A DNA stretch of 64,000 bases. Source: Yersinia thracica (GTDB lineage Bacteria > Pseudomonadota > Gammaproteobacteria > Enterobacterales > Enterobacteriaceae). The stretch lies in assembly GCF_902170565.1 (NCBI RefSeq), contig NZ_CABHXX010000110.1, positions 62,001-126,000 of the forward strand, given 5' to 3'. The position numbers and the translations under genes were made by a program. This document shows, one piece after another, positions 1 through 64,000 of the stretch; position 1 is the first letter of the stretch, and each line of letters starts with the position of its first letter. The notes beneath the pieces were generated by a model that did no database searches, had not been told where the DNA came from, and worked only from the letters and a program-made list of their open reading frames with translations.

Positions 1-715
1 AGTTACCGTAGCGAACTTGCTGTAAATAGCGCTGTGTACTGGCTTGTGGGTGACTGGCACTTTCTGTTGTATCAATGCCGCTATCATCTTCGCGTTGATA
101 GTGATAGCAAATATGCTCGCCAGTGGGTGAAACTGATTCTTCTAATAGCCATTCAGCTATATGGTTTGGATTATCCGGGGAGGCGATATGCGCCAGCGGA
201 GATTTCCCCAGACAATGTTGCTGACCATCTGCGCTGTAGATTAACCAAAATGCAGTGAGGCCCGATGTTGAGTCTTGTGGTTGCCAGAATTCAATACGAT
301 CGAACCCGCCCTCAATGCGCGGTTGATAACGCGTCACGGCAAAATCGGCTGATGCATAGCGCGCATCTATCGCGCTTTCATTGGCGGCTGAAACCGCGAT
401 CAGCACTTCGCCACTAGGGCCGATAAACTCATCACGGTTATCATAGTGGGGGACGCCGTGGGCAGTGCGGCGTCGGATTGACAGCATACCCATGTGCCAG
501 CCGAGACCAAAGGGGCTATTACCGCCGCCACTGCTGTAACTCAGTGCCAGCCCTGGCGCATAGCCGCGGCCCGCGGAAATAGGTAAAGGTAGGGTTAAAC
601 TGGCCAGCCCACTTGGGCCGATAGCCCCCAGCGATTCGCCCATCCCTGCAATAGCACCGCCCCCTTTAGGGAGCGACAATGGTGCTACGCCGACTTGTTG
701 TTTGTTGTTTTCCAT
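1..715 (-). CDS. tcaC: Tc toxin subunit TcaC, N-terminal part (runs off the left edge)
   Basis: This is the TcB-type subunit of an insecticidal toxin complex. In Photorhabdus and Yersinia it forms, with TccC, the cocoon that docks on the TcA pore. About 238 codons are visible. The protein opens MENNKQQVGVAPLSLPKG, followed by a Gly/Ser-rich stretch (GRGYAPGLALSYSSGGG, SPFGLGWHMG) typical of the SpvB-like N-terminal domain shared by TcaC, TcdB and SpvB. An AGGAG Shine-Dalgarno lies a few bases upstream of the ATG, which supports this start. It lies 56 bp downstream of tcaB in the same direction, so it is probably co-transcribed. The rest of the gene and any tccC lie outside the window. Confidence 0.9.
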   Translation of the reverse strand, partial: MENNKQQVGVAPLSLPKGGGAIAGMGESLGAIGPSGLASLTLPLPISAGRGYAPGLALSYSSGGGNSPFGLGWHMGMLSIRRRTAHGVPHYDNRDEFIGPSGEVLIAVSAANESAIDARYASADFAVTRYQPRIEGGFDRIEFWQPQDSTSGLTAFWLIYSADGQQHCLGKSPLAHIASPDNPNHIAEWLLEESVSPTGEHICYHYQREDDSGIDTTESASHPQASTQRYLQQVRYGN

Positions 716-728
716 AATGGACTCCTGT

Positions 729-749
729 CAGGCCCCTTGTGAGGGCCTG
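729..749 (-). other. Hairpin between tcaB and tcaC
   Basis: CAGGCCC (729-735) and GGGCCTG (743-749) form a perfect 7-bp stem with a 7-nt loop in the gap between tcaB and tcaC. No T-run follows, so it is more likely a processing or mRNA-stability hairpin than a terminator. It sits just before the tcaC Shine-Dalgarno. Confidence 0.5.
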
Positions 750-771
750 TTTGGGTTAAGTAACGGCGTTA

Positions 772-3700
772 TCAGGAACGAATGGTGTAGCGAACATGCA
801 AAATGATGTCACTCAGGCTTTGTAGCAGTGCCTGTTGTTTACCGGTTGCATTGGGGAAGCGCAGTACCAATGCGCCAGTATCGCTAATATCGATTCCCTC
901 AAATGGCAGATACTTGCCGTCGTTGAAGTCCAGTTGGAACTGGCCGCTATCATTCATACCGCGCGAGATAGCGATAGCGGTACAACCATTTGCCAGTTGC
1001 TTGTAGTCACCGTCGTAGCTTAATGTCGCCTGAACATCTTGATAAGGGCCTAACAGCGCAGGTAGAGAAACACTGATTTGCTTGATGCGGCGTTTTTTGC
1101 CCAATGACATGGCCTGCGGATAGTCAGTATCTAGCGCCAATTCAGTGATTTTGACTGAGACACTTAAGATATTGTCTTTGATGCTGACGGTAGTCCCCCC
1201 TTCGGCTGTTTGCTCCTCGGTGGTTTTCTGACTGATATATTCAGAGATTTTTTCAGCCAGATTAAAGTGTGCTGATGATGCATCATAAAGTCCCGCCAGT
1301 GAAATACTGCGCTCCACTTCCAGCGCCCGTTGGTCTTCAATCAGCCAGATATTTTCCAGTTTTTGCAGATTCAGCATCAGATCTTCACCGGCCAATAACC
1401 CTTGATACAGGTCATTCCAACCGGAGCTAATAAACAGATGCTGGGTTTTGCTGGCATCGATATCCCGCTCCAGCCCACTTTTCGCCATTAAGCACAGTGG
1501 TTGAGCGGCATCAAACAGTTGGTAGTACAAGCCAGACAAGCGCCCGACCATCCAGTTGTATAGCTCTTTGCCACTAAAACGCGTGGTTTGCATCTGATAA
1601 ACGGCCAAGGCATGGGATTGTTCCATTTCAGCTAAATCGCGCTGTTTTTGTGCCATTGAGATCTGAAGATCCAGGCCGGTGAGTTGCTCCTGTAACTGCG
1701 CTACGTCTTTCTCTGCCAGTGTGTGCTGTAATTGCCATTCTTCAGCTCGACGGGCAAAGTTGGCCTTGACCTCCTGTATACCCGCTCCTTGTTCAATGCT
1801 GCCAGCCGCAATTTGAATACCCCAGCCAGTCGATTGCGCTATCGCTCCCCAATGTGAACCACCATCGGCCATGCCAAAAATATTGGGCGCTGTGTCCACC
1901 GCCGCACCGACTGCGATGGGAATGATTGCTGTCAGTCCTAGCATTTGCGATGCAATACGCATTTCTAACCCTTTTTGTTCATAGTTAGAAATATCGCCAG
2001 AAATAAGCTTGCCATAATATTCCAGCCGTTCTTCTGCACCGCTTTTCATCACGGTGGTGGCTTCACGGCTACTTTGCAGAATACCGATATTGGCATTTTG
2101 GATATCGCGGGTTTGCTTTAGTACCTGCTGTTGCTGCTGCTGTAACAACAGAGCCATGGCTTCGCTATCTTGTCTTTCCAAAGCGTTTTGCAACGCATTA
2201 CCAAATTGCATCACCGAACTGACCGCCCCTTTGGCGCGCTCCAACAACACTGGGAAGCGGTATAAACTGGTGGCGGCTGCAATTGGATTTAAAGCAGAAC
2301 CGATGCCATTGCCAGCACTATGTTGGCGTTGTAACTCTTTGGGATCGACGGGGGCTGCAAATAATGGCAAATGCAGCGGCTGGCCATCCAGACTGAGATT
2401 ATGGCGCAGGTTATATAGCCGGGTTTCCAGCTTATCCCAATAGGCCAGTAATACTTCGTTGTAAGGCGGTAAGAAGTTACTGTCTGTGGTGTCTTTTAGA
2501 TTTTGATTTTTCCAATCATGGGCCAGTTGGATTTCTGGCCGTGGCCCTAATAATTGGCTGGCCTGGATATAATACATTTTGGCATCAACCAGCGTATCTC
2601 GCTCTAATTGACGATAGGCCTGATCACCTCGAGCAATTAATACATCCAGCGTGCGCATAAAGACTGCCAGTTTATATTGCATTGGATCTTTCATGGCAAT
2701 GATATCGGGATCAGTGGTTGCCAGCGCGATAGTGCCGTCCCAATCGCTATCTTTTTGCAGTGGTAACATATTCCAATACCGGACGTTTTCTTCGTCCAGT
2801 TGTAATTTACCGCTTGCATCACGATAACCGGCGCTATTAAACAGGAATTTTAACCAGCGTTCAGCTTCATCAAACCGTTGTTCGGTAAGGAAACGGACAG
2901 AAGCCAGTAAAGGAATATGGAAGAACAATTCCCATAGGTAAATGCCGTAGGACTGATTAAAATCTTTCGACGAAATGTGGTCAATCTGTTCATTATAATT
3001 TAACAGCTTGTCGATGCTGACTTGTAAGTTACTAATTAATTGTAGAGGATCTGCTATCGTCAATTTAGTCGGTTGGTCAGTAATAATAATATTCGAGCCA
3101 TCAGGATTCTTGTTTCTCTCGGATATTTCCCAGTCAAAGGAAATATATAGAGGTTTGCTTTTGTTTGGTATGATATGATTTTCGATTATTTTATTGTCAA
3201 AAACTATCACTTCATTGTTTTCAAAGTGAATGTTTATTTTTGTAATTTTGACATGTTCAGCCGCCACTGACGTTGAACGAAGTGTTACGGGTTGGTAAAC
3301 TGACGTATTAATTTTATTGTATATTAATGTTATATGTCCTTCAGCAGATAAACCTGTTGGGATTGTGATTTTATTTATTTTGTAAAATTCACCTGCCACA
3401 GGGTCTTCATAACTAAAGTGATCTTTAATTCTCTCTAGTTTATTTACATCAAACTTGACTTTATTATTGCTAATATCATATTTGGAGTTGTTAATCCAGC
3501 TGTTGTCGCTATTTTTATAGCTGACATTCAGATAGTGAAAAGTTATTTCCTTATTTTCTGCTGTTTTTCTAATTTCACTAGACTCCCATGAAATAAATAA
3601 TCTATTCCTCTGCCAGAAAAGACTAATGTGGTCTTTATGTAACCCATCGATGTTGCAGTTGACCTTCAGCCACTCTGACCAAATGTAATTATCCGCGCTA

Positions 3701-4308
3701 TTTTCCTCACAACTGCGCCAATAATATTGATAGGGGACTTCCTGAGTACGGGCTATAAAGAAATGCTTATTGCTATTAGGCACAACAAGGTGACTGATGG
3801 TATCTAATCTCGCCAATTTTTCATAATTATTCAGGTAATTATCCATGGCTTTCGTTACTGAAGCTTCAGTCAGCTTAGTTTGATTGATACTTTGCTCAAA
3901 TTCGGTAAATAGCTCAGTTTTATTATAGCGTAAGGTGGGGTCAATATAATCTGCTGCATAGTATTGTAGTTTCTCTTTGCCCGCCCAGCGGGCGTAGCGT
4001 TTATTGTAAATGCTCCAATCATGCAGGAAGTTATCAGTGCTAAAATGCTTCGCGACCTTATCGGCAGCGGCTTCAGGTTCGGCACCATCAATACAGCGCT
4101 CAATATACAGTTGCAAGCTGCTGATTGCCTCGGCAACTTTCGAGGTTTTTACCGCACTGCTGATTTTTGTATCCAGTAATAAATGTTGGTATAGATTATC
4201 AGCATTCTTAATTTCATCTTTATCAAAAATATCATTGGAAATAGAGTAGTTAACTAATGCATCGCGGCGCGATTCATTAATTTTATTCCATACGTTAGCA
4301 TTAGACAT
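772..4308 (-). CDS. tcaB: Tc toxin subunit TcaB (C-terminal half of the TcA pore)
   Basis: A 1178-residue protein close in length to Photorhabdus TcaB. In two-gene TcA toxins, TcaA and TcaB together form the pentameric injection device. The N-terminal region (about residues 80-180) resembles the ABC-toxin N-terminal region. The middle (about 200-400) is AT-rich at DNA level and beta-rich in predicted character. A short glutamine run (LLLQQQQQQ) occurs near residue 725. The C-terminal third has the alternating long helices and channel-like hydrophobic stretch (TAIIPIAVGAAVD) expected of the pore and TcB-binding part. An AGGA motif precedes the ATG. It lies 41 bp after tcaA. No signal peptide is visible, as is usual for Tc subunits. 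Confidence 0.9.
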   Translation of the reverse strand: MSNANVWNKINESRRDALVNYSISNDIFDKDEIKNADNLYQHLLLDTKISSAVKTSKVAEAISSLQLYIERCIDGAEPEAAADKVAKHFSTDNFLHDWSIYNKRYARWAGKEKLQYYAADYIDPTLRYNKTELFTEFEQSINQTKLTEASVTKAMDNYLNNYEKLARLDTISHLVVPNSNKHFFIARTQEVPYQYYWRSCEENSADNYIWSEWLKVNCNIDGLHKDHISLFWQRNRLFISWESSEIRKTAENKEITFHYLNVSYKNSDNSWINNSKYDISNNKVKFDVNKLERIKDHFSYEDPVAGEFYKINKITIPTGLSAEGHITLIYNKINTSVYQPVTLRSTSVAAEHVKITKINIHFENNEVIVFDNKIIENHIIPNKSKPLYISFDWEISERNKNPDGSNIIITDQPTKLTIADPLQLISNLQVSIDKLLNYNEQIDHISSKDFNQSYGIYLWELFFHIPLLASVRFLTEQRFDEAERWLKFLFNSAGYRDASGKLQLDEENVRYWNMLPLQKDSDWDGTIALATTDPDIIAMKDPMQYKLAVFMRTLDVLIARGDQAYRQLERDTLVDAKMYYIQASQLLGPRPEIQLAHDWKNQNLKDTTDSNFLPPYNEVLLAYWDKLETRLYNLRHNLSLDGQPLHLPLFAAPVDPKELQRQHSAGNGIGSALNPIAAATSLYRFPVLLERAKGAVSSVMQFGNALQNALERQDSEAMALLLQQQQQQVLKQTRDIQNANIGILQSSREATTVMKSGAEERLEYYGKLISGDISNYEQKGLEMRIASQMLGLTAIIPIAVGAAVDTAPNIFGMADGGSHWGAIAQSTGWGIQIAAGSIEQGAGIQEVKANFARRAEEWQLQHTLAEKDVAQLQEQLTGLDLQISMAQKQRDLAEMEQSHALAVYQMQTTRFSGKELYNWMVGRLSGLYYQLFDAAQPLCLMAKSGLERDIDASKTQHLFISSGWNDLYQGLLAGEDLMLNLQKLENIWLIEDQRALEVERSISLAGLYDASSAHFNLAEKISEYISQKTTEEQTAEGGTTVSIKDNILSVSVKITELALDTDYPQAMSLGKKRRIKQISVSLPALLGPYQDVQATLSYDGDYKQLANGCTAIAISRGMNDSGQFQLDFNDGKYLPFEGIDISDTGALVLRFPNATGKQQALLQSLSDIILHVRYTIRS

Positions 4309-4349
4309 AATTTAATATCCTATAAGGTTTGTAGACGAAACTTAAAATA

Positions 4350-6821
4350 TTATAAGCTGGCGATTAACCCTTCAGTTGTTGATTTTACAACTGATTTTAA
4401 TTGGTCATTATGTGCCTCTAACGCTAATGATTTTAAATTCATTAGGTCTTTGACTGTTATATTAAGTTGGTGAGCCATATTGATGTGGCTACAGAGTTTA
4501 TTTACAGTAATAAATTGCACTGGATATTGTTCAGGGGAAGTATTTTCAATCATCTCCTTAGCTTGTTGCTGATCCCAACCATGGATTTTGACGAGCATGC
4601 TTTCTTCTGAAAAAGTAATTTCGTTAATTACTCTATTATTGTTTTTTATTTTCAGGTTGAGTTCTTCTCTTTTTTTACTTTCGCTAATTATATCTTCATT
4701 CGTGAGTTGTAAAAAATGGCTAAGCTGTTCTATTTCGATAAGTTGACTATTTCTATCGCTGCTTATACCTTTCAAATTAGATGTTAGCGTTTCAATATAA
4801 TTTAAAAGTTCGCCTTTTTGTTTCTCGTATTGTTGTGCGAAATATTTACCCGCGTCAGGAGGGAAAAAATCGTCACTAGATGTTTGCTCAATTAAAATCG
4901 TTAGTCTTTTAGCTAAAGCGTTTTTTGACGTGATTTTTGATTCTATGCTTTGTATTTCTATGCTTAGATTATTTGATGAGGTTTTTAATTCCTTAATTTT
5001 ATTTGAATTTTCATCTACTGATGTTAGTTTTTTATTTATATCCTCTAATTGTTTTTCAAGCTCCTTAGTTTCTAACTTCAAATTTTTTAAATTAATACCA
5101 TCACTACTATTTAATAAAGGAAAATAGCGCAACGCTTCAGAAACCGGCACTTTAACCTGCTGTTGCCAGGCTTTGAAATCAGCCAGTAAACATAATAATG
5201 AGAAGTTCGGGCGTAATGGTTGTTCGCTACCTGTCATTAACTGAGGTTGCAGCAGTAAATCAATATCTTGCGGAGTCAGCTCGGCCCACTGGGCAATCAA
5301 TACGTATTGGCTAAGTTTTTGACATTGAGCCACAAGCTCTGGGTGATGTTCCAGTTTTTCCAGTGTTGGATTATCTGCAAACACATCAGTAATATTTTGG
5401 ATGAATACCTTAGGTTTAAAATCAGCGTCATTGCTTTCCAACCAACGGACTAACCCAGCAATCACTTCTGTTTTCAAATGGAAACCAGCAGCTAAACTGC
5501 GGCATAAACTTTGTTTTAATAATTCAGCATCTGCCTGGATATCCACGGAGTGATAAATATTGGACAGGAAATTAAACAGTTCCGGTGTGGCGGTCGCACT
5601 GTATTGTGTGGTGAGCATGGCGTTGAGTGCCGTAAGATCCAACTTTTTCTCATGGACCCATTGCACAATATTTTCCAGTTCACTTATGGCGGAAAGAATA
5701 GTGGATATGTCTCCTTGAGCGATATTTTTCATCACCTCTGGTTTCTCACATAGCATCAATAGCATTTCTGCTTGTGAGAAACTAAGACCAAACAACTGCG
5801 GAATAATCTCACCAGTGGCGCTATCATTTCTTTTGCTAATGACGGCAGAAAATTGATCGACAGACAGGCCATATTGGTGGTTAAGGCGCACATATTCGGA
5901 CAACACTGTCAGAACCTGTTCATTAGTTGAATGGCTATTACCCTGAATATCTGCGATTAATTTATTTAACTGACTGACGGTGAGCTTAGCGGCATGCGCC
6001 AAACGTTTATTATTTGTCAGTGATGATTCTGCTGTCAGTAAATCATAACTTGCAGGGTTTAATCCTAATTGTTCCTGTACCAGTGCTGGGGTGAGCTTAA
6101 CTTGCTGGATATCATCAGCTAATAGGGCTGCAATATTCCGCAAGCGAGTATGCTTGCTTTCCAGTACTGCATTAATGATGGTCAGCTCATCATCATAGGG
6201 TAGGGTAAATGAGTCTTCGTCATATTTCCCCGTGATTTTTGCCAGGTCGTCTAAGTTGATCTTTTTTTGTAATGTCTCTAGCAGAATATCCAGTGTAGAG
6301 ACTTCTTGTTTGGCTGTTTCATCGCTCAATATCAATGTTTGCAGATCGGGGCGGCGTTTATCAATATGCAATGGACTGTTTTTATCGTGTAACTCTTGGG
6401 CCACTTCATATAGTTTGCACAAGTAGCGGCTTGGAGAGAACATTGATTGAATTGATGACGGTGCGGCATATTTATCTGTTCTTTCTGGAATAGCGTTATC
6501 AGTGAGTTGGTTTGCGGATGTTCGTAGCGGTGTTACCTCATCCAGTGTATTCAACTTAGTGATACTTTGTAGCACCGGGTCAAGGCGCAATTGTTGGGCA
6601 CGTTTCCTGGCATATTGATTATTGACCTCCGCTTTTGCCTGACAATAAAGCAGGTTTGCAATTTCCTCAGTACTATTGGCTTTCACCACTTGCTCAATAA
6701 ACTGTGCTGGACTTTCTCCAGCCACATCGAAAATAGTTTTAAGCCCTGGAATATTTAGGGCTGCAATTTCTTTTTCGAGTGTTGTTGCAGTTGACGATAA
6801 GTTACTTTTTTTATTCGGCAT
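4350..6821 (-). CDS. tcaA: Tc toxin subunit TcaA (N-terminal half of TcA)
   Basis: An 823-residue protein with the SpvA/VRP1-like region of TcA toxins in its first 150 residues (SIQSMFSPSRYLCKLYEVA, then LHIDKRRPDLQTLILSDE). The remaining helical shell runs to about residue 570. Residues of roughly 572-741 are strongly charged and Asn/Lys/Glu-rich with heptad-like character (for example TKELEKQLEDINKKL), suggesting a coiled coil, and the matching DNA (about 4600-5110) is visibly more AT-rich than its flanks. An AGAGGT ribosome site supports the ATG. It is first in the tcaA-tcaB-tcaC unit, directly downstream of a LysR-type regulator. Confidence 0.88.
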   Translation of the reverse strand: MPNKKSNLSSTATTLEKEIAALNIPGLKTIFDVAGESPAQFIEQVVKANSTEEIANLLYCQAKAEVNNQYARKRAQQLRLDPVLQSITKLNTLDEVTPLRTSANQLTDNAIPERTDKYAAPSSIQSMFSPSRYLCKLYEVAQELHDKNSPLHIDKRRPDLQTLILSDETAKQEVSTLDILLETLQKKINLDDLAKITGKYDEDSFTLPYDDELTIINAVLESKHTRLRNIAALLADDIQQVKLTPALVQEQLGLNPASYDLLTAESSLTNNKRLAHAAKLTVSQLNKLIADIQGNSHSTNEQVLTVLSEYVRLNHQYGLSVDQFSAVISKRNDSATGEIIPQLFGLSFSQAEMLLMLCEKPEVMKNIAQGDISTILSAISELENIVQWVHEKKLDLTALNAMLTTQYSATATPELFNFLSNIYHSVDIQADAELLKQSLCRSLAAGFHLKTEVIAGLVRWLESNDADFKPKVFIQNITDVFADNPTLEKLEHHPELVAQCQKLSQYVLIAQWAELTPQDIDLLLQPQLMTGSEQPLRPNFSLLCLLADFKAWQQQVKVPVSEALRYFPLLNSSDGINLKNLKLETKELEKQLEDINKKLTSVDENSNKIKELKTSSNNLSIEIQSIESKITSKNALAKRLTILIEQTSSDDFFPPDAGKYFAQQYEKQKGELLNYIETLTSNLKGISSDRNSQLIEIEQLSHFLQLTNEDIISESKKREELNLKIKNNNRVINEITFSEESMLVKIHGWDQQQAKEMIENTSPEQYPVQFITVNKLCSHINMAHQLNITVKDLMNLKSLALEAHNDQLKSVVKSTTEGLIASL

Positions 6822-6902
6822 GATAGACCTCTATGCAGTTGGGTGGTAACGTTGTTTACAAAAAAACATTAATTTATTTATCTCTAATGTGGCAAAATTT
6901 AA

Positions 6903-7769
6903 TTAGCTATTAATTTTCATTTCCCGCCATGACAGCGGAGATTTTTTCTGTAGATGATTGATAAAAAAATCTTTTCTAATAACTGAGCTTTTAAAATAGA
7001 TGTAATAGAAGATTTCAAAATTTACATCTTTGCTATAACTGATGTTTAATTCTTTAAAAGAATCTTTCTCAACACTAAAACCTTCTGTGGTCAATGATAT
7101 CCCGGCGCCTTTTTCAATAAGGTTATAGCGCACTCTTTGATTATCTACATGTAATATTTTTTCTCTGAATCCTTGTTTTTTCATTTTTTCAAAAAAATTT
7201 TTAAAAGAGCATGAAGAAGAAAAAATATTACTCTGTAAAAATGGCAGTTTCTTAATATGTTCAACTTTGTCAGGTAAGTCATTTAAATGTGATGCGTATA
7301 ACAGAGTGGCTTTGCAAGTGGCGACTAATTTCACGTCAAAGTCACACTCTTTTACCTCCTTGGTGCTTATGAATATATCCAGTTGATTTACATCACTTAC
7401 ATTTTCTTGAAGTTCAATATTACAGTGGCCTGAGGATAAAAAATAATCACATATAAAACCTGCATAGGCTGATTTTAACTGATAAGTTCCTATATTAATG
7501 ATTCCGCTTTTACTTCTTTTGTATATTGTGCTCAGCTCAGTTAATCGGGTGTAGGTGGGGAATATATCCTTATAAAAATTACTGCCTTTATCCGTTAGTT
7601 TCAGCCCTGAAGTTGCTCGGATAAATAGTTTAAAACCTAATTCTTCCTCGAGTATTTTTATACTCCGACTCATCGGAGGTGGTGTTGAAAATAGTTTAAC
7701 AGCTGCGCTGGTCAGTGAACCTTCCTGAACCGTGGTAATGAATACGAGTAAGTTTTTTGATATAAACAT
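6903..7769 (-). CDS. LysR-type regulator of the Tc locus (YitR/TcaR2-like)
   Basis: A 288-residue LysR-type protein. The helix-turn-helix is at residues 4-62 (SLTSAAVKLFSTPPPMSRSI, then ILEEELGFKLF) and is followed by an AT-rich effector domain. The position just upstream of tcaA and in the same orientation matches the LysR activators of Yersinia tc loci (YitR in Y. pestis, TcaR2 in Y. enterocolitica). I infer that it activates tcaABC. I chose the ATG at 7769 because the helix-turn-helix then starts at the usual place; an in-frame TTG at 7811 would add 14 residues. Base composition is AT-rich, like the rest of the 5' Tc region, which suits acquired, H-NS-silenced DNA. Confidence 0.8.
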   Translation of the reverse strand: MFISKNLLVFITTVQEGSLTSAAVKLFSTPPPMSRSIKILEEELGFKLFIRATSGLKLTDKGSNFYKDIFPTYTRLTELSTIYKRSKSGIINIGTYQLKSAYAGFICDYFLSSGHCNIELQENVSDVNQLDIFISTKEVKECDFDVKLVATCKATLLYASHLNDLPDKVEHIKKLPFLQSNIFSSSCSFKNFFEKMKKQGFREKILHVDNQRVRYNLIEKGAGISLTTEGFSVEKDSFKELNISYSKDVNFEIFYYIYFKSSVIRKDFFINHLQKKSPLSWREMKINS

Positions 7770-7958
7770 ATGCACCACTTTATTTTTAAATGCGCCATAT
7801 GTACAACTCAATATATAGCGATATAGAGCTTTTAGTCTATTCCATATATTGGAAGCACTTGGGCGAATTCAGTCAATTTGAACCAATAAGATTATTCTCA
7901 ATTAAACTGAGAAATTTCTCATTAACTAGCATTTTGTATATATGAATTGATCAAATAT

Positions 7959-8870
7959 CTAGCGATAACTGTGATATATCTCAGCGACTCGTTTAAAATA
8001 TTCGGTTAAATAATCGATGCAGACTTGGACTTTGAGTGGCATTTTATCTTTCTCGGTATATAACGCATATACTGGCCGAGGATCAGAATGGTATTTTTTA
8101 AACAATACTTCGACTTCACCTCGTTTAATTTCTTCTATTACCCACATGAGTGGCGCATAGGCAATTCCTGCGCCCGCCTTGAGCCAGCGGATCATAGTTT
8201 GTGAGTCATTGGTGACAAAGCGCCCTTGTGGCGATATTTGCGTGGTAATACCTTCTGGTGCAATCAATTCAAAATTGCTATCTGGCCGTACGCTGTATTC
8301 CAGCCAGGAAAAATTGGTCATGTCACTGGGTTTTTCGGGGGTGCCATTTTGCAACAAATAGCTTTTGGCGGCACATACGACCATCGGCATCGAGCCGAGG
8401 CGGCGGGAAAACAGCCCTGAATCGGGTAAAGCACCCACGCGGATCACCACGTCCAAACCATCGGCAATCAAGTCCGGGGCCGGAATACCGGTGACCAGAT
8501 TAACTGACAGGCCGGGGTACTCTTTCAGCATGTCAGCGGTCATGGTTGCCAGCACATTTTGTGCCATAGTTGATGAACAACCGATGCGCAGTGTGCCGGT
8601 CGGTGTGTTGTTAAAGGCATACAGCTGCTCATGAACTTCCTGTACTTCCTGCAACATGCGCCGGCAGCCTTGGTAATAAATCCGCCCAGCCTCTGTTAAA
8701 CCAATGCGGCGAGTACTGCGGTTAAGCAGCTTAACATTTAGCTCTGTTTCCAGTTTTGATACGGTCTGGCTGATTGAAGAAACACTCATTTCCAACTGTC
8801 GTGCGGCACCGGTAAAAGATCCGCACTCGACCACCTTGGCGAATACTGACATCCGTTTTAATCTTTCCAT
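7959..8870 (-). CDS. aaeR: LysR-type activator AaeR
   Basis: A 303-residue LysR-type regulator starting MERLKRMSVFAKVVE, nearly the same as E. coli AaeR through the helix-turn-helix (SFTGAARQLEMSVSSISQTV) and much of the co-inducer domain (LRIGCSSTMAQNVLA, IPAPDLIADGLDVVIRVGAL). AaeR activates the divergent aaeXAB efflux operon in response to aromatic carboxylic acids such as p-hydroxybenzoate. Here aaeXAB is also divergent and begins 451 bp away, the gap being enlarged by an ERIC element. The C-terminus diverges from the E. coli protein. Confidence 0.93.
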   Translation of the reverse strand: MERLKRMSVFAKVVECGSFTGAARQLEMSVSSISQTVSKLETELNVKLLNRSTRRIGLTEAGRIYYQGCRRMLQEVQEVHEQLYAFNNTPTGTLRIGCSSTMAQNVLATMTADMLKEYPGLSVNLVTGIPAPDLIADGLDVVIRVGALPDSGLFSRRLGSMPMVVCAAKSYLLQNGTPEKPSDMTNFSWLEYSVRPDSNFELIAPEGITTQISPQGRFVTNDSQTMIRWLKAGAGIAYAPLMWVIEEIKRGEVEVLFKKYHSDPRPVYALYTEKDKMPLKVQVCIDYLTEYFKRVAEIYHSYR

Positions 8871-9320
8871 ACTCCCTCCGGATGGATTGTTTTTACAGTG
8901 ATTATTAACTCTGACTTAAAAGTGATTTAGATCACACATCGTAGATAAGTTGATAATAAGCAGGCTAATATACTGCTGTCGGGATAGTTGCCTCAAGGTT
9001 GAAAACCTCGCGGCTGGAGTATTACCTTGTTTTATTCAAACAACAGTTATATCCGTCATACTTCAAGCTGCATGTGCGTTGGCTGTCATCACTCACCCCA
9101 GTCACTTACTGATGTAAGCTCTTGGGAGTTCGCTCAGTTGCCGTCTTCCTGCAACTCGAATTATTTAGGGTATATACTCGCTATTTAAGTTTAACCCATA
9201 GGGTGGGGTTATGGCTCTTGCTTTTAGCTGTGGTTGTAATGATTTGATGAGTTTTGTTACCGGCCTGATTATTCACTCAGGTGGAGGCACCGGTACCCTA
9301 TAACAGAAAGGATTTAAAGA
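8871..9320. other. aaeR-aaeX intergenic region
   Basis: This 450-bp divergent control region should hold the promoters of aaeR and aaeXAB and the AaeR binding site. It contains a full-length ERIC element (9050-9175) and, before it, a stretch with GTGATTTAGATCACAC (about 8920-8936) that resembles a CRP-type dyad (TGA and TCA half-sites). No further gene was recognised. Confidence 0.5.
9050..9175. repeat. ERIC element, full length
   Basis: A roughly 126-bp palindromic element. It starts CCGTCATACTTCAAGCTGCA, contains the ERIC core CTCACCCCAGTCACTTAC and ATGTAAGCTCTTGGGAG, and ends CTCGAATTATTTAGGGTATA. It lies between aaeR and aaeX. Confidence 0.9.
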
Positions 9321-9524
9321 ATGAGTTTGCTCCCGGTGATGGTGATTTTCGGCCTGTCTTTCCCACCGATATTTCTTGAACTGCTTCTCTCGCTGGCACT
9401 TTTTTTTGTGGTACGCAGATTACTGCAACCAACGGGTATTTATGAGTTTGTTTGGCATCCAGCACTCTTTAATACTGCGTTGTATTGCTGCCTTTTTTAC
9501 TTAATTTCTCGTCTTTCATCCTGA
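9321..9524 (+). CDS. aaeX: Small membrane protein AaeX
   Basis: A 67-residue hydrophobic protein with two predicted membrane segments, starting [18 protein letters not shown] as in the E. coli AaeX (DUF1656) family. It is the first gene of aaeXAB, and its molecular role is not known. An AAAGGA ribosome site precedes the ATG. It is 7 bp upstream of aaeA. Confidence 0.93.
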
Positions 9525-9531
9525 GGTTGCC

Positions 9532-10467
9532 GTGAGCACTTTTGCATTAAAAATAATCCGCATCGGCATCACCTTATTGGTGGTTTTATTGGCTGTTATT
9601 GCTGTTTTTAAGGTATGGGCTTTTTATACCGAATCGCCGTGGACCCGTGATGCAAAATTTACCGCAGATGTGGTCGCGATTGCGCCAGATGTCAGCGGCT
9701 TAATTACCGATGTGCCGGTCAAAGACAACCAACTGGTGCAGAAAAGCCAAATCCTGTTTGTCATTGATCAGCCGCGCTATCAGCAAGCACTGGCTGAGGC
9801 CGAGGCCGATGTTGCTTATTACCAAACGCTGGCTGCTGAGAAACAGCGGGAATCCGGCAGACGCCAACGTTTAGGGGTTCAGGCCCTGTCACAAGAAGAA
9901 ATTGACCAATCCAGCAATGTGCTGCAAACCGTCCGCCATCAACTGGCGAAAGCTATTGCGGTGCGCGATTTAGCGCAGCTTGATTTGGAGCGAACCACCG
10001 TGCGTGCACCCGCTGAAGGCTGGGTAACCAACCTGAATGTCCATGCCGGAGAGTTTATTAATCGCGGGGCGACCGCCGTTGCATTAGTGAAGAAAGATAC
10101 TTTCTATATCTTGGCTTATCTGGAAGAGACCAAGTTGGAAGGGGTTAAGCCGGGGTATCGGGCAGAAATCACGCCGCTCGGCAGCAACCGCATTCTGCAC
10201 GGCACCGTCGACAGTATCTCTGCGGGGGTGACCAACAGTAGCAGCAGTGCGGATAGCAAAGGGCTGGCCACGATTGATAATAATCTCGAATGGGTACGGC
10301 TGGCGCAGCGCGTGCCAGTGAAGATTCGCCTGGACAGTGACGTTCAGCAGCATCCCTACCCGGCTGGGACCACCGCGACTGTGGTCATCACCGGAGCGAA
10401 TGATCGCGACCCTAATCAAGCATCGCCGATAGTGAAAATGATGCATCGCCTGCGCGAGTTTGGCTAA
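9532..10467 (+). CDS. aaeA: p-Hydroxybenzoate efflux adaptor subunit AaeA
   Basis: A 311-residue membrane-fusion (HlyD-type) protein, the periplasmic adaptor of the AaeAB aromatic-acid efflux pump. An N-terminal membrane anchor (about residues 8-30) is followed by a lipoyl/barrel-sandwich region ([19 protein letters not shown]), a helical hairpin (about 80-145) and a second lipoyl half ([15 protein letters not shown]). It aligns almost end to end with E. coli AaeA. It begins with GTG after an AGG-type ribosome site, 7 bp after aaeX, and the aaeB start follows its stop almost directly. Confidence 0.95.
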
Positions 10468-10468
10468 G

Positions 10469-12430
10469 ATGAGCAGCCCGGCCTTTATCCGCCTGCGCTT
10501 TGCTTTCAAGCTCAGTTTTGCCATTGTGGCGGCGCTGTTTCTCGGTTTTCATCTGCAATTGGAAACACCGCGCTGGTCAGTATTGACTGCGGCGATTGTG
10601 GCCGCTGGCCCCGCTTTTGCAGCCGGTGGCGAACCTTTTTCCGGTGCAATCCGCCATCGTGGCTGGCTGCGTATCATCGGGACATTCATCGGCTGTATTG
10701 GCGGCTTGATTATTATTGTTCTGACCATCAGAGCGCCAGTGTTGACCTTAATGCTTTGCTGTCTGTGGGCTGGGGTGTGCACCTGGATCTCATCATTGGT
10801 TCGCGTCGAAAACTCCTATGCCTTTGGTTTAGCAGGCTATACCGCGCTTATCATCATTGTGACGACCGGCGAGACTCCTTTATTAACGCCACAATTTGCT
10901 GTTGAGCGCTGTAGCGAGATTGTACTGGGGATCGTCTGCGCCGTGATGGCGGATCTGCTGTTTTCCCCGCGATCAATTAAGCAAGATATTGATCGGCTGG
11001 TGGATAAAGTCTTAGTCGATCAATATCGGCTTTTGCAACTGTGTATTCGCCCGGCAGAAAAAACAGATATCGACCGCGCCTGGAGTGATTTAGTTAAAAA
11101 TACTACCGCGCTCAATGGGATGCGCAGCTATTTGATGATGGAGTCTTCCCGTTGGCAGCGCTGTAATCGCCGTTTACAGGTATTGCATACCGAATCATTA
11201 ACTTTAATCACTCAGGCGTGTGAAACCTATCTGGTGCTCGCCAATCACCCCGATATCTTAACCGCTGAACTGAAAACTATGTTGAGCGAACCGGCACAAA
11301 CACCGGCTGAAATTCATCAACAAATGAAAAAACTGCGCCAATTTATAGGTGCCAGCCACAGTGAAGCCATCCCACATACCATCAGCAGTTGGGTCGGTGC
11401 GGCAACCCGCTATTTATTATTATCAAAAGGGATTCATACCAACAGCAGCATTAGCCGGGTAGAGGAAGAGATTTTGGCCGGCGTTGTGCCGGTGAAACAT
11501 GTTTCCGCCGAGGGGCACCACGCGATGATTAACGGCTTGCGAACCGGTGTGGCGACGGCCATTGGTGGGTTATTCTGGCTATGGACTGGCTGGACATCAG
11601 GGGCGGGCTGTATGGTGATGATTGCCGTGGTCACTTCGTTGGCGATGCGAACCCCAAATCCGCGCATGGTGGCGCTCGATTTTCTGCTGGGGGTGATTAT
11701 GGCGCTGCCCATCGGGGCGCTTTACTTTATGTTTATCATCCCCGCGACTCAGCAAAGTATGTTGCTGTTATGCATCAGTTTAGGGGTGCTGGCATTTATT
11801 ATTGGGATCGAAGTGCAAAAGCGGCGCTTGGGTTCATTGGGGACGCTAGCCAGCACCATCAATATTATGGTGCTGAGTAATCCGATGCAATTTAATGTCA
11901 GTTTGTTTCTCGACAGCGCATTAGGCCAAATTGTCGGCTGTTTTGTTTCCCTGATTGTGCTGTTGCTGATCCGCGATAATGCCAAGGACAGAACCGGCAG
12001 AACCTTATTAAACCGCTTTGTTTACAGCGCGGTATCTGCCCTAACCACCAATAAAGCGCGCCGCAATGAAAATCACTTACCGGCGCTATATCAGCAACTG
12101 AATCAGCTTTTGATGATGTTCCCCGGTGATATCGACAAGTATCGGCTGGCATTAACCTTGATCATCGCCCATCAGCGGCTCAATAAAACGGAAGTCCCGG
12201 TGAATGCCGAATTGAGTGCTTTTCATAAGCAAATCCGCTATACCGCCGATCGCGTTATTAATGCCAAAAACTCGCAAAAAAGGCGCTATTATTTTTCTCG
12301 GCTGTTACAAGAATTAGATCAATATCAGCAGAAATTAGTGGATTATCAATCGCCTGACTCTGTTACCCGCCCAGTAAAACGGCTGGCTGATATGCTGTAT
12401 AAGTATCAGAGTGCGCTGACTGGCCGATGA
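10469..12430 (+). CDS. aaeB: p-Hydroxybenzoate efflux inner-membrane subunit AaeB
   Basis: A 653-residue polytopic protein of the FUSC/AaeB family, the inner-membrane transporter of the AaeAB pump (655 residues in E. coli). Two blocks of hydrophobic helices (about residues 10-160 and 360-510) are separated by a soluble region, and a cytoplasmic C-terminal domain follows. The ATG at 10469 lies next to the aaeA stop, with the ribosome site inside aaeA; a TTG at 10460 is a less likely start. It is the last gene of aaeXAB, followed by an ERIC remnant and a terminator-like hairpin. Confidence 0.93.
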
Positions 12431-12431
12431 T

Positions 12432-12460
12432 CTGCAACTCCAATTACTTTGGGTATATAC
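12432..12460. repeat. ERIC right-end remnant
   Basis: CTGCAACTCCAATTACTTTG followed by GGTATATAC matches the right end of the window's ERIC copies (CTGCAACTCGAATTATTTAG). The rest of the element is missing. It directly follows the aaeB stop codon. Confidence 0.75.
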
Positions 12461-12485
12461 TTAATATTGAACCATCCTTCCTCGC

Positions 12486-12509
12486 CCTCCATTGATGGAG
12501 GCTTTATTT
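12486..12509 (+). terminator. Terminator-like hairpin after aaeB
   Basis: CCTCCA (12486-12491) and TGGAGG (12496-12501) form a 6-bp stem with a TTGA loop, followed by CTTTATTT. It is a weak intrinsic terminator for aaeXAB and leaves little room for a separate promoter before the gabD-like gene. Confidence 0.5.
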
Positions 12510-12528
12510 CCCTCAGGAGGTCGACAAG

Positions 12529-14022
12529 ATGTCAGCACCAAATCCATCAAGCAACTCATCACGCAATCCATTACAAGCTCAACGACATAGCGACGGTGTT
12601 TATCATATTGGCTATTTTGTCGGCGGTTCTTGGCATCAGGCGCAGGATACTTTTGCGGTTCATAACCCTGCTACCGGCGAGTTAGTGGCAAAAGTCGCTA
12701 AATCCGGTAAACAGGAAACGGAGGCTGCCATTAAAGCCGCCAGCGAAGCTTTCCCTGCCTGGCGCAAAACTCCCGCAAAACAGCGCGCAGAAATTTTACA
12801 GCGTTGGTATCTGCTGATTATGGAGCACCAGCAATCATTGGCTGAAATAATGGTTTCTGAGCAAGGTAAACCATTGAAAGAAGCACTGGGCGAAGTTGCT
12901 TATGCCGCCAGCTTTATTCAATGGTTTAGTGAGCAGGCCAAACGCGCCAATGGCGAAATCATTCCGCCCGCCAAAGAAGGTGCCCGCATTCTGGCGACCC
13001 GCGAACCGGTCGGTGTGGTGGCGGCAATCACACCGTGGAATTTCCCACTGGCGATGCTCACCCGCAAATTGGGGCCAGCACTGGCGGCCGGTTGTACCGG
13101 GCTGATTAAACCGGCTAACAATACGCCGCTTTCTGCCTTTGCTTTGCTGGCATTGGCCGAGCAAGCGGGGGTACCAGCCGGGGTACTTAATGGTGTCGCT
13201 GGTGATACCCATGCTATCAGTGATGCCATCATGGCCAGCTCTGAAGTGCGCAAAATCTCCTTTACCGGCTCGACTGAAGTCGGCAAAACCTTGATGCGCA
13301 ATGCCGCCGCCACCATGAAGAAAATCTCCATGGAGCTGGGGGGGAATGCACCGTATATCGTGTTTGATGATGCCGATTTGGATGCTGCCATCGCGGGCGC
13401 TATGGCCTGTAAATTCCGCAATGCCGGGCAAGTCTGTGTTTGCGTTAACCGCTTCTATATTCAGGATGGCGTCTATGACGAGTTTGTTCATCGGCTGGCC
13501 GCTGAAGTTAAGAAACTAAAAGTGGGCAACGGCATGGATAAAGACGTCAATATGGGGCCGCTGATTAACCTCGCAGGTTTGGAAAAAGTGGAAGATCACG
13601 TCAAAGATGCACTTGAGAAAGGCGGGCGATTATTAGCTGGTGGCAGCCGCCATGAACTGGGCGGTAATTTCTTCCAGCCGACAGTGATTGCAGATGCCAC
13701 CGAGCAGATGAAAGTGGCCTCTGAAGAGACTTTTGGCCCGCTGGCGGCATGTTTCCGTTTTAAAACGGAGGAAGAAGTCATTCAGCGGGCGAATAACACG
13801 CCATTTGGCTTGGCGGCTTATTTCTATACTCAGAACTTACAGCGGGTATTCCGGGTTTCAGATGCGCTGGAAAGCGGTATGATTGGTGTGAACGAAAGCT
13901 CGGTTTCAACCGAGTTAGCGCCTTTCGGCGGCGTTAAAGAATCTGGCTTGGGCCGTGAAGGTTCAGTGCTGGGGTTGGATGAGTTTATGGAAGTTAAAAC
14001 CCTGCATCTGGGCAATTTATGA
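12529..14022 (+). CDS. Succinate-semialdehyde dehydrogenase family protein (GabD-like)
   Basis: A 497-residue aldehyde dehydrogenase that oxidises a semialdehyde to the acid with NAD(P)+. It aligns throughout with GabD: PWNFP, the nucleotide-binding FTGSTEVGK, ELGGNAP with the general base Glu269, and FRNAGQVCVC with the catalytic Cys303. About 15 extra N-terminal residues are present relative to E. coli GabD. AGGAGGT just upstream of the ATG confirms the start. It follows aaeB on the same strand, so it may be read through from the efflux operon. The true substrate is not visible; a paralogue acting on another short semialdehyde is possible. Confidence 0.85.
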   Translation: MSAPNPSSNSSRNPLQAQRHSDGVYHIGYFVGGSWHQAQDTFAVHNPATGELVAKVAKSGKQETEAAIKAASEAFPAWRKTPAKQRAEILQRWYLLIMEHQQSLAEIMVSEQGKPLKEALGEVAYAASFIQWFSEQAKRANGEIIPPAKEGARILATREPVGVVAAITPWNFPLAMLTRKLGPALAAGCTGLIKPANNTPLSAFALLALAEQAGVPAGVLNGVAGDTHAISDAIMASSEVRKISFTGSTEVGKTLMRNAAATMKKISMELGGNAPYIVFDDADLDAAIAGAMACKFRNAGQVCVCVNRFYIQDGVYDEFVHRLAAEVKKLKVGNGMDKDVNMGPLINLAGLEKVEDHVKDALEKGGRLLAGGSRHELGGNFFQPTVIADATEQMKVASEETFGPLAACFRFKTEEEVIQRANNTPFGLAAYFYTQNLQRVFRVSDALESGMIGVNESSVSTELAPFGGVKESGLGREGSVLGLDEFMEVKTLHLGNL

Positions 14023-14116
14023 TGCAGATTCATATCGTATTTTGATTAACAGAGTGGGGCATGGGCAATCACCATGAGCAGCACAACTAAAGGAATACAA
14101 AAGGTTAAGGAGAACC

Positions 14117-14587
14117 ATGAATAAAAAAGTTATAGCCATTTTAAGCGCAGTGCTGCTACTGATGGTGGCGGCGTGGCAAGGTGCTGATTTACCGGTGCGC
14201 GATATCGGCCAATCGCCGGATCTGGAGCGGCCACCATTATCGGCCCCAGCATCTATCGAGCAATTAACTCAGCAGCAGCAGGTGGTCAAATACTTGCAAG
14301 CCCATCACCGCCTGCCGGACTTTTATATTACCAAGCAACAGGCGCGTGAAAAGGGCTGGAATCCCAAAGACGGTAATTTGTGTAAGGTATTGCCGGGTAA
14401 GGCAATTGGTGGCGATCGCTTTTCTAATCGTGAACGCCAACTGCCCGATGCCAAAGGCCGCAACTGGCGTGAGGCCGATGTGAATTATCGTTGCGGGCAT
14501 CGTGGTACTGATCGGTTGCTTTACTCCAATGACGGCCTGATTTATCTGACTCAGGATCACTACAAGCATTTCATTCGGATGGAGTGA
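14117..14587 (+). CDS. Secreted barnase-type ribonuclease
   Basis: A 156-residue protein with an N-terminal signal or anchor segment (MNKKVIAILSAVLLLMVAAW) and a C-terminal barnase/RNase N1 domain. WREADVNYRCGHRGTDRLLY and LTQDHYKHF carry the catalytic triad Glu119, Arg133 and His148, with the same spacing (14 and 15 residues) as barnase Glu73, Arg87 and His102. It should cleave single-stranded RNA, preferably after guanine. Two cysteines (89 and 126) could form a disulfide, which would fit an exported enzyme. The gene overlaps its barstar inhibitor by 4 bp. Confidence 0.92.
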   Translation: MNKKVIAILSAVLLLMVAAWQGADLPVRDIGQSPDLERPPLSAPASIEQLTQQQQVVKYLQAHHRLPDFYITKQQAREKGWNPKDGNLCKVLPGKAIGGDRFSNRERQLPDAKGRNWREADVNYRCGHRGTDRLLYSNDGLIYLTQDHYKHFIRME

Positions 14588-14859
14588 AAAAGATGGTAAA
14601 AGTGGTATTTGATTTTGACCATATACCGGATCTTCCCGCTTTTTACCGCGTATTCTCCCAAAAGTTTGCGCTGGGCGAAGGTTTTGGTGCCAATCTGGAT
14701 GCGCTGTGGGATGTGGTAACCGGCGAAATAGCTTTACCGGTAGAGATTGAATTTATTCATGTCAATCACCGCCGGAAACGCCGTTTTGGGGCAATAGTTT
14801 TATTGTTCGAAGAGGCGGAAGAGGAGCTGGCGGGGAGCCTGCGTTTCAATATAACTTAA
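14584..14859 (+). CDS. Barstar-family ribonuclease inhibitor
   Basis: A small (88-91 residue) barstar-like protein that binds and blocks the preceding RNase in the cytoplasm. GFGANLDALWD corresponds to the barstar inhibitory helix whose Asp, Trp and Asp residues plug the barnase active site. Translation probably starts at the GTG overlapping the RNase stop (GTGA), which suggests coupled translation; an ATG at 14593 is the alternative and would remove three residues. Confidence 0.9.
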   Translation: MKKMVKVVFDFDHIPDLPAFYRVFSQKFALGEGFGANLDALWDVVTGEIALPVEIEFIHVNHRRKRRFGAIVLLFEEAEEELAGSLRFNIT

Positions 14860-14981
14860 TCAGGCTATTTTACTTGCCATCTTGAGCTTGGGCAGTGCTC
14901 GAACTCCTCACGTACTACATGTACGCTCCGGGTTCTGTGCGCTGTCCGCACTCAAGCTGCCTGCGACAATGACGCCTGATT
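14858..14981. repeat. Palindromic intergenic element between barstar and yjgA
   Basis: A 124-bp element bounded by the 8-bp inverted repeats AATCAGGC (14858-14865) and GCCTGATT (14974-14981). Inside are a CTTGAG/CTCAAG pair and a central CGTAC-TACAT-GTACG hairpin (14911-14925). The organisation resembles a miniature mobile or REP-like repeat. It starts inside the barstar stop codon and lies between two convergent genes, so it could also end transcription. Confidence 0.6.
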
Positions 14982-15008
14982 GAATAGGGCTCGTTTGCCG
15001 CCCGATGA

Positions 15009-15560
15009 TTACTTTTTCTCAGCCAATTCACGCAGATACTGGAAAATCTGGCGGAATGATTTCGGCGGTTTGTTGGTCGCTTTCTCTTTCTGGGCATTAC
15101 GCACCAAGCTACGCAGCTGTTGGCGGTCAGCCTCTGGATACAATTCCAACACGGTCGGAATGGCATCATCGCCTTCTTCAACCAAACGGTCGCGCAGTAA
15201 TTCCAGTTTGTGGAACAGCGAGACTTGCTGGTTATGGCGGTTTTTCAGTTTATCCAATGCAGTTTGAATCGGCTCTACATCACGGGCGCGCAGCATTTTA
15301 CCAATTAACTGGATCTGGCGGCGGCGGCCTTCTTTCTTGATTTTCTGTGCTAATTCAACGGCGGCCAGCAGATCTTCATCCAACGCGATCTTCTCTAGCG
15401 CATTTTTACCCAGCTCAACCAGTTCAGTGCCGAGGTCTTTCAGCGCTTCAGCATCACGTTTAATTTCACTTTTACTGACCCAGATAATTTCTTCATCATC
15501 GTCATTTTTATCTTCTGGGACTTCATCTAGCCAGTCTTCGGGCTGCTTGTTCATGGTCAA
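15009..15560 (-). CDS. yjgA: Ribosome-associated protein YjgA (DarP)
   Basis: A 183-residue DUF615 protein, the counterpart of E. coli YjgA/DarP, which binds 50S subunit precursors and helps late ribosome assembly. It is very charged, with an acidic N-terminus ([20 protein letters not shown]) and a long helical body ending LRELAEKK. It is divergent from tldE, the usual arrangement in enterobacteria. Confidence 0.93.
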
Positions 15561-15722
15561 ATTCCTTAAAAAGAGGCTAATTGTAGCAGGCTGTTGGCTT
15601 TCTGCGAAATTGTACCAAGATCTCTGATAAACTCAGAATCAGGACATTCTCTATTTTATCCGTGTAAGTCGTCGTATTACGACACTTTCCTGAACGATTA
15701 TCTCATTAATTATGGCAGACTG

Positions 15723-17063
15723 ATGAAAGTAGTCACTCAAGTTGCAGAACAGCGTAAAACGCTGGAACAAGCAGTTGCACAGGCTTTAGAGTTAGCCCGT
15801 GCGGGTTCTGATGCGGCCGAAGTTGCCGTAAGCAAAACCACCGGAATCAGTGTCAGCACCCGCTTTGGTGAAGTGGAGAACGTGGAATTCAACAGCGATG
15901 GTGCGCTGGGAATCACTGTTTATCACCAACAGCGTAAGGGTAGCGCCTCCACCACTGACTTAAATCCGGATGCGGTCGCCCGTACCGTGCAGGCTGCACT
16001 GGATATCGCTCGCTATACCTCACCGGATCCTTATGCTGGTCCGGCAGAAAAATCGCTGTTAGCCTTTGAAGCGCCAGATCTGGATTTGTTCCATCCGAGC
16101 GATTTAGATGCTGAGCAAGGTATCTTGCTGGCCGCCCGCGCAGAACAAGCGGCATTGCAGGCTGACAAGCGGATTACCAATACCGAAGGTGGCAGTTTTA
16201 ATAGCCATTATGGCATCAGGGTATTCGGTAATAGCCACGGGATGTTGCAGAGTTACTGCTCAAGCCGCCATTCACTCTCCAGCAGTGTGATTGCAGAACA
16301 CAATGGTGATATGGAGCGGGATTACGCCTATACCATTGGTCGGAGAATGGAAGATTTAGCCAACCCGGAATGGGTTGGTGAAGAGTGCGCCCGCCGTACT
16401 TTATCCCGCTTATCACCCCGTAAACTGCCGACTATGCAGTCGCCGGTGCTGTTTGCCGCAGAAGTCGCTACCGGCCTGTTTGGTCACTTGGTTTCGGCCA
16501 TCAGTGGCGGCAATATTTATCGTAAATCCACTTTCTTACTCGACCACCTTGGCAAGCAGATTTTGCCGGAGTGGCTAACCATTGAAGAACTCCCGCATTT
16601 ACTGCGTGGCTTGGCTTCGACCCCCTTTGACAGTGAGGGCGTGCGCACACTGCAACGCGAAATCGTCAAGGACGGGGTGCTGCAAACCTATCTGTTGACC
16701 AGCTATTCGGCCCGTAAGTTGGGGCTGCAAAGTACCGGTCATGCGGGTGGCATCCATAACTGGCGCATTGCTGGCCAGGGGCAGGATTTCGCCGGGATGC
16801 TCAAGCAACTGGACAAAGGTTTGGTGGTGACGGAATTAATGGGGCAGGGAGTTAGCACCGTGACCGGTGATTATTCCCGTGGTGCGGCCGGTTTTTGGGT
16901 TGAAAACGGTGAGATTCAGTATCCGGTCAGCGAGATAACCATCGCCGGTAATCTGAAAGATATGCTGCACAATATCGTCAGCATCGGCAGCGACATCGAA
17001 ACCCGCAGTAACATTCAGTGCGGCTCGATTTTATTACCTGCGATGAAGATTGCGGGCGAATAA
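15723..17063 (+). CDS. pmbA: Metalloprotease subunit TldE (PmbA)
   Basis: A 446-residue protein matching E. coli TldE/PmbA (450 residues). With TldD it forms a metalloprotease that degrades unfolded peptides, matures microcin B17 and degrades the CcdA antitoxin. Recognisable stretches are the N-terminal [20 protein letters not shown] and the C-terminal [18 protein letters not shown]. The ATG at 15723 gives the family length; an upstream in-frame extension to 15594 has no family support. Confidence 0.94.
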
Positions 17064-17246
17064 TATATTGTTGCTGTGAATCTAAAGCTGGCATCTGTTG
17101 CCAGTTTTTTTTTTTGCTCTTTTCCGAGCTTTCCTTATTTGATTACAAAAAGTCATTGTCAGATTGCCCCTGCATTGCCTATGTTATGTATGAGCAATGT
17201 AATAATGATGTGTCGTGATTTAACAATAATTATAAGGAATGTGAGC

Positions 17247-17633
17247 ATGAGTAAGAAAATAATGGCCTTGATGGCCGCGGCATTGCTGTGTGCCAGCAGT
17301 TTGGTGATGGCTGCCAGTGTGGCAGATAACATGGACACGATTGCCGAGAATTACGGCAAAGTGCTGAAAGCCGACTCTACCGATGTGATTAAACAAGGTT
17401 TACAGGCAATGCGGGTGGCAGCACTTGATGCACAGAAAGGGATTCCGACCAAGTTAAAAGACAAAGCTGAAGATAGTCCCGAAGTGAAAGATTTCCGCCA
17501 CGGTTTAGATTTATTGATCGGGCAGATTGATGGCGCGCTGGCATTAGCTGATCAAGGCAAGCTAGATGAAGCTAAAAAAGCGGCACAAGACTTTAAACCG
17601 ACGCGCGATACTTACCATAAAAAGTACCGCTGA
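17247..17633 (+). CDS. cybC: Soluble cytochrome b562
   Basis: A 128-residue periplasmic four-helix-bundle haemoprotein. A signal peptide ends ...LVMA, and the mature protein begins ASVADNMDTI. The haem ligands are Met7 of the mature form and the His of the C-terminal YHKKYR, as in E. coli cytochrome b562 (Met7, His102). The internal segment DSPEVKDFRHGLDLLIGQID is strongly conserved. A TAAGGA ribosome site supports the ATG at 17247. It is convergent with rnk. Confidence 0.94.
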   Translation: MSKKIMALMAAALLCASSLVMAASVADNMDTIAENYGKVLKADSTDVIKQGLQAMRVAALDAQKGIPTKLKDKAEDSPEVKDFRHGLDLLIGQIDGALALADQGKLDEAKKAAQDFKPTRDTYHKKYR

Positions 17634-17644
17634 TCAGGAAAAGA

Positions 17645-17669
17645 GGGTAATGGCCTTAGGTCGTTACCC
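17645..17669. terminator. Hairpin between cybC and rnk
   Basis: GGGTAA (17645-17650) pairs with TTACCC (17664-17669), extended inwards by GGCC/GGTC pairing. It lies between convergent genes, has no clear T-run, and probably acts as a bidirectional transcription end. Confidence 0.4.
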
Positions 17670-17681
17670 CCATTACATCAA

Positions 17682-18092
17682 TTAGCGGTGATATTCACCG
17701 GCAGCTTCCGGCTGGTAAAGCAATTCCAGCACGATAATGCGGGCTTCATCCCCACCCGGCAATTTCCAACTAATTTCGTTATTCACATGCAACCCCAACA
17801 ATGCCGCACCTAATGGCGCCATGACAGAGAGCTGCTCGTTGCTGTCTTTCAGCGACGCCGGATAAACCAATGTGCGGATATGTTCTTCCTGGCTGTTCAG
17901 ATCGCGAAAACGCACGCGACTGTTCATGGTCACGACATCTGCCGGGATAGCATTAGGAGGCAGGATTTCTGCGCGATCCAGTTCTTCATTGAGCGCTGTT
18001 GCGACCACTGAACCGGCAAAAGCCGGTTGCGCCAGTAACGCATCCAAACGTTCAGCATCCAGCTCGTTAATCGTGATGGTTGGCTTGGTCAT
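17682..18092 (-). CDS. rnk: Regulator of nucleoside diphosphate kinase Rnk
   Basis: A 136-residue GreA/GreB-like protein, the same length as E. coli Rnk, which binds RNA polymerase in the secondary channel but lacks the Gre tip acidic residues. It starts [20 protein letters not shown], and the FKBP-like domain includes [19 protein letters not shown]. The ATG at 18092 gives the family N-terminus. Its 5' leader contains a strong hairpin (see 18130-18160). Confidence 0.95.
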
Positions 18093-18129
18093 ACCACTCT
18101 CCAATTCAATTTCAACAAAACATAAAAAC

Positions 18130-18160
18130 AACACCCCCACGCCATAGGAGAGGGGGTGTT
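18130..18160 (-). terminator. Terminator-like hairpin in the rnk leader
   Basis: Read on the minus strand, AACACCCCC and GGGGGTGTT form a perfect 9-bp stem around a 13-nt loop. GTTTTTATGTTTT follows, and the rnk start lies about 38 nt downstream. The layout is that of an intrinsic terminator or attenuator inside the rnk 5' UTR, or the 3' end of a short upstream transcript. Confidence 0.5.
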
Positions 18161-18490
18161 CGAAAATAGCTTAATATTACTCTGATATTAGGCGCTTCCG
18201 GCGAGAAAAGAAAGAGATCCGGATCACGAACTTTTTTCCACCATCGGCTTCCACCCTCTATTTATATAGCAAGTTATTTTGTTGTTAATGATTAAGTTAG
18301 GGATGTAACGGCGTATTTTGCGAAAGTGATCCCGTCGGTCCATTACATTTCCACTTTGAACTGGAAAAAATGCCGCTACACACCCATTCCGCTTGCAGGT
18401 AGGGTGATGTTATAGCGCAGAGGCAAGGAATAACTGAACTTATCTTTGCAGTCAGAAAGTTGTAGCAGTAAGGAATAGAGGATTGCCAGC
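18161..18490. other. Intergenic region upstream of rnk and of the PRD gene
   Basis: About 330 bp with the promoters of two divergent units, rnk and the 18491-24080 operon. It includes a GATCCGGATC palindrome (about 18210) and AT-rich segments. No open reading frame with family support and no clear sigma-54 site were found. Confidence 0.4.
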
Positions 18491-18835
18491 GTGAATGATG
18501 TAGCCGCATTGAATGCAGCCGAAGACCCTGGAATGAAAGAGGCCATTATCATCACTGAGCGGGTATTAGGTGAAATTACCGCGATGTTAAATGCCGAAAA
18601 TATTTTTACCAATGCTGTTCAGCAGCAAATGTTGACATCACATATTCGGGCTATGGTCTTGCGCTCAATAACGGGCGAGCCACTCCCTGAAGTCGATAAA
18701 TCATTATTTGATGAGATTTCAGCACATTCGATGGAAATGGCTCAGCAAGTGGTCGATAAATTTCCTAATTTACCCATTGAAGAAGCTTATTTGTTGTCGG
18801 TGCATTTTGAAGTAGCAAAAGATAATCACCCATAA
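18491..18835 (+). CDS. Single PRD-domain protein (EF_0829-type)
   Basis: A 114-residue protein consisting essentially of one PTS-regulation domain. His-containing helices (LTSHIRAMVLRSITGE) and the C-terminal EEAYLLSVHFEVAKDN are typical of PRDs, which are phosphorylated on His by PTS proteins. It starts with GTG. It is the first gene of a conserved set (EF_0829 to EF_0839 in Enterococcus faecalis, AHA_3910 to AHA_3917 in Aeromonas hydrophila). Without a DNA-binding domain, it probably acts as a partner or sensor for another component, such as the BglG-type regulator at 25537. Confidence 0.8.
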   Translation: MNDVAALNAAEDPGMKEAIIITERVLGEITAMLNAENIFTNAVQQQMLTSHIRAMVLRSITGEPLPEVDKSLFDEISAHSMEMAQQVVDKFPNLPIEEAYLLSVHFEVAKDNHP

Positions 18836-18858
18836 AAACCTGTTCTGGAGAAAATACT

Positions 18859-19224
18859 ATGAGTCAAATTACTGTTGTGATTGGCGACCGTTTAGGAAAA
18901 GGCCAGAAAGTTGGGCAAGGTGTTGAATTCGCAGGTGGCCGCGTGGTGGTTATTCCCGGAGTGGCCGCAGATATGAAATTGGGCGATGTGATGAATAGCG
19001 AAAAAGCAGATTTCGGTATTTCATTCTGTGGTAGCGGCGGTGCGGGCGCTATTACTGCGCAAAATAAATATGGCTACAAAGCAAAATACGGCATGCGTTC
19101 AGTGGAAGAAGGCGTGACGGCAATAAACGAAGGCTGCAAGGTTTTAGGCTTCGGATTTATGGATAAAGAAGAATTAGGGCAAAAGCTAGTGGAAGCCTAT
19201 ATCAAGAAATATGGTCAGCCGTAA
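18859..19224 (+). CDS. Glycine-rich SFCGS-family protein (EF_0830-type)
   Basis: A 121-residue soluble protein of unknown function from the conserved EF_0830 family (Gly-rich SFCGS). The signature ADFGISFCGSGGAGAITAQN contains Cys57. The context resembles the active-site Cys loop of RpiB/LacAB sugar-phosphate isomerases (ADxGIxxCGTGxG..IAANK), so an isomerase-like or phosphoryl-carrier role is possible, but that is inference. A GGAG ribosome site precedes the ATG. Its stop overlaps the next start (TAATG). Confidence 0.8.
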   Translation: MSQITVVIGDRLGKGQKVGQGVEFAGGRVVVIPGVAADMKLGDVMNSEKADFGISFCGSGGAGAITAQNKYGYKAKYGMRSVEEGVTAINEGCKVLGFGFMDKEELGQKLVEAYIKKYGQP

Positions 19225-19520
19225 TGAAAGAGCAATATACCACTCAGGTGCAAGTCAAAGGTAAAGGCGATACTAAAGGTAAAGCTTTCGCTAATGCACT
19301 CGGTAATGTCCAGAATACGGTATTGAAGTCGACACAAAATATTTTGCTGCGAATTGAGCCACAAGACGTAAAAGTATTAAAAGCAGAATTATCAGTAAAA
19401 AATGAAAAGTTTTTATTCTTTTTCCTGTCGCGGGAAAGAAAAACCTACAGTGTTGAATTAGATATTACCGTGAGTGTGACAATCATTAATACAGATAAGG
19501 TTGTCTTCATATCTAAATAA
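19224..19520 (+). CDS. DUF4312 family protein (EF_0831-type)
   Basis: A 98-residue, mostly beta-strand-like soluble protein (EQYTTQVQVKGKGDTKGKAF, then a basic RERKTYSVELDITVSVTI). It belongs to a family known only from this gene set. Its start overlaps the preceding stop by one base, which suggests translational coupling and a shared complex. No catalytic motif is recognisable. Confidence 0.78.
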   Translation: MKEQYTTQVQVKGKGDTKGKAFANALGNVQNTVLKSTQNILLRIEPQDVKVLKAELSVKNEKFLFFFLSRERKTYSVELDITVSVTIINTDKVVFISK

Positions 19521-19538
19521 GATGAAAAGGATATACTA

Positions 19539-20315
19539 ATGTTTCTAATCATTCTTTTTAAGTCGATTATTATCGGCGGACTGGTCGGCGTGGGGGTCGG
19601 CGTGGGGGCCGCCCGTATGTTCCATGCACCGACCATTCAGGGAATGGGGGCGTTTCGTACCTTGGGCGAGTTGAACTCGTGTGAGGGCGACCCGGCTTCG
19701 CATTTCTCCTTTGGGCTAGGGTTCTTCTTCAACGCCTGGGCTTCTTCAGTAGCAGCAGGGGCTTTTACTCAAGACGTCGACCACCGCATTATTCCTAACT
19801 GGGGTGCCGCAGCATTGATGATTAAAAATCGCAATGTGGCGGAAACCATGCATAACCCGAAAAAAATGGCGATCGCCTGCGGGATTATCGGGGTTATTGT
19901 GGTCAGCTTTTTAAATACCACGGCATCGGCAGTTCCTGCGGCATTACAGGTCACGGCAATTAAAGTGCTGGTACCGGCGGCAAATATTCTGGTTAACACC
20001 GTGATGCCCGTTATTTTCTGGTTGGCGGCAATTGATGCCGGGCGTCGCTCTGGTTTCTGGGCCACTATTTTCGGCGGCTTGGCGCAGTTAATTATGGGCA
20101 ACGCAGTACCAGGTCTGGTTTTGGGTATTTTAATTGGTAAAGGTGTTGAAGAAAGCGGCTGGAATAAAGTCACTAAAATCATGATGACAGTCATTGTGCT
20201 GTTATTCGTGCTCAGTGGTTTCTTCCGCGGATTCGATCTGAAATTCCTGGAATCATTTAGTCTGAGTGCTCCAGTATGGCTCGACACTATTCATAACGCA
20301 TTAAGCGGAAAATAA
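19539..20315 (+). CDS. DUF4311 membrane protein (EF_0832-type)
   Basis: A 258-residue polytopic membrane protein with about six or seven hydrophobic segments. It begins MFLIILFKSIIIGGLVGVGV and contains a conserved soluble stretch (GAFRTLGELNSCEGDPASHF). Together with the following DUF4310 protein it is the likely transport or channel part of the system. An AAAAGGA ribosome site precedes the ATG. No homology to a known permease can be claimed from the sequence alone. Confidence 0.8.
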   Translation: MFLIILFKSIIIGGLVGVGVGVGAARMFHAPTIQGMGAFRTLGELNSCEGDPASHFSFGLGFFFNAWASSVAAGAFTQDVDHRIIPNWGAAALMIKNRNVAETMHNPKKMAIACGIIGVIVVSFLNTTASAVPAALQVTAIKVLVPAANILVNTVMPVIFWLAAIDAGRRSGFWATIFGGLAQLIMGNAVPGLVLGILIGKGVEESGWNKVTKIMMTVIVLLFVLSGFFRGFDLKFLESFSLSAPVWLDTIHNALSGK

Positions 20316-20333
20316 CACAGCGAGAGGAGCTTG

Positions 20334-20987
20334 ATGATGGATGAACAAACCAAGAATAATTTCTGGTATGCCGACTGGTCATTTCCGATCTTTGTAGGAT
20401 TATTATCCTCCGGTGTATTTGCAGGTACCCATATGTATTATTTATATGGGATCGGCGCATTTAACGAAGTAGCCTTTGTTTCAATGCTACGTGCAGGCAT
20501 GGACACCGGTGTTTATGGTGCGGTTGCTGCATTTGGTGCTAGCTTCTTATTCGCCCGAATTATTGAAGGTTCGCTGGTCGGTATTTTGGATATTGGCGGA
20601 GCGATTCAAACTGGCGTTGGTCTGGGCGTGCCAGCATTATTACTGGGCGCTGGGTTTGTCTTCCCGGTCGCTAATTTCGCCGCTTCTTTAGCGACTGGCT
20701 TAATTATTGGTTTAGCTATCGGCTACCTGATTATTTTGGCGCGTAAATTTACGATTAACCAAAGTAATTCAACTTACGGTGCTGATGTCATGATGGGCGC
20801 AGGTAATTCATCTGGCCGTTTCTTGGGGCCATTGATTATTTTGTCCGCCATTACTGCCTCAATTCCAATTGGGATTGGTTCTTTAGGTGGCGCATTACTG
20901 TTTTATCTGTGGAATAAGCCTATTACCGGTGGCGCAATTTTGGGTGCCATGATTTTAGGTTCTATTTTCCCCGTCGCAATCTCTTAA
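20334..20987 (+). CDS. DUF4310 membrane protein (EF_0833-type)
   Basis: A polytopic membrane protein of about 217 residues: NNFWYADWSFPIFVGLLSSG, several Gly/Ala-rich helices (GLGVPALLLGAGFVFPVA) and a polar loop (YGADVMMGAGNSSGRFLGP). An AGGAG box at 20325-20329 can serve the ATGs at 20334 or 20337. It forms a pair with the DUF4311 gene 18 bp upstream, and I infer that the two act as one transporter. Confidence 0.8.
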   Translation: MMDEQTKNNFWYADWSFPIFVGLLSSGVFAGTHMYYLYGIGAFNEVAFVSMLRAGMDTGVYGAVAAFGASFLFARIIEGSLVGILDIGGAIQTGVGLGVPALLLGAGFVFPVANFAASLATGLIIGLAIGYLIILARKFTINQSNSTYGADVMMGAGNSSGRFLGPLIILSAITASIPIGIGSLGGALLFYLWNKPITGGAILGAMILGSIFPVAIS

Positions 20988-20991
20988 TCCA

Positions 20992-21027
20992 CAGGGTAAA
21001 TATTCCAATAACGGGATATTTACCCTG
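20992..21027 (+). other. Strong hairpin between transporter and enzyme genes
   Basis: CAGGGTAAATATTCC (20992-21006) pairs with GGGATATTTACCCTG (21013-21027) over 15 bp with one wobble and a 6-nt loop. No T-run follows. It lies in the only sizeable gap of the operon, so it may cap or protect the upstream mRNA, or set different expression for membrane proteins and enzymes. Confidence 0.7.
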
Positions 21028-21070
21028 CTGCGACATCAAGTTAAGAAGGCTATAACGGAGAATAAAGATT

Positions 21071-22240
21071 ATGTATGACTTTATTATCACCCGCGCAGTA
21101 TTGGTTGATGGCCGTCAGGTTGATATCGCGATTAATAACGGCAAAATAGTGGCGGTGGATACAGCTATTTCTGCGGGGCAAAATAATCAAACGGCGTTTT
21201 TAGCAAAACCAGCTAAAAAAGTATTGGATTTGGCTGGGAAATATTACCTCAGTGCTGGCTGGATTGATTCCCATGTTCACTGTTACCCCGCGTCACCTAT
21301 TTATCATGATGAAGCCGATTTAGTCGGCGTTGCCAGTGGCGTCACCACGGTGGTGGATGCAGGCAGCACCGGTGCCAATGATGTGGATGATTTTTACCGC
21401 TTAACTCGCGCGGCCAAAACCCATGTTTATGCTTTTCTGAATATTGCGAAAACCGGCATTGTCACGCAAAACGAATTAGCCGATATGGCGCAGATTGATA
21501 AGCAAAGTGTCAGCCAGGCCATTGCCCGCAATCCCGGTTTTATTATTGGCATCAAAGCGCGCATGAGTAGCAGCGTAGTCGGTAAAAATGGCATCAAACC
21601 CTTGGTGCGCGCTAAAGAAATTCAACAAGAAAACAACCAGTTGCCGCTTATGGTACATATTGGCAATAACCCGCCGGACCTGGATGAAATTGCCGATTTA
21701 CTGACCCAGGGCGACATCATTACTCATTGCTACAACGGCAAACCGAACCGAATTTTGACCCCTGCCGGTGCCTTACGTGAATCCATCCAGCGAGCGCTGA
21801 AGCGCGGCGTATTATTAGATGTGGGCCACGGCAGCGCCAGTTTCAGTTTTGATGTGGCCGAGCTTGCCATCAAGCAAGGAATTTACCCGCACACCATTAG
21901 TTCCGACATTTATTGCCGCAACCGCCTGAGCGGGCCAGTCCATAGCCTGGCGACCGTGATGTCCAAATTTTTCACTATCGGCCTGAGCCTTGAGCAAGTG
22001 ATTCGCTGTGTGACAGAAAATGCCGCACAAGCCCTACGCCTGACCCATAAAGGGGTGCTGGATGCAGGCTATGACGCTGATTTCACTATTTTTGAGCTGA
22101 AACAACAGCCTCAGGTGTTCAGTGATTCAGAGGGTAAATCGGTCACCGGTGAGAAGTATCTGGTGCCACTGGCTGCGGTCGTCGCCGGTGACTTAGTATT
22201 AACTGATGAAGGGAAGTTAAAAGATGTCTTCAGTCTATGA
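21071..22240 (+). CDS. Amidohydrolase/deacetylase (EF_0837-type, COG3964)
   Basis: A 389-residue amidohydrolase-superfamily metalloenzyme. Candidate metal ligands are in place: His68 and His70 (SHVHCYP), the bridging Lys162 (IGIKARMS, likely carbamylated), His196 (MVHIGNNP), His219 (ITHCYNGK) and Asp279 (ISSDIYC). Members of this COG are often misannotated as dihydroorotase; some remove acetyl groups from N-acetyl-D-amino acids or related esters. I infer that it deacylates the transported compound before the PLP enzyme acts. It overlaps the next gene by 17 bp. Confidence 0.82.
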   Translation: MYDFIITRAVLVDGRQVDIAINNGKIVAVDTAISAGQNNQTAFLAKPAKKVLDLAGKYYLSAGWIDSHVHCYPASPIYHDEADLVGVASGVTTVVDAGSTGANDVDDFYRLTRAAKTHVYAFLNIAKTGIVTQNELADMAQIDKQSVSQAIARNPGFIIGIKARMSSSVVGKNGIKPLVRAKEIQQENNQLPLMVHIGNNPPDLDEIADLLTQGDIITHCYNGKPNRILTPAGALRESIQRALKRGVLLDVGHGSASFSFDVAELAIKQGIYPHTISSDIYCRNRLSGPVHSLATVMSKFFTIGLSLEQVIRCVTENAAQALRLTHKGVLDAGYDADFTIFELKQQPQVFSDSEGKSVTGEKYLVPLAAVVAGDLVLTDEGKLKDVFSL

Positions 22241-23336
22241 AAAATACCAGTTAAAGCATGTGATTAATGCTTCTGGCCGCATGACGATGCTGGGTGTTTC
22301 AACACCACGGCAGGATGTGGTTGAGGCCGTGGAGTTGGGTCTGAATCATTACTTTGTCATGAAAGATTTGGTGAATCAGACGGGCGCTTATATTGCCAAC
22401 TTACTGAATGTAGAAAGCGCGGTGGTGGTGTCTTGCGCTTCTGCCGGGATTGCCCAGTCGGTCGCCGCCGTGATTGTCAAAGACAATGCCAATTTGTTGG
22501 TTAACTTGCACGCCGCGCCGCGCACGGTGCCCCATGAGATTGTGTTACCCAAAGGCCACAATGTTAATTTTGGTGCGCCGGTTGATACCATGGTGACATT
22601 GGGCGGCGGCAAAGTGGTGGAAGCGGGTTATGCCAATGAGTGCTTGCCAGAACAACTGGAAGCGGCGATCACGCCAAATACGGCGGCGATCTTGTATATA
22701 AAATCCCATCATTGTGTGCAAAAAAGTATTTTGTCAGTTGAGCAGGCGGTGGTGATCGCGCGCAAGCATCAATTGCCATTAATTGTTGATGCCGCCGCAG
22801 AAGAAGATTTGCAGTGTTACTACCAAATGGGCGCTGATTTAGTGATTTATAGCGGTGCCAAAGCCATTGAAGGGCCGACCAGCGGCTTAGTGTTGGGCAA
22901 AAAAACCTATGTAGATTGGGTGAAATTGCAATCAAACGGCATTGGCCGGGCGATGAAAGTGGGTAAAGAGGGCATCCTTGGTTTGACCCGCGCGATTGAA
23001 AGTTACATGACACTGGAGAAAGAAACTGGCCAGCAGATGATTGACAAAATGACGCCATTTATCAGCCAGTTAAATACTATCGATGGTGTCTCAGCCAAAG
23101 TGGTTTGGGATGCCGCAGGGCGTGATATTGCCCGCACTGAAATTAGTTTTGATGAAGCCAAAATTGGCCGTTCAACGCCAGACTTAGTTGATGCACTCAA
23201 AAATGGCGATATTGCCATTTACTTCCGCGCTTACAAAGCCAACGAAGGCAAGATTGAGGTGGATGTGCGCAGTGTGACGCCATCGCAGCTCGAGACGATT
23301 TACACCTGCATTAACCGCTTGGTTAAGGGAGCCTAA
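22224..23336 (+). CDS. SelA/DgaE-like PLP-dependent enzyme (EF_0838-type)
   Basis: A 370-residue fold-type-I PLP enzyme of the SelA-like family. VIYSGAKAIEGPTSGL carries the expected PLP lysine (Lys213), preceded by LPLIVDAAAEEDL with the ring-binding Asp. The closest characterised relative in kind is DgaE of Salmonella, which eliminates ammonia from D-glucosaminate 6-phosphate to give 2-keto-3-deoxy-6-phosphogluconate. Its position between a deacetylase and an aldolase fits the same chemistry, but the substrate is not proven. It has a 17-bp overlap with the amidohydrolase gene and a 3-bp gap to the aldolase gene. Confidence 0.82.
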   Translation: MSSVYEKYQLKHVINASGRMTMLGVSTPRQDVVEAVELGLNHYFVMKDLVNQTGAYIANLLNVESAVVVSCASAGIAQSVAAVIVKDNANLLVNLHAAPRTVPHEIVLPKGHNVNFGAPVDTMVTLGGGKVVEAGYANECLPEQLEAAITPNTAAILYIKSHHCVQKSILSVEQAVVIARKHQLPLIVDAAAEEDLQCYYQMGADLVIYSGAKAIEGPTSGLVLGKKTYVDWVKLQSNGIGRAMKVGKEGILGLTRAIESYMTLEKETGQQMIDKMTPFISQLNTIDGVSAKVVWDAAGRDIARTEISFDEAKIGRSTPDLVDALKNGDIAIYFRAYKANEGKIEVDVRSVTPSQLETIYTCINRLVKGA

Positions 23337-23339
23337 CTG

Positions 23340-24080
23340 ATGAAACTGACCCCAAACTATTACCGTGACCGCGTGTGTTTGAATGTGCTGGCCGGTTCTA
23401 AAGACAATGCGCGCGATATTTATCAGGCCGCTGAAGGCCATGTGCTGGTGGGCGTGTTATCGAAGAATTATCCGGATGTCGACAGCGCCGTCAAAGATAT
23501 GCGCGAGTACGCGGCACTTATCGACAATGCGTTGTCGGTTGGATTGGGTGCCGGTGACCCTAAACAGTCGGCGATGGTCAGCCAGATTTCACATCAAGTG
23601 CAGCCGCAGCATGTGAATCAAGTATTTACCGGTGTCGGCCCGAGCCGCGCTTTGTTGGGTCAGCAAGATACTGTAGTTAATGGCCTGATTTCGCCGACCG
23701 GCAAAGTGGGCTATGTGAAAATTTCCACCGGCCCGCTGAGTTCTCAGCAGAAAGACGCGATTGTTCCGGTCACCACCGCTATCGCCATGCTGAAAGATAT
23801 GGGCGGCAGTTCGGTAAAATTCTTCCCGATGAATGGGCTGGATTCTATCGAAGAATACCGTTTTGTCGCCGAGGCTTGTGCGGCGACCGGGTTCTGGCTG
23901 GAGCCAACCGGTGGTATTGATCTGGAGAATTTCGAACAAATTCTGCAAATCGCACTGGATGCTGGCGTGACGAAAGTCATCCCGCATATCTATAGCTCGA
24001 TTATCGACAGCAAAACCGGCCATACCCGCCCGATCGATGTGAAAACCTTATTGAATATCGTCAAAAAAATCGTGCAGTAA
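23340..24080 (+). CDS. KDPG-aldolase-like protein (DgaF/EF_0839-type)
   Basis: A 246-residue TIM-barrel aldolase of the DgaF family. GGSSVKFFPMNGLDSIEEY carries Lys160, the expected Schiff-base lysine, and FWLEPTGGIDLENF forms the phosphate-binding end. In DgaF the reaction is cleavage of 2-keto-3-deoxy-6-phosphogluconate to pyruvate and glyceraldehyde 3-phosphate. It starts at an ATG 3 bp after the PLP enzyme gene and is the last gene of the conserved set. Confidence 0.85.
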   Translation: MKLTPNYYRDRVCLNVLAGSKDNARDIYQAAEGHVLVGVLSKNYPDVDSAVKDMREYAALIDNALSVGLGAGDPKQSAMVSQISHQVQPQHVNQVFTGVGPSRALLGQQDTVVNGLISPTGKVGYVKISTGPLSSQQKDAIVPVTTAIAMLKDMGGSSVKFFPMNGLDSIEEYRFVAEACAATGFWLEPTGGIDLENFEQILQIALDAGVTKVIPHIYSSIIDSKTGHTRPIDVKTLLNIVKKIVQ

Positions 24081-24209
24081 CTTACTGATTTATTGGCATC
24101 AAGTTTAATAGAACATCAGTATCTACGGGGTAGCCAGCCCGCTGCCCTGACTGTGAAGTTGAATAGTTCCATACCATTCGATAGCCATTCCCTATGAGTA
24201 AGGACCCAT

Positions 24210-25451
24210 ATGCATAACAGCTCAACAGATTCTGGTTTAACCGGCCTGACGGGGTTAAAAAGCCTGTCGGCGGGCATTGCTTTGGCGACGGTCGCGCTGT
24301 TTAATCCTCTGGCCCATGCCGAACAGAATGCCAATAAATCATTCGCTTACGTCGGAACCTATCACCCGAATGGGGAAGGAGTTTACCGGCTACAGGTTGA
24401 TCCTAAAACCGGTGAATTAAGTGAAAAAACGCTGGTCAGTTCACTGGCTAATCCGGCACAACTGGTGGTGGATGCACAGGGAAAAACTTTATATGTCGCC
24501 AGTGAAGTGGCGGATTTCAATGGGGGTAAGCACGGCGCGATTGCGGCATACAGTATCAACCCGGTTGATGGCAGTTTGACATTGATTAATCAGGTTGATT
24601 CCCAGGGTGCGGGGCCGGTGTATCTCTCATTAACACCATCGGGCAGCCATTTATTGGTTGCCAACTATATCAGCGGCTCGGTGGCGGTTTTCCCGGTGCA
24701 AAGTGGCGGTAAACTCGCAGAGGCCAGCTCAGTAGAGCAAGATGAAGGCCCGGCGGGCGCGGCGAAACCGGCGGCGGCGGTAGAGGGCAGCTTCGCTATC
24801 AGTGACCACAATGGCTCACATGCGCACATGATTGCCAGCTCGCCGAGTGGCAAATTTGTATTCTCGACTGATCTGGGGCTAGATAGGATTTATCAATACC
24901 AATTTGATGCGGATAATGGCAAGTTGATACCGAACTCTCCGCCATTTATCAGTGCCTCATCCGCCGGTGCTGGCCCACGTCATTTTGTGTTCCATCCTAA
25001 CGGTAAGACGCTATTTTTAATCAATGAAGAAGCCTCGACGCTGACCAGTTATCAGCTAGATACAGAAAAAGGTACTTTAAAACAGTTACATACGCATTCA
25101 TCGTTACCGCCGGATTACCGTGGCACCAGTTTTGCGGCCGGTCTGACGCTCTCGAAAGACGGTAAATTCCTGTATGTCGCCAACCGGCTGCATAACAGTA
25201 TCGGCCAGTTTGCCGTGACGACGGACGGTGAATTTAAGCCGGTGGAAGAGGTTTGGACGCGAGGTGATTATCCGCGCACGCTGGTGCTCGACCCCACCGG
25301 CCACTATCTGTACGCCATGAATCAACGTAGCGATAACATAACCCGCTTTAAAGTTGACCCACAAAGTGGCAAATTGACCTTTGTACCTGGCTATACCGCC
25401 GTCGGCAGCCCATCGCAAATGGTGTTTGTGCCGCCAGCATCGAAAAAATGA
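24210..25451 (+). CDS. Exported lactonase-family beta-propeller protein
   Basis: A 413-residue seven-bladed propeller of the 6-phosphogluconolactonase (Pgl/YbhE, PF10282) family. Repeated blade motifs include KTLYVASEV, HLLVANY and KFLYVANRLHNS. Unlike cytoplasmic Pgl, it has a signal peptide (about residues 16-37, ending LAHA), so it should act in the periplasm, perhaps opening a sugar-acid lactone before uptake. It lies 130 bp after the aldolase gene and may have its own promoter. The substrate is unknown. Confidence 0.8.
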   Translation: MHNSSTDSGLTGLTGLKSLSAGIALATVALFNPLAHAEQNANKSFAYVGTYHPNGEGVYRLQVDPKTGELSEKTLVSSLANPAQLVVDAQGKTLYVASEVADFNGGKHGAIAAYSINPVDGSLTLINQVDSQGAGPVYLSLTPSGSHLLVANYISGSVAVFPVQSGGKLAEASSVEQDEGPAGAAKPAAAVEGSFAISDHNGSHAHMIASSPSGKFVFSTDLGLDRIYQYQFDADNGKLIPNSPPFISASSAGAGPRHFVFHPNGKTLFLINEEASTLTSYQLDTEKGTLKQLHTHSSLPPDYRGTSFAAGLTLSKDGKFLYVANRLHNSIGQFAVTTDGEFKPVEEVWTRGDYPRTLVLDPTGHYLYAMNQRSDNITRFKVDPQSGKLTFVPGYTAVGSPSQMVFVPPASKK

Positions 25452-25536
25452 TGTGAAATACCGCGCCCCTGCGGCCATGCTGGCAGGGGATGCTTAATAT
25501 TCAGAATAACAATGCCCTAAATAACGGAGTGGAGCA

Positions 25537-27465
25537 GTGAGATTTCCCTATCAACGTCTGGCCTATATGTTCGATGCATTGCAATCGGAAACGCTGCCTC
25601 AAGAGGAGTTGGCGAAACGCTTTGCGGTCTCGACGCGCACTGTGCGGGCGGATATTACGGCGTTGAATGAGGTTCTTGAGCATTATGGTGCGCACTTTAT
25701 TCATAACCGTGGCTTTGGTTATCGGCTGATGATTGATGATGCTGAGCGCTTCCGTGCTTTACAGCAGCAAAATCGTAAAATGCATCTGACGCCGCGCACT
25801 GCCAGTGAGCGAGTGCATTATTTGTTAATCCGTTTTTTGACCTCTGCTTTTTCATTGAAGCTAGAAGATTTAGCCGATGAATGGTTTGTCAGCCGTGGCA
25901 CATTGCAAAATGATATGGCTGAGGTGAGAGAAAGGTTAAACCGCTACCATCTGACGATTGAAACTAAACCTCGCTATGGCATGAAACTGTTCGGAACGGA
26001 ACTGGCCATTCGCACCTGTCTGACGGATTTACTGTTTCAGTTACAACTGCAAGATGCTGATAACCCATTATTAAAGAATGAGTTTCTCAGTATCCAAACC
26101 CTGCCTGAGCTGACGGGGTTGCTGCATGAGTTACTGGCACAATATGCGGTGCGGCTAACGGATGAGGGCGAGCAATACCTGATTTTCTACTGTGCGGTGG
26201 CGATAAAGCGCATCACCGACGGCTACCCATTATCTGATTTTGATGCTGAAGATGTGGATGAGGCGGTCAAATTGGCTTCTGGCCGTTTGGCAAATCAGCT
26301 CAAGCTGTTATCCGGTAAAGATATTTCAGCGGCGGAAGAAGCTTATTTGCGGGTGAATATTGCCGCCCGCCGGGTACAGACCAGCCAGCCCAGCACCAGC
26401 CGCCCCAGTGAAATCAATGCCGATGACGAAGAAACGCTGGTGGATTATATCCTCTCGTATATCAATGCTCATTATAACTACAATTTGCAGGGCGATAAGC
26501 AGCTGCGCAGTGACCTGCTCACCCATATCAAAACTATGATTACGCGGGTGAAATATCAGATTACTATTCCTAACCCACTGTTATCCAACATTAAACAGCA
26601 TTATCCAATGGCCTATGATGTCACTTTGGCGGCGGTTTCCAGTTGGGGGAAATACACGCCTTACAGCTTAAGTGAAAATGAAATCGGCTATCTGGTATTG
26701 CACATTGGGGTGGGGCTGGAGCGCCATTACAACATTGGTTATCAGCGCCATCCGCAGGTCATGCTGGTGTGTGACACTGGGAATTCCACCACGCGGATGA
26801 TTCAGGCGCAAATTTCCCGTAAGTATCCGCAGATTGTGATGACTCAGACTATTTCCCTGCGTGATTACGACAATCTCGACCATATCGACGAAGATTTTAT
26901 TATTTCCAATTCGCGATTAGCAGAGAAGAACAAGCCGGTGGTGGTGATGTCGCCGTTCCCGACAGAATATCAATTAGAGCAACTCGGTAAACTGGTTTTA
27001 GTCGACCGCACCCGGCCTTATATGTTGGAAAAATTCTTTGATAACAATCATTTTATGATTATCGACCAGCCGATGACCCAGGAGCAGTTGTTCAAAAAAG
27101 TCTGTGGTCAGTTGGAAGAAGAAGGGTTTGTGGATGCGGATTTTTACCCCTCAGTCGTCGAGCGGGAGGCGATAGTTTCTACCATGCTGGGCGAGGGGAT
27201 TGCACTGCCACATTCACTGGGCTTATTAGCCAAGAAAACCGTGGTGGTCACTTTGTTGGCCCCTGAGGGCATTGCCTGGGGGGACGGCGAAGTCGCTCAT
27301 GTCATCTTCCTGCTGGCTATCAGTAAAACGGATTATGAAGAAGCGATGGCCATTTATGACCTGTTTGTCACTTTTGTACGCGAGCGCTCCATGAGCCGTT
27401 TATTGAGTAGCCAGCATTTTGATAGTTTTAAGGCCATCGCGATTGATTGTTTGAGTCGGATCTGA
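25537..27465 (+). CDS. BglG/MtlR-type regulator with PTS EIIB and EIIA domains
   Basis: A 642-residue regulator. An N-terminal helix-turn-helix (RFAVSTRTVRADITAL) and a Mga-like second HTH (about 90-150) are followed by two PRDs (about 180-390, with LVLHIGVGLERHY in the second), an EIIB-Gat-like domain with Cys412 (VCDTGNSTTRM), and a C-terminal EIIA domain with His559 (GIALPHSLGLL). Phosphorylation of the PRD, Cys and His sites by the PTS normally sets activity. It is encoded just downstream of the 18491-25451 genes and most likely controls them. It starts with GTG, with GGAG 7 bp before. Confidence 0.88.
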   Translation: MRFPYQRLAYMFDALQSETLPQEELAKRFAVSTRTVRADITALNEVLEHYGAHFIHNRGFGYRLMIDDAERFRALQQQNRKMHLTPRTASERVHYLLIRFLTSAFSLKLEDLADEWFVSRGTLQNDMAEVRERLNRYHLTIETKPRYGMKLFGTELAIRTCLTDLLFQLQLQDADNPLLKNEFLSIQTLPELTGLLHELLAQYAVRLTDEGEQYLIFYCAVAIKRITDGYPLSDFDAEDVDEAVKLASGRLANQLKLLSGKDISAAEEAYLRVNIAARRVQTSQPSTSRPSEINADDEETLVDYILSYINAHYNYNLQGDKQLRSDLLTHIKTMITRVKYQITIPNPLLSNIKQHYPMAYDVTLAAVSSWGKYTPYSLSENEIGYLVLHIGVGLERHYNIGYQRHPQVMLVCDTGNSTTRMIQAQISRKYPQIVMTQTISLRDYDNLDHIDEDFIISNSRLAEKNKPVVVMSPFPTEYQLEQLGKLVLVDRTRPYMLEKFFDNNHFMIIDQPMTQEQLFKKVCGQLEEEGFVDADFYPSVVEREAIVSTMLGEGIALPHSLGLLAKKTVVVTLLAPEGIAWGDGEVAHVIFLLAISKTDYEEAMAIYDLFVTFVRERSMSRLLSSQHFDSFKAIAIDCLSRI

Positions 27466-27470
27466 GCGTA

Positions 27471-27776
27471 TTAGTTATGTAGTGATACCGGTTCCGGTTT
27501 ATACAATTTAGTCAGATTCGAAACATCGATATTCTCTTCTGCTTTTCCGAGGTCGTAAGCCGCCTGAAGGCGAAGCCACATGGCCGGAGTGCTTCCCAGA
27601 ACCGCCGCCAGTTTCACGGCCATTTCCGGCGAAATGGCTGAGTGACAGGAGACAAGCCGCTGGACAGTGGACGGCGCAACGTTTAATGCTCTCGCCAACT
27701 CCCTGATCCCAAGCTCCAAATCTTCGAGCATACCTTCAATCATTTCTCCCGGATGTGGTGGATTATGCATTTTCAT
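27471..27776 (-). CDS. higA: Antitoxin HigA
   Basis: A 101-residue XRE-family antitoxin (HigA/VapI type) with a helix-turn-helix at residues 24-60 (IRELARALNVAPSTVQRLVS) and the family N-terminus HNPPHPGEMIEGMLE. It neutralises HigB and, with it, should repress the operon through the operator at 28066-28113. It follows higB with a one-base overlap. The toxin-first order is typical of hig modules. Confidence 0.93.
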   Translation of the reverse strand: MKMHNPPHPGEMIEGMLEDLELGIRELARALNVAPSTVQRLVSCHSAISPEMAVKLAAVLGSTPAMWLRLQAAYDLGKAEENIDVSNLTKLYKPEPVSLHN

Positions 27777-28054
27777 TAGTGATAGTCCTCGTAGTTAAGA
27801 ATAAATGCATCTCCGTCTGTAAACTTGAACGTAATGCGCCAATTTCCGCTCACTGTTACTGACCAGATGTTTTCTCTGTCACCCTGTAACGGGTGGAGTT
27901 TGTACCCCGCGACATTGACATCTTCAATTGTTTCCGCCAGGTCGATAAATCGTAAACGGTCGCGGAGCCGCTTAACATGCTGAGGGTTAATGCCAGCGGC
28001 AGAACCCGTTTCGAAGAAGCGTTGCAGTCCCTTGTGTTTCCAACTTTTTATCAT
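27776..28054 (-). CDS. higB: mRNA interferase toxin HigB
   Basis: A 92-residue RelE/ParE-superfamily toxin. The sequence KHKGLQRFFETG, PQHVKRLRDRLRFID and NWRITFKFTDGDAFILNYEDYH is characteristic of HigB, which cleaves mRNA in translating ribosomes. It is complete, with an intact partner and promoter, so the module is probably active. Confidence 0.93.
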   Translation of the reverse strand: MIKSWKHKGLQRFFETGSAAGINPQHVKRLRDRLRFIDLAETIEDVNVAGYKLHPLQGDRENIWSVTVSGNWRITFKFTDGDAFILNYEDYH

Positions 28055-28065
28055 TTCTCGTTCCC

Positions 28066-28113
28066 TGTTGCGCCACGAGAAACATTATAGCGAATGTTTC
28101 GCACTGCGCAACA
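28066..28113 (-). promoter_or_regulatory. higBA promoter with two nested inverted repeats
   Basis: The outer arms TGTTGCGC (28066-28073) and GCGCAACA (28106-28113) and the inner arms GAAACATT (28079-28086) and AATGTTTC (28093-28100) are perfect 8-bp inverted repeats around the same centre. On the minus strand TTGCGC (-35) and TATAAT (28084-28089, -10), 16 bp apart, lie within the dyad. This is a likely autoregulatory site for HigA or HigBA. Confidence 0.75.
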
Positions 28114-28134
28114 CTCGCTGTATTAAAAATCAAA

Positions 28135-30864
28135 TCACTGCCACCCATATCTCCTCACGAACCAGCCTTTCACTCGCTGTGTCGTCACCATATAACCGCT
28201 CAAAATCAAAATCAGCCATGGGAAGTAAGACAGTGGCAGCGCCTGTAATTGCAGGAATCCGGCCAGTGGCGAGAAAGTCAGCCCGATACCGACCACCACC
28301 ACCGCCAATGTCATCAAACACAGTGGCCATGAGGCGCGGCTCTGAATAAACGGAATTTTACGGGTACGAATCATATGCACAATTAAGGTCTGGGACAGCA
28401 GCCCCTCGACGAACCAGCCGGACTGGAACAATGTTTGCATTTCGGGTGTATTGGCTTTAAATACCCACCACATCAGGCTGAAAGTCAAAACATCAAAGAT
28501 TGAACTTATCGGCCCAAAGAACACCATAAATCGCCCTAAATCACCGGCGTTCCAGCGTTGTGGCTTTGCCAGTTGCTCTTCGTCGACATTATCAAATGGA
28601 ATGGCAATCTGGGAAATATCGTACATCAGGTTTTGGATCAGCAAATGCAGCGGCAACATCGGTAAGAAGGGTAAAAATGCACTGGCAATCAGCACACTGA
28701 AAACATTACCGAAGTTGGAGCTGGCCGTCATTTTGATGTATTTCAGCATGTTGGCAAAAGTACGGCGGCCCTCTATCACCCCCTGTTCCAGCACCATCAA
28801 GCTCTTTTCCAGCAAAATAATATCAGCCGCTTCTTTGGCAATATCCACCGCCGAATCCACTGAAATCCCGATATCTGCTGCCCGCAGTGCCGGGGCATCA
28901 TTGATGCCATCCCCCATAAATCCCACCACATGGCCCGCATTGCGTAGGTTTTGCACGATGCGCTCTTTATGCATTGGTGTCAGTTTGGCGAACAGGGTGG
29001 TGGTGCGGGTCGCTTCGGTCAGCTCCGCTTCGCTCATCTGCTCGATATCACTGCCGCGTAAGACTCGCTCGACAGACAGCCCGACGTCTTTACACACTTT
29101 ACGCGCCACTAACTCATTGTCGCCAGTCAGAATTTTGACGTTGACGCCACTGTTTTTCAACGCCAGTAGCGCGGGCGCGGTGCTCTCTTTTGGCGGATCG
29201 AGGAAAGCGATATAGCCTTCAAGAATCAGGTCATATTCGTCGATAACTGCATAATCTCGTTGATATGCTGGCAAAATCCGTGTCGCGACGGCCACCACTC
29301 GCAGCCCTTGCTGGTTCTGTTCATCAGTAATGCGGCGAATGCGCGCCAGCAGCGCGTCAGTCAATGGGATAACGTCGTCTCCTTGGCGGACATGGCGGCA
29401 AATAGACAGCATTTCTTCCAATGCGCCTTTGCAGATTAGCTCGTGATAATCCGATTGGTCGCTGACCACCACGGACATGCGGCGGCGCTCAAAATCAAAT
29501 GGAATTTCATCGATTTTGCGATAACCCGCCAGTGTGTCGGCAGATTGAGATTCTGCGGTGGCGGAATCACTCATGGACGAAAGCACCGCTACATCCAGCA
29601 GGTTTTTCAGCCCGGTTTGATAGTAACTATTGAGCCAGGCATAGCGCAGTACCCGCTCACAATTGGCACCAAACACGTCGGTGTGGCTCTCCAGCACAAT
29701 CTTATCTTGGGTCAAAGTGCCGGTCTTATCAGTGCACAAAACATCCATCGCGCCAAAATTTTGGATAGCATCCAGCCGCTTGACGATGACTTTTTGTTTT
29801 GACAGCTTCACCGCCCCTTTTGCCAATGTCGATGTGACGATCATTGGCAGCATTTCTGGGGTCAAACCCACGGCGACCGAGAGGGCAAACAGCGCGGCCT
29901 CCCACCAGTCACCTTTAGTAAAACCATTGATTAGCAATACAATTGGCGTCATAACCAACATAAAGCGGATCAACAACCAACTGACTTTACTGATGCCGCT
30001 TTGGAAAGCATTGGGTTGCTCATCCTGATGAGTTACGCGCTCAGCCAGTAAGCCAAAATAAGTTTGGTTACCGGTGCCAATGACGATGGCGAGCGCAGAG
30101 CCGCTCACCACATTGGTGCCCATAAAGCACAGGGTATCCCGCTCCAATGGGTTCTGCTCATCACATTCACGGCATTGTGCGACTTTCTCGACCGGCAGCG
30201 ATTCTCCCGTCAGGGCGGCCTGGCTGATAAACAGGTCTTTCGCCACCAGAATACGGAGATCCGCCGGGATCATGTCGCCGGCCGACAGTTTAATAATATC
30301 GCCCGGCACTAACTGGGAAATCGGCAGCTCGCGATGTTCACTTTTTCCAGTATGAGCATCACTGCGCAGCACCGTGGCGGTATTGCTGACCATGGCTTTC
30401 AGGGTATCTGCTGCGCGGTTAGAGCGGGCTTCCTGAATAAAATGCATCAGGGTGGAAATCAATACCATGGCACCAATCACCAGTGCGGCGGTGAGATCTT
30501 CCGTGGCGTAAGAAATCAGAGCCAGAATGGTCAATAGTAAGTTAAAAGGATTGCGATAACAGTGCCATAGGTGAACCCACCACGGCGTAGCTTGCTGATT
30601 TTCAATCAGATTACTGCCACTGTTTAGACGAATGGCCTCGGCTTCCTGTTCAGTCAGCCCCTCAGGGTGACTCTGAAAACGTTGATAAAGTTGCTGGGGC
30701 GTTTCATTGGCACACTGCAAATGCTGTAGAGTCAGGTCTGCCGGGATATGGGCCGCACTTCCGGCAGAAAGCCCATCTAGCATGGTTTCCCGGCGGATCA
30801 AGCGGCGGGGCAGGTTACGGCTCAATATATTGAGCAATTGTCGAGTGAAATTTTTAACTTGCAT
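28135..30864 (-). CDS. mgtA: Magnesium-transporting P-type ATPase MgtA
   Basis: A 909-residue P3-type ATPase importing Mg2+ across the inner membrane (898 residues in E. coli). It has the phosphorylation site CTDKTGTLT with Asp379, the hinge motif GDGINDAPAL, the TGES actuator motif, and about ten membrane segments ending near YFPWLILILSGYMVTTQ. Most of the chain matches MgtA closely, and the N-terminal 40 residues vary. Control is probably by PhoPQ (box at 31341-31357) and by a Mg2+/proline-responsive leader (see 30997-31094). Confidence 0.95.
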   Translation of the reverse strand: MQVKNFTRQLLNILSRNLPRRLIRRETMLDGLSAGSAAHIPADLTLQHLQCANETPQQLYQRFQSHPEGLTEQEAEAIRLNSGSNLIENQQATPWWVHLWHCYRNPFNLLLTILALISYATEDLTAALVIGAMVLISTLMHFIQEARSNRAADTLKAMVSNTATVLRSDAHTGKSEHRELPISQLVPGDIIKLSAGDMIPADLRILVAKDLFISQAALTGESLPVEKVAQCRECDEQNPLERDTLCFMGTNVVSGSALAIVIGTGNQTYFGLLAERVTHQDEQPNAFQSGISKVSWLLIRFMLVMTPIVLLINGFTKGDWWEAALFALSVAVGLTPEMLPMIVTSTLAKGAVKLSKQKVIVKRLDAIQNFGAMDVLCTDKTGTLTQDKIVLESHTDVFGANCERVLRYAWLNSYYQTGLKNLLDVAVLSSMSDSATAESQSADTLAGYRKIDEIPFDFERRRMSVVVSDQSDYHELICKGALEEMLSICRHVRQGDDVIPLTDALLARIRRITDEQNQQGLRVVAVATRILPAYQRDYAVIDEYDLILEGYIAFLDPPKESTAPALLALKNSGVNVKILTGDNELVARKVCKDVGLSVERVLRGSDIEQMSEAELTEATRTTTLFAKLTPMHKERIVQNLRNAGHVVGFMGDGINDAPALRAADIGISVDSAVDIAKEAADIILLEKSLMVLEQGVIEGRRTFANMLKYIKMTASSNFGNVFSVLIASAFLPFLPMLPLHLLIQNLMYDISQIAIPFDNVDEEQLAKPQRWNAGDLGRFMVFFGPISSIFDVLTFSLMWWVFKANTPEMQTLFQSGWFVEGLLSQTLIVHMIRTRKIPFIQSRASWPLCLMTLAVVVVGIGLTFSPLAGFLQLQALPLSYFPWLILILSGYMVTTQRVKGWFVRRYGWQ

Positions 30865-30996
30865 GGTTCAAACCTTACTGTCACGCCCTGAAGTTTTTTA
30901 TTGAATGAACTTCAGATTGCACCCACGGCAAACCTGCCGTAGAAAGGGCAAAATATCATCAGCAGAAACCAACGCAGGGGAGATGCGCAGTGACTG

Positions 30997-31056
30997 CCTA
31001 TCGGATTATTATTATCCAATAAGGCAACCACGTCAGACGGAGGATGACCTTATCGG
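30997..31056 (-). promoter_or_regulatory. Mutually exclusive hairpins in the mgtA leader
   Basis: Read on the minus strand, CCGATAAGG (31048-31056), CCTTATTGG (31016-31024) and CCGATAGG (30997-31004) occur in order. The middle segment can pair with either the first (8 pairs plus a G-U) or the third (with one bulge). The first segment contains the stop codon of the leader peptide, so a ribosome there would free the middle segment. This is the logic of an attenuator. Confidence 0.55.
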
Positions 31057-31094
31057 TACACCCAAAGGGTGCAGATCGAGGGAGCAGGGTCCAC
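31050..31094 (-). CDS. Candidate mgtL-like leader peptide
   Basis: A 14-codon frame starting GTG (M-D-P-A-P-S-I-C-T-L-W-V-Y-R) with GGAGGT at 31105-31110. It begins like enterobacterial MgtL (MDPEP...), whose proline codons sense proline and Mg2+ to control mgtA read-through, but has only two of the prolines. The same frame extends upstream to an ATG at 31151 without a good ribosome site. Confidence 0.5.
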   Translation of the reverse strand: MDPAPSICTLWVYR

Positions 31095-31322
31095 TGGGTA
31101 ATTAACCTCCGGCGAGTGAAGAATCTTTTTGCTAGAGCGCGGCGCTATCATGCTCAAGCAGCTATACAGAATTCAGATCTTTGCCACGGCAAAAATCACC
31201 CCAACGGCCATATAATCCGTTAGAGTAACAACATGTTGCCGGTGATGGGGATATCATGCGCTGAGTCTGATTCTGCACATGTAAGGCTTCCCACAACTTC
31301 AGTAAATATAAATAATCAGTTT

Positions 31323-31357
31323 ATTATATGTATTCAAACCTAAACATTAGGTAAACC
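31323..31357 (-). promoter_or_regulatory. PhoP box and -10 element for mgtA
   Basis: On the minus strand GGTTTA-CCTAA-TGTTTA (31341-31357) matches the PhoP consensus of two (T/G)GTTTA half-sites 5 bp apart. TATAAT (31323-31328) follows 12 bp downstream, the standard PhoP-promoter spacing. The box ends exactly at the base before the treR ATG and covers the treR ribosome site. Confidence 0.8.
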
Positions 31358-32305
31358 ATGCAAAACCGTTTGACCATTAAGGACATTGCCCGCATGAGTG
31401 GAGTTGGAAAATCCACGGTCTCAAGGGTCTTGAATAACGAAAGTAGCGTCAGCCCACAGACTCGTGAGCGGGTCGAGGCGGTTATTCGTCAGCAGGGATT
31501 TACCCCATCGAAATCGGCCCGCGCGATGCGGGGTCAGAGTGATAAAGTGGTGGGGATTATTGTCTCGCGTCTGGATTCCCCGTCTGAGAATCAGGCGGTG
31601 CGTACCATGTTGCCGCTGTTTTATCAGCAAGGTTACGACCCTATTTTGATGGAAAGCCAGTTTGACCCCGAGCTGGTCAGCGAGCATTTGCATGTTTTAC
31701 AACAGCGCCATGTCGATGGCGTCATTCTTTTTGGTTTCACCGGCTTAACCGCAGAAATGCTCGCGCCGTGGCAGGAAAAAATGGTGGTATTGGCGCGAGA
31801 ATATGCCGGTTTTTCTTCGGTTTGTTATGACGATGAAGGGGCGGTGCGCCTCTTGATGGATAAACTACGTCAGACCGGACATCGCCATATCAGTTATATC
31901 GGGGTGCAGCCCTCGGATGCCACGACCGGCATGCGCCGTCACCAATCCTATCTCGATTACTGCCAGCAACATGGCCTGACTCCCATTGTCGCGTTGGGTG
32001 AATTGAGCTATCAAAGTGGCTTTCTGCTCGCGCCTCAAGTGATAAAACCGGATACCTCCGCGCTAGTCTGTGCCTCTGATACCATAGCAATGGGGGTTAG
32101 TAAGTACTTGCAGCAGCAAGGGCAGCAAAATATCCAGGTTTGTGGCATCGGGAATACCCCGCTGTTGAGCTTTTTGTTTCCTAATAGCCTGTCAGTCGAG
32201 CTGGGTTATGGTAGCGCCGGTGCGAAAGCGGCATCGCAACTGCTTGATCAACTTAATCATCATCAGCCCATTCAACAAATTATCATTCCCGGTCAATTAG
32301 CTTGA
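31358..32305 (+). CDS. treR: Trehalose operon repressor TreR
   Basis: A 315-residue LacI-family repressor, as in E. coli, with the helix-turn-helix TIKDIARMSGVGKSTVSRVL near the N-terminus and a periplasmic-binding-like core. In the family, trehalose 6-phosphate is the inducer. Its operator is the palindrome before treB (32427-32440). The ATG has AGG 6 bp upstream, inside the mgtA PhoP box. Confidence 0.95.
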   Translation: MQNRLTIKDIARMSGVGKSTVSRVLNNESSVSPQTRERVEAVIRQQGFTPSKSARAMRGQSDKVVGIIVSRLDSPSENQAVRTMLPLFYQQGYDPILMESQFDPELVSEHLHVLQQRHVDGVILFGFTGLTAEMLAPWQEKMVVLAREYAGFSSVCYDDEGAVRLLMDKLRQTGHRHISYIGVQPSDATTGMRRHQSYLDYCQQHGLTPIVALGELSYQSGFLLAPQVIKPDTSALVCASDTIAMGVSKYLQQQGQQNIQVCGIGNTPLLSFLFPNSLSVELGYGSAGAKAASQLLDQLNHHQPIQQIIIPGQLA

Positions 32306-32617
32306 TACTTCTTATCCCATAGTGATGTTCCCTGTCATTTCATCTTGAGGGGACATTTCTGGCGCGGGTAGATTTTTGACGAAAAATCACACAAAAAATT
32401 ATCAAATTGTGATCTTGAACCCAAGTTGGGAACGTTCCCATTCCATAAAAATAAATACCTAGCTAGTCTTTAATTAGCTGAATATATAAGCAGCTATCAT
32501 TTTTATGGCCTACGTTTATTTTTAATTTGTTTTTTGTTCAAGACAGAATGGACAGATTTTTTTAAAAAAAACCTACAATTCAATACGCTATCTCACCTTT
32601 ACGAAAGGTATGTTGAA
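32306..32617 (+). promoter_or_regulatory. treR-treB intergenic region
   Basis: This region of about 310 bp holds the treBC promoter. It includes AAATTGTGATCTTG (about 32404-32417), a possible half CRP site, the TreR operator at 32427-32440, and an AT-rich stretch before treB. No gene was seen. Confidence 0.5.
32427..32440. promoter_or_regulatory. TreR operator
   Basis: TGGGAACGTTCCCA is a perfect 14-bp palindrome with a central CG, the LacI-family type of operator, placed about 180 bp upstream of treB. Confidence 0.8.
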
Positions 32618-34033
32618 ATGAGCAAAGTAAAACAACAAGACATCGATCAATTGATCGTACTGGTGGGAGGCAGAGAAAATATTGCCACCGTCAGCCACTG
32701 CATTACCCGGTTACGTTTTGTGCTAAATGATCCAGCGAAAGCCTTTCCCAAAGAAATAGAAAAGCTGTCGATGGTCAAAGGCTGCTTTACCAATGCCGGG
32801 CAATTTCAAGTGGTTATCGGGCCGGAAGTTGATGATTACTACCAGGCGCTGATTGCTAAAATTGGTCAGAATGAAGTGGATAAAGAACAAACCAAGCTGG
32901 CCGCGCGGCAGAATATGACCTGGTTTGAGCGCGGTATTTCTCACTTTGCCGAAATTTTCTTCCCCCTGTTACCCGCATTGATCAGCGGCGGCTTGATCCT
33001 CGGTTTCCGTAATGTGATCGGCGACATCCCAATGTCGGAGGGCAAAACGCTGGCACAGATGTACCCGGCGTGGAAAACCATTTACGACTTCCTTTGGTTG
33101 CTGGGCGAAGCCATCTTCTTCTACCTGCCAGTGGCTATCTGTTGGTCAACCGTGAAGAAAATGGGCGGCACACCCGTCTTGGGGATTGTACTGGGGATTA
33201 CGTTGGTTTCTCCGCAGTTAATGAACTCCTATCAACTAGGGCAACAAATTCCTGAAGTTTGGGACTTCGGCTGGTTCACCATTCAAAAAGTGGGTTATCA
33301 AGCGCAGGTTATCCCCTCTATTCTGGCTGGTTTAGCGCTGGGCTGGATTGAAACCAATCTGAAAAAAATTATTCCCGCTTATCTTTACTTAGTTATCGTG
33401 CCGGTGGTGTCCTTGTTGCTGGCCGTGTTCCTTGCTCATACTTTGATTGGGCCATTTGGCCGCATGATTGGTGATGGTGTGGCATGGGGCGTGAAAGCAG
33501 TGATGACCGGCAGTTTCGCCCCTATTGGCGCTGCGCTGTTTGGTTTCCTGTATGCGCCGCTAGTGATAACCGGGGTGCATCAAACTACACTGGCCATTGA
33601 TATGCAGATGATTCAGAGCATGGGCGGCACACCCGTTTGGCCGTTGATTGCCTTGTCGAATATCGCGCAAGCTTCTGCGGTGCTGGGTATTATCATTATC
33701 AGCCGTAAGATAAACGAGCGCGAAATTTCTGTCCCAGCGGCGATTTCCGCCTATCTCGGTGTGACTGAACCCGCCATGTACGGTATTAACTTGAAATATC
33801 GTTTCCCAATGCTGTGCGCCATGATTGGTTCTGGGCTGGCGGGCCTGATTTGCGGGCTGACCGGAGTGATGGCCAATGGTATTGGCGTCGGTGGGTTGCC
33901 GGGTATTTTATCCATCAAACCACAGTTCTGGGCGATTTATTCTCTGGCAATGCTGGTGGCGATTGTGGTGCCGCTGGTACTGACTATTTTGGTTTATAAA
34001 CGCAAAGACAGTCGCGGCGAATTGCCGGTCTGA
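32618..34033 (+). CDS. treB: PTS trehalose-specific EIIBC component TreB
   Basis: A 471-residue phosphotransferase permease. The EIIB domain carries Cys28 (TVSHCITRLRF), and about ten membrane segments form EIIC. It imports trehalose as trehalose 6-phosphate, with phosphate from EIIA-Glc. It aligns closely with E. coli TreB. I chose the ATG at 32618, which gives the family N-terminus; an upstream in-frame ATG at 32534 would add 28 unsupported residues. The pair treB-treC is separated by 124 bp. Confidence 0.95.
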   Translation: MSKVKQQDIDQLIVLVGGRENIATVSHCITRLRFVLNDPAKAFPKEIEKLSMVKGCFTNAGQFQVVIGPEVDDYYQALIAKIGQNEVDKEQTKLAARQNMTWFERGISHFAEIFFPLLPALISGGLILGFRNVIGDIPMSEGKTLAQMYPAWKTIYDFLWLLGEAIFFYLPVAICWSTVKKMGGTPVLGIVLGITLVSPQLMNSYQLGQQIPEVWDFGWFTIQKVGYQAQVIPSILAGLALGWIETNLKKIIPAYLYLVIVPVVSLLLAVFLAHTLIGPFGRMIGDGVAWGVKAVMTGSFAPIGAALFGFLYAPLVITGVHQTTLAIDMQMIQSMGGTPVWPLIALSNIAQASAVLGIIIISRKINEREISVPAAISAYLGVTEPAMYGINLKYRFPMLCAMIGSGLAGLICGLTGVMANGIGVGGLPGILSIKPQFWAIYSLAMLVAIVVPLVLTILVYKRKDSRGELPV

Positions 34034-34157
34034 ATCCTGAACCTCCGCCAGCGGTTATTCTCTGGCGGAATGATGTTCAGGTGACGCTATTTTCTAGTGA
34101 ACTTATTTTCTCAATTTTCTCAATTTTTTCGGTTTTTTCTACAAATAAGAGTCTGTT

Positions 34158-35822
34158 ATGAATAATCCTATCCCTTGGTGGCAAAACGGCGTCATTTATC
34201 AGATTTACCCGAAGAGTTTTCAGGACAGTACCGGTAATGGCTACGGCGACTTGGCGGGGGTGACGCAACGGCTGGATTATCTGCAAAAGCTGGGGGTTGA
34301 TGCCATCTGGCTGACGCCAGTTTATGTCTCGCCACAAGTGGATAACGGCTATGACGTTGCGGATTATTGCGCTATTGATCCGGCTTACGGCACCTTGGAT
34401 GACTTCAAAACTCTGGTGGAACAAGCCCATCAACGGGGCATTCGTATCGTGATGGATATGGTATTCAACCATACGTCCACTGAACATGCTTGGTTTAAAG
34501 CATCGCAAGACCGCAACAGCCCTTACCGCCAGTTTTATATTTGGCGTGATGGAGAGGGCGACAATTTACCCAATAACTGGCGCTCTAAATTTGGCGGTAA
34601 TGCCTGGCAATGGCACGCGGCCAGTGGTCAGTATTATCTGCATTTATTTGCCACCGAACAGGCTGATCTCAACTGGGAACACCAACCGGTTCGCGACGAA
34701 CTGAAAAAAGTGTGTGAGTTTTGGGCTGATATTGGCGTAGATGGTTTGCGCCTGGATGTGATTAATTTAGTATCCAAGCAGCAAGACTTCCCTGATGATT
34801 TCGATGGAGATGGCCGCCGTTTCTATACCGATGGCCCACGTATCCACGAATTTTTACAAGAAATGAGCCGCGATGTGTTTCAGCCGCGCGGTCTAATGAC
34901 AGTGGGGGAGATGTCTTCCACCCGCCTTGAACATTGCCAGCGCTATGCCGCATTGGGCGGTGACGAGCTGTCGATGACCTTTAATTTCCATCATTTGAAA
35001 GTGGATTATCTCAAGGGTGAGAAATGGTCGCTGATGTCGCCGGATCGTGTCGAACTTAAACAGATTTTTAACCAGTGGCAGCAAGGAATGCATAACCGCG
35101 CGTGGAATGCGCTGTTCTGGTGTAATCACGACCAGCCGCGTATTGTTTCGCGTTTTGGTGATGAGGGTGTGTTGCGTTTACCTGCCGCCAAGATGCTGGC
35201 GATGGTGCTGCACGGTATGCAGGGCACACCTTATATTTATCAAGGCGAAGAGATTGGGATGACCAATCCAAACTTCAGTTCAATTGATCAATATCGTGAT
35301 GTTGAAAGCCTGAATATGTTTGCCGAATTAAGTGCTAAAGGCCGCGATCCTGACGAGTTATTGGCGATTTTGGCGACCAAATCCCGCGATAATGGCCGCA
35401 CTCCCATGCAATGGGATAGTCGCCCTAATGCCGGATTCAGCCAAGGGACACCGTGGATCGAGCCTTGCAGTAATTACACCCATATTAACGTCGAAACTGC
35501 GTTGGCAGATGCCGATTCGGTGTTTTATGCCTATCAATATCTAATCGCTCTGCGCAAGCAGCACGATGTGTTCACTTTTGGTGATTATCGGGATCTTTGC
35601 CCGCAACACACTGATTTATGGTGTTATTTACGGAGTTGGCAAGGTAAGAAGTTGCTGGTGGTTGCGAACTTGAGTGGTGAACCACTGCAATGGCAGCCGG
35701 AGGGCATTGAGCTGGATGGTAACTGGCAGCTGTTGATGAGCAGCTATGGCGAAAGCGCTTTCCAGCCGCAGGAGATGGAATTGCGGGCCTATGAAGGGAT
35801 TTATTGGATTAGGGAAGATTGA
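34158..35822 (+). CDS. treC: Trehalose-6-phosphate hydrolase TreC
   Basis: A 554-residue GH13 enzyme that splits trehalose 6-phosphate into glucose and glucose 6-phosphate in the cytoplasm. The catalytic residues are Asp200 (DGLRLDVIN), Glu251 (TVGEMSS) and Asp325 (NHDQPR), and the calcium/structural motif DMVFNHTS is present. Its length matches E. coli TreC (551). It is the last gene of treBC and is followed by a hairpin (35829-35860). Confidence 0.95.
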   Translation: MNNPIPWWQNGVIYQIYPKSFQDSTGNGYGDLAGVTQRLDYLQKLGVDAIWLTPVYVSPQVDNGYDVADYCAIDPAYGTLDDFKTLVEQAHQRGIRIVMDMVFNHTSTEHAWFKASQDRNSPYRQFYIWRDGEGDNLPNNWRSKFGGNAWQWHAASGQYYLHLFATEQADLNWEHQPVRDELKKVCEFWADIGVDGLRLDVINLVSKQQDFPDDFDGDGRRFYTDGPRIHEFLQEMSRDVFQPRGLMTVGEMSSTRLEHCQRYAALGGDELSMTFNFHHLKVDYLKGEKWSLMSPDRVELKQIFNQWQQGMHNRAWNALFWCNHDQPRIVSRFGDEGVLRLPAAKMLAMVLHGMQGTPYIYQGEEIGMTNPNFSSIDQYRDVESLNMFAELSAKGRDPDELLAILATKSRDNGRTPMQWDSRPNAGFSQGTPWIEPCSNYTHINVETALADADSVFYAYQYLIALRKQHDVFTFGDYRDLCPQHTDLWCYLRSWQGKKLLVVANLSGEPLQWQPEGIELDGNWQLLMSSYGESAFQPQEMELRAYEGIYWIRED

Positions 35823-35828
35823 TATCCG

Positions 35829-35860
35829 AGCCTACTGCGGGTTTTCACCCGCTGTAGGCT
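35829..35860. terminator. Hairpin after treC
   Basis: AGCCTAC-T-GCGGGT (35829-35842) pairs with ACCCGC-T-GTAGGCT (35847-35860): 13 pairs with one T-T mismatch around a 4-nt loop. It lies between convergent treC and ridA and has no long T-run. The 150 bp to ridA show no gene. Confidence 0.55.
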
Positions 35861-36008
35861 GCTGGCAAACCTCTTTTATAGCCCGGAGACTGGCGGGGTG
35901 ACCGCACCAATGGGCGCTCCGACGGCTTATGCCGTTACGACCCATTCGGTACATTTCCCCGCGTATCAACTTTGTCAAGGGTCTGAGCCTACAGCTGTGA
36001 CATCAGAA

Positions 36009-36395
36009 TTAACGACGTACCGCGATAGCTTCGATTTCGATTTTCACATCTTTTGGCAAACGGGCCACTTCGACACATGAGCGCGCAGGGAATGGCGCGT
36101 TGTGCTCTGCGAAGAACGCTTCGTAAGTGGCGTTAACTGTACTGAAATCATTCAAATCTTTAACGAATACCGTGGTTTTCACGATATCGGCCACTTTTAG
36201 GCCAGCAGCTTCGACAATGGCTTTCACATTTTCCAGTGATTGACGCGCTTGAGCTGAAACGTCATTGGCTACCAGACCGGTTTTCGGATCAACCGGGATC
36301 TGGCCGGAAGTGATGATCATGCTGCCCAGATCGACACCTTGAACATAAGGGCCAATGGCGGCAGGGGCGAGCTCAGTGCTGATAATGCGTGACAT
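36009..36395 (-). CDS. ridA: Reactive enamine/imine deaminase RidA
   Basis: A 128-residue YjgF/RidA protein, the same size as the E. coli one. It hydrolyses reactive 2-aminoacrylate and related enamines from PLP enzymes. The family residues are present: ITSGQIPVDPKTG, VKTTVFVKDL, and PARSCVEVARLPKDVKIEIE, which carries the active-site Arg and Glu. It lies downstream of pyrBI, as in E. coli. Confidence 0.95.
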   Translation of the reverse strand: MSRIISTELAPAAIGPYVQGVDLGSMIITSGQIPVDPKTGLVANDVSAQARQSLENVKAIVEAAGLKVADIVKTTVFVKDLNDFSTVNATYEAFFAEHNAPFPARSCVEVARLPKDVKIEIEAIAVRR

Positions 36396-36492
36396 GGTGA
36401 CTCCTGGTTATCAAATATCATAATTAATTATCCCCATCATTATAAAGATGGAGCGAATTACAGCAACCCGCTTGCGGCTAATCTGCTTGTAA

Positions 36493-36957
36493 CTAATCTG
36501 CTTGTAATACCACCTGGTGGTCGAACTCTTTCTCACAATATTTGCATTTAAGGTGAATTTCACCCTGCTTGGCTTTCACTTTAAAGCTGGAATCGACAGG
36601 CTCGTTGTGGCTGATACAGTTGCTATTAGGGCAGGTGAGTACGGCGTCGATATGCTCCGGTAGACTGAGCGTCAGCTTTTTGACCACTTCGTAATTATCA
36701 ATGCGGTTGACGGTAGCATCCGGGGCATACATCGCCAATTGGTTGGCTTGTTGCTCTGTCAGGAAGGTATTTTCTATTTTAATCAAATCCTTACGACCTG
36801 AGCGCTTAGAGGGTAAGTTCAACCCGATGGTAATACGCTGGTCAGTGGCCGTCAGTTTGAACAGCGACAGCAATTTGAACCCGATTTGCGCCGGAATATG
36901 GTCAATCACGGTGCCGCATTTAATCGCTTCAACCTGTAGTTTGTAATCCTGAGTCAT
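36493..36957 (-). CDS. pyrI: Aspartate carbamoyltransferase regulatory chain PyrI
   Basis: A 154-residue regulatory subunit that binds CTP or ATP and controls PyrB. The zinc site is made by four cysteines in CPNSNC and CKYCEKEF. The ATG at 36957 has GGGGGA 7 bp before, so I preferred it to the TTG two codons upstream. It starts 12 bp after the pyrB stop. Confidence 0.96.
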
Positions 36958-36969
36958 GTTCAATCCCCC

Positions 36970-37905
36970 TTAAAGAGCCAAATCTGCGTTGAGTACCAGT
37001 GCCAACAGCGCCTGACGTGCAAAAATCCCGTTACCTGCTTGTTGGAAATAGTAGGCGTAAGGGGTTTTATCAACATCGGTGGTGATTTCATCAATACGTG
37101 GCAGCGGGTGTAGCACTTTGAGATTATCTCGCGCACCATTCAAATCAGCCGCGCGTAGGACAAACTGTGCTTTGACGTTGGCGTATTCTGATGGGTCAAG
37201 GCGTTCTTTTTGTACACGGGTCATATAGAGAATATCCAGCTCTGGCACCACTTCTTCAATACTTTCGTGCAGGCTATATTCAATACCTTTTTCTTCCAAC
37301 ATTTCAAGAATATAAGCTGGCATTGCCAGTGCATCCGGGGCGATAAAGAAGAAGCGATTGCCATCGAATTTAGCCAGCGCTTGGGTCAGCGAGTGCACGG
37401 TGCGGCCATATTTTAGGTCACCGACCATGGCAATATTGATGTTATCCAGCCGGCCTTGGGTTTCCTGAATGGTGAATAAATCGAGCAGTGTTTGAGTTGG
37501 GTGCTGGTTGGCTCCGTCACCGGCATTGACCACCGGCACATGGCCGGAGAATTGAGCGGCAAGGCGTGCAGCCCCTTCTTGCGGATGGCGCATGACAATG
37601 GCATCGACATAGGTGCTGATGACTGACATGGTGTCAGCCAGTGTCTCGCCTTTCTTACCCAGTGAAGTGTTGCTGCTATCCGAAAAACCGACGACGGAGG
37701 CGCCAAGGCGGTGAATAGAGGTTTCAAATGATAAACGGGTGCGGGTTGAGGCTTCGAAAAAGCAACTGGCGATCACTTTGTGTTTTAACAACTCAGGTTG
37801 CGGATGGCTTTTTAGACTGGCGGCAGTGCGTAATACCAGTTCCAGCTCCTCGCGACATAGGTCATTAATTGATATTATATGCTTGTGATACAATGGGTTG
37901 GCCAT
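36970..37905 (-). CDS. pyrB: Aspartate carbamoyltransferase catalytic chain PyrB
   Basis: A 311-residue catalytic subunit, the first committed step of pyrimidine synthesis (carbamoyl phosphate plus aspartate). It has the carbamoyl-phosphate motif [13 protein letters not shown], plus HPTQTLLD and [17 protein letters not shown] ribosome site precedes the ATG. It is preceded by the pyrL attenuator and, unusually, a miniature ERIC element inside the transcribed leader. Confidence 0.97.
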
Positions 37906-37922
37906 TTCGCTCTCCTCTGTGA

Positions 37923-37986
37923 CCCGTCATACTTCAAGCTGCATGTGCGTTGGCTGCCTTTCTGCAACTCGAATTATTTAGGGTAT
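37923..37986. repeat. Miniature ERIC element upstream of pyrB
   Basis: About 64 bp with both ERIC ends (CCGTCATACTTCAAGCTGCA and CTCGAATTATTTAGGGTAT) but lacking the central core. It lies between the pyrL terminator and the pyrB ribosome site, so it is transcribed with pyrBI and can fold into a hairpin. Confidence 0.85.
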
Positions 37987-38032
37987 CTATTTTAATTGGT
38001 GATAATGCTTAATTTGGCTCCGATCGGCAGAC

Positions 38033-38063
38033 AAAAAAAAGCCCCTCAATGAGGGGCCTTTTT
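38033..38063 (-). terminator. pyrBI attenuator terminator
   Basis: Read on the minus strand: GCCCCTC-ATT-GAGGGGC followed by eight Ts. It overlaps the end of the pyrL stop codon by one base. With high UTP, polymerase and ribosome uncouple and transcription stops here. With low UTP the ribosome translating pyrL prevents hairpin formation. Confidence 0.93.
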
Positions 38064-38194
38064 CAGGATCGGTTTAGCAACGGGAGAAAGAACGGCAGTT
38101 GGCTGCCTGCTGGCAATCTATTTTGTCGGCCATCAATAGGGCCATTTTCAACAAAACGACGATGTTTAGCAAAATCCAAGCAGCTTTTCATCAT
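38063..38194 (-). CDS. pyrL: pyrBI leader peptide PyrL
   Basis: A 43-residue leader peptide ending at the attenuator. The C-terminal SQLPFFLPLLNRS resembles the E. coli PyrL LPFFFPL segment, encoded by pyrimidine-rich DNA that makes the U-rich pause region. GGGAG precedes two consecutive ATGs (38194 and 38191). It couples pyrBI transcription to the UTP supply. Confidence 0.88.
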   Translation of the reverse strand: MMKSCLDFAKHRRFVENGPIDGRQNRLPAGSQLPFFLPLLNRS

Positions 38195-38432
38195 ATCTCC
38201 CGGCAAATTGTGGCGAATTATACTCGCGTGGGATTTCTCTGCAAGGGGGAAAAGCCGCATTTTTTATGATTAGCAAACGATTACCCAGTACATTTTGATT
38301 TCAAATATCTTAAGTTAGGTTAGGTTTGTTTAGATGTTATTTGTTCAGTGACTGATTTGGTTGTTCACGCTGCGGTTCATCTTTCGGTTGATAGTTGTTC
38401 AGTTATTACCTTACCTCAGCGGCCTCAACCGA

Positions 38433-38633
38433 GCAGGAGGGCAGGCCGGCCCTCCTGCACCTGCGGCTTGCGCGAAATATTACTGCTTTCGCAGTCTCCT
38501 CCGGCAGCCGCTGGCCTTATCGAGCCAGCGCGAGTCGCTTCCTGCTCCAGCGCGCTTTTCGCCGCCGTCCATGGCGGCTCACTCGGGCCACCGTCTTTGT
38601 CGGTAATATTCCCGATTGCGCTCAAGGTCAAAA
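38433..38633 (-). other. Structured element, copy 1 (possible ncRNA or repeat)
   Basis: Read on the minus strand it starts TTTTGACCTTGA. It then contains a GCCGCC-ATGGAC-GGCGGC hairpin, the stem-loop AGCGCG-(18-nt loop)-CGCGCT at 38527-38556, and ends in a 10-bp hairpin GCAGGAGGGC/GCCCTCCTGC (38433-38458). The order and spacing match copy 2 on the other strand. It is GC-rich compared with its surroundings. Confidence 0.6.
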
Positions 38634-38652
38634 GAGAAAATCAAAACCATTG

Positions 38653-38858
38653 TTTTGACCTTGATGTTTAAAGCACATTTGAGCTGCCGAATGAAGAGTG
38701 AAGGTAGGACGCGAGGCAGGGAAGCCGAGCGAGCCGTGCTTGAGCAGGAGGCGAATCACGGCGGTCCGTCAGCCGAAATAATGAGTGAGGGAACCCACGC
38801 AGTGGGCAGGCGATACGTGCAAAAGCGCGGGATTCCACAAGGGGGCCGCTGCCCCCTT
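38653..38858 (+). other. Structured element, copy 2 (possible ncRNA or repeat)
   Basis: It starts TTTTGACCTTGA, has a small GGC-AGGGAA-GCC hairpin, then the stem-loop GCCGTG-(18-nt loop)-CACGGC at 38733-38762, and ends in an 8-bp hairpin AAGGGGGC/GCCCCCTT (38839-38858). The 18-nt loop is identical to copy 1 at 15 positions while the stems differ by compensatory changes, which points to a conserved RNA structure. Confidence 0.6.
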
Positions 38859-38958
38859 TGGCGGTTGGTTCATCGGAGATAGATTAAGTAGGCAATGAAG
38901 TTCTAACAACCGAACCGGATCACAAATCGAATATCAAACGGATCGCAAAAATGAAAAC

Positions 38959-39231
38959 TTAATCTTCATCAAACCCAGAATTAAACAACTCAATCACCGC
39001 CGCCAGCGCCTGTATCTCATCAGGCCCGGTCGCTTCAACCTCAATTTGGCGGCCTTTGGCGGAATCGAGCATCAGCAGTGCAATGACACTGCTGGCTTCG
39101 GCTTCGGTCCCACTGTCATTGCGTAACATCACTTCTGCATCAAAGCTTTGGACCAGCTCGAACAATTTCATTGCGGGTCTGGCGTGCATCCCCAACTTGT
39201 TTTTGATCTCAACTGTCTGTTTGACGGTCAT
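38959..39231 (-). CDS. ptsO: Phosphocarrier protein NPr
   Basis: A 90-residue HPr-like protein of the nitrogen PTS (PtsP to NPr to PtsN). The active His16 lies in [16 protein letters not shown]. It shares one base with the rapZ stop and is the last gene of the rpoN operon, as in E. coli. Confidence 0.95.
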
Positions 39232-40082
39232 TATTTACGCTTTTCCAGAGTGCGGTGACGTGATTGGACATTCTTCCCGCGAGCGCGGAAGTAATCGGCC
39301 AATTGTTCAGCAACGTAGACTGAACGGTGCTTACCGCCAGTACACCCAATGGCAACCGTCAGATAACTGCGATTATTGGTTTCCAGCATCGGCAGCCACA
39401 GTTCCAGATAGCTGCGGGTCTGATAAATAAAGTTGTGCACTTCTGTATGGCGATCGAGGAAGGAAGCCACCGGCTTATCCAAACCTGTCATGGGGCGTAA
39501 TTTCGGGTCCCAGTGCGGGTTTGGCAGGAAGCGGACGTCGAAGACATAATCTGCATCAATGGGAAGGCCGTGTTTAAAGCCGAAGGACTCAAACACCATG
39601 GTCAGCTCACGCTCGCGTTTACCCAGCAGACGGGTGCGCAGCATCTCAGCCAGTTCATGCACTGACATTTCAGAAGTATCAATAATCAAGTCAGCCCGTG
39701 AGCGCAAAGGCTCTAACAGGACGCTTTCTTCATCAATAGCACTTTCTAATGACAGATTTTTGGTCGACAGCGGATGTAACCGACGGGTATCACTATAGCG
39801 ACGAATCAGGGTATTGCGATCAGCATCCAAAAACAGCAACTGCGGTGAAAAGCTGTCCGGCAGTTGGGTCATGGCATGTTCAAATACCTCAGGAGATTCA
39901 GGCATATTGCGCACGTCTATGCTCACTGCGGCAGAGATATTCCTATCGGCGAGTGTACTCGCCAATTGCGGCAGCAGAACCACGGGCAAGTTATCGACGC
40001 AGTAGAAACCCATATCTTCCAATGCGCGCAAAGCAACAGACTTCCCTGAACCGGAACGGCCGCTGACAATCATCAGCACCAT
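39231..40082 (-). CDS. rapZ: RNase adapter protein RapZ
   Basis: A 283-residue protein that binds the small RNA GlmZ and presents it to RNase E, so controlling glmS and amino-sugar synthesis. Walker A is GRSGSGKS (residues 8-15). The C-terminal RNA-binding domain ends with [14 protein letters not shown] and a basic tail (RHRTLEKRK). It lies between ptsN and npr. Confidence 0.96.
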
Positions 40083-40164
40083 GTGAGTGACTCCCTCTGT
40101 AGAACCCTATATTCCCGGCTACATAAGCCGGGCATAGCGAATAAAACGGATGTTTCCCCGTGAA

Positions 40165-40647
40165 TTACGCTGTTTCTGGCGGTAATTCAGTCATGATTTG
40201 ATAAAGCTCATCATCACTCTGCGCCGCCCGTAAACGACGACACACTGTTTTATCAGCTAATCGCTTGGCTACTAAAGACAAAGTGTGTAAGTGAGTTTTA
40301 CATTGATCTGCTGGAACCAACAAGGCAAATAATAGATCAACCGGTTGATTATCAATAGCATCGAAAGCAATAGGTTGGTCCAGGCGGATAAATACACCTA
40401 CAGCGCGCAGTGTATCTTCCTCCAGCTTGCCATGAGGTATCGCGATGCCACTACCAATGCCTGTACTGCCCATGCGTTCGCGGGTTAACACAGCATCGAA
40501 AACGATCTGTGACGGCAGGTTCAGCTGTTTGGCAGCTAACTCGCTGATAATTTCCAAAGCCCGTTTTTTACTTGAGCAATGTACGGAGCTTTTGGTGCAC
40601 TCGATATTTAATACCGAGCTTAATTGCAATGCTGGATCGTTGATCAT
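40165..40647 (-). CDS. ptsN: PTS EIIA-Ntr component PtsN
   Basis: A 160-residue EIIA domain. The active His72 lies in GIAIPHGKLEE. It receives phosphate from NPr and regulates potassium transport and nitrogen-linked functions. The ATG at 40647 gives an N-terminus close to E. coli; an in-frame GTG at 40659 would add 4 residues. A miniature ERIC element separates it from hpf. Confidence 0.94.
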   Translation of the reverse strand: MINDPALQLSSVLNIECTKSSVHCSSKKRALEIISELAAKQLNLPSQIVFDAVLTRERMGSTGIGSGIAIPHGKLEEDTLRAVGVFIRLDQPIAFDAIDNQPVDLLFALLVPADQCKTHLHTLSLVAKRLADKTVCRRLRAAQSDDELYQIMTELPPETA

Positions 40648-40745
40648 CTCATCTTTCACTTAAGCGCTGTTTTACGCCTGATGCCAGCGGAATATTCTTC
40701 TCTGCTGGCATCAGGTTGTGTAGCGAGTGTAGAACCTTTGCTGTG

Positions 40746-40802
40746 TACCCTCATACTTCAAGCTGCATGTGCTTTCCTGCAACTCGAATTATCCAGGGTA
40801 TA
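40746..40802. repeat. Miniature ERIC element between hpf and ptsN
   Basis: About 57 bp with TCATACTTCAAGCTGCATGT at one end and CTGCAACTCGAATTATCCAG then GGTATAT at the other, lacking the ERIC core. It lies inside the rpoN-hpf-ptsN transcription unit. Confidence 0.82.
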
Positions 40803-40820
40803 TAACAGCAACAAGGGCCC

Positions 40821-41108
40821 CTAATGTTGTTTTAGCTTATCTTTATGTTTGTTCAACTGGCGAGCCAATTTATCAACCAAAATATCAATTGCGGCGTACA
40901 TATCCTCCTGCTCTGAGCTTGCGTGCAACTCGCCCCCATTCACATGCACCGTTGCTTCTGCAATTTGTTTTACTTTTTCGACACTTAAAACCACATACAC
41001 TTGGTTAATGCGATCAAAATATTGCTCTAGTTTGGCAAATTTAGTGGTAACAAATTCGCGTAATGCTTCGGTTATTTCGACATGATGTCCGGTAATATTG
41101 AGTTGCAT
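40821..41108 (-). CDS. hpf: Short ribosome hibernation promoting factor HPF
   Basis: A 95-residue short HPF that binds the 30S decoding region and promotes 100S dimers in stationary phase. It starts MQLNITGHHVEITEALREFV and ends in a basic Lys-rich tail (HKDKLKQH). It starts 23 bp after the rpoN stop. Confidence 0.96.
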   Translation of the reverse strand: MQLNITGHHVEITEALREFVTTKFAKLEQYFDRINQVYVVLSVEKVKQIAEATVHVNGGELHASSEQEDMYAAIDILVDKLARQLNKHKDKLKQH

Positions 41109-41131
41109 AGTGTCTTCCTTCTCAGTTCAGG

Positions 41132-42565
41132 TCAAACCAACTGTTTACGCTGGTTTGACGGCGGGATGGATAACGACTCTCGGTACTTCGCAACAGTACG
41201 CCGCGCCACCATAATGCCTTGTTCGCATAATAGCGTGGTCAGCTTACTGTCACTCAGTGGTTTGGCAGGATTTTCTGCCGCAACCAATTTTTTCACCAGT
41301 GCACGGATTGCAGTGGAAGAAGCTTCCCCCCCACTTTCGGTATTGACGTGACTGGAGAAGAAATACTTCAGCTCGAAAATACCCCGAGGACTGTGCAGGA
41401 ATTTCTGCGTGGTCACACGGGAAATTGTCGATTCATGCATATCCACGGCTTGGGCAATGTCTGCCAGTACCATGGGTTTCATAAATTCAGGCCCATTCTC
41501 AAAAAAGGCCACTTGCTGCTCTACGATGCAGCGCGCCACTTTTAACAGCGTCTCATTGCGGCTTTCAAGGCTTTTTATCAACCATTTTGCTTCTTGCAGA
41601 TTGCTGCGGATAAACTGCCCGTCACTGTCATTACGGGTGCTGCTGCCCATTGCCGCATACTGCTGGTTGATTTTCAGGCGTGGAATGCTATCGGCATTCA
41701 GCTCTACCGTCCAGTGCCCTTTGTCTTTATGCACCAGAACATCCGGTATGACATACTCAGATTCCCCGGTATTGATAGACTGGCCAGGGCGCGGGTCCAG
41801 TGATTGAATCAGAGCAATGGCTTCTTTCAGTGTATCTTCTTTTAGCCGACTTAAACGGATCATCGTGCGGAAATCATGGTTGCCTAGCAAATCCAGATAA
41901 TCACTAATGACCAAGCGCGCTTCGGCCAGATAAGGCGTGTCTTTGGCATATTGCGACAACTGCACCAACAGGCATTCGCGCAAGTTGCGCGCCGCAACAC
42001 CAATGGGATCAAAGTGTTGTATCCGCTTAAGCACCGCCTCAACTTCGTCTAACCCGATGTTTTCATTTCCCATACTTTCCAGAATGTCTTCCAGTGGCAC
42101 AGTAAGATAACCGGTTTCATCCACCGCATCGACGATAGAAGTCGCAATTGCAGCATCAGTTTCAGAAAAGGGGGTCAAGTCCACTTGCCACATTAAATAG
42201 TCTTGTAGCGTTTGGGTGGTTTCCCCTTGATAGACCGGTAGTTCGTCGTCACTGTAATCATTGCCCATACCGGATGGCGTGCCTGCGGTGTAAATCTCAT
42301 CCCAGGTAGCATCCAGTGGTAACTCTTCCGGCATATCTTTTTGTTCCAGCGCTTCGCGGGTATCAAGCGCTTCACTGTCTACCGTTTCTTTTGCATCTAT
42401 CTCTTCGTGAAGATCGGTTTGCTCAAGCAGGGGGTTACTCTCCAGCGCTAACTGAATCTCCTGCTGGAGTTCTAGCGTAGAAAGCTGCAACAGGCGAATA
42501 GCCTGCTGTAGCTGCGGAGTCATTGCCAGTTGTTGGCTGAACTTGAGTTGCAAACCTTGCTTCAT
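41132..42565 (-). CDS. rpoN: RNA polymerase sigma-54 factor RpoN
   Basis: A 477-residue sigma-54 factor, the same length as in E. coli. The Gln-rich activator-interaction region is at residues 1-50 ([18 protein letters not shown]), an acidic linker follows (about 55-115), then the core-binding domain, the HTH, and the RpoN box [15 protein letters not shown] near the C-terminus. It is encoded just downstream of lptB. Confidence 0.97.
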
Positions 42566-42627
42566 AATGCGGTATCAATTTTCCTGGTGGCTAACAAAAT
42601 CATCAACAGCGTTTCAGAATGAGAAGA

Positions 42628-43353
42628 TTAAAGGCGGAACTCTTCACCCAGATAAACACGTTTAACTTGTTCGTCAGCCAAAATTTCCTGTGGTGTGCCG
42701 TGAGCGATTAAACGCCCTTGGCTTACAATATAAGCCCGCTCACAAACGTCGAGTGTCTCGCGCACGTTATGATCGGTAATGAGTACACCGAGGCCGCTGT
42801 CGCGCAGGTGCTCAATTATTTTTTTGATATCAATAACAGAAATCGGGTCAACCCCAGCAAACGGCTCATCCAGCAGAATAAACTTAGGATTGGCCGCCAG
42901 CGCACGGGCGATTTCAACTCGGCGACGTTCACCGCCGGAAAGTGATTGGCCCAGACTGTCACGTAAATGAGTAATATGGAACTCTTCCATTAACTCATCA
43001 GCCCGCTCCTGACGTTGCTCAGACGAGAGATCTTTACGGATTTCCAGCACCGCCATCAGATTGTTAAAGACACTCAGGCGGCGGAAGATTGAAGCTTCTT
43101 GCGGTAAGTAGCCAATTCCGCGCAGGGCGCGTTCATGCAGAGGCAAGAGGCTGATATCTTCGTCATCAATCACAATACGCCCGGCGTCACGCTGAACAAT
43201 GCCGACGACCATATAAAAAGTGGTCGTTTTACCGGCACCGTTCGGCCCAAGTAAACCGACAATCTCACCGGACTTTACTTTCAAGCTGACGTCTTCGACC
43301 ACTTTACGGCCTTTGTACGCCTTAGCCAGTTTTTCTGCGATTAATGTTGCCAT
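42628..43353 (-). CDS. lptB: LPS export ABC transporter ATP-binding protein LptB
   Basis: A 241-residue ATPase that powers lipopolysaccharide extraction by LptB2FG. It has Walker [10 protein letters not shown] (36-44), signature [15 protein letters not shown] and Walker [12 protein letters not shown]. It is 6 bp after lptA and followed by rpoN, the conserved enterobacterial order. Confidence 0.97.
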
Positions 43354-43359
43354 AAATGA

Positions 43360-43905
43360 TTAGTTACTCTTCTTTTGGCCTGAAGCTGCTGGCCCTTTAT
43401 CTTGTAATTGGGACGGTAATAGCACGGTGGTGACGCGCTTGCCTTTATCACTGAAGGCTTCCATATGCTGCTTTTTCACCAAATAAGTGATGCGATCACC
43501 TTTGATATTGCTATCAAGCTGCTCGAGATAGGCATCACCGGTCAATACGACAAAATCGTTAGCGACTTCGTAACGCAGTTTTTGTCCATGGCCTTTCACC
43601 GGCTTACCGCTGTCTTGCATCTGATAGAAAGTGACCGGATTACCAAAACCTTCAATGACCATTTTGCTCTGATCACCCCCCGGACGGGTCACTACCACTT
43701 TATCAGCCTTAATCTCAATCGTGCCTTGCTTGATAATCACATTATCCGTAAATGTGATGGTATTCGCTGCCATATCTAGCGCTTGTTTGGCTGAGACAAC
43801 CTTGACGGGTTGGTCGGTATCACCCGTTAAAGCCAATGCTGGCAGGCTGGCGGCCAAAAGTGAGCTGGCAAGCAAAAAATGACGAATTTTATTTTTGGAT
43901 TTCAT
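43360..43905 (-). CDS. lptA: LPS transport periplasmic protein LptA
   Basis: A 181-residue periplasmic bridge protein. A signal peptide ends ...LPALA, with the mature protein beginning LTGDTDQPVKV, and a beta-jellyroll follows (VVVTRPGGDQ, VTFYQMQDSGKPV, NIKGDRITYLVK). I chose the ATG at 43905; a TTG at 43926 would lengthen the leader by 7 residues. The 5' end overlaps lptC. Confidence 0.95.
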   Translation of the reverse strand: MKSKNKIRHFLLASSLLAASLPALALTGDTDQPVKVVSAKQALDMAANTITFTDNVIIKQGTIEIKADKVVVTRPGGDQSKMVIEGFGNPVTFYQMQDSGKPVKGHGQKLRYEVANDFVVLTGDAYLEQLDSNIKGDRITYLVKKQHMEAFSDKGKRVTTVLLPSQLQDKGPAASGQKKSN

Positions 43906-44452
43906 AAGAGGTTTTAACCTTTTCAATCAGCTCGGCGGTTCTATCCCGCAAGTTGCCACGCATTTTCATGCCGTTAGAGGTAAATCCAACACCAAAGAGG
44001 GTTACTTCATCATCTGAGGAGACATCCTGAGTGATCAAATTAACCTGGGCGTTATCAGTTTTAATTTTTTGTAACTGTGCGTCTGGGGTTAGGCTATCAA
44101 CCTCAACATGACCATACAAATAAAGCATCTTATCATTGGTCAGCTTGGCGCGATCCGCACGTACTGTCCAAGTGGCGACGGCATTCTCATCAAACATTGT
44201 CATTACTGGCCGGGTAAACCAGGTCAGCTCTTGTTCGCTGAAATTCTGGACTTCTTCCGCCACCAGTTTATAACTCAACTGCCCAACTGGATTAAAAACC
44301 ACGGTAACAGTATGTTGGCTTTGCGATGAGGGTTCCTGATCGTTCGCCACATTTTGTATACCTTGTTGATTAAAACCGGAAAAGTTCCAGCCAATCAAAG
44401 CTAAGGCAATCAGCGCTAAGGATATTGTTATCCATAGTCTTGTTTTACTCAT
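43889..44452 (-). CDS. lptC: LPS export protein LptC
   Basis: A 187-residue bitopic inner-membrane protein linking LptFG to LptA. A single membrane segment lies at residues 6-25 (WITISLALIALALIGWNFSG), followed by a periplasmic jellyroll domain. It overlaps kdsC by 4 bp upstream and lptA downstream. Confidence 0.95.
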   Translation of the reverse strand: MSKTRLWITISLALIALALIGWNFSGFNQQGIQNVANDQEPSSQSQHTVTVVFNPVGQLSYKLVAEEVQNFSEQELTWFTRPVMTMFDENAVATWTVRADRAKLTNDKMLYLYGHVEVDSLTPDAQLQKIKTDNAQVNLITQDVSSDDEVTLFGVGFTSNGMKMRGNLRDRTAELIEKVKTSYEIQK

Positions 44453-45012
44453 ATCGACAATCCTTTAGCACCTTCGAGTTTACCTTGGGCTAATAATATC
44501 AAATCACATAACTCGCGTACTGCACCGCGCCCGCCATTGATTTGCGTGACATAATCCGCTTTGGGGATGAGTAACGGATGGGCATCCGCCACGGCGACAG
44601 ATAAGCCCACTTGCGCCATTACCGGCCAATCAATCAAATCATCACCAATATAAGCAACTTGTTCAGGCGGGCATTTTAATGCGGCCAATAACTCATTATA
44701 GGCGACCAGCTTATCAGATTGCCCTTGATAAAGGTGGGTAATGCCTAAGGTGTTGGCACGGTCTTCCAGTAATTTAGCATTGCGCCCAGTGATAATTGCC
44801 ACTTCAATACCTGAGGTTATCAGGCAGCGGATACCATAGCCATCCCGCACATTGAAAGCTTTCAGCTCTTCGCCCTGATTACCCATGTAAATCAAGCCAT
44901 CGGACATGACACCATCAACATCACAGATCAATAAGCGAATGTTGGCCGCACGTTCCATAACGTTGCTAGCGACTGGGCCATAGCATGTGTCCAGATATAC
45001 TGTGCTATCCAT
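44449..45012 (-). CDS. kdsC: 3-deoxy-D-manno-octulosonate 8-phosphate phosphatase KdsC
   Basis: A 187-residue HAD-family phosphatase of Kdo synthesis. The nucleophile motif is CDVDGVMSDG, with later motifs ITGRNAKL and IGDDLIDWPVM. It lies between kdsD (13-bp gap) and lptC (4-bp overlap). Confidence 0.96.
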   Translation of the reverse strand: MDSTVYLDTCYGPVASNVMERAANIRLLICDVDGVMSDGLIYMGNQGEELKAFNVRDGYGIRCLITSGIEVAIITGRNAKLLEDRANTLGITHLYQGQSDKLVAYNELLAALKCPPEQVAYIGDDLIDWPVMAQVGLSVAVADAHPLLIPKADYVTQINGGRGAVRELCDLILLAQGKLEGAKGLSI

Positions 45013-45025
45013 AATTTACCTTTTA

Positions 45026-46012
45026 TTAAACAACACCGGCTCTCAGCATGTCGTGCATATGCACCACACCCAGTAATTGGTCACCATCGGCCACTAATAC
45101 CGCAGTAATATGACGTGATTCCATCAGGTTGAGCACATCTACTGCCAACAGGTTTGGACGAACCCGAATACCGCCTTTGGTCATCACATCCGCGATTTTC
45201 GCGTTATTTAAGTCAATGCCCATATCGAATACACGGCGCAAATCCCCGTCGGTAAAGATACCCTTAATCATCATTAAATCGTCACAGATTACGGTTAAAC
45301 CCAGATTTTTCCGAGTAATCTCCAGTAATGCATCGCGTAATGAAGCATCAGGGCTGACGTGAGGAATCTCCGCACCGGTGTGCATAATATCGCTGATCCG
45401 CAATAATAATTTGCGTCCTAGTGCGCCGCCCGGATGGGAGAGAGCAAAATCTTCCTGAGTGAAGCCCCGCGCTTGTAGCAAAGCCACTGCGAGGGCATCT
45501 CCCATCACTAATGTAGCGGTGGTGCTGGTGGTCGGGGCCAGCCCCAGTGGGCAAGCTTCTTGCGGCACCTTGATACACAAGTGAATATCAGCCGCTTTGC
45601 CCATGGTGCTTTCTGGGTTGTTGCTCATGCAAATAAGCTGGATTTTCTGGCGCTTGAGGACGGGGATCAACGCCAGAATTTCGTTGGACTCGCCTGAGTT
45701 GGAGATGGCGAGCACGATATCTTGCGGCGTAATCATCCCCAAATCGCCATGACTGGCCTCGCCGGGATGGACAAAGAATGACGGGGTGCCGGTGCTGGCG
45801 AAAGTCGCGGCAATTTTGCACCCAATATGGCCAGATTTACCCATCCCCATCACGACAACTTTACCGTGGCAGTTAAATATGGCCTCACAAGCTCGGGCAA
45901 AATCGTCATTAATATATTGATCAAGTTGTGCCAGTCCTTCGCGCTCAATCTGTAATACTTGTTTACCCGCCTGTTGAAAATCAACTTTTGGCTGCAAATC
46001 AGAAAAAGACAT
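45026..46012 (-). CDS. kdsD: Arabinose-5-phosphate isomerase KdsD
   Basis: A 328-residue isomerase converting ribulose 5-phosphate to arabinose 5-phosphate for Kdo synthesis. It has an N-terminal SIS domain (GMGKSGHIGCKIAATFASTG, ISNSGESNE) and two C-terminal CBS domains (IMHTGAEIPH, VMTKGGIRV). The ATG at 46012 gives the same length as E. coli; an in-frame upstream ATG at 46042 adds 10 residues. Confidence 0.95.
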   Translation of the reverse strand: MSFSDLQPKVDFQQAGKQVLQIEREGLAQLDQYINDDFARACEAIFNCHGKVVVMGMGKSGHIGCKIAATFASTGTPSFFVHPGEASHGDLGMITPQDIVLAISNSGESNEILALIPVLKRQKIQLICMSNNPESTMGKAADIHLCIKVPQEACPLGLAPTTSTTATLVMGDALAVALLQARGFTQEDFALSHPGGALGRKLLLRISDIMHTGAEIPHVSPDASLRDALLEITRKNLGLTVICDDLMMIKGIFTDGDLRRVFDMGIDLNNAKIADVMTKGGIRVRPNLLAVDVLNLMESRHITAVLVADGDQLLGVVHMHDMLRAGVV

Positions 46013-46075
46013 TCTTGGTTCCCGCTCAATGTTGGTAGGCAATATGGGTTAGGCCGCAGTCAAGGGCAGCCAAAA

Positions 46076-46202
46076 TATACCCGTCATACTTCAATCTGCA
46101 TCTGTGTTGGCTGCTTTCGTGCGCCCCAGTCACTGACTTGTGTCAGCTCCAGGGGACTTGCTCAATTGCCGCCTGGCTGCAAATCGAATTATTTAGGGTA
46201 TA
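46076..46202. repeat. ERIC element between kdsD and yrbG
   Basis: A 127-bp ERIC copy with the core CGCCCCAGTCACTGAC and CAGCTCCAGGGGACTTG, ending AATTATTTAGGGTATA. Its right end supplies the stop codon and last codons of yrbG. It lies inside the yrbG-kdsD-kdsC-lpt gene string. Confidence 0.9.
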
Positions 46203-47149
46203 AGCACCGCCAGGTACGCGATAAACCCGCATAATAACAGAGCGCCCGCCATATGGCCGATTCGATGTTTACGCCCCAGGCAAAGCACAGTAAATATCAC
46301 ACTGACAGCAAGCATGACCCAATAATCTCGCTGAAAAGCCTCGGGGTTAATATCACCCGGAGACAGCAATGCGGGAACGCCTAACACAATGACAATATTA
46401 AAAATATTTGAACCGATGATATTACCAACCGCCATATCATTCTCACCTTTTAACGCGCCGGCGATGAAGGTGGCCAGTTCAGGTAAGCTGGTGCCAATGG
46501 CAATGACAGTCAGCCCAATAACTAACTCGCTGACACCGGCGACTCTGGCGATGACTGTGGCATTGTCGATAATCATTTTGGCTGACAGTGGCAAAATAAT
46601 GAATGCCAGCACCAGCCATAATAATGCGACAGTATTACTGCTGTCTTGCGGTAGCTCAGCCAATTGCTCGCGGGTGAGAATATCATTTCCTTGCGAATGG
46701 GCCAGGCGTGCGATTTTTAGTATCAGAATAATAAAAGCCGCGGCTGCCAATAGCAAAATAACACCATCCCCCCGGCTGAGATGATTATCAGCCAGCAGGA
46801 AACCACATAATACCGTTACGACTAACATCAAGGGTAATTCGCGGCGAACAATCTCTGAGCGCACAGTCAGCGGGCGTATTAGGGCGGCACCGCCCACAAT
46901 CAGCAAGAGATTGGTAATATTGGAACCCAACACGTTCCCGACGGCCATATCTCTTTGGTTATTCAGCGCCGCAGTTACTGATACAATCAGCTCCGGCAGC
47001 GAAGTGCCAATGCCGACAATGGTCATCCCAATAATGAGTGGCGGGATACCGAAAGAGCGGGATAACACGGCAGCGCCGTAAACTAATCTATCGGCACCGT
47101 ACACCAATAAAACCAAGCCAATGATTAATAGTGTTATCGCAAGAAACAT
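46193..47149 (-). CDS. yrbG: Calcium/sodium antiporter family protein YrbG
   Basis: A 318-residue polytopic exchanger of the CaCA family with the two alpha repeats (GIGTSLPELIVSVTAALNNQ, GSNITNLLLI; and AIGTSLPELATFIAGALKGE, GSNIFNIVIV). I chose the ATG at 47149, preceded by AAGGA, because it gives the E. coli N-terminus; the frame extends 25 codons further without support. The last codons and the stop come from the ERIC element, so the C-terminus differs from E. coli. Confidence 0.93.
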   Translation of the reverse strand: MFLAITLLIIGLVLLVYGADRLVYGAAVLSRSFGIPPLIIGMTIVGIGTSLPELIVSVTAALNNQRDMAVGNVLGSNITNLLLIVGGAALIRPLTVRSEIVRRELPLMLVVTVLCGFLLADNHLSRGDGVILLLAAAAFIILILKIARLAHSQGNDILTREQLAELPQDSSNTVALLWLVLAFIILPLSAKMIIDNATVIARVAGVSELVIGLTVIAIGTSLPELATFIAGALKGENDMAVGNIIGSNIFNIVIVLGVPALLSPGDINPEAFQRDYWVMLAVSVIFTVLCLGRKHRIGHMAGALLLCGFIAYLAVLIP

Positions 47150-47554
47150 GCAGAGTCCTTTTTTCGATATAATCCTGATCCACTGGCAGACGTTGGCTGT
47201 CGGTAAATGTGAGTCTATAGGCAACAGTGACTAAAAATACATTTCTTACGCTTTTTTTGCTTACGTCCTAATTTTGACTGTGAGTGCCAGAAAAGTAAAA
47301 CGTATGGCAACTTTGGCTACGAAAAAGCGTTAATAAATTGCCAGAATACTTCTCAATCGCGCTCGTTATCGCCATTTACTATAGCATTGGCGGTATACTC
47401 GTCAGACTTCAAGCTGCGTGTGCGTTGGCTGCTTTCGTTCACCCCAGTCACTTACATGTGTAAGCTCTAGGGGATTCGCTCAGTTGCCGCCTTCCTGCAA
47501 CTCGAATTATTTAGAGTATAGATGAGTCATAAAAGGCCTAAGGGACGAATGATA
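47150..47554. promoter_or_regulatory. Divergent yrbG-mlaF intergenic region
   Basis: About 400 bp with the promoters of the yrbG-kds-lpt and mla operons. It contains a full-length ERIC element at 47394-47520 directly before mlaF. No gene was seen. Confidence 0.5.
47394..47520. repeat. ERIC element upstream of mlaF
   Basis: A 127-bp copy with CGTCAGACTTCAAGCTGCGT, the core TTCACCCCAGTCACTTACAT and TGTAAGCTCTAGGGGATTCG, and the end CTCGAATTATTTAGAGTATA. It ends about 30 bp before the mlaF start, so it is probably part of the mla leader or promoter. Confidence 0.92.
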
Positions 47555-48358
47555 ATGAACCAATTGGCGTCGAATTTGATAGAGATCCGTGGGATGAGTT
47601 TTACCCGTGGTGAGCGCCCGATATTCGCCGATATCAACATGACGGTCCCGCGCGGCAAAGTTACAGCGATTATGGGGCCTTCGGGGATTGGTAAAACCAC
47701 TCTGTTGCGCCTGATTGGTGGGCAACTGGCACCCGATACCGGTGAGATCTGGTTTGATGGTGATAATATTCCGGCGCTTTCTCGCCAGCGTTTGTATGAT
47801 GTGCGCAAGAAAATGAGCATGTTGTTTCAATCGGGCGCGTTATTCACCGATTTAACTGTATTTGAGAATGTGGCTTTCCCATTACGTGAACATAGCCGTT
47901 TACCTGAAGAACTGCTGCATAGCACGGTGATGATGAAGTTAGAGGCCGTAGGGTTGCGTGGTGCGGCTAACTTAATGCCCGCTGAGCTTTCTGGCGGTAT
48001 GGCGCGCCGTGCGGCATTGGCGCGGGCAATTGCCCTTGATCCCGAATTGATTATGTTTGATGAGCCTTTTGTCGGTCAGGACCCTATCACCATGGGCGTA
48101 CTGGTAAAACTGATTGATGAGCTGAATCATGCACTGGGGGTCACCTGCGTGGTGGTTTCCCACGATGTACCGGAAGTGCTGAGTATTGCTGATTATGCTT
48201 ATATTGTTGCCGATCAGCATGTGATTGCTGAAGGAACACCTGAGCAGCTACAAGCCAATGACGATAAGCGGGTGCGTCAGTTCCTCGATGGTATTGCCGA
48301 CGGGCCGGTGCCTTTCCGTTTCCCGGCGGGTGATTATAAAACTGAGCTGTTAGGTTAA
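47555..48358 (+). CDS. mlaF: Phospholipid transport ATP-binding protein MlaF
   Basis: A 267-residue ABC ATPase of the MlaFEDB complex, which moves phospholipids between the membranes. It has Walker [10 protein letters not shown], signature [15 protein letters not shown] and Walker [13 protein letters not shown]. The N-terminus [18 protein letters not shown] matches the family. An ATG at 47549 is an equally possible start (269 residues); the frame opens at 47522 just inside the ERIC border. Confidence 0.95.
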
Positions 48359-48372
48359 TGGATGGAGTATTC

Positions 48373-49155
48373 ATGTTAGTACAGGCATTGGCGTCTTTAG
48401 GCCGCCGGGGCATTAATGTCTGCGCATCCTTTGGTCGCGCGGGTTTAATGCTGTTTAATGCGCTGGTTGGCCAGCCTGAACCGCGAAAACAGTGGCCATT
48501 ATTGGTCAAGCAACTGTATAGCGTTGGGGTGCAATCCTTACTGATTATTGTGGTTTCTGGTCTGTTTATCGGTATGGTTTTGGGCTTGCAGGGCTTTTTG
48601 ATCCTCACCACATACAGCGCAGAAGCCAGCCTCGGGATGATGGTTTCTTTATCATTACTGCGAGAGTTAGGGCCAGTGGTCACGGCATTGCTGTTTGCTG
48701 GCCGTGCCGGTTCAGCCCTGACAGCAGAAATTGGTTTGATGAAAGCCACTGAACAGATTTCCAGCTTGGAAATGATGGCGATTGATCCTCTAAGACGAGT
48801 GGTTGCTCCCCGGTTCTGGGCCGGGCTTATCAGTATGCCATTATTGACGGCTATTTTTGTCGCGGTGGGCATCTGGGGTGGCTCCGTGGTTGGTGTTGAC
48901 TGGAAAGGGATTGATAGCGGTTTCTTCTGGTCTGCAATGCAAAACGCCGTCGAATGGCGCACAGATTTACTGAATTGCCTGATTAAAAGCCTGGTATTTG
49001 CCATTACCGTGACTTGGATTGCGCTGTTCAATGGGTATGATGCTATCCCAACATCTGAGGGGATCAGCCGGGCAACGACCCGTACTGTGGTGCATTCATC
49101 ACTGGCGGTATTGGGATTAGATTTTGTGCTGACAGCACTGATGTTTGGGAACTGA
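48373..49155 (+). CDS. mlaE: Phospholipid transport permease MlaE
   Basis: A 260-residue integral membrane protein, the same length as in E. coli. It has about five hydrophobic segments and the conserved [22 protein letters not shown] chose the ATG at 48373, with GGAG upstream, over the ATG at 48358 that overlaps the mlaF stop. Confidence 0.95.
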
Positions 49156-49159
49156 GTCG

Positions 49160-49720
49160 ATGCAAACGAAGAAAAGTGAAATCTGGGTAGGGGCGTTTAT
49201 ACTGATTGCTATTCTGGCTGTCGTATTCCTCTGCTTGAAAGTGGCAGATATCAAATCAGTGGGTAATCAGCCGACATATCGGATTTATGCTAATTTTGAC
49301 AATATTGGTGGTCTGAAAAACAATTCGCCAGTCAAAATTGGCGGGGTTGTGGTTGGTCGGGTGGCTGATATTACGTTGGACACCAAAAATTACAGCCCCC
49401 GTGTGGCGATAGATATCCAGCAGCGCTATAACCATATCCCGGACACCAGTTCCCTGGCGGTGCGCACTTCCGGTTTATTGGGTGAGCAGTTCCTGGCGCT
49501 CAACGTCGGTTTTGAAGACCCGGATATGGGTACCAGTATTTTGAAAGATGGCGGCGTTATTCAAGACACTAAATCTGCACTGGTTCTGGAAGACCTTATC
49601 GGCCAGTTCTTGTACAAGAGTGGCGGTGATGGTAATTCTAATGCTAATGCACCCGCCAGTGAGCCGGCAGCAGCACCTGCGCCAGCAAATGGCAGCTTAC
49701 CTGCAACTCAACATCCTTAA
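49160..49720 (+). CDS. mlaD: Phospholipid transport substrate-binding protein MlaD
   Basis: A 186-residue MCE-domain protein anchored by one N-terminal membrane segment (about residues 8-27). It forms the hexameric ring on MlaE ([34 protein letters not shown]). The C-terminus is low-complexity, Ala/Pro-rich ([17 protein letters not shown]), longer and more repetitive than in E. coli. Confidence 0.95.
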
Positions 49721-49731
49721 GAGGGTATCGA

Positions 49732-50355
49732 ATGTTTAAACGTTTACTTATGGTCGCGTTGTTGGTGGTAGCCCCATTGGCTAATGCCGTCGATCAAACT
49801 AACCCGTACCGTCTGATGGATGAAGCGGCGCAAAGAACCTTTACGCGCCTGAAAACCGAACAAGCCAAAATTAAGCAGAATCCGGATTATTTGCGCACTA
49901 TCGTGCGTGAAGAGTTATTGCCATTTGTTCAGATTAAATATGCGGGTGCATTGGTGCTGGGCAGCTATTACAAAGCAGCCACCCCGGCGCAGCGCGAAGC
50001 TTACTTCAATGCATTCAGCCAATATCTGGAACAGGCATATGGCCAGGCATTGGCGCTATATCACGGCCAAACTTACGATGTCGCACCAGACCAGCCCTTG
50101 GGTGATGCCAATATCGTCGCCATTCGCGTGACAATCCTTGACCCTAATGGCCGCCCACCGGTACGTTTAGACTTCCAGTGGCGTAAAAACAGCCAAACCG
50201 GCAACTGGCAGGCGTATGACATGATAGCCGAAGGGGTTAGCATGATCAGCACCAAGCAAAATGAGTGGGCCTCTATTCTGCGCCAAAAAGGGGTTGATGG
50301 CCTGACTCAACAGTTGCTGATTGCAGCGAAACAGCCGATAACCTTAGATAAGTAG
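49732..50355 (+). CDS. mlaC: Phospholipid-binding periplasmic protein MlaC
   Basis: A 207-residue periplasmic shuttle that carries phospholipids between MlaA-OmpC and MlaFEDB. A signal peptide ends ...PLANA, and the mature protein starts [18 protein letters not shown]. It starts 11 bp after mlaD. Confidence 0.95.
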
Positions 50356-50360
50356 TGATT

Positions 50361-50720
50361 ATGGCGGATGAACTGAAATGGCAGTCACAGCAGGAAACAC
50401 TGATACTGCAAGGTGAATTGGATCGCGCAACGCTGTTACCCTTATGGCAGCAGCGAGAAGCATTGTTGGCCGATAAGACGCGCATTGATGTCAGCCAATT
50501 ACAGCGTGTTGACTCCTCCGGTCTGGCGCTGTTGGTTCACTTTCGTGAACTGCGCGGCAAGCAGGGTGTCTCATTAGCGATTACTGGTGTCAGCGATCGA
50601 TTGTCTACCTTGATTGAATTGTACAATCTGCGGGACGTCATCCCGGTAGAAACAGTTATCTCGGTAGAAACAGTTATCTCGGTAGAAACAGTTATCTCGG
50701 TAAAAACGGCCAGTATCTAG
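50361..50720 (+). CDS. mlaB: Phospholipid transport STAS-domain protein MlaB, with a repeated C-terminal tail
   Basis: A 119-residue STAS protein that stabilises MlaF. The STAS core ends near LIELYNLRDVIPV, where E. coli MlaB (97 residues) stops. Here it is followed by about 20 extra residues made of three VETVIS repeats, then VKTASI, encoded by three exact 18-bp repeats (50645-50698). The ATG at 50361 is preceded by AGTAGTG and lies just after the mlaC stop. Confidence 0.92.
   Translation: MADELKWQSQQETLILQGELDRATLLPLWQQREALLADKTRIDVSQLQRVDSSGLALLVHFRELRGKQGVSLAITGVSDRLSTLIELYNLRDVIPVETVISVETVISVETVISVKTASI
50645..50698 (+). repeat. Three tandem 18-bp repeats in mlaB
   Basis: GGTAGAAACAGTTATCTC occurs three times without a mismatch (50645-50662, 50663-50680, 50681-50698), with a degenerate fourth start (GGTAAAAACGG). 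The unit is a multiple of three, so copy-number changes keep the reading frame. Confidence 0.95.
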
Positions 50721-50784
50721 CGATTAAAGTTAAGTTAGCGGCCTTTTGTGTCGCCTATCGCTAAAGCAAAAAGCTAAAGTTTTT

Positions 50785-50821
50785 AAGCCCCTGAGCGTCA
50801 TAACGAAACAGGGGCTTTTCT
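50785..50821 (+). terminator. Terminator after mlaB
   Basis: AAGCCCCTG (50785-50793) pairs with CAGGGGCTT (50809-50817), a 9-bp perfect stem with a 15-nt loop, followed by TTCT. It is likely the end of the mlaFEDCB operon. Confidence 0.75.
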
Positions 50822-50894
50822 TTAGTTTCAGAGAAAGCCGTATTCCACTAATATGTTCAACTGATTACGATCCTCTTAAAATAGAATGAATCTT

Positions 50895-51149
50895 ATGGAT
50901 ACTAACGAAATTAAAGACGTGCTGATGCAAGCATTGGCATTACAAGAAGCACATGTTACCGGTGATGGCAGCCACTTTCAGGTGATTGCTGTGGGTGAGT
51001 TGTTTACCGATATGAGCCGGGTGAAAAAGCAGCAGGCAGTATATGCGCCGCTGATGGAATATATTGCGGATAACCGCATTCATGCCTTATCCATTAAGGC
51101 CTATACGCCGCAAGAGTGGCAGCGGGATCGCAAACTAAACGGTTTTTGA
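50895..51149 (+). CDS. ibaG: BolA-family iron-sulfur metabolism protein IbaG
   Basis: An 84-residue BolA-like protein linked to acid resistance and to Fe-S cluster handling with Grx4. [18 protein letters not shown] carries the conserved His, and the end [17 protein letters not shown] is characteristic. An ATG at 50886 would add three residues. It precedes murA as in E. coli. Confidence 0.94.
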
Positions 51150-51234
51150 TGCTGTTGGCTTCAGGATTGCCGACAGGTTTGTCAGGCAGTGCTAAAGCGG
51201 GCAGTGAATTCGAATTTGCCGATCAGTATTTTGA

Positions 51235-52536
<1,302 letters not shown>

Positions 52537-52570
52537 ACTTTTTAAAAAAACACTTTTCTAACCGCCCTAT

Positions 52571-52609
52571 AAAAAATGCCAGCCGGTGATATCAGGCTGG
52601 CATTTTTTT
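52571..52609. terminator. Bidirectional terminator between murA and degS
   Basis: TGCCAGCC (52577-52584) pairs with GGCTGGCA (52595-52602). A T-run of seven follows on the plus side, and six As precede (Ts on the minus strand), so it can end both murA and degS transcripts. Confidence 0.9.
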
Positions 52610-52654
52610 GCAATTTTTTTTGCAATGGATACATCTGGTTAGGATATACAGCCC

Positions 52655-53749
52655 CTATGACAACGGCGCTGGCTGTTGCTCAAGGAGCTCATTTTGATCC
52701 AATTCGGTAATAGTAATTTGTGCCGTGATTTGCTGACCATTGCGTAATAATAAGACCGGAATTGTGGTTCCAGGACGAATTTCTGCCACCTGATCCATGG
52801 TTTCTATCACGGACGTCGCAGGCTTATTATTAACGCTTAGAATAATATCACCCACTTGTAAATTAGCATTCGCCGCCGGGCCATTTGGCGATATCTTATT
52901 CACCTTAATGCCATGTATTCGGTCGCCATTATTACCGCTGGCATTGAATGGCGGATACTCCTCGCCAGTAATGCCAATATAGCCACGGATCACCCGCCCA
53001 TCGCGAATCAATTTTTCCATCACTTTGGTGGCCAGTGCGGTCGGAATAGCAAAACCGATGCCTTCCGGGGTTTCCCCATTGCTACTTTTATCAAATGAAA
53101 GTGTGTTGATCCCCACCAACTCGCCAAGCGTATTGACCAGCGCTCCCCCGGAATTACCCTGATTAATGGAGGCATCTGTTTGGAGGAAATTTTGTCGGCC
53201 AGAAGAACTCAAACCAATACGCCCGGTGGCACTGATAATCCCCTGAGTGACGGTTTGACCAAGATTATAGGGATTGCCAATCGCCAGCACGACATCACCA
53301 ATATGTGGCGTCCGGTTAATATTGATGGGAATAACTGGCAGGTTGACGGCATCAATTTTCAACACGGCTAAATCAGTCAGGTTATCTGAACCGACCAACA
53401 GTGCCTCAGAGATACGGCCATTTTGTAATGCGACAATGATTTGCTCTGCATTATTGATAACGTGTTTATTCGTCAGGATATAACCCTTATCGCTCATGAT
53501 AACGCCAGAACCCAAGGTTCGAATGGCTAATCCTTCCTGATTAGGGCTTAGGCTGCGGTTATAAACATTAACAACGGCAGGGGCGGCCCTGCGCACAGCT
53601 TGGTTATAACTGATAGGGGCCTCTTCATCTGCGCTATCACCATTGCCCGAAAAAAAGTGGCCGGGGCTGCGGAGCATAGGTATTGCGACCAGCAAGATAC
53701 CGGCAACAATTAGCCCCAAAATAATAGAACGCAATAGCTTAAGAAACAT
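52655..53749 (-). CDS. degS: Outer-membrane-stress sensor serine endoprotease DegS
   Basis: A 364-residue inner-membrane-anchored HtrA protease that senses unassembled porins through its PDZ domain and cleaves RseA to release sigma E. A membrane anchor lies at about residues 4-24. The catalytic residues are in LTNKHVINNA (His), TDLAVLKI (Asp) and INQGNSGGALVN (Ser), and one PDZ domain follows. I chose the ATG at 53749 to match the E. coli N-terminus; the frame extends 29 codons upstream. Confidence 0.95.
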   Translation of the reverse strand: MFLKLLRSIILGLIVAGILLVAIPMLRSPGHFFSGNGDSADEEAPISYNQAVRRAAPAVVNVYNRSLSPNQEGLAIRTLGSGVIMSDKGYILTNKHVINNAEQIIVALQNGRISEALLVGSDNLTDLAVLKIDAVNLPVIPININRTPHIGDVVLAIGNPYNLGQTVTQGIISATGRIGLSSSGRQNFLQTDASINQGNSGGALVNTLGELVGINTLSFDKSSNGETPEGIGFAIPTALATKVMEKLIRDGRVIRGYIGITGEEYPPFNASGNNGDRIHGIKVNKISPNGPAANANLQVGDIILSVNNKPATSVIETMDQVAEIRPGTTIPVLLLRNGQQITAQITITELDQNELLEQQPAPLS

Positions 53750-53837
53750 GAAGTTTAAGGCATGAATGAATAGGTAACCGGAGGATAGCATGAGTTTAGC
53801 GGACACAGCATTGTGCTGTGTCCGATTTTTCAGCAAA

Positions 53838-55211
53838 TTAGCGGATTAACAGATAAATATTCTCTTCACCGCGCACGATATTCAGTGCAATTACAGCAGG
53901 TTTTGCTTCAATAGCTTTGCGTAACTCGGCGATATCTTTCACTCGCACCCGGTTTACGGCAATAATCACATCGTCTTTCTGCAAGCCCGATTGCGCTGCC
54001 GGTGAGCCTTTGGTGACGTTTTCAACTTTGACACCCTTGCTGCCACCTTTGATTTCGCCGTTGCTCAATGATGCGCCTTGCAATGATGGTGATAAGGTAT
54101 CCGCACTGGTCGATGTTGGGCTGCTGTTCTCCAGCGTGACAGCCACTTCAAGTGGTTTGCCATCACGCAATAAACCGACTTTAATGGTTTTGCCCGGCCC
54201 GGTGGTGCCTACTTTGGCGCGTAACTCAGCAAAGCTGCTAATGGGTTTGCCATCCACGGAAACCAACACGTCGCCCGCTTTGATACCCGCTTTAGAAGCC
54301 GCTGATTTTGGCAGCACTTCACTGACAAAAGCACCGCGCTGCGCATCAATGTTAAAGGCTTTCGCCATATCAGCGGTCATTTCGCTACCACGAATACCCA
54401 ACAGGCCGCGTTTCACTTCGCCAAATTCAATTAACTGTTGGCTAAGGTTTTGCGCCATATTACTTGGAATGGCGAAGCCGATACCGATGTTACCGCCCCC
54501 CGGTGCCAGAATTGCGGTGTTAATCCCAATCAATTCGCCATTCAGGTTGACCAGCGCACCCCCCGAGTTGCCTCGGTTGATAGAGGCGTCGGTCTGAATA
54601 AAGTTTTCTAGCCCTTCCAGATTCAAACCACTGCGGCCAAGTGCGGAAATGATACCGGAGGTCGCGGTCTGGCCGAGGCCAAATGGGTTGCCCACGGCGA
54701 CGGCAAAATCACCGACTCGCAGGTTATCGGAATCTGCAATTTTAATCGCCGTCAGATTTTTGGCGTCAGTTAGCTGCAATAAAGCGATATCAGTTTGTTC
54801 ATCACGGCCCAGCAATTTGGCATCATATTCACGGCCATCATTGAGCTGAACACGAATTTTATTCGCATTATTGATTACGTGGTTATTGGTCAGCACATAA
54901 CCTTTATCCGCGTTAATGATAACGCCAGATCCCAGCCCTTCAAATGGGCGGTTACTCTCTTTGCCGGTTGGCGCATTGGGGCCAAAGAAGAATTTGAACT
55001 CTTCCGGCAAACGTTGCTGCTGTACCTGAGTGCCAGAGACGTGGACGCTGACGACTGCGGGCAACACTTTCTCCAGCATAGGCGCCAGACTTGGGACTGA
55101 TTGCCCGGCGACTGCCGCCGGAAGAGCCGCTGCGCTCACCATAGGAACAGATGCGAGGCCTAAGCCGACACTCATTGCCAGCGCACTAAGAAATAATGAC
55201 TTTTTCTTCAT
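53838..55211 (-). CDS. degQ: Periplasmic serine endoprotease DegQ
   Basis: A 457-residue HtrA-family protease and chaperone (455 in E. coli). A signal peptide runs from KKKSLFLSALAMSV to VSA. The catalytic triad is in TNNHVINNA (His), TDIALLQL (Asp) and INRGNSGGALVN (Ser), and two PDZ domains follow (about 260-350 and 370-455). It lies 88 bp upstream of degS, in tandem. The ATG at 55211 is preferred over 55229. Confidence 0.95.
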   Translation of the reverse strand: MKKKSLFLSALAMSVGLGLASVPMVSAAALPAAVAGQSVPSLAPMLEKVLPAVVSVHVSGTQVQQQRLPEEFKFFFGPNAPTGKESNRPFEGLGSGVIINADKGYVLTNNHVINNANKIRVQLNDGREYDAKLLGRDEQTDIALLQLTDAKNLTAIKIADSDNLRVGDFAVAVGNPFGLGQTATSGIISALGRSGLNLEGLENFIQTDASINRGNSGGALVNLNGELIGINTAILAPGGGNIGIGFAIPSNMAQNLSQQLIEFGEVKRGLLGIRGSEMTADMAKAFNIDAQRGAFVSEVLPKSAASKAGIKAGDVLVSVDGKPISSFAELRAKVGTTGPGKTIKVGLLRDGKPLEVAVTLENSSPTSTSADTLSPSLQGASLSNGEIKGGSKGVKVENVTKGSPAAQSGLQKDDVIIAVNRVRVKDIAELRKAIEAKPAVIALNIVRGEENIYLLIR

Positions 55212-55687
55212 TGATTTAAACTCTCTCAATACCTAACGGTGAATGAATAGGGTAGATGGCTGCTACAGGCCCGATGTAAATTCAGACTCTGAATGAGCTA
55301 AAAAATTCACTTATTTCAAAAGGATATTGCTGTTCTAAAAATAAGCACCCTAAGATGTCACTTGATATAGGGGTGAGCGTAAAGCAATTCAAGGAGAGGT
55401 AGGTATAGAAGTGTAAATGTGCTGACTACGGCGATGTGCGCCGCAGTCAGCTTGATATCCCCGTCATACTTCAAGCTGCATGTGCGTTGGTTACACTCAA
55501 TAACCCGAATCACTTACTGGTTGTTGAACTTAAAATAAATAGACTCATCAGGATGAATGAGCCTCCTCCTTGAGGCTCACCCTGCGGGCTAGCATAAATG
55601 CTGTACAAATCGGTTCTCGACCGATTTGTATCTCGCTTGCCGCCTTCCTGCAACTCGAATTATTTAGGGTATAGATAGAAATTTAGC
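55212..55687. other. Intergenic region between degQ and zapG
   Basis: 476 bp between two minus-strand genes. It should hold the degQ promoter, and it carries an ERIC copy interrupted by foreign sequence (55461-55674). No gene was seen. Confidence 0.6.
55461..55674. repeat. ERIC element with internal insertion or replacement
   Basis: The left end (CCGTCATACTTCAAGCTGCA) runs to AATCACTTACTGG, and the right end is GCCGCCTTCCTGCAACTCGA followed by ATTATTTAGGGTATA. Between them are about 120 bp not found in the other copies. That stretch has three perfect hairpins: TGAGCCTC/GAGGCTCA (55558-55579), AGCAT/ATGCT (55591-55602) and TACAAATCGGT/ACCGATTTGTA (55604-55630). Confidence 0.85.
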
Positions 55688-56092
55688 TCAGTCCCGGGTC
55701 TGATGTTCCGGGCGCAGTAAACCGGATGCTCCCTCGGAGTAATCACGAGGTGGCATTTTGACCGGTGCCTGATCATTATCCGCTTCAGACTCTGTCAAAC
55801 GGTAGCGGAACGGATTATCTTGCATTGGCAAATCGGGCAACAAGTTATTGGAGCTTTTCGCCATATGCTGATAAAGCTGGCGATAATCGCGAGCCATATT
55901 ATCGAGCAACTCGGCACTGCGGGCAAAATGCCCAACCAGTTCCTGACGATATTCTTCCAGATCTGATTTACTCTTCTCCAGCTCATTTTGCAGCACTTGC
56001 TGCTGACGCAATTTACGGTTGCCAAAGCGCATAGCCACCGCGCCAATCACAATACCAACAACCAACCCAATAAGCGCATACTCCCAGGTCAT
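55688..56092 (-). CDS. zapG: Cell-division/envelope protein ZapG (YhcB)
   Basis: A 134-residue DUF1043 protein with one N-terminal membrane segment (WEYALIGLVVGIVIGAVAM) and a cytoplasmic coiled coil (about residues 30-85). In E. coli it links envelope synthesis with division. It is divergent from zapE, as in E. coli. Confidence 0.94.
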   Translation of the reverse strand: MTWEYALIGLVVGIVIGAVAMRFGNRKLRQQQVLQNELEKSKSDLEEYRQELVGHFARSAELLDNMARDYRQLYQHMAKSSNNLLPDLPMQDNPFRYRLTESEADNDQAPVKMPPRDYSEGASGLLRPEHQTRD

Positions 56093-56315
56093 AATGACTC
56101 CTTTTTTGACTTCATTGTTCAGCAGGGCTTTTTCACTTAATAATACCCACTATAACCGTTAACCTTGTCTGAGTGGAATCCTGATGCAACATTGCCTATG
56201 GTTATCAGGCTTTTTCCGCAGTGGCAGAGTCGGTAAATGCTGCGATTGCCCGATAAATCAGCAAGAAAGTACCACAAAAAGTAGATAACTATTTTATCAG
56301 GGATTGTTGATAAAC

Positions 56316-57443
56316 ATGCAACCGAGTTCACCTATAGCACTTTACCAGCAAGCAATTGATGCTGGCGACTACCAATCTGATGACGTCCAGCGGCGCACTG
56401 TTGCACGGCTGGACACTCTTTATCAGGACCTAAATCAACGCCAAAGCACGTCAGTGGTCAATGTCGGTATCCGAGGGCGTCTGGGCCGCTTGCTGAGCCG
56501 GGGCGCGTCAAAAACGCCAATACGCCCAGCTCAGGGCTTATATATGTGGGGTGGTGTCGGGCGGGGTAAAACCTGGCTGATGGATATGTTTTTCCACAGT
56601 TTGCCGGGTGAACGTAAGCTCCGCCTGCATTTCCACCGTTTTATGTTGCGGGTACATCAAGAGCTAACAACATTGCAAGGCCATGAAAATCCATTAGAAA
56701 TTATTGCTGATGGTTTCAAGGCACAAACTGATGTGCTGTGTTTTGATGAGTTTTTTGTTTCGGATATTACTGATGCCATGCTGCTGGCAACATTGCTGGA
56801 AGCATTGTTTGCGCGTGGCATCACACTGGTTGCGACGTCTAATATTCCACCGGACGATTTGTATCGTAACGGTTTGCAGCGCGCTCGCTTCTTGCCGGCG
56901 ATTGAGCTTATTAAGCAATATTGCGATGTAATGAATGTCGATGCTGGTATTGATTACCGCCTACGCACATTAACTCACGCCAATCTCTACCTGACACCGC
57001 TTAACCCGCAAACTGAACAGGCGATGGAGGATATTTTCGTCAAACTTGCAGGGAAAGAGGGCGAAAAATCCCCGATACTGGAAGTTAATCACCGGCCTTT
57101 ACCGGCGATTTGTTCAGCTCAAGGGGTGCTGGCGGTCGATTTCCACACATTGTGTGAAGAGGCGCGCAGCCAGTTGGATTACATCGCGCTCTCTAAGCTT
57201 TATCACACCGTATTGCTGCACAATGTCCATAAGATGGCGACGCGGGATGAAAACACCGCCCGGCGTTTTTTGGCATTAGTTGATGAATTTTATGAGCGAC
57301 GGGTAAAGCTTATCATTGCAGCGGAAGCATCAATGTTTGAAATTTATTGCGGCGAGCGGCTTAAATTTGAGTACCAGCGCTGTTTATCACGGCTACAAGA
57401 GATGCAAAGTGAAGAGTATCTCTCTTTACCGCACTTGCCGTAA
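56316..57443 (+). CDS. zapE: Cell division protein ZapE (AFG1-like ATPase)
   Basis: A 375-residue P-loop ATPase that associates with the Z ring under stress. Walker A is WGGVGRGKTWLMD, Walker B is VLCFDEFFV. The ATG at 56316 gives exactly the E. coli length; an upstream ATG at 56304 would add 4 residues. Confidence 0.95.
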   Translation: MQPSSPIALYQQAIDAGDYQSDDVQRRTVARLDTLYQDLNQRQSTSVVNVGIRGRLGRLLSRGASKTPIRPAQGLYMWGGVGRGKTWLMDMFFHSLPGERKLRLHFHRFMLRVHQELTTLQGHENPLEIIADGFKAQTDVLCFDEFFVSDITDAMLLATLLEALFARGITLVATSNIPPDDLYRNGLQRARFLPAIELIKQYCDVMNVDAGIDYRLRTLTHANLYLTPLNPQTEQAMEDIFVKLAGKEGEKSPILEVNHRPLPAICSAQGVLAVDFHTLCEEARSQLDYIALSKLYHTVLLHNVHKMATRDENTARRFLALVDEFYERRVKLIIAAEASMFEIYCGERLKFEYQRCLSRLQEMQSEEYLSLPHLP

Positions 57444-58611
<1,168 letters not shown>

Positions 58612-59004
58612 TTTTTTGCCTTTACGGCATCAGATTAATGGTAAAAACCCGGTGTCTCACCGGGTTTTTTTATTTGTTTGAAGCAAGATAAATCGCTAAA
58701 AATCCCCTTCCGCTATTTTATTCATTATATTTTTGCCGCTAAACCGTTGTCAGATAAACAATTCTTTATGAAATCGCAGCACCATCCCCACAAAACATGC
58801 AAAATCTGGTAAACTATCACTCACTTTTGTGCCTGTTCGGCGAACTGTTGGCGTCCGTGTATCTCCCTGGCTGAATTATTTTCTCGACCAAGGCTTATTT
58901 ACGGCAGCAACGACCTTGATTGCGAACCGGCGGTAAAACGACTCAGGATAGCAACGTCACCGTGGGCTATTCGCATTGTTTTCTAGATAATCTTGGAGGT
59001 TTTC
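58612..59004 (+). promoter_or_regulatory. rpsI-sspA intergenic region
   Basis: It contains the rpsI terminator (58643-58671), then about 330 bp upstream of sspA with the sspA promoter and a long leader. I see no gene or clear repeat here. Confidence 0.5.
58643..58671 (+). terminator. rplM-rpsI terminator
   Basis: CCCGGTG-TCT-CACCGGG followed by seven Ts, a textbook intrinsic terminator 31 bp after rpsI. Confidence 0.95.
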
Positions 59005-59646
59005 ATGGCTGTCGCTGCCAACAAACGTTCGGTAATGACGCTGTTTTCCGGCCCGACCGACATTTTTAGCCATCAAGTACGCATCGTACTGGCGGAGAAA
59101 GGTGTCAGTGTTGAGATTGAGCAGGTTGAAGCTGATAATCTGCCGCAGGATCTGATTGACCTCAATCCCTACCAGACCGTCCCTACCTTGGTTGATCGCG
59201 AGCTGACGCTGTATGAATCCCGCATCATCATGGAGTATTTGGATGAGCGTTTTCCTCACCCGCCATTGATGCCGGTCTACCCTGTAGCACGTGGTAGCAG
59301 CCGTTTGATGATGAACCGCATTGAGCAGGATTGGTATTCACTACTGGCGAAAATTCAGAAAGGCAATGCGCAAGAAGCAGATGCGGCTCGTAAGCAATTA
59401 CGTGAAGAACTGCTGACGATTGCGCCAGTGTTTAATGAAATGCCTTTCTTTATGAGCGAAGAGTTCAGCCTGGTCGATTGTTATCTGGCTCCTCTGCTGT
59501 GGCGTTTACCAGAATTAGGTATTGAATTTACTGGCGCGGGTTCTAAAGAGCTGAAAGGCTATATGACACGTGTGTTTGAGCGTGATGCATTCCTGGCTTC
59601 TTTGACTGAAGCTGAACGTGAAATGCGCCTGCAAACCCGGGGTTAA
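59005..59646 (+). CDS. sspA: Stringent starvation protein A
   Basis: A 213-residue GST-fold protein that binds RNA polymerase and is needed for stationary-phase acid tolerance and virulence gene control. It starts MAVAANKRSVMTLFSGPTDI; the surface pocket segment includes RFPHPPLMPVYPVARG. A GGAGG ribosome site precedes the ATG at 59005. It is followed by sspB after a 4-bp gap. Confidence 0.97.
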   Translation: MAVAANKRSVMTLFSGPTDIFSHQVRIVLAEKGVSVEIEQVEADNLPQDLIDLNPYQTVPTLVDRELTLYESRIIMEYLDERFPHPPLMPVYPVARGSSRLMMNRIEQDWYSLLAKIQKGNAQEADAARKQLREELLTIAPVFNEMPFFMSEEFSLVDCYLAPLLWRLPELGIEFTGAGSKELKGYMTRVFERDAFLASLTEAEREMRLQTRG

Positions 59647-59650
59647 TTTT

Positions 59651-60166
59651 ATGGCGACGTCTGGTATGACTCCGCGCCGTCCTTACTTGTTGCGCGCATT
59701 CTATGAGTGGTTGATTGATAATCAACTGACTCCACATTTGGTCGTGGATGTTACCCGGCCGGGTGTTTCGGTGCCAATGGAGTTTGCCCGTGATGGGCAA
59801 ATTGTATTGAATGTGGCGCCGCGTGCAGTAGGGAATCTGGAATTGGGTAATGAGGAAGTGAGTTTCAATGCCCGTTTTGGTGGTATTCCCCGCGAAGTGA
59901 CTGTCCCTATGGGGGCGGTGATGGCAATCTATGCGCGTGAAAATGGTTCCGGCACTATGTTTGAACCTGAAGAAGCTTACGATTCTGATGCTGATGGCAA
60001 TTTTGTCGGCATGGAAGAAGAAGATAACGAGGCTGCGCCGACGGAAAACTTGATGTTGGTAACGGATGATACTCAAGCGCCTCACAGCGAGAGTAACTCA
60101 CCGGATGATGAGCCGCCGCAACCGCCACGCAGCGGTGGTCGCCCAGCATTGCGGGTTGTTAAGTAG
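59651..60166 (+). CDS. sspB: ClpXP protease specificity-enhancing factor SspB
   Basis: A 171-residue adaptor that delivers ssrA-tagged proteins to ClpXP. It has the substrate-binding domain MTPRRPYLLRAFYEWLIDNQ, an acidic flexible linker (about 115-160), and the C-terminal ClpX-binding module GRPALRVVK. Confidence 0.97.
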   Translation: MATSGMTPRRPYLLRAFYEWLIDNQLTPHLVVDVTRPGVSVPMEFARDGQIVLNVAPRAVGNLELGNEEVSFNARFGGIPREVTVPMGAVMAIYARENGSGTMFEPEEAYDSDADGNFVGMEEEDNEAAPTENLMLVTDDTQAPHSESNSPDDEPPQPPRSGGRPALRVVK

Positions 60167-60192
60167 TCTTTTTATTTCTCGAGCAAATGTAT

Positions 60193-60220
60193 AATCAGGG
60201 CGGCTTTGGCCGCCCTGATT
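60193..60220 (+). terminator. sspAB terminator
   Basis: AATCAGGGCGGC and GCCGCCCTGATT form a perfect 12-bp stem with a TTTG loop, followed by ATTTCTG. It lies 27 bp after sspB. Confidence 0.85.
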
Positions 60221-60252
60221 ATTTCTGCCAATTATATTGGTCATAGCCAAAA

Positions 60253-60738
60253 TTAAGATAACTTTTTCAGCTCGGCCAGGCAGCTATCACGCTGGCTCAT
60301 CATGTCACTATTTCTGATGGTTGACAGGGTGTGAGTCGCGCGTTGCTGGAAACTGGCTTTCGCCGCGCTATCTTTAGCATCGGCTGGCGCAGTACAAATC
60401 TCTGACAAAGTGAGTGTTTTACTGTTGCTTACTGCTTTGAGTACCGCGGCTGGGTTGTAAATTAGCGCGGAAGATAGGGCAGATTTCACCCCCGCAGTGA
60501 AACTTGCATTGCCGGCATCTGCTAATTTAGGAGCCATGGCAATCCAGTTATCATCACCCAGTTTGATATTATTCTCTACAGCAGGTAATTGCCCCGCTTT
60601 TGCTAATTCAGCCACCACTGCGCGAGCGCCTCGCGCCTCAATATTGTAGCCAACTTCTTGATAATTAAGTGACATCGCTAATGTACTGCCACTAATAGCC
60701 AGCAAGCCGCCAGCAATGAAAAGTAAGTGAGATTTCAT
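60253..60738 (-). CDS. Exported protein of unknown function
   Basis: A 161-residue protein with a signal peptide (KSHLLFIAGGLLAISGSTLA), a mature part rich in Ala and Lys, and two cysteines (SEICTAP and RDSCLAEL) that could pair. I do not recognise the family. It may be a small periplasmic stress or housekeeping protein. The ATG at 60738 has AAGGA 10 bp upstream. The frame continues 13 codons further without support. It lies alone between sspB (convergent) and gltD (same strand). Confidence 0.75.
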   Translation of the reverse strand: MKSHLLFIAGGLLAISGSTLAMSLNYQEVGYNIEARGARAVVAELAKAGQLPAVENNIKLGDDNWIAMAPKLADAGNASFTAGVKSALSSALIYNPAAVLKAVSNSKTLTLSEICTAPADAKDSAAKASFQQRATHTLSTIRNSDMMSQRDSCLAELKKLS

Positions 60739-60927
60739 AACAGATGATCCTTTCTTTAAAACAAGGCGTAACAACATATGCAGACCAGTGAAATTGGCTC
60801 ATAAAGTATTAATCAATATGAACTCGGCCTTTACTATAGCGCTTTAGGCATAAAATGCTGCAAATAAGGCTGCTGAGATTGTTACAAAATCTTGAGTAAG
60901 TGGGGATATGCAGTAGAAAATAGCAAT

Positions 60928-60951
60928 AAAAAGGGCTGGATAACCAGCCCT
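60928..60951 (-). terminator. gltBD terminator
   Basis: Read on the minus strand: AGGGCTGG-TTAT-CCAGCCCT followed by TTTTT, 27 bp after the gltD stop. Confidence 0.9.
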
Positions 60952-60977
60952 CTACTTCTTGGGTATGATACTAACTA

Positions 60978-62405
<1,428 letters not shown>

Positions 62406-64000
62406 TTACTGCGCTTGAACCCGCAACTCAGCGGCGGTTCGGCTACGGTGGCCCAACAGTGCTTTCACATCGCTGGATTTCGGTTTAACCAAAGCAAACT
62501 TGGTCACCCATTCCGGCCAGTTAGCCAGAATCTCTTCACCACGGCTAGAACCTGTCAACTGAACATGTTCAGTAATCAGGCCGCGCAGATGCTCTTCATG
62601 GATTGCCAGTTGGTCGACATCGAGAACTTCGACCAGCTCAGGGTTAACACGTTTACGGAATTCACCATCTTCATCAAGGACATAAGCGAAACCACCGGTC
62701 ATACCGGCCCCGAAGTTAATCCCGGTACGGCCCAGTACGCAGACAATCCCGCCGGTCATATATTCACAACCGTTATCACCGATACCTTCAACTACGGTAA
62801 TCGCACCGGAGTTACGCACGGCAAAACGCTCACCGGCTCGGCCTGCGGCGAACAATTTGCCGCCCGTGGCACCATACAGACAGGTATTGCCGACAATGCT
62901 GGCTTCATGGCTGCGGAAGTTGGAACCCACCGGAGGGCGCACTGCGATGCGGCCACCGGCCATGCCTTTACCGACATAATCGTTGGCATCGCCCGTCAGG
63001 GTCAGCTCGACGCCACCGGCATTCCACACCCCGAAGCTCTGACCGGCAGTACCGGAGAAGTAAGCTTTGATAGGGTCAGTTGCCAGGCCTTGGTCGCCAT
63101 GTTTGGTGGCAATCGCGCCGGACAATGCCGCGCCCACCGAGCGGTCGGTGTTGCGGATATCAAAGTAAAACGTCTTGCTGTGTTTAGCTTCAATGTGCGG
63201 TTCAGCTTGTGCCAGCAACTCTTTGTTCAATAAGCCTTTATCAAACGGAGGGTTACTTTCGGTGCAATACAGTGCTTTACCCGGATGTGGCGTAGCTGTT
63301 TTCAGCATTGGCGACAAATCCAGCTTGTTCTGTTTGGCGGAGATGCCATCAAGTTCCAGCAGCATGTCAGTACGGCCAATTAAATCAACCAGTTGGCTGA
63401 CACCCAGCTCTGCCATGATTTCACGGGTTTCACGGGCGATAAACTGGAAGTAGTTCACCACACGCTCAGGTAGGCCGTGATAATGGTCACGACGCAATTT
63501 CTCATCTTGGGTGGCAACGCCAGTCGCACAGTTATTCAGGTGGCAAATGCGTAAGTATTTACAACCCAGCGCTACCATAGGGCCAGTACCGAAGCCGAAG
63601 CTTTCCGCACCCAAAATCGCTGCTTTAACAATGTCGACACCGGTTTTTAGGCCGCCATCCACTTGCAGACGGATTTTATGGCGCAGACCATTGGCAACTA
63701 GTGCTTGCTGAGTCTCCACCAGCCCCAGTTCCCACGGACAGCCAGCATATTTCACCGAAGACAGTGGGCTGGCACCGGTACCGCCGTCGTAACCGGCGAT
63801 AGTAATCAAATCGGCATAAGCTTTCGCCACACCGGTGGCAATGGTGCCGACACCCGGCTCAGAAACCAGTTTCACTGAAATCAGGGCTTTCGGATTGACC
63901 TGTTTCAAATCGAAAATCAGCTGCGCCAAGTCTTCGATTGAGTAAATATCATGGTGCGGCGGTGGGGAAATTAAGGTCACACCCGGCACCGAGTAGCGAA
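62406..64000 (-). CDS. gltB: Glutamate synthase large subunit GltB, C-terminal part (runs off the right edge)
   Basis: About 531 codons of the large subunit are present, which makes two glutamates from glutamine and 2-oxoglutarate. The visible part covers the end of the FMN-binding synthase barrel ([30 protein letters not shown]-like region, [19 protein letters not shown]), the 3Fe-4S cysteines ([18 protein letters not shown]), and the C-terminal GXGXG beta-helix domain ([16 protein letters not shown]). The amidotransferase domain lies outside the window. Confidence 0.97.

Follow-up and report, generated by a model that had tools for sequence, protein, structure and literature searches.

A conserved bacterial operon that may degrade an N-acetylated amino-aldonic acid taken up through a non-standard membrane module

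What do bacteria degrade with the gene set known from Enterococcus faecalis as EF_0829-EF_0839, and how does its substrate enter the cell? We examined a copy of this set in Yersinia thracica, within a stretch of 64,000 nucleotides (the window). The first-pass annotation of this DNA had called the set an orphan, and the literature agrees with this: in the searches made, the names DUF4310, DUF4311 and DUF4312 are absent, the string 'sfcgs' leads to work that is off-subject by title, and EF0838/EF0839 are named in passing. We propose tentatively, as a reading that falls a little short of probable, that the unit serves the catabolism of an N-acetylated 2-amino-aldonic acid, the best guess being N-acetyl-D-glucosaminate (GlcNAc1A, which is GlcNAc oxidised at C1, a chitin building block in oxidised form) or a close epimer, and that its DUF module takes up this substrate, probably with phosphorylation.

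All eight reading frames at 18491-24080 are open on the forward strand, separated by 23, -1, 18, 15, 83, -17 and 3 bases, and each product scores above the curated cut-off of its matching NCBIfam model. The families and their order equal those of the EF_0829-EF_0839 / AHA_3910-AHA_3917 set (TIGR03577-TIGR03583), as the annotation had recognised. It had also described 18491-24080 as a complete copy; this holds for the eight genes, but the end was set too short, since the conserved unit extends to 27465 and includes a PRD/EIIA regulator at 25537-27465. Gene content, order and conservation can be read directly from the best 80 of 541 Enterobacterales loci found, to which the window DUF4311 protein is 83-100% identical. 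With the regulator and the eight genes counted as a core of nine, the whole core is near full length in 74 of the 80 loci and keeps a single order and strand in 73 of these 74 (in the exception the regulator lies upstream), which upholds the earlier claim that the genes form one unit. Among the six incomplete loci, two run into a contig end, one is without five full-length genes and three are without one each. The set is carried by enteric bacteria (Klebsiella and Serratia among the genera), Aeromonas, Bartonella and Enterococcus; an Aeromonas caviae record holds the SFCGS gene and a piece of DUF4310. In the Enterococcus record the regulator comes first and further genes encode a PTS IIC, a small hypothetical protein, MupG and a sugar kinase, whereas some enteric members have a lactonase and their regulator is nearly always last. 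Within the window, CRP-like sites (22 vs a chance mean of 26.0) show no excess, a promoter scan stays at chance level (16 vs 15.9) and terminator-like sites are fewer than chance (6 vs 11.1); an Rfam search of 17600-28100 gave no match, and ten flanking proteins from four loci gave no clue to the substrate.

The last three of the eight genes encode enzymes that could act in series, as a deacylase, a DgaE-type ammonia-lyase and a KDPG-type aldolase; this part of the annotation agrees with the family models. The amidohydrolase (21071-22240; EF_0837 family, TIGR03583, 548.2 vs 432.15 bits), a proposed de-N-acetylase, has H68, H70, K162, H196, H219 and D279 invariant throughout an alignment of 101 redundant sequences, and we take this arrangement of HxH, Lys, His, His and Asp to be the metal-ligand pattern of the amidohydrolase superfamily. 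The DgaE-family PLP enzyme (22224-23336; TIGR01437, 593.7 vs 385.3 bits) is a proposed 2-amino-aldonate-6-phosphate ammonia-lyase, in which K213 (the presumed PLP lysine), H163, R304, R335 and R349 are invariant in 89 of 89 aligned sequences. An arginine cluster at the phosphate site of Salmonella D-glucosaminate-6-phosphate ammonia-lyase is named from manual docking (PMC9529869). Mapped through an alignment to 7lc0, this cluster is kept in all 89 DgaE-type sequences; the kinase-type operons described below and 8t7j share it, and it therefore does not discriminate. The DgaF-type 2-dehydro-3-deoxy-6-phosphogluconate aldolase (23340-24080; NF047796, 397.6 vs 300 bits; TIGR03581, 405.3 vs 222.4 bits) has the solved relatives 3lm7 and 3m0z.

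The unit opens with a small PRD-domain protein (18491-18835; EF_0829 family, TIGR03582, 131 vs 69.35 bits) and closes with the regulator at 25537-27465, also on the forward strand, a proposed PTS-controlled activator with HTH, Mga, PRD (two stretches) and EIIA-2 matches in Pfam. The regulator is matched in 78 of the best 80 loci and the histidine of its IALPH motif is invariant among 86 aligned sequences; in the Enterococcus regulator an EIIA match was not found. Between the aldolase and the regulator lies a 7-bladed beta-propeller lactonase (24210-25451, forward strand; PF10282, 350 bits), a variable part of the unit that is matched in 29 of the 80 loci and occupies this same interval in all 27 complete loci that have it. 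Its N terminus resembles a signal peptide by eye, with no stretch at the hydrophobicity threshold.

From this content we infer the substrate, the order of steps, the role of the DUF module and the regulation as follows. Where present, the lactonase, probably exported, would open a sugar lactone to the aldonate, which DUF4311 and DUF4310, together with SFCGS and DUF4312 as soluble components, would import, probably phosphorylating it at C6 with PTS phosphate. The EF_0837-type amidohydrolase would then release acetate, the DgaE-type enzyme would strip ammonia to give 2-keto-3-deoxy-6-phosphogluconate, and the DgaF-type aldolase would yield pyruvate and glyceraldehyde-3-phosphate, while the small PRD protein and the PRD/EIIA regulator would couple expression to the phosphorylation state of the PTS.

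One of the closest known systems is the Salmonella dga operon, which handles D-glucosaminate by way of a mannose-family PTS, DgaE and DgaF. It has in common with the window operon a DgaE-family lyase, a DgaF aldolase and several uptake proteins in front; the window differs in its additional deacetylase, in a DgaE-type enzyme that falls below the equivalog cut-off, and in a transporter that is unrelated to the mannose-family PTS by the sequence tests made. In place of that PTS stand two small soluble proteins, SFCGS (18859-19224; EF_0830 family, TIGR03577, 224 vs 141.1 bits) and DUF4312 (19224-19520; EF_0831 family, TIGR03578, 128.2 vs 89.65 bits), and two membrane proteins with hydrophobic stretches, DUF4311 (19539-20315; EF_0832 family, TIGR03580, 503.3 vs 301.1 bits) and DUF4310 (20331-20987; EF_0833 family, TIGR03579, 389.9 vs 215.45 bits). 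This matches the annotation's view of a non-standard membrane pair replacing a mannose PTS, and a Lacticaseibacillus locus shows the dga-type arrangement itself, with mannose PTS IIA/B/C/D beside DgaE and DgaF. Neither membrane protein has a PTS match in Pfam at E up to 1, nor up to 10. Their scores with the mannose-family EIIC profile (EII-Sor; the comparison covers EIIC) were equalled by 66 of 100 shuffles for DUF4311 and 18 of 100 for DUF4310, and those with the galactitol/ascorbate EIIC-GAT profile by 49 and 63 of 100. Nothing useful came from structure searches with profiles of SFCGS, DUF4310 and DUF4311, and a match to a known transporter fold was not found; AlphaFold models reached mean pLDDT values of 45.5 (DUF4311, 33 sequences) and 48.2 (DUF4310, 39 sequences), probably owing to too little variety in the alignments. 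In DUF4312, no invariant His or Cys (10 aligned sequences) and no hydrophobic stretch was found, and none of its 10 matches to solved structures, which include engineered recA and haemoglobin fusions, is meaningful. DUF2232 is matched by 13 of 13 DUF4311 members (best E 4.4e-4), but these members are alike and the window score is below the cut-off, so that the match is no more than a lead. Weak TIGR03580 matches arose in the E. coli control and two other genomes; in one of these two, the site looks by eye like a protein with a DnaJ domain and a Gly-rich membrane anchor and was taken as chance.

The case for phosphorylation during uptake comes from sister operons in which the trio of deacetylase, DgaE and DgaF is kept and the DUF module is absent. 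In Priestia the trio stands with a kinase and a GntP gluconate symporter, in Clostridioides with a lac/cel PTS, MupG and a kinase, and in Niallia with a PTS IIC, MupG and a kinase (by BLAST). A sugar kinase is thus found in three of three such operons, and also in Enterococcus, where the family gene order is seen and a PTS IIC accompanies the module; all four kinase-bearing loci have another recognised import route. Among 86 loci with the DUF module that could be followed to the regulator, drawn from few lineages, no kinase-like open reading frame was found at E 1e-8, nor any like MupG, that PTS IIC or GntP. On a Bartonella plasmid, an HPr-Enzyme I fusion directly follows the operon. This kinase swap and the HPr-Enzyme I neighbour suggest indirectly that the substrate is probably phosphorylated as it enters. 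The DUF module could instead be an ion-coupled, non-phosphorylating importer, with a kinase encoded elsewhere and a PTS link that is regulatory only, which is possible if on the whole unlikely. The GntP symporter beside trio and kinase in Priestia is in line with this, as is the membrane pair's dissimilarity to every PTS EIIC tested; the phosphate could come from an unlinked kinase (a search of five genomes, run without a positive control, gave no match), and the Bartonella fusion could serve the PRD/EIIA regulator alone. In the ong pathway for GlcNAc1A, moreover, deamination reportedly comes first and KDG is phosphorylated later (PMC9537276). Against it stand the absence of that kinase from the 86 module loci, the other entry route in the four kinase-bearing ones, and the position of two soluble and two membrane proteins in the mannose-PTS slot of a dga-type operon.

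This alternative overlaps with a second one, that the chemistry is as proposed and the substrate another, such as a galacto- or manno-epimer, a muramic-type acid, or an N-acyl-D-amino acid ending in a KDPG-like product. We consider it possible but unlikely. The window DgaE-type enzyme meets only the broader TIGR01437 model and stays well under the D-glucosaminate-6-phosphate ammonia-lyase equivalog (NF047797, 362.3 vs 600 bits), and MupG, which adjoins the trio in three Firmicutes loci, may hint at peptidoglycan-related disaccharides. A link to LPMOs, too, is not significant: LPMO_10 is found in 16 of 41 DUF4311-positive and 63 of 254 DUF4311-negative genomes (Fisher P 0.085, 295 genomes), in 4 of 16 vs 2 of 7 within family f1 (P 1.0) and in 0 of 12 in family f27. 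We rejected the idea that the operon tracks chitin LPMOs, the association being weak over the 295 genomes and absent within family f1; the window's own genome encodes an LPMO. In the other direction, the DgaF-type aldolase exceeds the KDPG aldolase equivalog cut-off and speaks against plain amino acids, and a gluconate symporter occurs in one sister operon. Because of this symporter and the lactonase in 29 of 80 loci, an acetylated aldonic acid is the most likely substrate, which narrows the earlier proposal of an N-acylated amino-sugar acid or amino acid to the former.

A route of this kind has a precedent in a marine bacterium, which reportedly uses GlcNAc1A via deacetylation, deamination and phosphorylation (PMC9537276). 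The likeness of this ong pathway (OngB, OngC, KdgK, OngIT) is that an acetylated aldonate is deacetylated, deaminated and phosphorylated to KDG-6-P; its own reported features are a D-aminoacylase-like OngB, a fold-type III PLP enzyme OngC, the SSS transporter OngIT and phosphorylation as the last step (PMC9537276, PMC12017989). The window operon falls outside it, with a SelA/DgaE-like PLP enzyme and the DUF4311/DUF4310 membrane proteins, and the OngB structures 9KB1/9KB3 are absent from the amidohydrolase's four solved relatives at E 1e-5, which include 8wzy and 2ics. Klebsiella and Serratia are reported to have the ong pathway (PMC9537276), and since both genera also carry the operon, there would be two GlcNAc1A routes in them; this overlap at the level of genera counts against GlcNAc1A and in favour of another substrate. 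An Aeromonas study found LPMOs but only distant or no OngB/OngC matches there, and allowed that different deacetylases and deaminases might do this work (PMC11653859).

The SFCGS protein has an invariant Cys57 and SFCGSGGAG loop (123 redundant aligned sequences), and an invariant His was not found in the alignment. Ten of 11 members match LacAB_rpiB (best E 0.0013, below cut-off), the window protein misses the isomerase cut-offs (PF02502, 16.7 vs 24.7 bits; TIGR02133, 19.2 vs 168.2 bits), and its profile score was equalled by 1 of 100 shuffles. By score it is no family member, and it appears remotely similar to RpiB/LacAB. A Pfam link to DUF2620 (4 of 11 members, best E 0.0042) was rejected as weak, because unrelated models reach similar values in one to three members (Cecropin 0.0032, DUF1685 0.0039). 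The E. coli yhf operon resembles the window operon in YhfY, a relative of the EF_0829 family that is likewise a small PRD protein (TIGR03582, E 1.6e-6, 28.4 bits, below cut-off), in YhfU, which like SFCGS is small and RpiB-like with a Cys/Gly loop, and in a multispan membrane protein, YhfT, a phosphotriesterase-like hydrolase, Php, which belongs to the amidohydrolase superfamily, and PLP enzymes (YhfS). It differs in having one membrane protein, no DUF4312 and other enzymes. Since SFCGS and YhfU both look remotely RpiB/LacAB-like, the two operons may be cousins. The idea that YhfT is a fused DUF4311 and DUF4310 looked convincing by eye, but the profile score for DUF4311 was equalled by 93 of 200 shuffles (no support) and that for DUF4310 by 4 of 200 (weak); a decoy comparison of four clusters, with two skipped and YhfT itself one of the other two, is too small to add to this. 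It would be a bold and rather improbable extension that the four proteins form a new transporter class, one that phosphorylates sugar acids at the expense of PEP, with the RpiB-like, invariant-Cys SFCGS as phosphocarrier in place of EIIB and YhfU-YhfT as its cousin. A membrane-bound enzyme or sensor complex without transport, the substrate entering otherwise, would suit the remote isomerase likeness of SFCGS and the Enterococcus module alongside a PTS IIC, but is very unlikely, as all four opened loci with DgaE and without the module have a recognised transporter within the operon and no other transporter was found among the annotations of the Klebsiella and Bartonella operons.

Beyond the first-pass annotation, which overlooked the PTS-responsive regulator, the lactonase, the kinase swap, the Bartonella HPr-Enzyme I fusion and the RpiB-like SFCGS, the apparent transporter swap around the trio and the putative RpiB/LacAB likeness of SFCGS are new here. 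An orphan gene set gains a concrete, testable candidate substrate and pathway. If the substrate reading is true, the operon would be a second route for oxidised amino sugars, unrelated to ong; should the DUF module prove to transport, it would found a new family of transporters and open the E. coli K-12 yhf operon, where gene annotations read solely putative or uncharacterised, to interpretation.

The operon at 18491-24080 on the plus strand is real and well conserved. All eight of its ORFs exceed the curated cut-offs of their models, which bears out the first-pass annotation's claim that they form the EF_0829 to EF_0839 family set, and the tight spacing it described also holds, with an overlap or fewer than 25 bases at six of the seven junctions and 83 bases at the remaining one. 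On the same strand follow a 7-bladed lactonase (24210-25451, after a gap of 129 bases) and a regulator that combines HTH, Mga, PRD and EIIA domains (25537-27465, after a gap of 85 bases). Among the best 80 of 541 loci, the nine core genes (the eight ORFs and the regulator) are near full length in 74, with the same order in 73 of these; the regulator is matched in 78 and the lactonase in 29, and all 27 complete loci carrying a lactonase place it between the aldolase and the regulator. By eye, the N termini of the lactonases resemble signal peptides, although no stretch of the window's lactonase comes up to the hydrophobicity threshold used. The closest ten matches of the window's DUF4311 protein come from Yersinia species only (97-100%). 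DUF4311 is above its cut-off in 41 of 295 genomes of the order, DUF4310 is found in 12 of 398 genomes of the phylum, all 12 in one genome family (f1), and the two membrane genes have no blastn match in 20,395 E. coli records.

Upstream, at 15594-18140, we observe pmbA, cybC and an rnk-like gene (by eye). The first two also precede the operon in Klebsiella (L113:8108-9883), and because the neighbours are the same the site looks old and common to both. A small two-gene pair at 27471-28054 (minus strand) resembles, by eye, a HigA/HigB-type toxin-antitoxin system, and an annotated RelB/RelE pair lies directly behind the regulator in Klebsiella. Two large ORFs at 772-6821 (minus strand) resemble Tc-type toxin complex subunits by eye. 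In a plasmid-labelled record of Enterococcus faecalis the aldolase gene (L111:17777-18519) is broken up between two frames, and the record lists no annotation for it.

Amidohydrolase genes were matched in 218 plasmid records and DgaE-type genes in 195, from which 40 each were listed and seven regions examined. The trio of amidohydrolase (a deacetylase), DgaE-type PLP enzyme and DgaF-type aldolase occurs with lac/cel PTS IIB, IIA and IIC, MupG and a sugar kinase in Clostridioides; with a sugar kinase, GntR and a gluconate:H+ symporter in Priestia; and with PTS IIC, MupG and a kinase in Niallia (an unannotated record, read by BLAST). The Enterococcus locus has the DUF module (SFCGS, DUF4312, DUF4311 and DUF4310) alongside PTS IIC, MupG and a kinase. 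Lacticaseibacillus combines mannose PTS IIA, IIB, IIC and IID with DgaE and DgaF, with neither an amidohydrolase nor a kinase match within 19 kb. Two alphaproteobacterial clusters (L145:1913-11055 and L146:4595-13589), with a more distant amidohydrolase, a DgaE-like PLP enzyme, RidA, IclR and an ABC transporter, form a further unassigned pathway; in one more record (L144) an ABC transporter and RidA accompany the PLP enzyme, the amidohydrolase not being annotated.

A sugar kinase is present in all three trio operons free of the DUF module and in the Enterococcus locus. Among 86 loci whose DUF module is traceable to the regulator (77 from the best 80 of 541 and 9 others), we found no kinase-like ORF at E 1e-8, and no ORF resembling MupG, the PTS IIC mentioned above or GntP; because these loci span few lineages, they amount to fewer independent observations than their number suggests. 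On the simplest reading, the need for a kinase would be set by whether the transporter phosphorylates the aldonate. Uptake by a symporter would leave the aldonate unphosphorylated and a kinase required, as would a PTS whose phosphate goes to the partner sugar in a disaccharide that MupG cleaves, while the DUF module working alone would need no kinase, since the module itself would phosphorylate the substrate. This putative transport module may represent a novel type.

A link to the PTS is suggested by a Bartonella plasmid, in which an HPr-Enzyme I fusion lies directly behind the complete operon; the search also matched another Bartonella record. The regulator's EIIA domain has an active-site-like histidine that is invariant in 86 aligned sequences, but EIIA is not a constant component of the system, because the Enterococcus regulator gave no EIIA match. 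Across the aligned SFCGS members a cysteine is invariant, and no histidine is.

To judge profile comparisons with the E. coli yhf operon we used column shuffles preserving residue class. The score was equalled or exceeded by 0 of 200 shuffles for PRD-YhfY, 1 of 200 for SFCGS-YhfU, 4 of 200 for DUF4310-YhfT, 93 of 200 for DUF4311-YhfT and 163 of 200 for DUF4312-YhfU. From these comparisons the relationship of the small PRD protein to YhfY appears solid, that of SFCGS to YhfU likely and that of DUF4310 to YhfT weak, the last two pairs being unsupported. SFCGS-RpiB was equalled or exceeded by 1 of 100 shuffles and YhfU-RpiB by 0 of 100. SFCGS matches LacAB_rpiB in 10 of 11 members (best E 0.0013), while 4 of 11 match DUF2620, to which YhfU belongs (best E 0.0042). 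All of these are below cut-off, and a few unrelated models reach E values comparable to those for DUF2620. Elsewhere in the window's own genome a yhf-like set (L136:10401-15332) includes YhfT and YhfU relatives (BLAST) and, by eye, YhfX-, YhfW- and YhfY-like ORFs. DUF4311 matches DUF2232 in 13 of 13 members scanned (best E 4.4e-4), with the window protein (19539-20315) below cut-off, a possible lead to its fold.

Chemically, the operon would be a variation on pathways already known. In redundant alignments that include the window protein, amidohydrolase residues H68, H70, K162, H196, H219 and D279 are kept in 101 of 101 sequences, and K213, H163, R304, R335 and R349 of the PLP enzyme in 89 of 89. 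For the Salmonella D-glucosaminate-6-P ammonia-lyase, the consulted part of PMC9529869 names His-163 as proton donor and Lys-217 as the catalytic lysine, and places the phosphate at the arginine cluster by manual docking; the PLP-site-like lysine of our alignment is at position 213, which we take as a difference of numbering. The arginines fit a phosphorylated substrate without proving it, because they are also present in the putative enzyme 8t7j and in kinase-type operons. With 362 bits, the window's DgaE-type enzyme stays below the 600 required by the model for D-glucosaminate-6-P ammonia-lyase, and the window's aldolase exceeds its own cut-off (398 vs 300 bits).

The deacetylase is present in operons other than the dga type. 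Together with the DgaE-type lyase, the KDPG aldolase, the gluconate symporter of one sister operon and the lactonase of 29 of the 80 loci, it points to an N-acetyl-2-amino-aldonate as substrate. A natural compound of this kind, N-acetyl-D-glucosaminate, is used by marine bacteria after LPMO attack on chitin, by enzymes unrelated to those of the operon, according to the parts of PMC9537276 and PMC12017989 consulted. For Aeromonas, the consulted part of PMC11653859 reports LPMOs with distant or absent OngB/OngC matches, and an A. caviae record carries a gene for SFCGS (79% identity) together with a DUF4310 fragment of 41 residues. Counting against N-acetyl-D-glucosaminate, the DUF module does not track LPMOs across the 295 genomes, with an LPMO in 16 of 41 DUF4311-positive and 63 of 254 DUF4311-negative genomes (P 0.085), 4 of 16 versus 2 of 7 within family f1 and 0 of 12 in family f27. 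Also against it, clusters of the ong pathway for this compound are reported from Klebsiella and Serratia (PMC9537276, in part), genera that carry the operon too. N-acetyl-D-glucosaminate may come from elsewhere and be degraded by two routes; alternatively, an epimer or relative may be the true substrate.

The first-pass annotation's statement that the operon lacks an assigned function agrees with the titles and abstracts of the searched literature, which give none among the matches listed. A 2013 Biochemistry paper reportedly has cog3964 enzymes as its subject. The promoter of EF0839, or of its identical copy EF2975, is among those active in urine in the excerpted text of PMC2912369. The operon now has a specific, testable functional proposal.
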